From positions 1 through 21,373 of the IMG/VR virus record IMGVR_UViG_3300009169_000116: DNA of 21,373 nt. The stretch is one strand, 5' to 3'. The notes beneath the pieces were generated by a model. That model was given only the letters and a program-made list of their open reading frames with translations, was not told the DNA's origin and made no database searches. Both the position numbers and the translations under genes were made by a program. This DNA comes from a virus. Shown piece after piece: positions 1 to 21,373 of this stretch; the first letter of the stretch is position 1; each line of letters begins with the position of its first letter.

Positions 1-32
1 CCGTATGAAAACTTGCCAGTTGCGTAGGCCAT
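1..32 (-). CDS. Start of next late gene (partial, cut by window edge)
   Basis: An ATG at 32-30 directly follows the TAA of the gp4-like gene (35-33), with no gap. It opens a frame reading MAYATGKFSY up to the window edge. Only ten full codons are visible, so this is a start-of-gene call that rests on spacing: every neighbouring gene is joined stop-to-start in the same way. From memory, similar N-termini occur in short phage proteins that sit after the gp4-like gene and carry a zinc ribbon, but no cysteines are visible here, so that identity is only a guess. Confidence 0.55.
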   Translation of the reverse strand, partial: MAYATGKFSY

Positions 33-698
33 TTAGACCCCCATGTCCGGGATGAACTGCACACTCGCAGTGTCCCGATCCTCCATGGCCGCACGGTTAA
101 AGTCTTCTTCGTAAATCGCCTTGAGGGCTGCTGTGCGATCTGGGGCAAACTTCAACGAAAGTTGATACGCCAACCCAGAAGCCAAGCACGGCAGGAAGCG
201 GAAGTTGATGTCCGCCTCGTTCGTGTACACGCCGGCATCTTGGATTCGACGAATCTTGTAGTACACAAAGGTGTACGTCTGATCCGCCGCCGGATAGAAA
301 AAGACTTTGGTCGGATTGGCGCGTTGCACATAAAACTGTGCTGGACGCGCTTCCGAAGTCTTATCCGGTACGTTCAAATAGTCTTCGCGGCTGATACGCT
401 CGATGTACACGTCGCTGTTAATGCCTTGGCTGTTTTGGCGAATGATCGCCTCCAAGACGTTAACGGTATCCGACGGAAGCGTAATCTCATTGACACCCTG
501 AGTCAGGGTATAAGTAGCCTGCTCAATGGTCCAAAGATTCAAGCCGCGATTGGCCCAGTCCAGAAACAGCAAATTGAGCGAGCGACGTGCGGAGTTGAGC
601 TGATAACCGCTCGTCGGCCGCATGCCGCAACGCTCAAATGCTTCTTCAACCAAGTCGTCAATCGACAGGTTGAAGTCTGTTGTGCCAGAAGTAGCCAT
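33..698 (-). CDS. P22 gp4-like head completion / head-tail adaptor protein
   Basis: A 221-residue protein. It resembles the family of P22 gp4-like packaged-DNA stabilisation proteins, which form the ring that attaches beneath the portal and closes the filled head. The recognisable part is the N-terminal helical block at about residues 12-55 (DLVEEAFERCG, then SARRSLNLLFLDWANRGLNLW). It is followed by a beta-rich section, a FFYPAADQTY strand pair and a C-terminal helical tail (SLKFAPDRTAALKAIYEEDF). The length is a little above that of P22 gp4 (about 166 residues). The ATG at 698 lies 3 bases after the stop of the small gene upstream. Its position after portal and capsid genes fits a connector role. 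A different adaptor family with the same helical fold cannot be excluded. Confidence 0.65.
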   Translation of the reverse strand: MATSGTTDFNLSIDDLVEEAFERCGMRPTSGYQLNSARRSLNLLFLDWANRGLNLWTIEQATYTLTQGVNEITLPSDTVNVLEAIIRQNSQGINSDVYIERISREDYLNVPDKTSEARPAQFYVQRANPTKVFFYPAADQTYTFVYYKIRRIQDAGVYTNEADINFRFLPCLASGLAYQLSLKFAPDRTAALKAIYEEDFNRAAMEDRDTASVQFIPDMGV

Positions 699-701
699 CG
701 A

Positions 702-953
702 TTAGCCGCAAGACCCGCCGTAGCGCATCTTTTTGACCTTCTTCTTGGCCATACCGCCCTTCTTGTAGCCGGTAGCCATGCCACCGCCCATCATGCCCAT
801 GGCCATCTTTTTGTGCTGATTCATAGCACCGCCCTTGGCAGCCATGACGACCTTACCGGTCTTCATGCTGGGCTCCGACACCATGTGGTTCTTGGGACCT
901 TTTCCAACAGCGCCACCACCGCGAACGGCTGCGCCCATTCCACGTCCGGCCAT
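702..953 (-). CDS. Small Gly/Met/Lys-rich phage protein (83 aa)
   Basis: Function not recognised. The 83-residue product is strongly basic and dominated by Gly, Met and Lys. It contains a VRGGGAVGKG segment near the N-terminus, a run of Met and Gly in the middle (MAMGMMGGGMATG) and a lysine-rich end (KKKVKKMRYGG). The RGGGAV segment recurs near the start of the product at 1374-1697. The ATG at 953 follows the upstream stop (957-955) by one base, with GAGGG about 10 bases upstream. Low complexity and high charge suggest a nucleic-acid- or capsid-associated peptide, or a disordered protein. That is inference only. Confidence 0.7.
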   Translation of the reverse strand: MAGRGMGAAVRGGGAVGKGPKNHMVSEPSMKTGKVVMAAKGGAMNQHKKMAMGMMGGGMATGYKKGGMAKKKVKKMRYGGSCG

Positions 954-954
954 G

Positions 955-1119
955 TTAGTACCCTCGCATCGCGCGACCGCGCGCGTCCTTGCTCTTGCTC
1001 TTCATGGCACGGCCTTTTTTATCGGCCATGCCGCCCTTTTTCATCTTACCAAGGCCATCAGCAGCGAAAGAAGGAACCTTCTTACCGCCTTTCATGACCA
1101 TCTTGAGTTTGCCAGGCAT
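955..1119 (-). CDS. Very small Lys/Gly/Met-rich protein (54 aa)
   Basis: A 54-codon frame opening with ATG at 1119-1117 and ending with TAA at 957-955. The translation begins MPGKLKMVMKGGKKVPSF and continues through a lysine/glycine-rich centre (GKMKKGGMADKKGRAM) to the end KDARGRAMRGY. It fills the space between the membrane protein (stop at 1122) and the 83-residue gene (ATG at 953) with almost no spare bases, which is the main argument that it is real. Its start motif MPG and its Met/Gly/Lys composition match the neighbours on both sides. Function unknown; probably one of a family of tiny basic virion or DNA-associated proteins. Confidence 0.7.
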   Translation of the reverse strand: MPGKLKMVMKGGKKVPSFAADGLGKMKKGGMADKKGRAMKSKSKDARGRAMRGY

Positions 1120-1121
1120 TG

Positions 1122-1370
1122 TTAATCCCTCGTAGTACGAATTTCGTCCAGTTTAGCTTCAAGACGATTGAACCGCTGGTCGACATGTGCGACAAACTTC
1201 TCGATCCTATCGTCCACTTCTCTGCGAGTGATGTGATCTCTCGCAATCTCCTCACGGGTCCGGTTGAGCAATATGTTCAGCCGAGCCAGTTCATCAAACT
1301 TACCCTTTAGCATGAATCCCATCCCGGTCACTATCGCTGACAGGATGATGTTCCAGATCATGATTTCCAT
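1122..1370 (-). CDS. Small membrane-anchored coiled-coil protein (82 aa)
   Basis: An 82-residue product with one predicted transmembrane helix at about residues 4-22 (IWNIILSAIVTGMGFML). A long charged helix with heptad character follows, from about residue 25 to 80 (FDELARLNILLNR, then HVDQRFNRLEAKLDEIR). The likely topology is a short N-terminus, one membrane pass and a coiled-coil tail. The ATG at 1370 has a GGAAG ribosome site 8 bases upstream and begins 3 bases after the preceding stop. The architecture would suit a lysis accessory or membrane-contact protein, but no lysin or spanin lies beside it. It is also compatible with a minor structural protein. Function unassigned. Confidence 0.7.
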   Translation of the reverse strand: MEIMIWNIILSAIVTGMGFMLKGKFDELARLNILLNRTREEIARDHITRREVDDRIEKFVAHVDQRFNRLEAKLDEIRTTRD

Positions 1371-1373
1371 CGA

Positions 1374-1697
1374 CTAACACTTCCATCGCCGACGGGCCTG
1401 TCGGATCCGACTGTTTGGATCCTTGGCCGCTTCTGGGTACATCTTCATCTGACCGGCGGAACGTGCACAAAACGACTTACGTCGCTTTGCCCGAGCAGGA
1501 CCCGGATTGGATTCCGTCACGGCCGTCTGAAGCTTGCTTCCGGGGTTCGCTCTGCGATAGGCGGCAACACCTTTTTTGGTCATGCCGGCACCTTGCTTCG
1601 TCGGGCGGAAATTACCGCTCTTAACCGAAGTTTTAATGCCCATGCCTTTGCGGACGGCACCGCCGCCCCGCATGGCAACGCCCATGCAGCCAGGCAT
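1374..1697 (-). CDS. Small basic phage protein, DUF6321-like (107 aa)
   Basis: A 107-residue, very basic protein. The region from about residue 38 onward (GMTKKGVAAYRRANPGSKLQ) and the C-terminal KRRKSFCARSAGQMK...SRIRQARRRWKC are the pattern I associate with a widespread small phage family annotated as DUF6321. That assignment is from memory and should be confirmed. The N-terminal 30 residues are Gly-rich (AMRGGGAVRKG) and resemble the 83-residue protein at 702-953. Its ATG overlaps the preceding stop as TAATG (1699-1695), indicating translational coupling. Function unknown; the arginine-rich tail suggests contact with nucleic acid. Confidence 0.75.
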   Translation of the reverse strand: MPGCMGVAMRGGGAVRKGMGIKTSVKSGNFRPTKQGAGMTKKGVAAYRRANPGSKLQTAVTESNPGPARAKRRKSFCARSAGQMKMYPEAAKDPNSRIRQARRRWKC

Positions 1698-1999
1698 TAG
1701 GCTGGCGCTCCGCCCACGTATAGCACCGTGACGCTTTTGACTTCCGCATCTGCGATAGTCACGTAAACGCCGTTGGTAGCCAAAATACCGTCATCAGGAA
1801 TGATGAGGTCATAGGCCCCGGCGGCTGCCGGAGTCTTAATGTCAAGAATGGTGGTGCCGCTGGCCCCGCCGGTCTTGAGGGTGAATCCAGAGGCGGTCCC
1901 AGAATTGGTGAAATACACGCCTTGAACACGCGTACGGCCATTTACCGCATCGCCAGTGGCGACCACGGTTTTGGCTTTGACGTCACTTGCAAAACTCAT
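1697..1999 (-). CDS. Small beta-rich structural protein (100 aa)
   Basis: A 100-residue product rich in Thr, Gly, Ala and Val, with alternating hydrophobic residues (VQGVYFTNSGTASGFTLKTG, then VYVTIADAEVKSVTVLYVGG). This suggests a small beta-sandwich. Short proteins of this type in phage structural operons are often capsid decoration or head-surface proteins, but I do not recognise a family. The ATG at 1999 overlaps the stop of the previous gene by ATGA, and GAGGAAG lies about 9 bases upstream. The end overlaps the next gene by TAATG. Coupling in both directions places it firmly within the late operon. Confidence 0.75.
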   Translation of the reverse strand: MSFASDVKAKTVVATGDAVNGRTRVQGVYFTNSGTASGFTLKTGGASGTTILDIKTPAAAGAYDLIIPDDGILATNGVYVTIADAEVKSVTVLYVGGAPA

Positions 2000-2205
2000 A
2001 GCCCTGCTTCCTCTCTTGGGATGGGGTCAGGAAGCCCCAGATCAGAGAATGTTGGTGTCTCCGGTTCTGGGGCATCCAACCTTTGGATCAGAGACTGCAT
2101 CGTGTCGATCGAAGCCTGGCAAGCAATTGCAACCTCGTGAGCGTGATTGCGTTGCTCTTCCATCTTAGCGATTTCGGCGAGCAGAAACTCCTTGGTGATG
2201 TCCAT
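1996..2205 (-). CDS. Small coiled-coil protein (69 aa)
   Basis: A 69-residue, mostly helical product. Residues 1-45 (FLLAEIAKMEEQRNHAHEVA, then ASIDTMQSLIQRL) form an amphipathic helix with coiled-coil spacing, and the last 24 residues are acidic and proline-rich (APEPETPTFSDLGLPDP). The ATG at 2205 overlaps the TAA of the upstream structural gene as TAATG, and the stop overlaps the downstream ATG. Function is unknown. Small helical proteins between structural genes are common in phage late operons and may be assembly factors. Confidence 0.75.
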   Translation of the reverse strand: MDITKEFLLAEIAKMEEQRNHAHEVAIACQASIDTMQSLIQRLDAPEPETPTFSDLGLPDPIPREEAGL

Positions 2206-2780
2206 TAAAGCGTGTCAGACACCATCAAGTAGTACTGAGTACCCGAGGCGTTCTTGATCGGAATGACGTGGCTAACCGCCGCCGCCGTCTTGACGCCAAC
2301 CATCGCGTTCGGAAGCACAGCAAAGGTCGCGATCGTGCCAGTACCGCTGTTGGTGCAGCGGATGTACGAAGCGTTCGTCCAAGTGCCGCCCGAGGCGAAG
2401 TCACTGTCGAGTTGGAGCGCGGCCAACGTGCCGCCGGGGTTCGTCGAAGAACCGCCGATCGTCACACGCAGCGCGTTACCCGCGCCCGAGACCGTGCCCG
2501 AACCGTTGATCGAAAGGGAAATGTGGCCACCGTTGACGGTGCCGCCAGTGGCAGCGTTAGCAGCCGTGACGCGGGTCAGCCAACGGCCAGTCTCGCCCGA
2601 GCCGGTGCTGGCAACGGTGAGGCGACTGTAGCTAAGGCGGACGTCGCCGGTCGTAGCAGTTGAAGTAGCGTAAGAGCTGGAGATGTTGCCGGCGGTGGTG
2701 GCCACCACGGGCGAAGAGTCGGTGCCAGTGACAAAACCGTTTAGGGATTGAACCGGACCACTGAAGGTACTAAGGGCCAT
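2205..2780 (-). CDS. Putative virion structural protein (191 aa)
   Basis: A 191-residue product dominated by Ser, Thr, Gly and Ala and predicted to be almost all beta strand (TGDVRLSYSRLTVASTGSG, GGHISLSINGSGTVSG). It begins MALSTFSGPVQSLNGFVTG, a start I associate with phage structural proteins encoded after the major capsid gene. The C-terminal AVSHVIPIKNASGTQYYLMV looks like a surface or oligomer strand. It is the first gene after the capsid-gene terminator. It has a moderate GAGGA ribosome site and a 120-base leader. A capsid decoration or fibre-like role is likely but unproven. Confidence 0.75.
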   Translation of the reverse strand: MALSTFSGPVQSLNGFVTGTDSSPVVATTAGNISSSYATSTATTGDVRLSYSRLTVASTGSGETGRWLTRVTAANAATGGTVNGGHISLSINGSGTVSGAGNALRVTIGGSSTNPGGTLAALQLDSDFASGGTWTNASYIRCTNSGTGTIATFAVLPNAMVGVKTAAAVSHVIPIKNASGTQYYLMVSDTL

Positions 2781-2899
2781 TGAATTGTCCTCACATGCGA
2801 GTTCGGTGCGGCTGTCTGCATGTCGTCAGCCGGGGAGGCTGTCAGACGCACCGGGTTATCCCCGGAAATTTGACTATACGTGAATAACGTGCATAGAGA
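2781..2899 (-). other. Leader between capsid terminator and 191-aa structural gene
   Basis: About 120 non-coding bases separate the terminator after the capsid gene from the ATG at 2780. On the minus strand there is a TATAGT hexamer (2878-2873), one base off the sigma-70 -10 consensus, but no convincing -35 box precedes it. A ribosome site (GAGGA) sits 8-12 bases before the ATG. A weak promoter re-starting transcription after the terminator is possible; the sequence alone does not establish it. Confidence 0.3.
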
Positions 2900-2922
2900 A
2901 AGGGGGCCTTGCGGCCCCCTTC
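2893..2922 (-). terminator. Intrinsic terminator after major capsid gene
   Basis: A perfect 9-bp stem (2900-2908 paired with 2913-2921, AAGGGGGCC) with a 4-base loop lies 12 bases past the capsid stop codon. On the minus strand it is followed by the moderately T-rich tail TCTCTAT. The GC-rich stem is strong and the tail is imperfect, so partial read-through to the downstream structural genes is plausible. Confidence 0.75.
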
Positions 2923-2933
2923 TCCGTCTGCGA

Positions 2934-3842
2934 TTAAGCAGCGCCGGGCGATCCGAAGATGCCACGCGGGTCGCTGAAGCCGAAGCTGTAGCGCTCGCGA
3001 GCCTTGTACCGCACGTTGCCGGTATCGAAGTCGCCCTCGAAACCAGTCTTGATGGCAACACGCTGGAACATCTTCATGCCGTTCGGAGCGTCGGTCTTGA
3101 TGAACCAAGCGTCCGGGTCGGTCAAGAAGTGGTTCACGGTGTAGCCCTGCGGCACCATGCCCATGTTCTTCACGGCGTTGATGTCGTTATCCGCAGTGCC
3201 AACGCGCAGCGTCGACTTGAGGATACGGTCAGCCGTAAACATGAGTTCCTTCGGGATGATGAGTTTCAAGCCCTGAACAGCGATCTTCAGGCCGCGCTCG
3301 TCGATGAACGCAGCGATGTCAATCAAAGCCTGCTCAAGCGAGGTCTCGCTCAGGTCAGCAGCCGTGGTGAGCTCGTTCTTCAGATCCGGACCCGAGAGGG
3401 TCGGGTGATCGAGCGCACACAGCGGCTTTCCGTCGCCGCCGATCGAGGTGTCGAACGCGCCGTTGAGCACGCTGGCAGCCTTGATCTGCTTCGTCTGAGC
3501 CATCGAACGAGCCAGCGCCCTGGTGTAACGCGCCGAGAGCTTGTCGTAGAGGTTGTCCTCGACGGCTTCCTCGGTAAGCGAAAACGCCAGAGCGACGGTC
3601 TCGTGGGTGTAGCGCGAGGTGTAGACTTCCTGCGCCTGGTCGTATGCAACGCCAGCGCCTTCCGTCTTCACCGGAGCTTCACCGAAGCCCGACTCCATGA
3701 CCTCTTCTTCGAACGCACGATCCGAGGTCTCCACCGAGTAGATCTCGGCGTGCTCGTTCTCGTAGTTCTTGTACTCAAGGCCGAACAAGGCATTCAATCC
3801 CGGCTCGAGTTCCTTGACTAATTGTGCACGTGAAATAGCCAT
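2934..3842 (-). CDS. Major capsid protein
   Basis: A 302-residue protein with the features of the HK97-fold capsid families found in many siphovirus- and podovirus-like phages, close to the Mu gpT-like group. Visible markers are the N-terminal QLVKELEPGLNALFGLEY, the central helix block (FSLTEEAVEDNLYDKLSARY and ARSMAQTKQIKAASVLNGAF), the loop PLCALDHPTLSG, and the late core LIIPKELMFTADRILKS...DNDINAVKNMG followed by NHFLTDPDAWFIKTDAPNGM. The ATG at 3842 has GGGG about 9 bases upstream. It is preceded by scaffold and minor head genes and followed by a terminator, as expected for the most abundant virion protein. No protease gene or long N-terminal delta domain is visible, consistent with use of the separate scaffold. 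Confidence 0.92.
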   Translation of the reverse strand: MAISRAQLVKELEPGLNALFGLEYKNYENEHAEIYSVETSDRAFEEEVMESGFGEAPVKTEGAGVAYDQAQEVYTSRYTHETVALAFSLTEEAVEDNLYDKLSARYTRALARSMAQTKQIKAASVLNGAFDTSIGGDGKPLCALDHPTLSGPDLKNELTTAADLSETSLEQALIDIAAFIDERGLKIAVQGLKLIIPKELMFTADRILKSTLRVGTADNDINAVKNMGMVPQGYTVNHFLTDPDAWFIKTDAPNGMKMFQRVAIKTGFEGDFDTGNVRYKARERYSFGFSDPRGIFGSPGAA

Positions 3843-3860
3843 TTTTTATGCCCCTATAAA

Positions 3861-4439
3861 TCAGGTTACGGCCTTGACGCCGGTGCTGCCGTACAGGTGC
3901 TCGTTGATTTTCACAACGACCACGGCAAAATCCCCAAGCGCGTTGCCCGGAACATTCCAGAGGCCAACGATCTTAAGGTTGAGTGCCGCCGTGTCAGCGA
4001 TGGTGGACGAATCCAGTTCCATCGTCGACACACCCGTGGTGGTGCTGCCGCCCGTTCCAACGACGTCAGCGTTCTTGCCGATATCGGCCTGCTCGATGTC
4101 CTCGTCGGCCTGGACAATGAACAACTGACTCGGGTCGTCAAGCACGTCGGCAACGATCTTGCCGGAGGTGATGTTGACGCTGCCCGGATAGTAGTTCTTC
4201 CAAGTCGGCTTGCCCGTGGTCGGGTCGACATAGAAGCAGCCGTTGAACACACCCAGCGCCGCAGCATGCGTGGCCGGGAGGAACTTAACGACATAACCGT
4301 TAACGATCGTCACCAGGTCGCCCTGGAAAATCGCACCTGATTGATTGTCCGCAATCTCGTAACCGTACTGCTTCTGGGCTCCAGTCGCAGACAGATTGCC
4401 GAGAGGACGGAAACCAAAGGCTTTATCTACGTTTGCCAT
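3861..4439 (-). CDS. Minor head structural protein / probable capsid decoration protein (192 aa)
   Basis: A 192-residue protein beginning MANVDKAFGFRPLGNLSATG, a start typical of phage structural proteins encoded next to the capsid gene. The body is beta-rich, with a barrel-like stretch (GAIFQGDLVTIVNGYVVKFL and AALGVFNGCFYVDPTTGKPT) and a C-terminal strand pair (LGDFAVVVVKINEHLYG). It lies 18 bases upstream of the major capsid ATG and has a good AGAGGA ribosome site, so the two are likely made together. A role on the outside of the capsid is inferred from position and composition. No catalytic motif is visible. Confidence 0.75.
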   Translation of the reverse strand: MANVDKAFGFRPLGNLSATGAQKQYGYEIADNQSGAIFQGDLVTIVNGYVVKFLPATHAAALGVFNGCFYVDPTTGKPTWKNYYPGSVNITSGKIVADVLDDPSQLFIVQADEDIEQADIGKNADVVGTGGSTTTGVSTMELDSSTIADTAALNLKIVGLWNVPGNALGDFAVVVVKINEHLYGSTGVKAVT

Positions 4440-4460
4440 TTGATTAATCCTCTGAAAAAG

Positions 4461-4940
4461 TTATTCACTGGTTCCTTTGGAACCGCCGAATGAAACACGG
4501 GATCTGCGATTCGGTCGCTCAATGACCATGCTCGAATGAGCATTGCTTTTCATGAGCTCGTTATCAGCAGCCTGCATTTGGTCGCTCGCCTTGCCTCGGT
4601 AATGCGCATTGCGCTCTTCGACCGTTTCTTCAGGGATACGAGCAAGAAGAAGGCCTCCCACGCTGATCACGCCAGCATGTCGACCATCGTCCGACGTTGG
4701 AACCGGGAAGTCAGGGTACTCGTCCGCACGAACCAGCTCGTACCCCTCACGGAGACGACCTGCGATGTTCGTACGATCTTCTACCCCACCTGCCGAAGCT
4801 CGGATCCAGCGGTGCTTGTAACCTACAGGGGCCGGAGGCGCATCCAAGCGAGAAGGCGGAGCCCATGGCTTACGTCGCGCAGACTTTCCACGAGCATCAG
4901 CTTCTCGGGAAGTGCGATTAAGGGTTTTAACGTCGCTCAT
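4461..4940 (-). CDS. Conserved-looking phage head-region protein of unknown function (159 aa)
   Basis: A 159-residue protein I recognise only as a type found between scaffold and capsid genes. The N-terminal 45 residues are basic and proline-containing (RGKSARRKPWAPPSRLDAPP). The core carries YKHRWIRAS, RLREGYELVRADEYPDFPVP and VISVGGLLLARIPEETVEER, and the C-terminus is polar. The ATG at 4940 has AAGGA a few bases upstream and lies 6 bases from the scaffold stop. The tight packing with scaffold and capsid suggests an assembly or minor head role. Nothing in the sequence points to an enzyme. Confidence 0.7.
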   Translation of the reverse strand: MSDVKTLNRTSREADARGKSARRKPWAPPSRLDAPPAPVGYKHRWIRASAGGVEDRTNIAGRLREGYELVRADEYPDFPVPTSDDGRHAGVISVGGLLLARIPEETVEERNAHYRGKASDQMQAADNELMKSNAHSSMVIERPNRRSRVSFGGSKGTSE

Positions 4941-4946
4941 AGTTCC

Positions 4947-5855
4947 TTACTCCTTCACGTACTTGGCGTATTCCTCAAGGGGAACGCCCAGCTTTTTAGC
5001 AATTGCCACTTGACTAGGGGTCAACTTGACAGTGCGGCGTGCAGAATTATTGATCCCAGAGGATCGTGAGGCAGGCGCAACCGTCTGCACGTTACGGTTT
5101 CTGCTCTGCGTACCAGAGCCGTTATCCCCAAACTTCTGGGGAAACGCGTCTCTTATACGTTTGTCAAGTTCATCATAGTACTCGTCAGAGCTGGGGTCAA
5201 ATCCCTCAGCTTGGATCAACTGACGATGAATTCCCCAAGCGGCGTGGGTCATGACGGTGTCCCGCCCATACCACTTGTTCCGCTCGGCCCAGTCCTCCAC
5301 ACGAGGATCGACCTGCCTGGGCTGCTGTTGCTGCGCAGGCTGGGCGGCTTGTTGTTGAGCGGCAGCCTGTTGCTGCGCGGCCCACGCTGCTCGCTGCTGG
5401 TTGGCCATGTCGATCTGGTTCTGCTCGTACGTGAGCGAAGCCAGGCGCTGTTGGGCCTCGGTCTCCGTATCCACGTCGCCCTCTTCACGGGCCTTGCGGA
5501 TAATTTGCTTGAGTGCCACAGCCTGCGTCTCAACGCGGCCCTTGGCCTCCGTCAAACGCTCTTCGTCGCTCTTGATGTACTGCTGCTCAAGCTGCTGCGC
5601 ACGGGCCTGTACTTGCTTGGCATATTCCAAGGCTGCCTGCTCACGGCGCTGCGTCTCGCGCAAGCGCGCGGTCAGCTTGTCGATACGCTTCTTGACGTTA
5701 TCGCTGTACTGGTCAAGCTCTTTCTCAGGGGCGGCAGACTCGGCTTTGGTCGGCTCAGAAGTTTCTGGAACGACCTTTGCCTCGCCTGTCTCAGCCACCT
5801 CCACGGTGGCAGGAACTTCGTCCTCGCCCACGTTAAATTCTAGCTGTTCGTTCAT
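4947..5855 (-). CDS. Scaffolding protein
   Basis: A 302-residue, highly helical and charged protein. The N-terminus is acidic (residues 1-48). Residues about 50-160 form a long coiled coil (DNVKKRIDKLTARLRETQRR, then EQAALEYAKQVQARAQQLEQ). A glutamine/alanine-rich linker runs from about 160 to 182. A second helical part includes RVEDWAERNKWYG and DEYYDELDKRIRDAFPQKFG. The C-terminal helix (LTPSQVAIAKKLGVPLEEYA) is the kind of short basic hairpin that binds capsid subunits in other scaffolds. It lies upstream of the capsid gene, as expected for an internal assembly scaffold. No protease motif is present. A GGAG ribosome site precedes the ATG at 5855. Confidence 0.85.
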   Translation of the reverse strand: MNEQLEFNVGEDEVPATVEVAETGEAKVVPETSEPTKAESAAPEKELDQYSDNVKKRIDKLTARLRETQRREQAALEYAKQVQARAQQLEQQYIKSDEERLTEAKGRVETQAVALKQIIRKAREEGDVDTETEAQQRLASLTYEQNQIDMANQQRAAWAAQQQAAAQQQAAQPAQQQQPRQVDPRVEDWAERNKWYGRDTVMTHAAWGIHRQLIQAEGFDPSSDEYYDELDKRIRDAFPQKFGDNGSGTQSRNRNVQTVAPASRSSGINNSARRTVKLTPSQVAIAKKLGVPLEEYAKYVKE

Positions 5856-5867
5856 AGGATCTCTCCG

Positions 5868-6335
5868 TTACCACATGTGAAGGACGTCTTCGGGATCGGC
5901 AACCTTGCCGAGCACCTCGTCGTCGTTGATCAGGCGGATCTCGCCACCGTCGATAGGAATGCGCGCGCCGGCGTAACGGCCAAAGATGATCCAATCACCG
6001 ACCGCACACCACGGGCCGGTGGGAAACTTTGACTCGTCGTTGTAAGCAAGCGGACCTACCTTCAGGACGTAGCCGCACACCGTGCTGACCTGCTGCTTAC
6101 GCTGAGTTTCCTCGGCAAGCGCGATACCGCCTTTGGTCTTGTCCGCACCACGGTACGGGAGAATGGCGATACGCCAACCGGTCGGTGTTGGAATGCGGTC
6201 CAACACGGACTCGTCCAACTTCTCCGGCTTCAGGCCTTCACTGGTGTACGCATCTTCCAGAGTCGGAACTCTGGTGGCTTCCTCTTCCTGCCACTTCTTT
6301 TCCAAAGCGGTCAGCTCTTTGACTTTCGTGCTCAT
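5868..6335 (-). CDS. GroES-like co-chaperonin (155 aa)
   Basis: The C-terminal 100 residues match the Cpn10 fold. They show GWRIAILPYRG (53-63), then a mobile-loop-like segment GADKTKGGIALAEETQRK (63-80), in which IAL replaces the IVL tripeptide by which GroES contacts GroEL. VCGYVLKVGP follows, then VGDWIIFGRYAGARIPIDGG and the closing IRLINDDEVLGKV. An extra N-terminal stretch of about 50 charged helical residues and a small insert before VGDW make it longer than host GroES (about 97). Phage co-chaperonins such as T4 gp31 replace GroES so that GroEL can fold the capsid protein. The location between portal and scaffold supports that role. A GGAG ribosome site precedes the ATG at 6335. Confidence 0.85.
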   Translation of the reverse strand: MSTKVKELTALEKKWQEEEATRVPTLEDAYTSEGLKPEKLDESVLDRIPTPTGWRIAILPYRGADKTKGGIALAEETQRKQQVSTVCGYVLKVGPLAYNDESKFPTGPWCAVGDWIIFGRYAGARIPIDGGEIRLINDDEVLGKVADPEDVLHMW

Positions 6336-6350
6336 AAGTCTCCTGTCAGG

Positions 6351-6542
6351 TTAAAACCGGTCATCCGAATGCTTCTTCAGCAACTCTTTTACGGAATCCT
6401 CAACCAGCTTTAACCCTTCGAGACGACCCATCATGAAGCGATAACGCTCCATGTCGGCAATGCTGCCGTTAAGGACGATGCTCTCAGAGCTCTCACGGAG
6501 CTTTCTGATTTCTCTCAGTACTGCTTCTGCAAATTCAAGCAT
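6351..6542 (-). CDS. Small helical protein (63 aa)
   Basis: A 63-residue product from the ATG at 6542, predominantly alpha-helical and charged (EFAEAVLREIRKLRESSES and MMGRLEGLKLVEDSVKELLK). A longer reading from a GTG at 6578 would add 12 residues unlike the rest and would run through the terminator hairpin at 6562-6584, so the ATG is preferred. Its ribosome site is weak (GGAA). Function is not recognised. Its position just before the co-chaperonin gene, 15 bases away, puts it in the head assembly cluster. Confidence 0.65.
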   Translation of the reverse strand: MLEFAEAVLREIRKLRESSESIVLNGSIADMERYRFMMGRLEGLKLVEDSVKELLKKHSDDRF

Positions 6543-6556
6543 GGTGGGGTTCCATG

Positions 6557-6584
6557 AAAAGCAGAGGGTAGTGCGCACCCTCTG
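6557..6584 (-). terminator. Intrinsic terminator after small basic gene
   Basis: A perfect 8-bp stem (6562-6569 with 6577-6584, CAGAGGGT and its complement) with a 7-base loop is followed on the minus strand by CTTTTC. It lies 12 bases after the stop of the 82-residue gene and about 15 bases before the next ATG. The short T-run suggests partial termination, separating portal-level from scaffold/capsid-level expression, or an attenuator. Confidence 0.6.
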
Positions 6585-6596
6585 AGGCGCTTCAAC

Positions 6597-6845
6597 TTAG
6601 TAAATCTTAACTGGACGATTACCGTCCTTCTTCTTGACGGTCTTCACAGCGCCCATGACGCCGCCTTTGCCCATCTTTCGCGACTTACCGGCCTTCGCAT
6701 ACGCAATGGCTGCGGCTTGCTTGGTCGCTTCCTTCACGCTGCCAGGCTTGCTGGTGCCGATCTTGCCCTTCTTTTTGAAGGAACCGACCATCTCACCGAT
6801 GTTGGAGCTAATCGTCTTTTGGCTTGAGCCACGTTTGAGCGGCAT
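6597..6845 (-). CDS. Small lysine-rich phage protein (82 aa)
   Basis: An 82-residue basic protein beginning MPLKRGSSQKTISSNIGEMV, a start I associate with a widespread family of tiny phage proteins in head gene clusters. The rest is lysine/glycine-rich (FKKKGKIGTSKPGSV, KQAAAIAYAKAGKSRKMGKG, KTVKKKDGNRPVKIY). The ATG at 6845 is chosen over longer in-frame readings because it has an excellent AAGGAGG ribosome site placed within the last codons of the portal gene. The N-terminal pattern and a short helical repeat suggest a regulated, possibly DNA- or capsid-binding peptide. No function is established from the sequence. Confidence 0.8.
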   Translation of the reverse strand: MPLKRGSSQKTISSNIGEMVGSFKKKGKIGTSKPGSVKEATKQAAAIAYAKAGKSRKMGKGGVMGAVKTVKKKDGNRPVKIY

Positions 6846-6846
6846 A

Positions 6847-9165
6847 TCAACCTCCTTGCCGTGATGCCTGCAATTGCAGGCGTTCTCGATCGATCTGCGT
6901 TGACTGTTGCAGCTTCTGCTGCTCGAGTTGCAACTTTTGTTCGTTGAGTCGGATCTTCGCCTGATCGGCAGCAGCGCGCTGCTCGATCTCCTTCTCCTTG
7001 AGCGCGACCAACGGGTCTTCGCCACCGCCTGCGGTGCCAGCAATCTGGTCCTGCATCGTGCGAACTTCTTGCATGTACTGCGCGACTTTGATGGCGACCA
7101 TGCCTTCCTTCTGGATAGCTGACACCATGCGATCCGGATCCGTTCCGTACAGCTTGAATAGATCGGCCTCGACGTCTTCCTCGGCCTTCAAGCGCACGTG
7201 TTCGAGAACGTGCTGCTGTAGCACCATCGCGGCCATCGGATTGCCTTGAAGAATCGGCGAGAGGCCCATCATCAAGTGCGTTGCAATGTGCGCATCGTGC
7301 TGCTGACCAGCAAACGCCTTCAACTGCATGCCGTTTAGCACCGAAGCGTTCTCGGTCGCAGGATCGCGCGGCATCTGCGTGTGCTGCGGCAACAGGATGC
7401 CGTCGATATCACGTACGTTGAGCGCCGCGTACACGCGGTAATACGCTTCGTACATGTTGTGCATTTGCGGCGCGCCTTGAGCGAGCTGCAACTGCATTTG
7501 CGCGAGCTGAATACGCTGCGCGGTGCTGAAAATGTTGGGGTCGGCGACCGGAAGCACCGACACCATCTTGTTAAAGTCGGCGCGCTTGATCTTTCGGCTC
7601 GCACCCGGCACTTCGTACGGGTACTCATCCGGCAGATACTCGCCAAAGCCTTCAAACAGCAGTCGGAACTCCATCGACTGCGCGTAGTGCAGTCGCTTGT
7701 GGATTGCCGACATGACCATCGAGCCACGTTCGAGCAATGCCAGCGTCGTTCCAACCTGCGCGTACTGATTGCCATCGCCAACCTGCATGTCCGCAGTGCT
7801 GGAGAGGCGCTTGCCGGCATCAACCAAGAACCCAAGCAGCGCAAACAGCACCTGACTCGGCTCTTTGTACGGCAGCGGCAAGAGTGACGACGAAAGTTCC
7901 GCGCCACCGGCGTCAATGTCACGCCATTCGCCCGGCTGGATCGGATCAGAATCGTCCGCGATTCGCGCGCCACGGGCTTTGAAACCAGCAGGCAGGTTTG
8001 CGAGCGTGCCGGCGTCAATTAATTGACGAAGTGCGGTCGTTGCAGACTTCGAAAGGCTGCCGACCAAGTGCACAAAGCCCAAACCGTACGCGCCGGGACC
8101 TTCCACGAGCACGTAGTGCACGTAATAGTTGCGACGACGCTTGAGCGGATCGTCTTCCTTCCAGTTTCGGCGCACACCAACAACACGAAGCGTGTCATCG
8201 GCCAGCGTAACGACGTACGGGAGCTTAATTTTGGTCGGATTGCCATTCTCGTCCAGGTCTTCAAAGCCCGGAATGTCCAAATCGACCAACATTTCCAACA
8301 AAAACACTTCGCCAGCGCTGTCTGTCGGCTGAACACCGACCACTTTGTCAATCGCAGCCTGAATTTGGCTCGGATCAACAGGCGTCGGCTCCAAATCCAC
8401 CGGCACATCAAGGTATTCGCCAGCCAAAACACGCTTGCGGAACTCGTTGGAGTCCATCGCAATGCGATGGGTAAGGCGCGGGCACTGCGAAATGACACTC
8501 GACCCGTTGTACGGGATGTAAATGTCGTCGGCCAAGCACAGTTTGGACACCATTCGGCCCAACTGAGCGTCGTAATAGACCTTCTTGAACGTCGAACCAC
8601 CGTATCCGGTGTAGTACAGGAGCTGATCGAACTCCGGTGTGTACTCTTCCATCACCGTGGTGATCTGATAATTCATGAAATCCTGCACGCGCGAGGCCTG
8701 CTGGAACTTGTCCACGGTCTCTTTGCCCAGAATTTGAGTGCGGACAGGGCCGCCAGCCGGCATTAGCTCACGGAAAGCCTGTGCCTGGAACTGAATGATC
8801 GCCTCTTGCAGCATCGGATGCGTCGCACCCGAGGCACCACGGAAAGGTTTCGTGCGCTCTTCCATGCGCAAGCCCAGCAGATCCAGCCCCTTGGCGTACA
8901 TCTGCTCCCAATCCGAGCGCGATCCCTTGTCGGCCTCGAACATCGAGGCCACGTCGATCGAAATACGGGCCAAGGCTTCCGGCTCAAGGACCTCGGCCAG
9001 GTTCGCATAGAAGTCCACTTCCTGCGCTTCGGCCTCGCCAATCTCGATAACCGCGCTGCCATCGTCCTCAAGAACGATCTCAATGTCCGGGGCAGCCGCT
9101 TCCTCGTCCGCTACCACGATGATGTCCGTGGCAGGGGCTTGGTTAATAGCTTTATCAATTGGCAT
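6847..9165 (-). CDS. Portal protein
   Basis: A 772-residue protein with the architecture of podovirus-type portals. An acidic N-terminus (1-60) is followed by the clip/wing region beginning SDWEQMYAKGLDLLGLRMEE and a conserved PFRGASGATHPMLQEAIIQF. The stem region has FVHLVGSLSKSATTALRQLI and DAGTLANLPAGFKARGARIA, then the crown-side helix around LLALLERGSMVMSAIHKRLH. The last 70 residues are a Gln/Glu/Lys-rich coiled coil (KEKEIEQRAAADQAKIRLNE), typical of a barrel or ejection-related tail. Portals form the dodecameric channel through which DNA enters and leaves the head and on which the terminase docks. It lies downstream of the terminase as usual. The ATG at 9165 has a modest GGA ribosome site. 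Confidence 0.93.
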   Translation of the reverse strand: MPIDKAINQAPATDIIVVADEEAAAPDIEIVLEDDGSAVIEIGEAEAQEVDFYANLAEVLEPEALARISIDVASMFEADKGSRSDWEQMYAKGLDLLGLRMEERTKPFRGASGATHPMLQEAIIQFQAQAFRELMPAGGPVRTQILGKETVDKFQQASRVQDFMNYQITTVMEEYTPEFDQLLYYTGYGGSTFKKVYYDAQLGRMVSKLCLADDIYIPYNGSSVISQCPRLTHRIAMDSNEFRKRVLAGEYLDVPVDLEPTPVDPSQIQAAIDKVVGVQPTDSAGEVFLLEMLVDLDIPGFEDLDENGNPTKIKLPYVVTLADDTLRVVGVRRNWKEDDPLKRRRNYYVHYVLVEGPGAYGLGFVHLVGSLSKSATTALRQLIDAGTLANLPAGFKARGARIADDSDPIQPGEWRDIDAGGAELSSSLLPLPYKEPSQVLFALLGFLVDAGKRLSSTADMQVGDGNQYAQVGTTLALLERGSMVMSAIHKRLHYAQSMEFRLLFEGFGEYLPDEYPYEVPGASRKIKRADFNKMVSVLPVADPNIFSTAQRIQLAQMQLQLAQGAPQMHNMYEAYYRVYAALNVRDIDGILLPQHTQMPRDPATENASVLNGMQLKAFAGQQHDAHIATHLMMGLSPILQGNPMAAMVLQQHVLEHVRLKAEEDVEADLFKLYGTDPDRMVSAIQKEGMVAIKVAQYMQEVRTMQDQIAGTAGGGEDPLVALKEKEIEQRAAADQAKIRLNEQKLQLEQQKLQQSTQIDRERLQLQASRQGG

Positions 9166-9185
9166 GTTGGTATCCTAGTTGATCG

Positions 9186-9203
9186 GAGTTGTTAAGACAA
9201 CTC
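9186..9203. promoter_or_regulatory. Palindrome in the gap upstream of portal gene
   Basis: A perfect 7-bp inverted repeat (GAGTTGT, loop TAAG, ACAACTC) fills most of the 41-base gap between the stop of the 711-residue gene (9207) and the portal ATG (9165). It has no T-run on the minus strand, so it is not a classical terminator. An RNA processing hairpin, mRNA stabiliser or operator are the options. Confidence 0.35.
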
Positions 9204-9206
9204 AAG

Positions 9207-11342
9207 TTAATCTTGGTCGCGGAACAGCCGACGAACAAATTCCATTAACTGCTGATTGTTCATTCCTTGCGCAAGGTTTTCGACGCCGGGTATGTCCTGC
9301 GGAGCCTGCGGCAGTTGGCCGATGCCCTGCTGCACTGCTGGAGGCTCAGGCCTGCCGATGGGCTGAGGAGCACCTATTCCGGCGCGAAGGCTAGATACCG
9401 GCTTAGTCCTGGCGGCTTCTTTGTATGCCAATGCTCTTGGCGGGAGGTGGTAATCACTTTCCTGAATCGCCGCCACGTCGAGTTTTTTGAACAAGTCAAC
9501 CAATGCTGGGTCTACGTAATTAGTAGATAGCGCCAGCTCTTTATCGTCTAGGCTACTAAGCAATGCGTTGCCCGTAGCACGCCCAACACCCTTGACCTGC
9601 GTGACTGCTGATCCCAGACCGGGAATTTCTTTTACCTCTACGGTCGTGACAGGAAGACCTCTTGGATCCCGTAACGAATAGACCTTGATAGTTCCTGCGC
9701 GAAAGGCCTTTTTGTCCTCTGAAGGGTAGTTTCCGTCATCGGCATAGCCCCCTACAGAATGCTTAAGATACGCTCCCTCCAGTTCCGTCGCGTCCGGCTT
9801 TTCAAGCCTTCGCCACGTGTAGCCTTGAAGAGGACTTCCTTCTGGATAGGAAACTAACGGCGCGCTGACCCCCTCAAGGAACGGCTTGCCATCAACAGGT
9901 TTGTTATCGCGAATCCGGGACACTAACGCCTTTCGTTCTTTTCGTAGAGCCTGTAGTTTTACAGAACCACGAATAGCGTCTTCGTAACGCATGTTATTGA
10001 TCTGGTTGACAGGAAGCGTGGCCAGGTAGTCAACCAAAGACTCTTCATCAAGGACTTTCTTAAGCGCTCCTTGGGGGTTTAAGTCATAAATCGGCTGCTT
10101 CTTTTCGATAGCGGTGCGAAGCTCTTTTGGCAAGAGCCTGGGGTTTGACAGGAGGAGCGCTCTCATGTCATCTGACGTGTTAAACTGACTGCTTAGGATG
10201 GGTTCCGTTGGAGAACTTCCTGGTTTAACAAAAGCGGGATTTCTATATCCCACGTAATCGATTCGTGGGTTTATTTCTTCGGGTCGAAGACGCTCACCAA
10301 GTAATCGATCCTTGGTAGCGTCCTTTAATCTTTGAAGTTCAGTCTTGGCTTGATCCGAAAGTAGGTTACCGTATTCGGGATCTCCGATCGTCTCTTGCGC
10401 AAGTACCGTACCTCGCATGCCCGTCATCTCGTCATAGATGGCGTTGATGTCTTGTATGGCTTCCTGGGCGTTTGGGCTTGGATAAAAACGCGATTCCCCC
10501 GTCTCTGGGTTTACGCGAGTCTTCCCTTCCTTTGCAACGTCCGCAAGGTATTTGCGTATGCCGCCTGGCCCCCCAAGTTCTTCGCTAGTCAGCTTGCCTT
10601 CACGAATAGCTTTGTAGATCGGATCGTCCTGCGTACCAAATTGTCTGGTGTAGTAGTTACGGACTTTTGTCTGTAAAAAGTTATTGATAGCCGATAGGTT
10701 GGCATCGGGCAGCGTGGAATGTTTCTTACCCAGTCGTTCCTGGGCTCTTAAAATAGCGCGTGGGACATAGCCTTTAGGTACACGGCCGGTGGTGGTGGCA
10801 CTTGCGCCAGTTCCTGTAACCGTAAACGGAACAGGGGGCGCCTGCGGCGCATCGAGCACAATGCCTTCGCCTTTCGGCCGAACGATCTGCGAGACAGGAC
10901 CTGTGCTCGGTACACGCGGAAGCGGTGTGAGGTTCTCCGCCAAAAATTTCGTCATGCCAGCGGGACTCGAGACGGCTTCTTTGCCGTACTCGGCCAAGGC
11001 CTTTGCCGCACTCTTTGCGGTCTTTACCGGCTCCTTCGCCGCACCTTCGAGTGCCAGCACTGCCGCATCGTACGCAGCAGTGTCATAAGGATCAGCCGTA
11101 CCACGCAACCCTTCCGGGCTCTTCTGGCGCTGACGCTCCATGAAGCCGCGAAATACTTTGTAGACCTGCTCGGGCATCTGCGCGAGCCCTTCGTACACAT
11201 CGACGATGGCCTCGCCACCGATCTGTGACAAGAACTCCGGATCATACTGACGCGGATCGCGCCACGTTCCCGCATTAGGATCAGCCGGCTGCGGCTTACC
11301 GCTCGCCGGTCTCGGGACGATCCTGCTCAGATCCTTGGCCAT
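9207..11342 (-). CDS. Large phage protein with PcfJ-like domain (711 aa)
   Basis: A 711-residue protein. The start is taken as the ATG at 11342-11340, which overlaps the stop of the 1303-residue gene as TGATG behind an AAGGAAG ribosome site; a GTG one codon earlier is disfavoured. The N-terminal half is helical and low in recognisable motifs. Around residues 505-610 it carries TWRRLEKPDATELEGAYLKH, SVGGYADDGNYPSED, then TIKVYSLRDPRGLPVTTVEV and AVTQVKGVG. This is the pattern of the PcfJ-like domain found in phage and mobile-element proteins, with a Ser in place of the usual Cys of HCVGGY. The C-terminal 100 residues are Pro/Gln-rich. Large proteins of this sort between terminase and portal may be virion-associated or injected, but no experimental function follows from the sequence. 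Confidence 0.8.
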   Translation of the reverse strand: MAKDLSRIVPRPASGKPQPADPNAGTWRDPRQYDPEFLSQIGGEAIVDVYEGLAQMPEQVYKVFRGFMERQRQKSPEGLRGTADPYDTAAYDAAVLALEGAAKEPVKTAKSAAKALAEYGKEAVSSPAGMTKFLAENLTPLPRVPSTGPVSQIVRPKGEGIVLDAPQAPPVPFTVTGTGASATTTGRVPKGYVPRAILRAQERLGKKHSTLPDANLSAINNFLQTKVRNYYTRQFGTQDDPIYKAIREGKLTSEELGGPGGIRKYLADVAKEGKTRVNPETGESRFYPSPNAQEAIQDINAIYDEMTGMRGTVLAQETIGDPEYGNLLSDQAKTELQRLKDATKDRLLGERLRPEEINPRIDYVGYRNPAFVKPGSSPTEPILSSQFNTSDDMRALLLSNPRLLPKELRTAIEKKQPIYDLNPQGALKKVLDEESLVDYLATLPVNQINNMRYEDAIRGSVKLQALRKERKALVSRIRDNKPVDGKPFLEGVSAPLVSYPEGSPLQGYTWRRLEKPDATELEGAYLKHSVGGYADDGNYPSEDKKAFRAGTIKVYSLRDPRGLPVTTVEVKEIPGLGSAVTQVKGVGRATGNALLSSLDDKELALSTNYVDPALVDLFKKLDVAAIQESDYHLPPRALAYKEAARTKPVSSLRAGIGAPQPIGRPEPPAVQQGIGQLPQAPQDIPGVENLAQGMNNQQLMEFVRRLFRDQD

Positions 11343-14300
11343 CACTTCTTCCTTTTAGTTTCAGGAGGCAACGTGATGTTAACCGGGCGATCCACTCCCT
11401 TGTAGTTGGCGTACTTGACGAACGGGTTGAATGTCTCCGCGACATCGCCAGTGTAGTCGTATCGATCCTTCACGACCAACGTGCCATCGGGCAACCGCTC
11501 GTACACAAACTGCCCAAGCGTGTTACGCAGATTGCCAGACTCACCGACGTTGAAGTCCGAGTCCAACATCGCCAGCGGCATTCCCGTCTTCGGATTGCGG
11601 CGACGGATCTGCTCGCGGTGATGCGCGTAGTCCACGACTCCCGGCAGCGGCTTACCCGTCTTCTCGCTCAACGCAGGATTGCTCTCCGCGATCGCGATCA
11701 GCTCACGCAGCTTCGCAAGTTCTTGCGCAGAGAAACTTCCTTCGGTCAACGGTGCGCGCTGTTTCCTAGGATCACGGACGGACTCAGCATACGTACGAAC
11801 CTGCGCGGGAGCTCGCTCTAAAAACTGCTGAAGTGCCATTGCTATACCAGGAGCAACCGACTCTCCGCCTTTGGCAAAGCCAGGCACGTCCATGTTCAGA
11901 CTTTGATCCCCGAGCCGTTCATCACGGACCATGCCACCCCCCTTTGGCATGTTGGTCATGTTATTCAGATAGCTCTGATAACGATTGCCCAACTCCATCG
12001 CAGCGACGGAATCCAACGTCGGACGCGAGTTGCCACTCGGAGCAAGCAGACCCGGACGAGGGCCCTTGGCCATGAGCTGCGACTGTATAACAGCGTCTTG
12101 ATACGCATCGGGCAGATTGTCCGGATTATCCTTTGCCGTTCCATACAGCCGCTTCAATACGTCCAGCATATCTGGAGTGGTGAAGTATCCCGGTGGCGGC
12201 GGCTTGCCGCCGATACTTAGCGTTCTTTGCATTTGGCTAGGGCCTTTGACGCTATCTGGCGTAAAGCCACCGTAGTAACGCGACGCCTCGCCGCCATCGG
12301 CAAACCGACGCGCGACTAACGGGCCAGCACGATCGAGCGTCGAGCGAGTCAGGTTCTTGCGAGTGAGATTGCTCACGTCTTCCTTACGTCCCTTGAACTC
12401 TTCCATCAACGCAGCAAGCTGCTCACTGGCTGACCCTTGGTCCGTGGACCCTGATCCTTTGCCAGCGGCTAACGACTCAAGGCTCATGCTCATCGCCTTA
12501 CCGCGATCGGTCGCAGCAGACTTCGTAGTGGTGCGCTTCACGCTACGGGCGTTCGGCGACACACGCACTTCCGTCGTCTCTTGCGCCGGCATGCTCGCGA
12601 GCAACCGCTCAAGCTCCGCCTTGGCAGAGTCGTCCTTGTCCGCTTCGCCGCCCTCGGAAAACATCAACGGCTGCACCATCGGGACGTACGGATTCTGACC
12701 CTGCGTGCGCTGCTGCGGACGCAACATGTCCATGTACGACTGGTACGTGCTGCCACCGAGCCCGGTGTACGGGGCGGAGGACTGTAACGTGTCGCCAATA
12801 CGGAACGTCGAAGCAGGGCTCGCGAACACCGGGATGTCCTGCGTGCGCGTGCGGTACAGACTCTCCGTCGGAGCGATGCTCGGCTGGGAGGCCGGAGCCG
12901 CTTGAGCGGTAAAGCTCGCTTGCGGCATGGACGTCGCGGTGGGGCGAGACGGAGCAGCAGGAGCTGCCGGAGGCGGCGTGTATCCCTGGGCTGCTCGGGA
13001 TTCCTGTAGCTGATCGTAGACCACTTCAGGATCCGGTGGTTTCGGCATGCCAGAGTAATCCACATATCCGCCCGGACGAACAACCACGCCCGAGTTCAAA
13101 AAGCCCACGCCGGGTCGGTTCTCGTTTTTGCCGTAGTTTGAGTAGTGCGTTGCCGCTTCCCACGGAGTGTCGATACCGGCCGCCGCTAAGTCAGGGTTGG
13201 CGGCGATGTACTCTTGCCACTTGAACTGATTGGCATAGATGTTCGGGTCGTACGCAAGATCCGCGCCCCAATCAAAGTTGGCGCTCTTGTCCCGATGGTA
13301 CTGATAACCCGGATCATCCGGCTGGGCAGCGCCCTTATAGCCGGTGAGCTGCGCCGCTCTCGAGAACGACATGCCGGGGTTTTGGACGAGCACGGCTAAC
13401 GTGTCGGTGAACGCCTTCTGCTGTTCACGAGCGAGCTTCATGCCCTCAAAGGACTGATCGTCAGTCAGCGCCGGTCCGCCATTGGCGAGCTTCTGCAAAT
13501 CCGATCGCGCCTCACCGCCTTTAGCAAAACTCATCAACGCACCACCCGGTGCGAGAATGCGATTGCCAAGGCGATCCGTGTAGTAACCAAGCGCCTGCGG
13601 ACCGCCCAAGACGGTCGGCGAGAGGTTCGGGTTACGCGCCAGCATCTGCCCGACCATCGGGCCTTGGTACGCCTGGATCGGGTTGTAGCTGAAGGGCAGT
13701 GTGCCGGGGAGCATGGCTCCTGGGACGTTGCCAAAGAACTGCGGCTGACCTGGAGTGAACGTGGTTCCCGGAACGCCCGGCAACGCCTGCGTCGGTCCAG
13801 TCGGACGAGTCACGTTCGTGACCGACCCCGGAGTAGACGCGATGGGCTGGGTCGTGCCAGTCGGAGTACCTGTGAACAGGCCCAGATCCACACGGCCACG
13901 GTCGCCACCGAACATGCGCTCATACGCCTGCATCAAGGACGACGGGGCAGGCGTCACCACACCCGGAGGAGTGGGAGGCGTCGTGGTTCTCGGCACGCAC
14001 CGGCCGAGCACCGTACTAAACACCTGACCCTCCGGGCACGTCTGAGGTGGCGGGGGCGGAGGAGGAGGCGGGGGTGGGGGCGGCGGAGGCGCAGCTGGTT
14101 CGCACTTGCCCGTAACGCGATTGCGCACCGAACCTGCCGGACAATCGTCAAGCCTGACTGGACGGCAGTTGCCCGTTGCCGGGTCGCGCTCATAGCCAGG
14201 TCCGCAGTCCGTCGGCGGGGTCGTCACCGGCACGCATCGGCCGAGCACCGTGCTGTAGACCTCGCCTTCCTTACAGGTCTGAGGAGGCGGAGGTGGGGGC

Positions 14301-15253
14301 GGTGGAGGAGGCGGCGGGGGTGGGGGTGGCGGCGGAGGAGGTGGGCACTCGGCCGTCACCGGAATGATCCTGCCGTCCCAGCACGTTTTCATGGCCGGGG
14401 GCGGAGGAGGTGGGGGTGGAGGCGGAGGAGGAATTGGCTCGCACTTACCCGAAATCGAACTATACGCGCTACCCGGCGGACACTCTGTCGGGCCCATCGG
14501 CACGCACTCGCCCGTAACCGGCGAACGCTCGTATCCGGCAGGGCAATCCTTCGGTGGAGGAGGAGGCGGGGGTGGAGGAGGTGGCGGCGGAGGCGGCTCG
14601 TCCTTGTCCTTCGGCTTTGCGCAGCGACCGAGCTCGTAGTCAAACTCCATGCCCGGAGGGCACTCACGGTTCGGTTCACCGGTCGGTACGCATCGGCCTT
14701 GGTCAAAGTTGTAGGTGCTGCCCGGAGGGCAGGTTGGCGTTGCCGGACGCGTCGTCTCAGGGTTTACGCAAATGCCACGGATCGGATCGAACACCTCGCC
14801 TGCCGGGCAGATCTGATCCACCGGAGAGCCGACGTTCGGGATGCTCGTGAAGTCAAAATTCTGGTCGAAAAATACCGGGTTCACCTTGCCGTCCGGCAAG
14901 CGCATGTCGAAGAACGGGTTGTTCGGATCGCCAGTGAAGTTGATCGCCGGCTGGTCCTTGTATCCCGCATCACGGAACTGCGCGGCAATCGCGTCGAGAT
15001 CCGCTTGCGTCACGCCTTCAGGCAACGTGAATGCTGGCGCTTGGCTCACGGGCGGTGGTTCGTTAAGCCCCCGTGTTGGCCCTTGGGCCGCGAGCAGTTC
15101 TTCTAGCGACGTCGGCGTCGACACCTCCGGCTGAACAGGGGTCTGCGCCAATTGAGCAAGCAGCTCCGCTGCCGTTTCGGGGGACTCGGCGGATCGAGGA
15201 TCGTAAAACTCTCCGAGCATGTCGCTGCTCGAATACGGGAAGTTCGTTGCCAT
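11342..15253 (-). CDS. Giant modular protein with Cys modules, polyproline rods and FxxGGE motifs (1303 aa)
   Basis: The start is the ATG at 15253 (AGGGGG ribosome site 6 bases upstream); a TTG one codon earlier is rejected. The N-terminal 145 residues are followed by ten short modules of the form CPxGxxYxxxxGxCxP (about residues 150-425), with polyproline stretches of roughly 12-22 residues after modules 3, 5, 6 and 9. A Gly/Thr/Pro-rich section comes next. Four copies of F-[AS]-x-G-G-E-[AS] follow, at bases near 13509-13533, 12647-12665, 12285-12307 and 11859-11884. Between the first two lies a WQEYIAANPDLAAAG...HYSNYGKNENRPG segment, like repeats in large surface and adhesin-type proteins. 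The C-terminus has LGQFVYERLPDGTLVVKDRY. It is likely a virion-associated or ejected protein, by position between terminase and portal; no family name is certain. Confidence 0.85.
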   Translation of the reverse strand: MATNFPYSSSDMLGEFYDPRSAESPETAAELLAQLAQTPVQPEVSTPTSLEELLAAQGPTRGLNEPPPVSQAPAFTLPEGVTQADLDAIAAQFRDAGYKDQPAINFTGDPNNPFFDMRLPDGKVNPVFFDQNFDFTSIPNVGSPVDQICPAGEVFDPIRGICVNPETTRPATPTCPPGSTYNFDQGRCVPTGEPNRECPPGMEFDYELGRCAKPKDKDEPPPPPPPPPPPPPPPKDCPAGYERSPVTGECVPMGPTECPPGSAYSSISGKCEPIPPPPPPPPPPPPAMKTCWDGRIIPVTAECPPPPPPPPPPPPPPPPPPPPPQTCKEGEVYSTVLGRCVPVTTPPTDCGPGYERDPATGNCRPVRLDDCPAGSVRNRVTGKCEPAAPPPPPPPPPPPPPPPQTCPEGQVFSTVLGRCVPRTTTPPTPPGVVTPAPSSLMQAYERMFGGDRGRVDLGLFTGTPTGTTQPIASTPGSVTNVTRPTGPTQALPGVPGTTFTPGQPQFFGNVPGAMLPGTLPFSYNPIQAYQGPMVGQMLARNPNLSPTVLGGPQALGYYTDRLGNRILAPGGALMSFAKGGEARSDLQKLANGGPALTDDQSFEGMKLAREQQKAFTDTLAVLVQNPGMSFSRAAQLTGYKGAAQPDDPGYQYHRDKSANFDWGADLAYDPNIYANQFKWQEYIAANPDLAAAGIDTPWEAATHYSNYGKNENRPGVGFLNSGVVVRPGGYVDYSGMPKPPDPEVVYDQLQESRAAQGYTPPPAAPAAPSRPTATSMPQASFTAQAAPASQPSIAPTESLYRTRTQDIPVFASPASTFRIGDTLQSSAPYTGLGGSTYQSYMDMLRPQQRTQGQNPYVPMVQPLMFSEGGEADKDDSAKAELERLLASMPAQETTEVRVSPNARSVKRTTTKSAATDRGKAMSMSLESLAAGKGSGSTDQGSASEQLAALMEEFKGRKEDVSNLTRKNLTRSTLDRAGPLVARRFADGGEASRYYGGFTPDSVKGPSQMQRTLSIGGKPPPPGYFTTPDMLDVLKRLYGTAKDNPDNLPDAYQDAVIQSQLMAKGPRPGLLAPSGNSRPTLDSVAAMELGNRYQSYLNNMTNMPKGGGMVRDERLGDQSLNMDVPGFAKGGESVAPGIAMALQQFLERAPAQVRTYAESVRDPRKQRAPLTEGSFSAQELAKLRELIAIAESNPALSEKTGKPLPGVVDYAHHREQIRRRNPKTGMPLAMLDSDFNVGESGNLRNTLGQFVYERLPDGTLVVKDRYDYTGDVAETFNPFVKYANYKGVDRPVNITLPPETKRKK
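13985..14809 (-). repeat. Ten Cys modules with polyproline/G-rich tracts inside the 1303-aa gene
   Basis: The coding repeat gives ten modules, each about 17 residues with two cysteines. Examples are CPAGEVFDPIRGICV, CPPGSTYNFDQGRCV, CKEGEVYSTVLGRCV and CPEGQVFSTVLGRCV; the last two are near-identical, suggesting recent duplication. Module six is degenerate (CWDGRIIPVTAEC). The proline rods are written in mixed CCN codons, so the plus strand is nearly all G with scattered C, T and A over 14046-14092, 14281-14342, 14398-14431 and 14555-14596. Confidence 0.9.
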
Positions 15254-15293
15254 CAAGGCCCCCTGAAGGGTGTATGCCTTGACATTCTAGGCT

Positions 15294-16796
15294 TCAATAG
15301 TATTCAGGGGCAAGCGCTCGATTTGACGGCTCTCCTACTTCGTCAGTCTGCAAGTTCACGAAGTTCCCTTGACGGAAACGCATGATCGCCTGCGTCGTCG
15401 AGTCCACCATGTCGTCGTTATCACCATTCGGAAACGCCGCACACTCTTCGACAAGCTCTTCCGCCCAATCGGTATCCGGTGCCCACACGAGCCCCGCTTC
15501 GAACACCGGTGCTACCGCGTTCGCGCGACTGACCTTATCCGTGCCCGACCTGCGTCCACCCGGTGTGTACATGGTCACCGGAATGCCAAGCCTTCGAAGC
15601 TCCTGCTGCAACGTCACACCGGTCGCCTTCGCCTCGATCAGCACGTTGTCAGGGTTCCAATGCTTGTACTCGTCCTTGGCAATGCGCTTCAGTTCCGGGA
15701 AATCCCACCGCCCACGCTTGACGTCTAACAGGATGATGTTTGGCCCTGAGTCTTGGTCCGGGTAAAACACACCCCAGGTCGTGATCACCGAGAAGTCGGC
15801 CGTTTCCTTTTTGCTGTAGGCGGTGTCATAGCTCTGGATGATGTAGTTCACGATCGGCGGTTCGTCGTACTGCCACACGCGCCACCACTCACGCTTGAGG
15901 ATTGCACCCTCGTCGTTCGTCGGCTGCTGCTGGTACATGGCGTTCCACTTCTGTACCGACAACGACGCCTTAACCGCCTCCAACTCCTCGAGTTTCCAGA
16001 ACTCCGGCCACAGGGGCTTGCCACTTGGCAGGATCGCCGGGAACTCAATCACCTCCCACCGATCCGCCCCGCGACTGGACTGTGCCTTCAACAACCGCGC
16101 CGTCAGGTCCTTGGTCCCCCAACGGGTCATCACGAGCACAATCGCACCGCCCGGCTGCAAACGAGTACGCGGACCGCCCTGGTACCAGTCCCACGCGTTC
16201 TCCAAAGCCAGATCCGACAGGGCGTCTTGCTCCGAATGCGGATCGTCAATAATCAAAATATCGGCACCACGTCCCGTCACCGCACCGCCGACACCGACCG
16301 CAAAGTAACTCCCGCCGTGGTTCGTGTCCCACCGGCCAGCCGCCTTACTGTCCTGCTTCAACTGCACCTCGGGAAACAACTCCTTGTACCGGTCCGAGTC
16401 CATCAGATCACGCACCTTACGGCCGAATTTGACGGCTAACTCTGCGGTGTGGGTCGCTTCAAGGGCCTGGGTTCGCGGATCACGGCCCATGAGGTACGCC
16501 GGGAGCAGGTACGAGGCGAACTCGGACTTCGTGTGACGAGGCGGCATGTTCACGATCAGGCGCTTCAAGGTCCCATTGGCAATGCGATCGAACGCAGAAG
16601 CCATGCGCTTGTGGTGTTCACCAAGGATCGCGGACGGCCAGACGTAGCGCACGAAGTCGATGAAGTTAGCACGGGCCTTGTCTTGCGTCTCAAGGAGCAT
16701 GAACCGGTATTCCAGCTTGGCACGCTCTATTTCGATTTCCTGGGGGACCGCGCTCATAGGGTCAAATTGCTTTTCATATGCGCAAAATTTTTGCAC
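15294..16796 (-). CDS. terL: Terminase large subunit (TerL)
   Basis: A 500-residue protein if it starts with the GTG at 16796, or 487 residues from the ATG at 16757; the sequence does not decide the start because neither has a strong ribosome site. The ATPase part has a Walker A variant PPRHTKS (residues 85-91), a Walker B ILIIDDPH (180-187) and a coupling motif VLVMTRWGTKD (220-230). The RNase H-like nuclease follows, with the acidic residues D324 (SYDTAY), E388 (LIEAKATG) and D461/D462/D465 (DDMVD). This is the terminase_6C type. It cuts concatemeric DNA and drives it through the portal. The ORF lies just after the HNH gene. No small terminase is recognisable upstream. Confidence 0.97.
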   Translation of the reverse strand: MQKFCAYEKQFDPMSAVPQEIEIERAKLEYRFMLLETQDKARANFIDFVRYVWPSAILGEHHKRMASAFDRIANGTLKRLIVNMPPRHTKSEFASYLLPAYLMGRDPRTQALEATHTAELAVKFGRKVRDLMDSDRYKELFPEVQLKQDSKAAGRWDTNHGGSYFAVGVGGAVTGRGADILIIDDPHSEQDALSDLALENAWDWYQGGPRTRLQPGGAIVLVMTRWGTKDLTARLLKAQSSRGADRWEVIEFPAILPSGKPLWPEFWKLEELEAVKASLSVQKWNAMYQQQPTNDEGAILKREWWRVWQYDEPPIVNYIIQSYDTAYSKKETADFSVITTWGVFYPDQDSGPNIILLDVKRGRWDFPELKRIAKDEYKHWNPDNVLIEAKATGVTLQQELRRLGIPVTMYTPGGRRSGTDKVSRANAVAPVFEAGLVWAPDTDWAEELVEECAAFPNGDNDDMVDSTTQAIMRFRQGNFVNLQTDEVGEPSNRALAPEYY

Positions 16797-16816
16797 GAGT
16801 TGACAAGTTGATCAAC
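16782..16816. promoter_or_regulatory. Two palindromes at the HNH-terL junction
   Basis: GCAAAA-T-TTTTGC (16782-16794) touches the candidate GTG of terL, and GTTGATCAAC (16807-16816) spans the stop codon of the HNH gene. Both are perfect. With no loop to speak of they resemble protein binding sites more than RNA hairpins. They may be operators or terminase/HNH recognition sites; chance cannot be excluded given their short length. Confidence 0.35.
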
Positions 16817-17141
16817 CGGGGCCCTTTTTTCTACCGGGGTGGGGGTGCATCTCCATATGGCACGGACGACAAAGCCACATGACCTCCAGCGGACGGGAGT
16901 AATCAGGGTGGTGCATCTGTGAGCTAGTGGATTGGCACACGAAACACGGCTCGCGCTTGAGTTTCCCTCGGCGCAGATACGTATTCGCATATGCACGGGC
17001 GTTTGCACGTAGCTTGGCAACGGGGCCTAGCTCTGAGTGGGAGGGGCGCGTCTTGCGCATATACGCTGCATGGCAGGACTTGCAGTAACGCTGCGGAAGA
17101 CGGTCGTTGATGCGGAAGCAGTTGGAACAAGTTGTTTTCAT
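16812..17141 (-). CDS. Small HNH-type zinc protein (109 aa)
   Basis: Read from the ATG at 17141. The N-terminal part has two CxxC pairs (SNCFRINDRLPQRYCKSCHA; first pair CSNC from residue 5). After a basic helix (AKLRANARAYANTYLRRGKL) comes a second zinc/HNH-like part: CFVC, then MHHPDYSRPLEVMWLCRPCH and a final MEMH. HHPDYxxPLxVxWLCxxCHxxxH is the compact HNH-related motif common in phage genes. HNH proteins encoded beside terL in other phages assist terminase cutting, which is the leading hypothesis. The full catalytic Asn of a classic HNH is not obvious, so a structural or DNA-binding zinc protein is the alternative. A TTG at 17177 would add 12 residues, but it lies on the likely -35 box. 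Confidence 0.75.
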   Translation of the reverse strand: MKTTCSNCFRINDRLPQRYCKSCHAAYMRKTRPSHSELGPVAKLRANARAYANTYLRRGKLKREPCFVCQSTSSQMHHPDYSRPLEVMWLCRPCHMEMHPHPGRKKGPG

Positions 17142-17177
17142 GGAACGTATTGTTCCACGGATACAAAACAGTTTCAA
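17141..17177 (-). promoter_or_regulatory. Candidate promoter with operator palindrome for HNH-terL, probably leaderless
   Basis: Reading on the minus strand, TTGAAA (17177-17172) is followed after 17 bases by AACAAT (17154-17149), a fair sigma-70 pair. A start site about 7 bases on would fall at 17142, right before the ATG at 17141. The -10 box sits inside a perfect palindrome, TGGAAC-5-GTTCCA (17141-17157), which could be the site of a repressor or of the gene product itself. No ribosome site precedes the ATG. Confidence 0.4.
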
Positions 17178-17701
17178 GCACTATCGGATGTATGAAATCG
17201 GGCATTTGCCCCTGCCTTTACCAAGCCGGCCGTTTTTTTGGAGCCGCCCCCCTCAAAGAATTCTGACCAGGACGAGAAGAAACGAACACGACCCGCGCGC
17301 CACGGCTCGCGGATCACGAACACCGAGCCACGGATCGAGGCCGATCGATCGCGCATCGAGGCCGACGCGCGCCAGCTCACGGATCGCGCACCACGGATCA
17401 CGAACACCGGCCATCGACGACGACAACAGATCACCGATCCGAGATCCGCGCGCCACGGCTCCCGGATCACGACCCGAGGATCGAGGATCCCGGATCACAT
17501 ACAAAGCAGCACGAACCACGGAGCAGGGCGCGACCCCCTCGCGCCAAGCTTGACCGGAGACCAGCCCAGAAGGGCGAGCTTGAGACCGACGCTCGCGATC
17601 GAGATCGCACATCACCAGGCCGAGCTTGAGATCACATACCAACTCGCTCCAACGAGGCATACCTGGTCAACTCTCAACTCGACAACGAGCACCCGATCGC
17701 C
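17158..17701. other. Non-coding GATC-dense gap between accessory operon and packaging genes
   Basis: About 540 bases with no convincing gene. The open frames here are long on both strands but translate to low-complexity Arg/Ser/Ile/Thr strings (SRITNT, FVIRxxR) generated by the DNA repeats. They lack plausible starts with ribosome sites and continue antisense to each other. The gap holds the candidate HNH promoter at its left edge, the GATC-rich repeat block in the middle, the repeated 11-mer CGAGCTTGAGA at 17575-17585 and 17621-17631, and the tail of the terminator of the glutamine amidotransferase gene at its right edge. Confidence 0.7.
17294..17496. repeat. Degenerate direct repeats with 13 GATC sites
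   Basis: A 26-base unit is repeated with one mismatch at 17294-17319 and 17447-17472 (core CGCGCGCCACGGCTC, then GGATCACGA). A 16-base unit, CGGATCACGAACACCG, is repeated exactly at 17310-17325 and 17394-17409. Partial variants (CCACGGATC, GGATCGAGG, CCCGGATCAC) fill the rest. GATC occurs at 17312, 17333, 17343, 17347, 17382, 17396, 17429, 17436, 17443, 17465, 17479, 17486 and 17493, against less than one expected by chance in 185 bases. A 6-bp hairpin GGCTCG/CGAGCC spans 17305-17329. Confidence 0.85.
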
Positions 17702-17730
17702 CAAAAGAAAGGGCGCCACATGGGCGCCCT
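17702..17730 (-). terminator. Intrinsic terminator of the amidoligase-glutamine amidotransferase operon
   Basis: A perfect 8-bp stem (AGGGCGCC at 17710-17717 with 17723-17730) with a 5-base loop is followed on the minus strand by TTCTTTTGG. It lies 27 bases past the stop of the amidotransferase gene (17757). This is the strongest terminator in the window and isolates the accessory operon from the packaging genes. Confidence 0.88.
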
Positions 17731-17756
17731 CTCTCGCTCGATGAGCTCGCGATCGA

Positions 17757-18701
17757 TCAGTCAGTCACCCACGGATCGCGCAGATAGACGCCCGAGCTCG
17801 ATGGCGGCTCGATGCCCTCGCCCTCGAACCAATCCGCAATCGTCTCGACGACGAGCTCCGGATCATTCCACGCGAGTTCGCCACTCGCGCCAGTGTTGTC
17901 GTCCTCGATTGCATTGATGAGCGCAGCAGCCTTCGACGGAGCATCGAGCACCCACTGGGTGAGTGTTCCCCGGATGTACGAATTGCGCGCCGCGCGCGTG
18001 ATACGAGGCAACGACTCGCCCGACGGCATCGATCGCGACCGTGAGCTCGCGACATAGGGCTCGATGTCGTCGTCGTCCCACGTGTAGCCCGACCAGATGC
18101 GGCTCGACGTGTAGCGAGTGCTCACCGAGCGCGCGCCGACTCCGAACTTCTGCGCGCTCCACGCATACGTGTTCGACAACCACGCACCACGGAACTCGAC
18201 ACCGGCCGCGCGATTGATGATCACCGCCGACCCGCTCGCTGTCATCATCCCGAACTTGTTCGAGCTTCCGATCAGGCTACCGACGAACGATTGCCACGTC
18301 GGATCAAGCACGATCGACTCGTCAGCCTCGACGGCCGGCCGAATCACGTTTCGGATGAAGTGCCACGTGTCCGACTTTGATTTGTCCCACGCATTACCCG
18401 TCGAGAGAATCCCGTTATGTGCGAGCGCAACGCGAGACGTGACCCCGTACGGGTGACAATTTTCGAGATCGATGTCGCCGTGAGTCATCATCCGCGCGTG
18501 CCACACAGATTCGCGCCCCTCGATGTGCTCACGATAAAACGCGATGAACTGATCGACCGAGGCCGGCAGAGCCTTCACGACAACAAGCTGACCGCCGCTT
18601 GAATACATGACGCCGATGCCGTCCCGATTGCCCGAGTAGACGTCCGCTAGGAACTCATCCGAGAAGGTGGTGCTCGATGGCTGATGAACTAGTAAACACA
18701 T
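17757..18701 (-). CDS. Class II (Ntn) glutamine amidotransferase-like protein (314 aa)
   Basis: The protein begins MCLLVHQP, leaving Cys2 as the N-terminal nucleophile once Met is removed, the hallmark of class II glutamine amidotransferases. It also has NRDGIGVMY (25-33), HARMMTHGDI (68-77), ENCHPYG (80-86), the oxyanion element ALAHNGIL (92-99, N96/G97) and SDT (110-112). Such domains release ammonia from glutamine for a partner synthetase. This one has no attached synthase domain. Residues beyond about 170 are unlike GlmS or PurF and are Ser/Arg- and acid-rich. The ATG at 18701 has GGAGG 8 bases upstream and lies 21 bases after the amidoligase stop, so the amidoligase is its likely acceptor partner. 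Its true substrate is unknown. Confidence 0.9.
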   Translation of the reverse strand: MCLLVHQPSSTTFSDEFLADVYSGNRDGIGVMYSSGGQLVVVKALPASVDQFIAFYREHIEGRESVWHARMMTHGDIDLENCHPYGVTSRVALAHNGILSTGNAWDKSKSDTWHFIRNVIRPAVEADESIVLDPTWQSFVGSLIGSSNKFGMMTASGSAVIINRAAGVEFRGAWLSNTYAWSAQKFGVGARSVSTRYTSSRIWSGYTWDDDDIEPYVASSRSRSMPSGESLPRITRAARNSYIRGTLTQWVLDAPSKAAALINAIEDDNTGASGELAWNDPELVVETIADWFEGEGIEPPSSSGVYLRDPWVTD

Positions 18702-18722
18702 GATGAAAACCTCCGAGGCCTG

Positions 18723-20144
18723 TTAGGCCGCTTCCGAGTGTTGAAAGAGACCCGCCGTACGATCCGCGACATAGGCGCGCATGACGCGCGTCTCCGCTTC
18801 AAGGTGAGTCGCACAGTAGGCCAAGAACGCGTGAGCATTGAGCGCGCTCGAGCTCGTCTCCGCTCGCGCGCAGTATTCGAGAATGGCATGGGAGAACTCG
18901 ATGGCCGAGATCACAGCCTCGTATTTCAACGAACCGCGAAAGATCCGAAACTCGATCGTGTCGCGTCCGGTCAGGTTGATCGCCTCATACCGATCAGCCG
19001 AAAGGTGCGCAGTCTCGACATCCTTCTCGACGACCTTGCAGAACGACGTGGAATACCGCCGGGCGATCGCAGTAATGAAAGCATCATTCCCCGGATCGTT
19101 CACGAACGTGACCGCGCGCGCGATCGTGAGATTCGAGAGACCGGATCGGCTCACGTGAACATGGAGGCCGCACGTCGTCGTTCGATGGCTGCGAAGCCCT
19201 CGAACCAGAGCAGGATCACGCAAGAACGTAAAGAGCTCTCGATGTGCCGGCAGACTCTGCGGATGGGTAATCATCTCGAACCCGCTCGACAGACTGCCGT
19301 CACGCTCGAAAAAAACATGACGACCGAATGTGCCGCCATTCACTGACTGATGGATGGCGCGCGCCGCCTCTTCTGGATCGCGACTGTAACCCTCGACTTC
19401 GAGCTCGACGCCCATGTATCGATTGAACTGCCGACACCAGTCATCCGCTCGAAACTCGAACGCACCCTTCGAAGAGTGGTAGCCCTGAATAACTCGACGC
19501 TCTCGGATGTAATCGACGTGCATGTACATCTCGCGATCCTCGTCATACTCGAAGTCGTCCGCGTCCTGATGAATCAGGCAGCGGCTACCGTCCTGATCGA
19601 TAGCGGGTCGGCTGCTGTCACAGTGCACCCATGCGTCGTGATACTCCGACCACGTGTAGCTGTCGTCCCGGCATGATTCACAGACGAGCTCGCCGCCGTA
19701 CGCGTCCGCGAGATCACCTATCGGGAACGACTCGCCGCAGCACTCGCACCCAGAGAAGGAGCCCCACTCGGACAGGCGATCGACCGCATAACTGCGATCG
19801 TCCTCGACGAACTCCCAACGATGGAACAGGCGCGACGACTCTCGATCACTGACCACGTAATCGAGAGACGCCAGATGCCACTCAAGAGACGGCGAGAAAA
19901 CATCCTCATCAGCGGTAAGCCTCGCCACCTGCGAGACGAGAGACCACGGGCTAGCGTCATCACAACGACGAGCCGCCTCACACAGCCCGGCGAACCACTG
20001 CATGCGCTGCCGGAATTGACGGTAGCCGCCGAGAGTATTCAACGGCTTAACGAGCCGATCAGCGATCCGCTGCGCAAGTGCCTCCCGACGATCCGGATCG
20101 GCGAAAACGGCTTGGAAATAGGGCAATTCGAAAATGTTCGACAT
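18723..20144 (-). CDS. Amidoligase-family enzyme with N-terminal zinc ribbon (473 aa)
   Basis: Residues about 240-420 carry the pattern of the amidoligase family (glutamine synthetase-like, ATP-using COOH-NH2 ligase; Pfam Amidoligase_2). This comprises GVELEVE (245-251), ERDGSL (280-285), FEMITHP (289-295), CGLHVHVS (325-332), DRYEAINL (384-391) and TIEFRIFRGSL (396-406); the acidic and His residues are those expected to hold metal-ATP. Residues 1-130 are helical and not recognised. Residues 133-158 form a putative zinc ribbon (CECC ... CESC), followed by an acidic, Tyr/Trp-rich stretch. The family is predicted to make amide or peptide bonds on proteins, peptides or cell-wall material. The downstream glutamine amidotransferase gene supports an ammonia or amino-group transfer. 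The ATG at 20144 has AGAGG 7 bases upstream. Confidence 0.87.
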   Translation of the reverse strand: MSNIFELPYFQAVFADPDRREALAQRIADRLVKPLNTLGGYRQFRQRMQWFAGLCEAARRCDDASPWSLVSQVARLTADEDVFSPSLEWHLASLDYVVSDRESSRLFHRWEFVEDDRSYAVDRLSEWGSFSGCECCGESFPIGDLADAYGGELVCESCRDDSYTWSEYHDAWVHCDSSRPAIDQDGSRCLIHQDADDFEYDEDREMYMHVDYIRERRVIQGYHSSKGAFEFRADDWCRQFNRYMGVELEVEGYSRDPEEAARAIHQSVNGGTFGRHVFFERDGSLSSGFEMITHPQSLPAHRELFTFLRDPALVRGLRSHRTTTCGLHVHVSRSGLSNLTIARAVTFVNDPGNDAFITAIARRYSTSFCKVVEKDVETAHLSADRYEAINLTGRDTIEFRIFRGSLKYEAVISAIEFSHAILEYCARAETSSSALNAHAFLAYCATHLEAETRVMRAYVADRTAGLFQHSEAA

Positions 20145-20168
20145 TTTGAACCTCTTTCTATCTTTCTA

Positions 20169-20183
20169 GGGGCAAGTCGCCCC
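20169..20183 (-). promoter_or_regulatory. Small hairpin in the leader of the amidoligase gene
   Basis: GGGGC-AAGTC-GCCCC lies in the 115-base gap between the DUF932 terminator and the amidoligase ribosome site, 25 bases before the ATG. There is no T-run after it on the minus strand. It could modulate translation or stabilise the transcript; no promoter hexamers are evident beside it. Confidence 0.35.
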
Positions 20184-20197
20184 GCTGCCGATCATAG

Positions 20198-20230
20198 CAA
20201 AAAGAAGGGGCGAGACAACAGCCCCGCCCC
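20198..20230 (-). terminator. Intrinsic terminator after the DUF932 gene
   Basis: GGGGC (20207-20211) can pair with GCCCC (20221-20225), or GGGGCG with CGCCCC (20225-20230), in a GC-rich hairpin followed on the minus strand by TTCTTTTTGC. It lies about 30 bases past the stop of the DUF932 gene and separates that gene from the amidoligase pair. Confidence 0.75.
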
Positions 20231-20259
20231 CTCTTTTCTTCGAACGCCTCGATGCCTGG

Positions 20260-21363
20260 TCAAACTACATCGAGCAGAGCTCCCGCCGTCTCCTCGAACT
20301 GGACGCGCTCGGCCGTCCACGGGATCGAGCGCGCATAAGCTGTCGCACCAGTCACCGCATCGAACACCGATTCGATTGGCCGTCCCTCCTCTTCAAGATG
20401 TACCGCCGCGATCCGCTCGCCGATACGAGCCCCGAACCGACCCGCCAAAAACTGCTCGACCTTATCCAGCTTCGACGACTGTGCAGATCGCAGCACTGTT
20501 GTGATGTTCGACGAACTCGCGCGCGAGTATTCAAGCAGTGCAGGAGCCGCCTCCTCGATGAACCGATCCGGAGCACTGGCAGTGTGGCGAATCGAAATGC
20601 TTTCGAGCTCATGCGCGCCCCAGACGATCCGATTTTTGCAAACGTAATCGAACAAGAATGTTTTGATTTTCAGAGCACCCGCGCCGACTTCCGAATTTGT
20701 GACAAAGAACCCACGCGCGAGCGCGCCCGTTTTGCCGTCACGCCTGTTAGGTAACTCGATCCGATTCTGCTCATCGGCAAGGAACACGAACATATCGCGA
20801 TCGCTCGCGAACAACGTCGTGTTGTCTCGCGTGACCTCTGCAAGGCCTTTTCCAAATTCTCCCGGCACTCGAAAGTCACCCGTCACGCCATCCCCGAACC
20901 GATCCTCGAGGGCGCGCACTACATCCGAGTTCCAGATGCGACCATAGCGCGCACCAGTGGCCGCGCGGACTTCGAGGGCTTTTTGGTTTTCGCCCGTGTA
21001 CAACATCCCAACATCGGCCGCATCTCGCTCAACCTTCAAACCATAGTTGAGGCAATCGGCAACAAGCGGAGCCGGTAACGTCCGCAGATAACTAGCCGGT
21101 GCTCCCGACAGGCTCGCCAACTGGCCGAACGCCCAATTTGACGGAGCCGCCGTCCTGCCGTTGGAGTCTTGAATCAAAATGCCGCGAGAGTATCCGCGCT
21201 CATCGTTGACAGGTACGGCCGTGAGACTGCGAGAGCTCACAACCGAGGCATGCGACAACTCGCGCACCTGTTCGAGCATGGCGCGCATGGCCGGTAATGA
21301 CGTAAACCGCTCTTCTGGTGGACGTGTTGCCCACTGCCGCGAGGCATCTAGTAACGTCGCCAT
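20260..21363 (-). CDS. DUF932 family protein (367 aa)
   Basis: A 367-residue protein matching the phage/plasmid-associated DUF932 family (also TIGR03299-like). Visible blocks are VPVNDERGYSRGILIQDSNG, the WAFGQLASLSGAPASYLRTL helix (residues about 78-97), RYGRIWNSDVVRALEDRFGD, ASDRDMFVFLADEQ, GFFVTNSEVGAGALKIKTFL with VCKNRIVWGA, and a C-terminal helical part. Its function has not been established; members occur in plasmids, phages and integrative elements, often in accessory regions. The ATG is at 21363, 10 bases from the window edge, so its ribosome site and promoter are largely out of view. It has its own terminator, suggesting separate expression from the amidoligase pair. Confidence 0.9.
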   Translation of the reverse strand: MATLLDASRQWATRPPEERFTSLPAMRAMLEQVRELSHASVVSSRSLTAVPVNDERGYSRGILIQDSNGRTAAPSNWAFGQLASLSGAPASYLRTLPAPLVADCLNYGLKVERDAADVGMLYTGENQKALEVRAATGARYGRIWNSDVVRALEDRFGDGVTGDFRVPGEFGKGLAEVTRDNTTLFASDRDMFVFLADEQNRIELPNRRDGKTGALARGFFVTNSEVGAGALKIKTFLFDYVCKNRIVWGAHELESISIRHTASAPDRFIEEAAPALLEYSRASSSNITTVLRSAQSSKLDKVEQFLAGRFGARIGERIAAVHLEEEGRPIESVFDAVTGATAYARSIPWTAERVQFEETAGALLDVV

Positions 21364-21373
21364 TTTATTTGTC

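Follow-up and report, generated by a model that had tools for sequence, protein, structure and literature searches.

A New Copy of the Two-Gene Phage Amidoligase–Glutamine Amidotransferase Pair, Carried as an Accessory Block Near the Terminase Gene

Introduction

The occurrence of an amidoligase together with a glutamine amidotransferase (GATase) in phages has already been published (PMC10580990, PMC3517423, PMC3890496). In the OM43 (Methylophilales) phages MEP401 and MEP402 (PMC10580990), two such genes lie in the same order and on the same strand as in the pair described here, with an overlap of 10 bp, and in MEP401 neither a RimK-type ATP-grasp nor a gamma-glutamyl cyclotransferase was found. 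Likewise, the mycobacteriophages of the Marvin group possess an adjacent ligase and class II GATase (gp105 and gp106) in the same order. A larger gene set, the "peptidoglycan modification module" of the phiEco32/LUZ24/RIO-1 type, also combines an Amidoligase_2 ligase with a nearby class II GATase. For such related phage gene sets, a cell-wall role directed against superinfection is the usual proposal (PMC5498523, PMC11945000, PMC10580990).

Here, we analyzed a 21.4-kb fragment of a virus record (the window), in which a ligase–GATase pair is read on the minus strand. The first-pass annotation of this DNA had put the pair forward as a candidate modification system, a novelty that was overstated given the publications above. 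Since the gene-level finding is in the literature, this copy adds breadth and constraints rather than a new kind of system.

Locus Organization

On the minus strand, the window encodes in order a DUF932 protein, the amidoligase, the GATase, a long intergenic stretch, an HNH endonuclease and the terminase large subunit, beyond which portal, GroES-like, capsid and structural genes follow (Table 1). The two ORFs of the pair lie where the first-pass annotation had placed them, and the gap of 21 nt between them was confirmed. Comparison with the nearest copies gave dN/dS values of 0.06–0.14 for the ligase and 0.04–0.06 for the GATase. This strong purifying selection indicates that both ORFs are real, constrained and functional genes.

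Table 1. Features of the ligase–GATase locus (coordinates refer to the window).
Feature	Coordinates	Strand	Evidence
DUF932 gene upstream of the pair (context)	20260..21363	-	PF06067, E 5e-7
Terminator-like hairpin 3' of the DUF932 gene and 5' of the amidoligase gene, T-rich sequence after; isolates the cassette	20199..20238	-	fold -36.6 kcal/mol, z -5.6
Amidoligase gene (Amidoligase_2, glutamine-synthetase-like carboxylate-amine ligase), 473 aa	18723..20144	-	Pfam PF12224, PHROGs, Foldseek, purifying selection
Two zinc-ribbon-like Cys pairs (C133/C136 and C155/C158) ahead of the ligase domain	19671..19748	-	conservation in 77 lineages
Ligase catalytic region, residues 245-402 (GxExE, D282GS, E290, GxHxH, R363, N390, ExR)	18939..19412	-	invariant columns
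Stand-alone class II GATase gene, 314 aa, N-terminal Cys nucleophile	17757..18701	-	PF13230, GlmS profile match, Foldseek
GATase catalytic domain, residues 1-177 (C2, R70, T73, H74, N96, G97, D111)	18171..18701	-	conservation; pLDDT mostly above 85
Terminator-like hairpin 3' of the GATase gene, then T-rich run	17705..17735	-	fold -29.3 kcal/mol, z -3.3
HNH endonuclease	16812..17177	-	
Terminase large subunit, downstream of the pair; marks the insertion site	15294..16796	-	phrog_38, E 8e-117

The hairpins on the two sides of the pair were missed by a pattern-based terminator scan, and both were revealed by folding. Reading of the sequence also showed that one of the stems pairs into its own T-run. 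Both hairpins recur at matching positions in ten relatives, some of them at about 50% protein identity, and they are conserved as structure, with stem sequences that differ in the more distant relatives. Because a terminator hairpin is situated on each side, the ligase–GATase pair most likely forms a separate transcription unit.

The Two Proteins

The ligase matched the Pfam family Amidoligase_2 (PF12224) with an E-value of 1e-6 and 29.3 bits, above the cut-off of 22, with its best single stretch confined to the 48 C-terminal positions of the profile. Among the PHROGs, it matched phrog_16683 at 6.5e-31 and a family annotated "amidoligase enzyme" at 5e-10. A sequence search against solved structures gave no meaningful match, so that fold comparison was needed. 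The predicted model has a moderate mean pLDDT of 62, with core residues 241–360 and 391–460 mostly at 80–95. Foldseek matched this model in the PDB to glutamine synthetase and YbdK with a probability of 1.00 and to Dop and PafA with probabilities of 0.97–0.99 (E-values down to 7e-5), with low TM scores because the N-terminal half of the model is uncertain. Of these matches, Dop is a depupylase and PafA the Pup ligase. Among viral models, the matches were proteins annotated as phage amidoligases and one annotated as a LIM domain protein. The predicted structure therefore has the fold of the glutamine synthetases and carboxylate-amine ligases.

The active-site set of Amidoligase_2 (GxExE, D..E, GxHxH and ExR) is present in the ligase and invariant or nearly so across 77 lineages. 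G245-x-E247-x-E249, D282, E290, H328, R363, N390 and E398-x-R400 were found in all 77, and H330, T396 and S284 in 99% of them. An HHalign comparison with E. coli GlnA, of low probability and not used as proof, aligned H328-x-H330 with GMHCH and E398-x-R400 with IEVR, motifs that bind metal and phosphate in glutamine synthetase; the comparison with the single sequence of YbdK was of low probability as well. From these motifs and the model, ATP-dependent amide-bond formation is the predicted activity of the ligase. Ahead of the ligase domain, the cysteines C133, C136, C155 and C158 are 88–99% conserved in the 77 lineages, and the relatives mostly possess two to eleven CxxC motifs in this region, which may bind zinc.

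The GATase matched Pfam GATase_4 (PF13230) with an E-value of 6e-6 and 25.8 bits, above the cut-off of 23. It contains Cys2, the H68-A-R70..T73-H74-G75 block and H95-N96-G97. Residues C2, H68, R70, T73, G75, H83, H95, N96, G97 and D111 are present in 77 of 77 lineages, and H74 in 77% of these. The model, with a mean pLDDT of 78, adopts the predicted fold of an Ntn hydrolase, and Foldseek gave the GlmS glutaminase domain and EgtC level as best fold matches, with PurF among the matches too. Sequence profiles prefer the glutaminases of GlmS and PurF, and no EgtC chain was among the matches listed. The alignment with GlmS revealed the full set of GlmS-type glutamine-site residues in the GATase, in which, by our own reading, D111 would correspond to D123 of GlmS. 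Ammonia supply is nevertheless not proven by this, since GlmS-type glutaminases and EgtC-type gamma-glutamyl hydrolases share their recognition residues. The first-pass annotation had named an amidoligase fold and a class II GATase and called the catalytic motifs intact; structure prediction agrees with the former (glutamine synthetase/YbdK/Dop/PafA for the ligase and GlmS/EgtC for the GATase), and the conservation of the active-site residues of both proteins in 77 lineages with the latter.

Pairing Across Viruses and Bacteria

Viral contigs were queried with each of the two proteins, and bacterial and archaeal genome contigs with the ligase, followed by profile screening. Each scan comprised the best 80 loci, and the pairing described here covers relatives down to about 25% identity. 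The ligase scans of viral contigs gave 97 distinct ligase ORFs, five of them at a contig end. A GATase is adjacent, on the same strand and in the same order, to 88 of the 92 ligase ORFs with enough flanking sequence (median gap 18 nt), and a ligase adjoins all GATases with enough flank (66/66). A GATase is likewise adjacent to every ligase ORF (29/29) on bacterial genome contigs, the titles of which are almost all of Clostridia type. Members occur in phages of Mycobacterium, Clostridia and beta- and gamma-proteobacteria, and greedy clustering distributed the pair over 80 lineages below 60% identity. The pairing is near-obligatory, with dozens of unrelated viruses carrying both genes side by side, and the conserved two-gene unit claimed from the single locus is borne out in these scans and in the co-occurrence of the pair in 80 lineages.

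The distances of ligases and GATases are correlated (r = 0.84; none of 2000 permutations above 0.21), although such co-divergence is also expected from simple joint inheritance. In several phages, the number of GATases tracks that of ligases, with two of each in one genome (G009) and three of each in vB_AciJM_313, and it likewise follows the ligase number in StenR_269. In two further genomes (G010 and G011), a second GATase adjoins a second, different ligase (PF14395). Exceptions were Clostridioides phage AR1086-1, with a related ligase and no GATase found, a genome with at least two ligases to one GATase (G013), and a locus with reversed gene order (L047). A fusion of ligase and GATase, which would point to their interaction, was not observed. 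A GATase-like match was also seen in Bifidobacterium phage BP677P1, where no ligase is annotated beside it.

A recurrent third partner was not observed. In an all-against-all comparison of 967 neighboring ORFs, no family neighbored the pair in over 14 of the 80 lineages, and among 119 same-strand neighbors scanned with Pfam, helix-turn-helix and integrase domains were the only repeated ones. Several of the most widespread neighbor families consist of phage genes read from the other strand. DUF932 was rejected as a general functional partner, as it occurs in only 9 of the 80 lineages and is retained in relatives without the pair. A known anti-phage defense system was rejected as well, with no match of PADLOC profiles to the ligase, the GATase or the DUF932 protein up to E = 1.

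The sister contig (G001; 65 kb, ligase 92% identical) was searched for the additional genes of the larger modules. It gave no match to PF06094 (gamma-glutamyl cyclotransferase) or PF08443 (RimK-type ATP-grasp), both of which matched StenR_269 as the positive control, nor to PF14395 (second COOH-NH2 ligase), a family found only in two large phages. Similarly, the 25 listed of the 31 Pfam families of this contig include no ATP-grasp, cyclotransferase or second COOH-NH2 ligase. Although the sister contig is possibly incomplete, these absences make a strong but not final case that the two-gene version is real. The suggestion that the locus may be a minimal version thus held up, with the module extras absent from the sister contig and no third partner in 80 lineages.

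Gain and Loss of the Pair Near the Terminase Gene

A search with the terminase protein gave 43 related loci that extend at least 4 kb upstream. The pair lies between DUF932 and the terminase in 12 of them (in two of these, the contig does not show DUF932), while in 18 DUF932 is situated upstream of the terminase and the pair is absent. The remaining 13 have neither upstream of the terminase. The terminase of phage DSL-LC04 is 75.6% identical, and the annotated 25 kb around its terL lists no amidoligase or GATase. The presence or absence of the pair between DUF932 and terminase in relatives therefore identifies it as an accessory block at one site.

Haloarchaeal Viruses

Class II GATases have been mentioned in the haloarchaeal viruses PhiCh1 and ChaoS9 (PMC8651126). 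In both, a gene 4 nt upstream of the GATase is annotated as "uncharacterized". For PhiCh1, we used the resequenced record MK450543, because the ligase ORF is whole there, while it is split into two ORFs in GenBank AF440695. ChaoS9_220 contains G-x-E-x-E, D....E, G-x-H-x-H and T-I-E-x-R in the order of the ligase. A pattern of the family-invariant residues with generous spacings, which were chosen after the ChaoS9_220 sequence had been seen, matched this protein as well as 210 of 229 family ORFs and none of 4248 other ORFs. A looser pattern also matched PhiCh1_200, and was met once in 200,000 shuffles of ChaoS9_220. In the comparison of haloarchaeal and family profiles, the GATases matched at 98% probability, while the ligases were not significant.

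The haloarchaeal ligase and GATase genes have no listed homologue in PhiH1, whereas the flanking genes do (PMC6471424), so that here, too, both genes are either present together or missing together. A divergent ligase–GATase pair thus seems to exist in ChaoS9 and PhiCh1, identified on the ligase side by motif order and pairing, and this pair is new here. With it, a role in the cell wall could be distinguished from a universal one. Haloarchaea are devoid of peptidoglycan, and if the gene in ChaoS9 and PhiCh1 is an amidoligase, peptidoglycan is therefore not the target in every member of the family.

Proposed Function and Alternatives

We consider it fairly probable that the pair represents two subunits of one glutamine-dependent, amide-forming enzyme, in which the GATase would feed an ATP-dependent carboxyl amidation. 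Removal of the initiator methionine would expose Cys2 of the GATase as the nucleophile of an Ntn hydrolase. This residue may then attack free glutamine, held by R70, T73, H74 and D111, with N96 and G97 as the oxyanion hole, and ammonia would be released. In the ligase, E247 and E249 would serve as the two acidic metal-binding glutamates together with H328/H330 and E398/R400, and ATP would convert the substrate carboxylate into an acyl phosphate. Passage of ammonia from the GATase to the ligase, presumably within a physical complex, would then turn the activated carboxylate into an amide. The zinc-ribbon-like stretch ahead of the ligase may serve in substrate binding. As an accessory and self-terminated cassette, the pair may alter a host or phage molecule during infection.

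The main mechanistic rival follows from EgtC being as good a fold match as GlmS. The ligase would add a gamma-glutamyl or other amino-acid group, and the "GATase" would be an Ntn amidohydrolase that removes or processes this group. Ergothioneine synthesis works in this manner, with EgtA as the ligase and EgtC as the class II GATase-like hydrolase. The match of the ligase to YbdK, which is glutamate-cysteine-ligase-like, is in line with this reading. We nevertheless regard it as unlikely, as the sequence profiles favor GlmS and PurF with no EgtC chain among the matches listed, no other pathway step is conserved nearby in the 80 lineages, and the number of GATases follows that of the ligases even where the latter belong to a different family. 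Amidation or other alteration of peptidoglycan peptides, blocking superinfection or protecting the cell until lysis, has been proposed in the literature for the larger phiEco32/LUZ24/RIO-1-type modules, and the hosts listed above (Mycobacterium, Clostridia, beta- and gamma-proteobacteria) share peptidoglycan as a surface polymer. For the present pair, this role is a doubtful candidate, given that the RimK-type ATP-grasp, the gamma-glutamyl cyclotransferase and the COOH-NH2 ligase were not found in the sister contig, that no amidase or peptidoglycan-binding partner is conserved, and that ChaoS9 and PhiCh1, with hosts lacking peptidoglycan, appear to carry a divergent pair.

Two further proposals were given little weight. 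Class II GATases work with QueC-like enzymes in the formation of amide-bearing deazaguanines, and the pair might similarly amidate a modified base or its precursor and so protect phage DNA. This is very improbable, since no base-modifying gene recurs beside the pair in the 80 lineages and the 25 listed of the 31 Pfam families of the sister contig include no such gene. An auxiliary role in nitrogen metabolism, whereby the pair would aid ammonium assimilation by the host during infection, comes from Phage-ZRK32, which contains these genes plus two more; growth promotion was reported and a role in nitrogen metabolism suggested (PMC10945688). However, that result was obtained with the whole phage rather than with the genes, and a pair that consumes glutamine and releases ammonia would run opposite to assimilation, which leaves this explanation scarcely credible.

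A bolder form of the favored amidating enzyme would extend it to phages of very different bacteria and to haloarchaeal viruses alike, with a target outside the cell wall, such as a carboxylate of a conserved host protein or a nucleotide cofactor, recognized via the zinc-ribbon-like N-terminal region. This is speculative and rather unlikely; if true, viruses would covalently modify a universal host component in a way not yet described. We found no paper testing the purified ligase–GATase pair. With two genes, intact active sites, no third partner and many lineages, it ranks with the most tightly linked accessory gene pairs that could be chosen for a biochemical test, and if the proposal is true, it would represent a compact viral amidation enzyme.

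Comparison with Known Systems

In function, the proposed enzyme resembles MurT–GatD and AsnB, in which ATP-dependent carboxyl amidation is fed by a glutaminase. The parts are different: MurT–GatD combines a Mur-ligase fold with a class I GATase, and AsnB has its class II GATase fused to a PP-loop synthetase. Compared with the phiEco32/LUZ24/RIO-1-type module, in which a gamma-glutamyl cyclotransferase and an ATP-grasp accompany the two genes, joined by a COOH-NH2 ligase in several phages, none of these three extra genes was found here, and the locus is therefore assigned to the two-gene pair rather than to the peptidoglycan module. The closest relative in the phage collection is Podoviridae sp. 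ctgrD200 (MW202733), with a putative amidoligase of 37% identity and, 5 bp apart, a next gene of 41% identity. In contrast to our locus, its pair is situated a few small genes after an integrase, and its GATase is not annotated as such. The ligase of the Marvin group is only about 28% identical, and several records wrongly name it a GATase domain protein. The genes of MEP401 and MEP402 share 29–32% identity with this pair, but open the early/replication region instead of lying between DUF932 and terminase. The locus is a new copy of the known two-gene phage amidoligase–GATase pair of the MEP401 and Marvin type.

Ligase-GATase pairs and candidate pairs in other viruses

The order of motifs characteristic of amidoligases is present in uncharacterised genes of the haloarchaeal viruses ChaoS9 and PhiCh1, which on this sequence basis are candidate amidoligases, and in both viruses a class II glutamine amidotransferase (GATase) gene lies 4 nt downstream of the candidate. 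For PhiH1, no homologue is listed for either gene of this pair. The PhiCh1 candidate is split into two ORFs (ORF41 and ORF42; 29154-30220) in the original GenBank record AF440695 and forms a single gene in the resequenced MK450543, where it is annotated "by genome sequence correction".

Some viruses carry more than one pair. The 102.7-kb viral contig L017 possesses two diverged ligase-GATase pairs (5047-6989 and 9986-12379), separated by a few kb, and Acinetobacter phage vB_AciJM_313 contains three ligase and three GATase genes; two of its three copies score identically and are placed near opposite ends of the linear record. In several records of Marvin-group mycobacteriophages, the amidoligase gene is labelled "glutamine amidotransferase domain protein" (e.g. 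MG757167 61297-62046), and the true GATase is encoded by the gene that follows.

Coordinates of the candidate ligase genes and of further features of the window
Feature	Record	Position	Locus position	Strand	Basis or match	Location
Candidate ligase gene, ChaoS9	MK310226	30818-31891	L329:2216-3289		amidoligase motif order	
Candidate ligase gene, PhiCh1	MK450543	29157-30224	L330:2216-3283		amidoligase motif order	
1304-aa ORF	window	11342-15256		minus		between terminase and portal
GroES-like co-chaperonin gene	window	5868-6335			Cpn10, E 4.5e-9	among structural genes

Other features of the window

The intergenic stretch between the GATase and HNH genes is of unusual length and holds GATC-rich degenerate direct repeats at 17284-17503 (six copies of a reference of about 39 nt, 62-100%). 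The 1304-aa ORF encodes repeated Cys-rich motifs (e.g. CPxGxxxxxxxGxCxP) linked by long polyproline runs; the corresponding position in phage DSL-LC04 is occupied by a PcfJ-like gene. The place of the GroES-like gene is kept in DSL-LC04 and Pelagibacter phage HTVC027P.

Fold matches in giant viruses

When the predicted structure of the window's ligase was searched against the viral models of BFVD, annotated amidoligases of two giant viruses were retrieved: A0A1V0S9H8 of Catovirus CTV1 (E 3e-4) and, as a weak match, A0A3G5ADB8 of Hyperionvirus.
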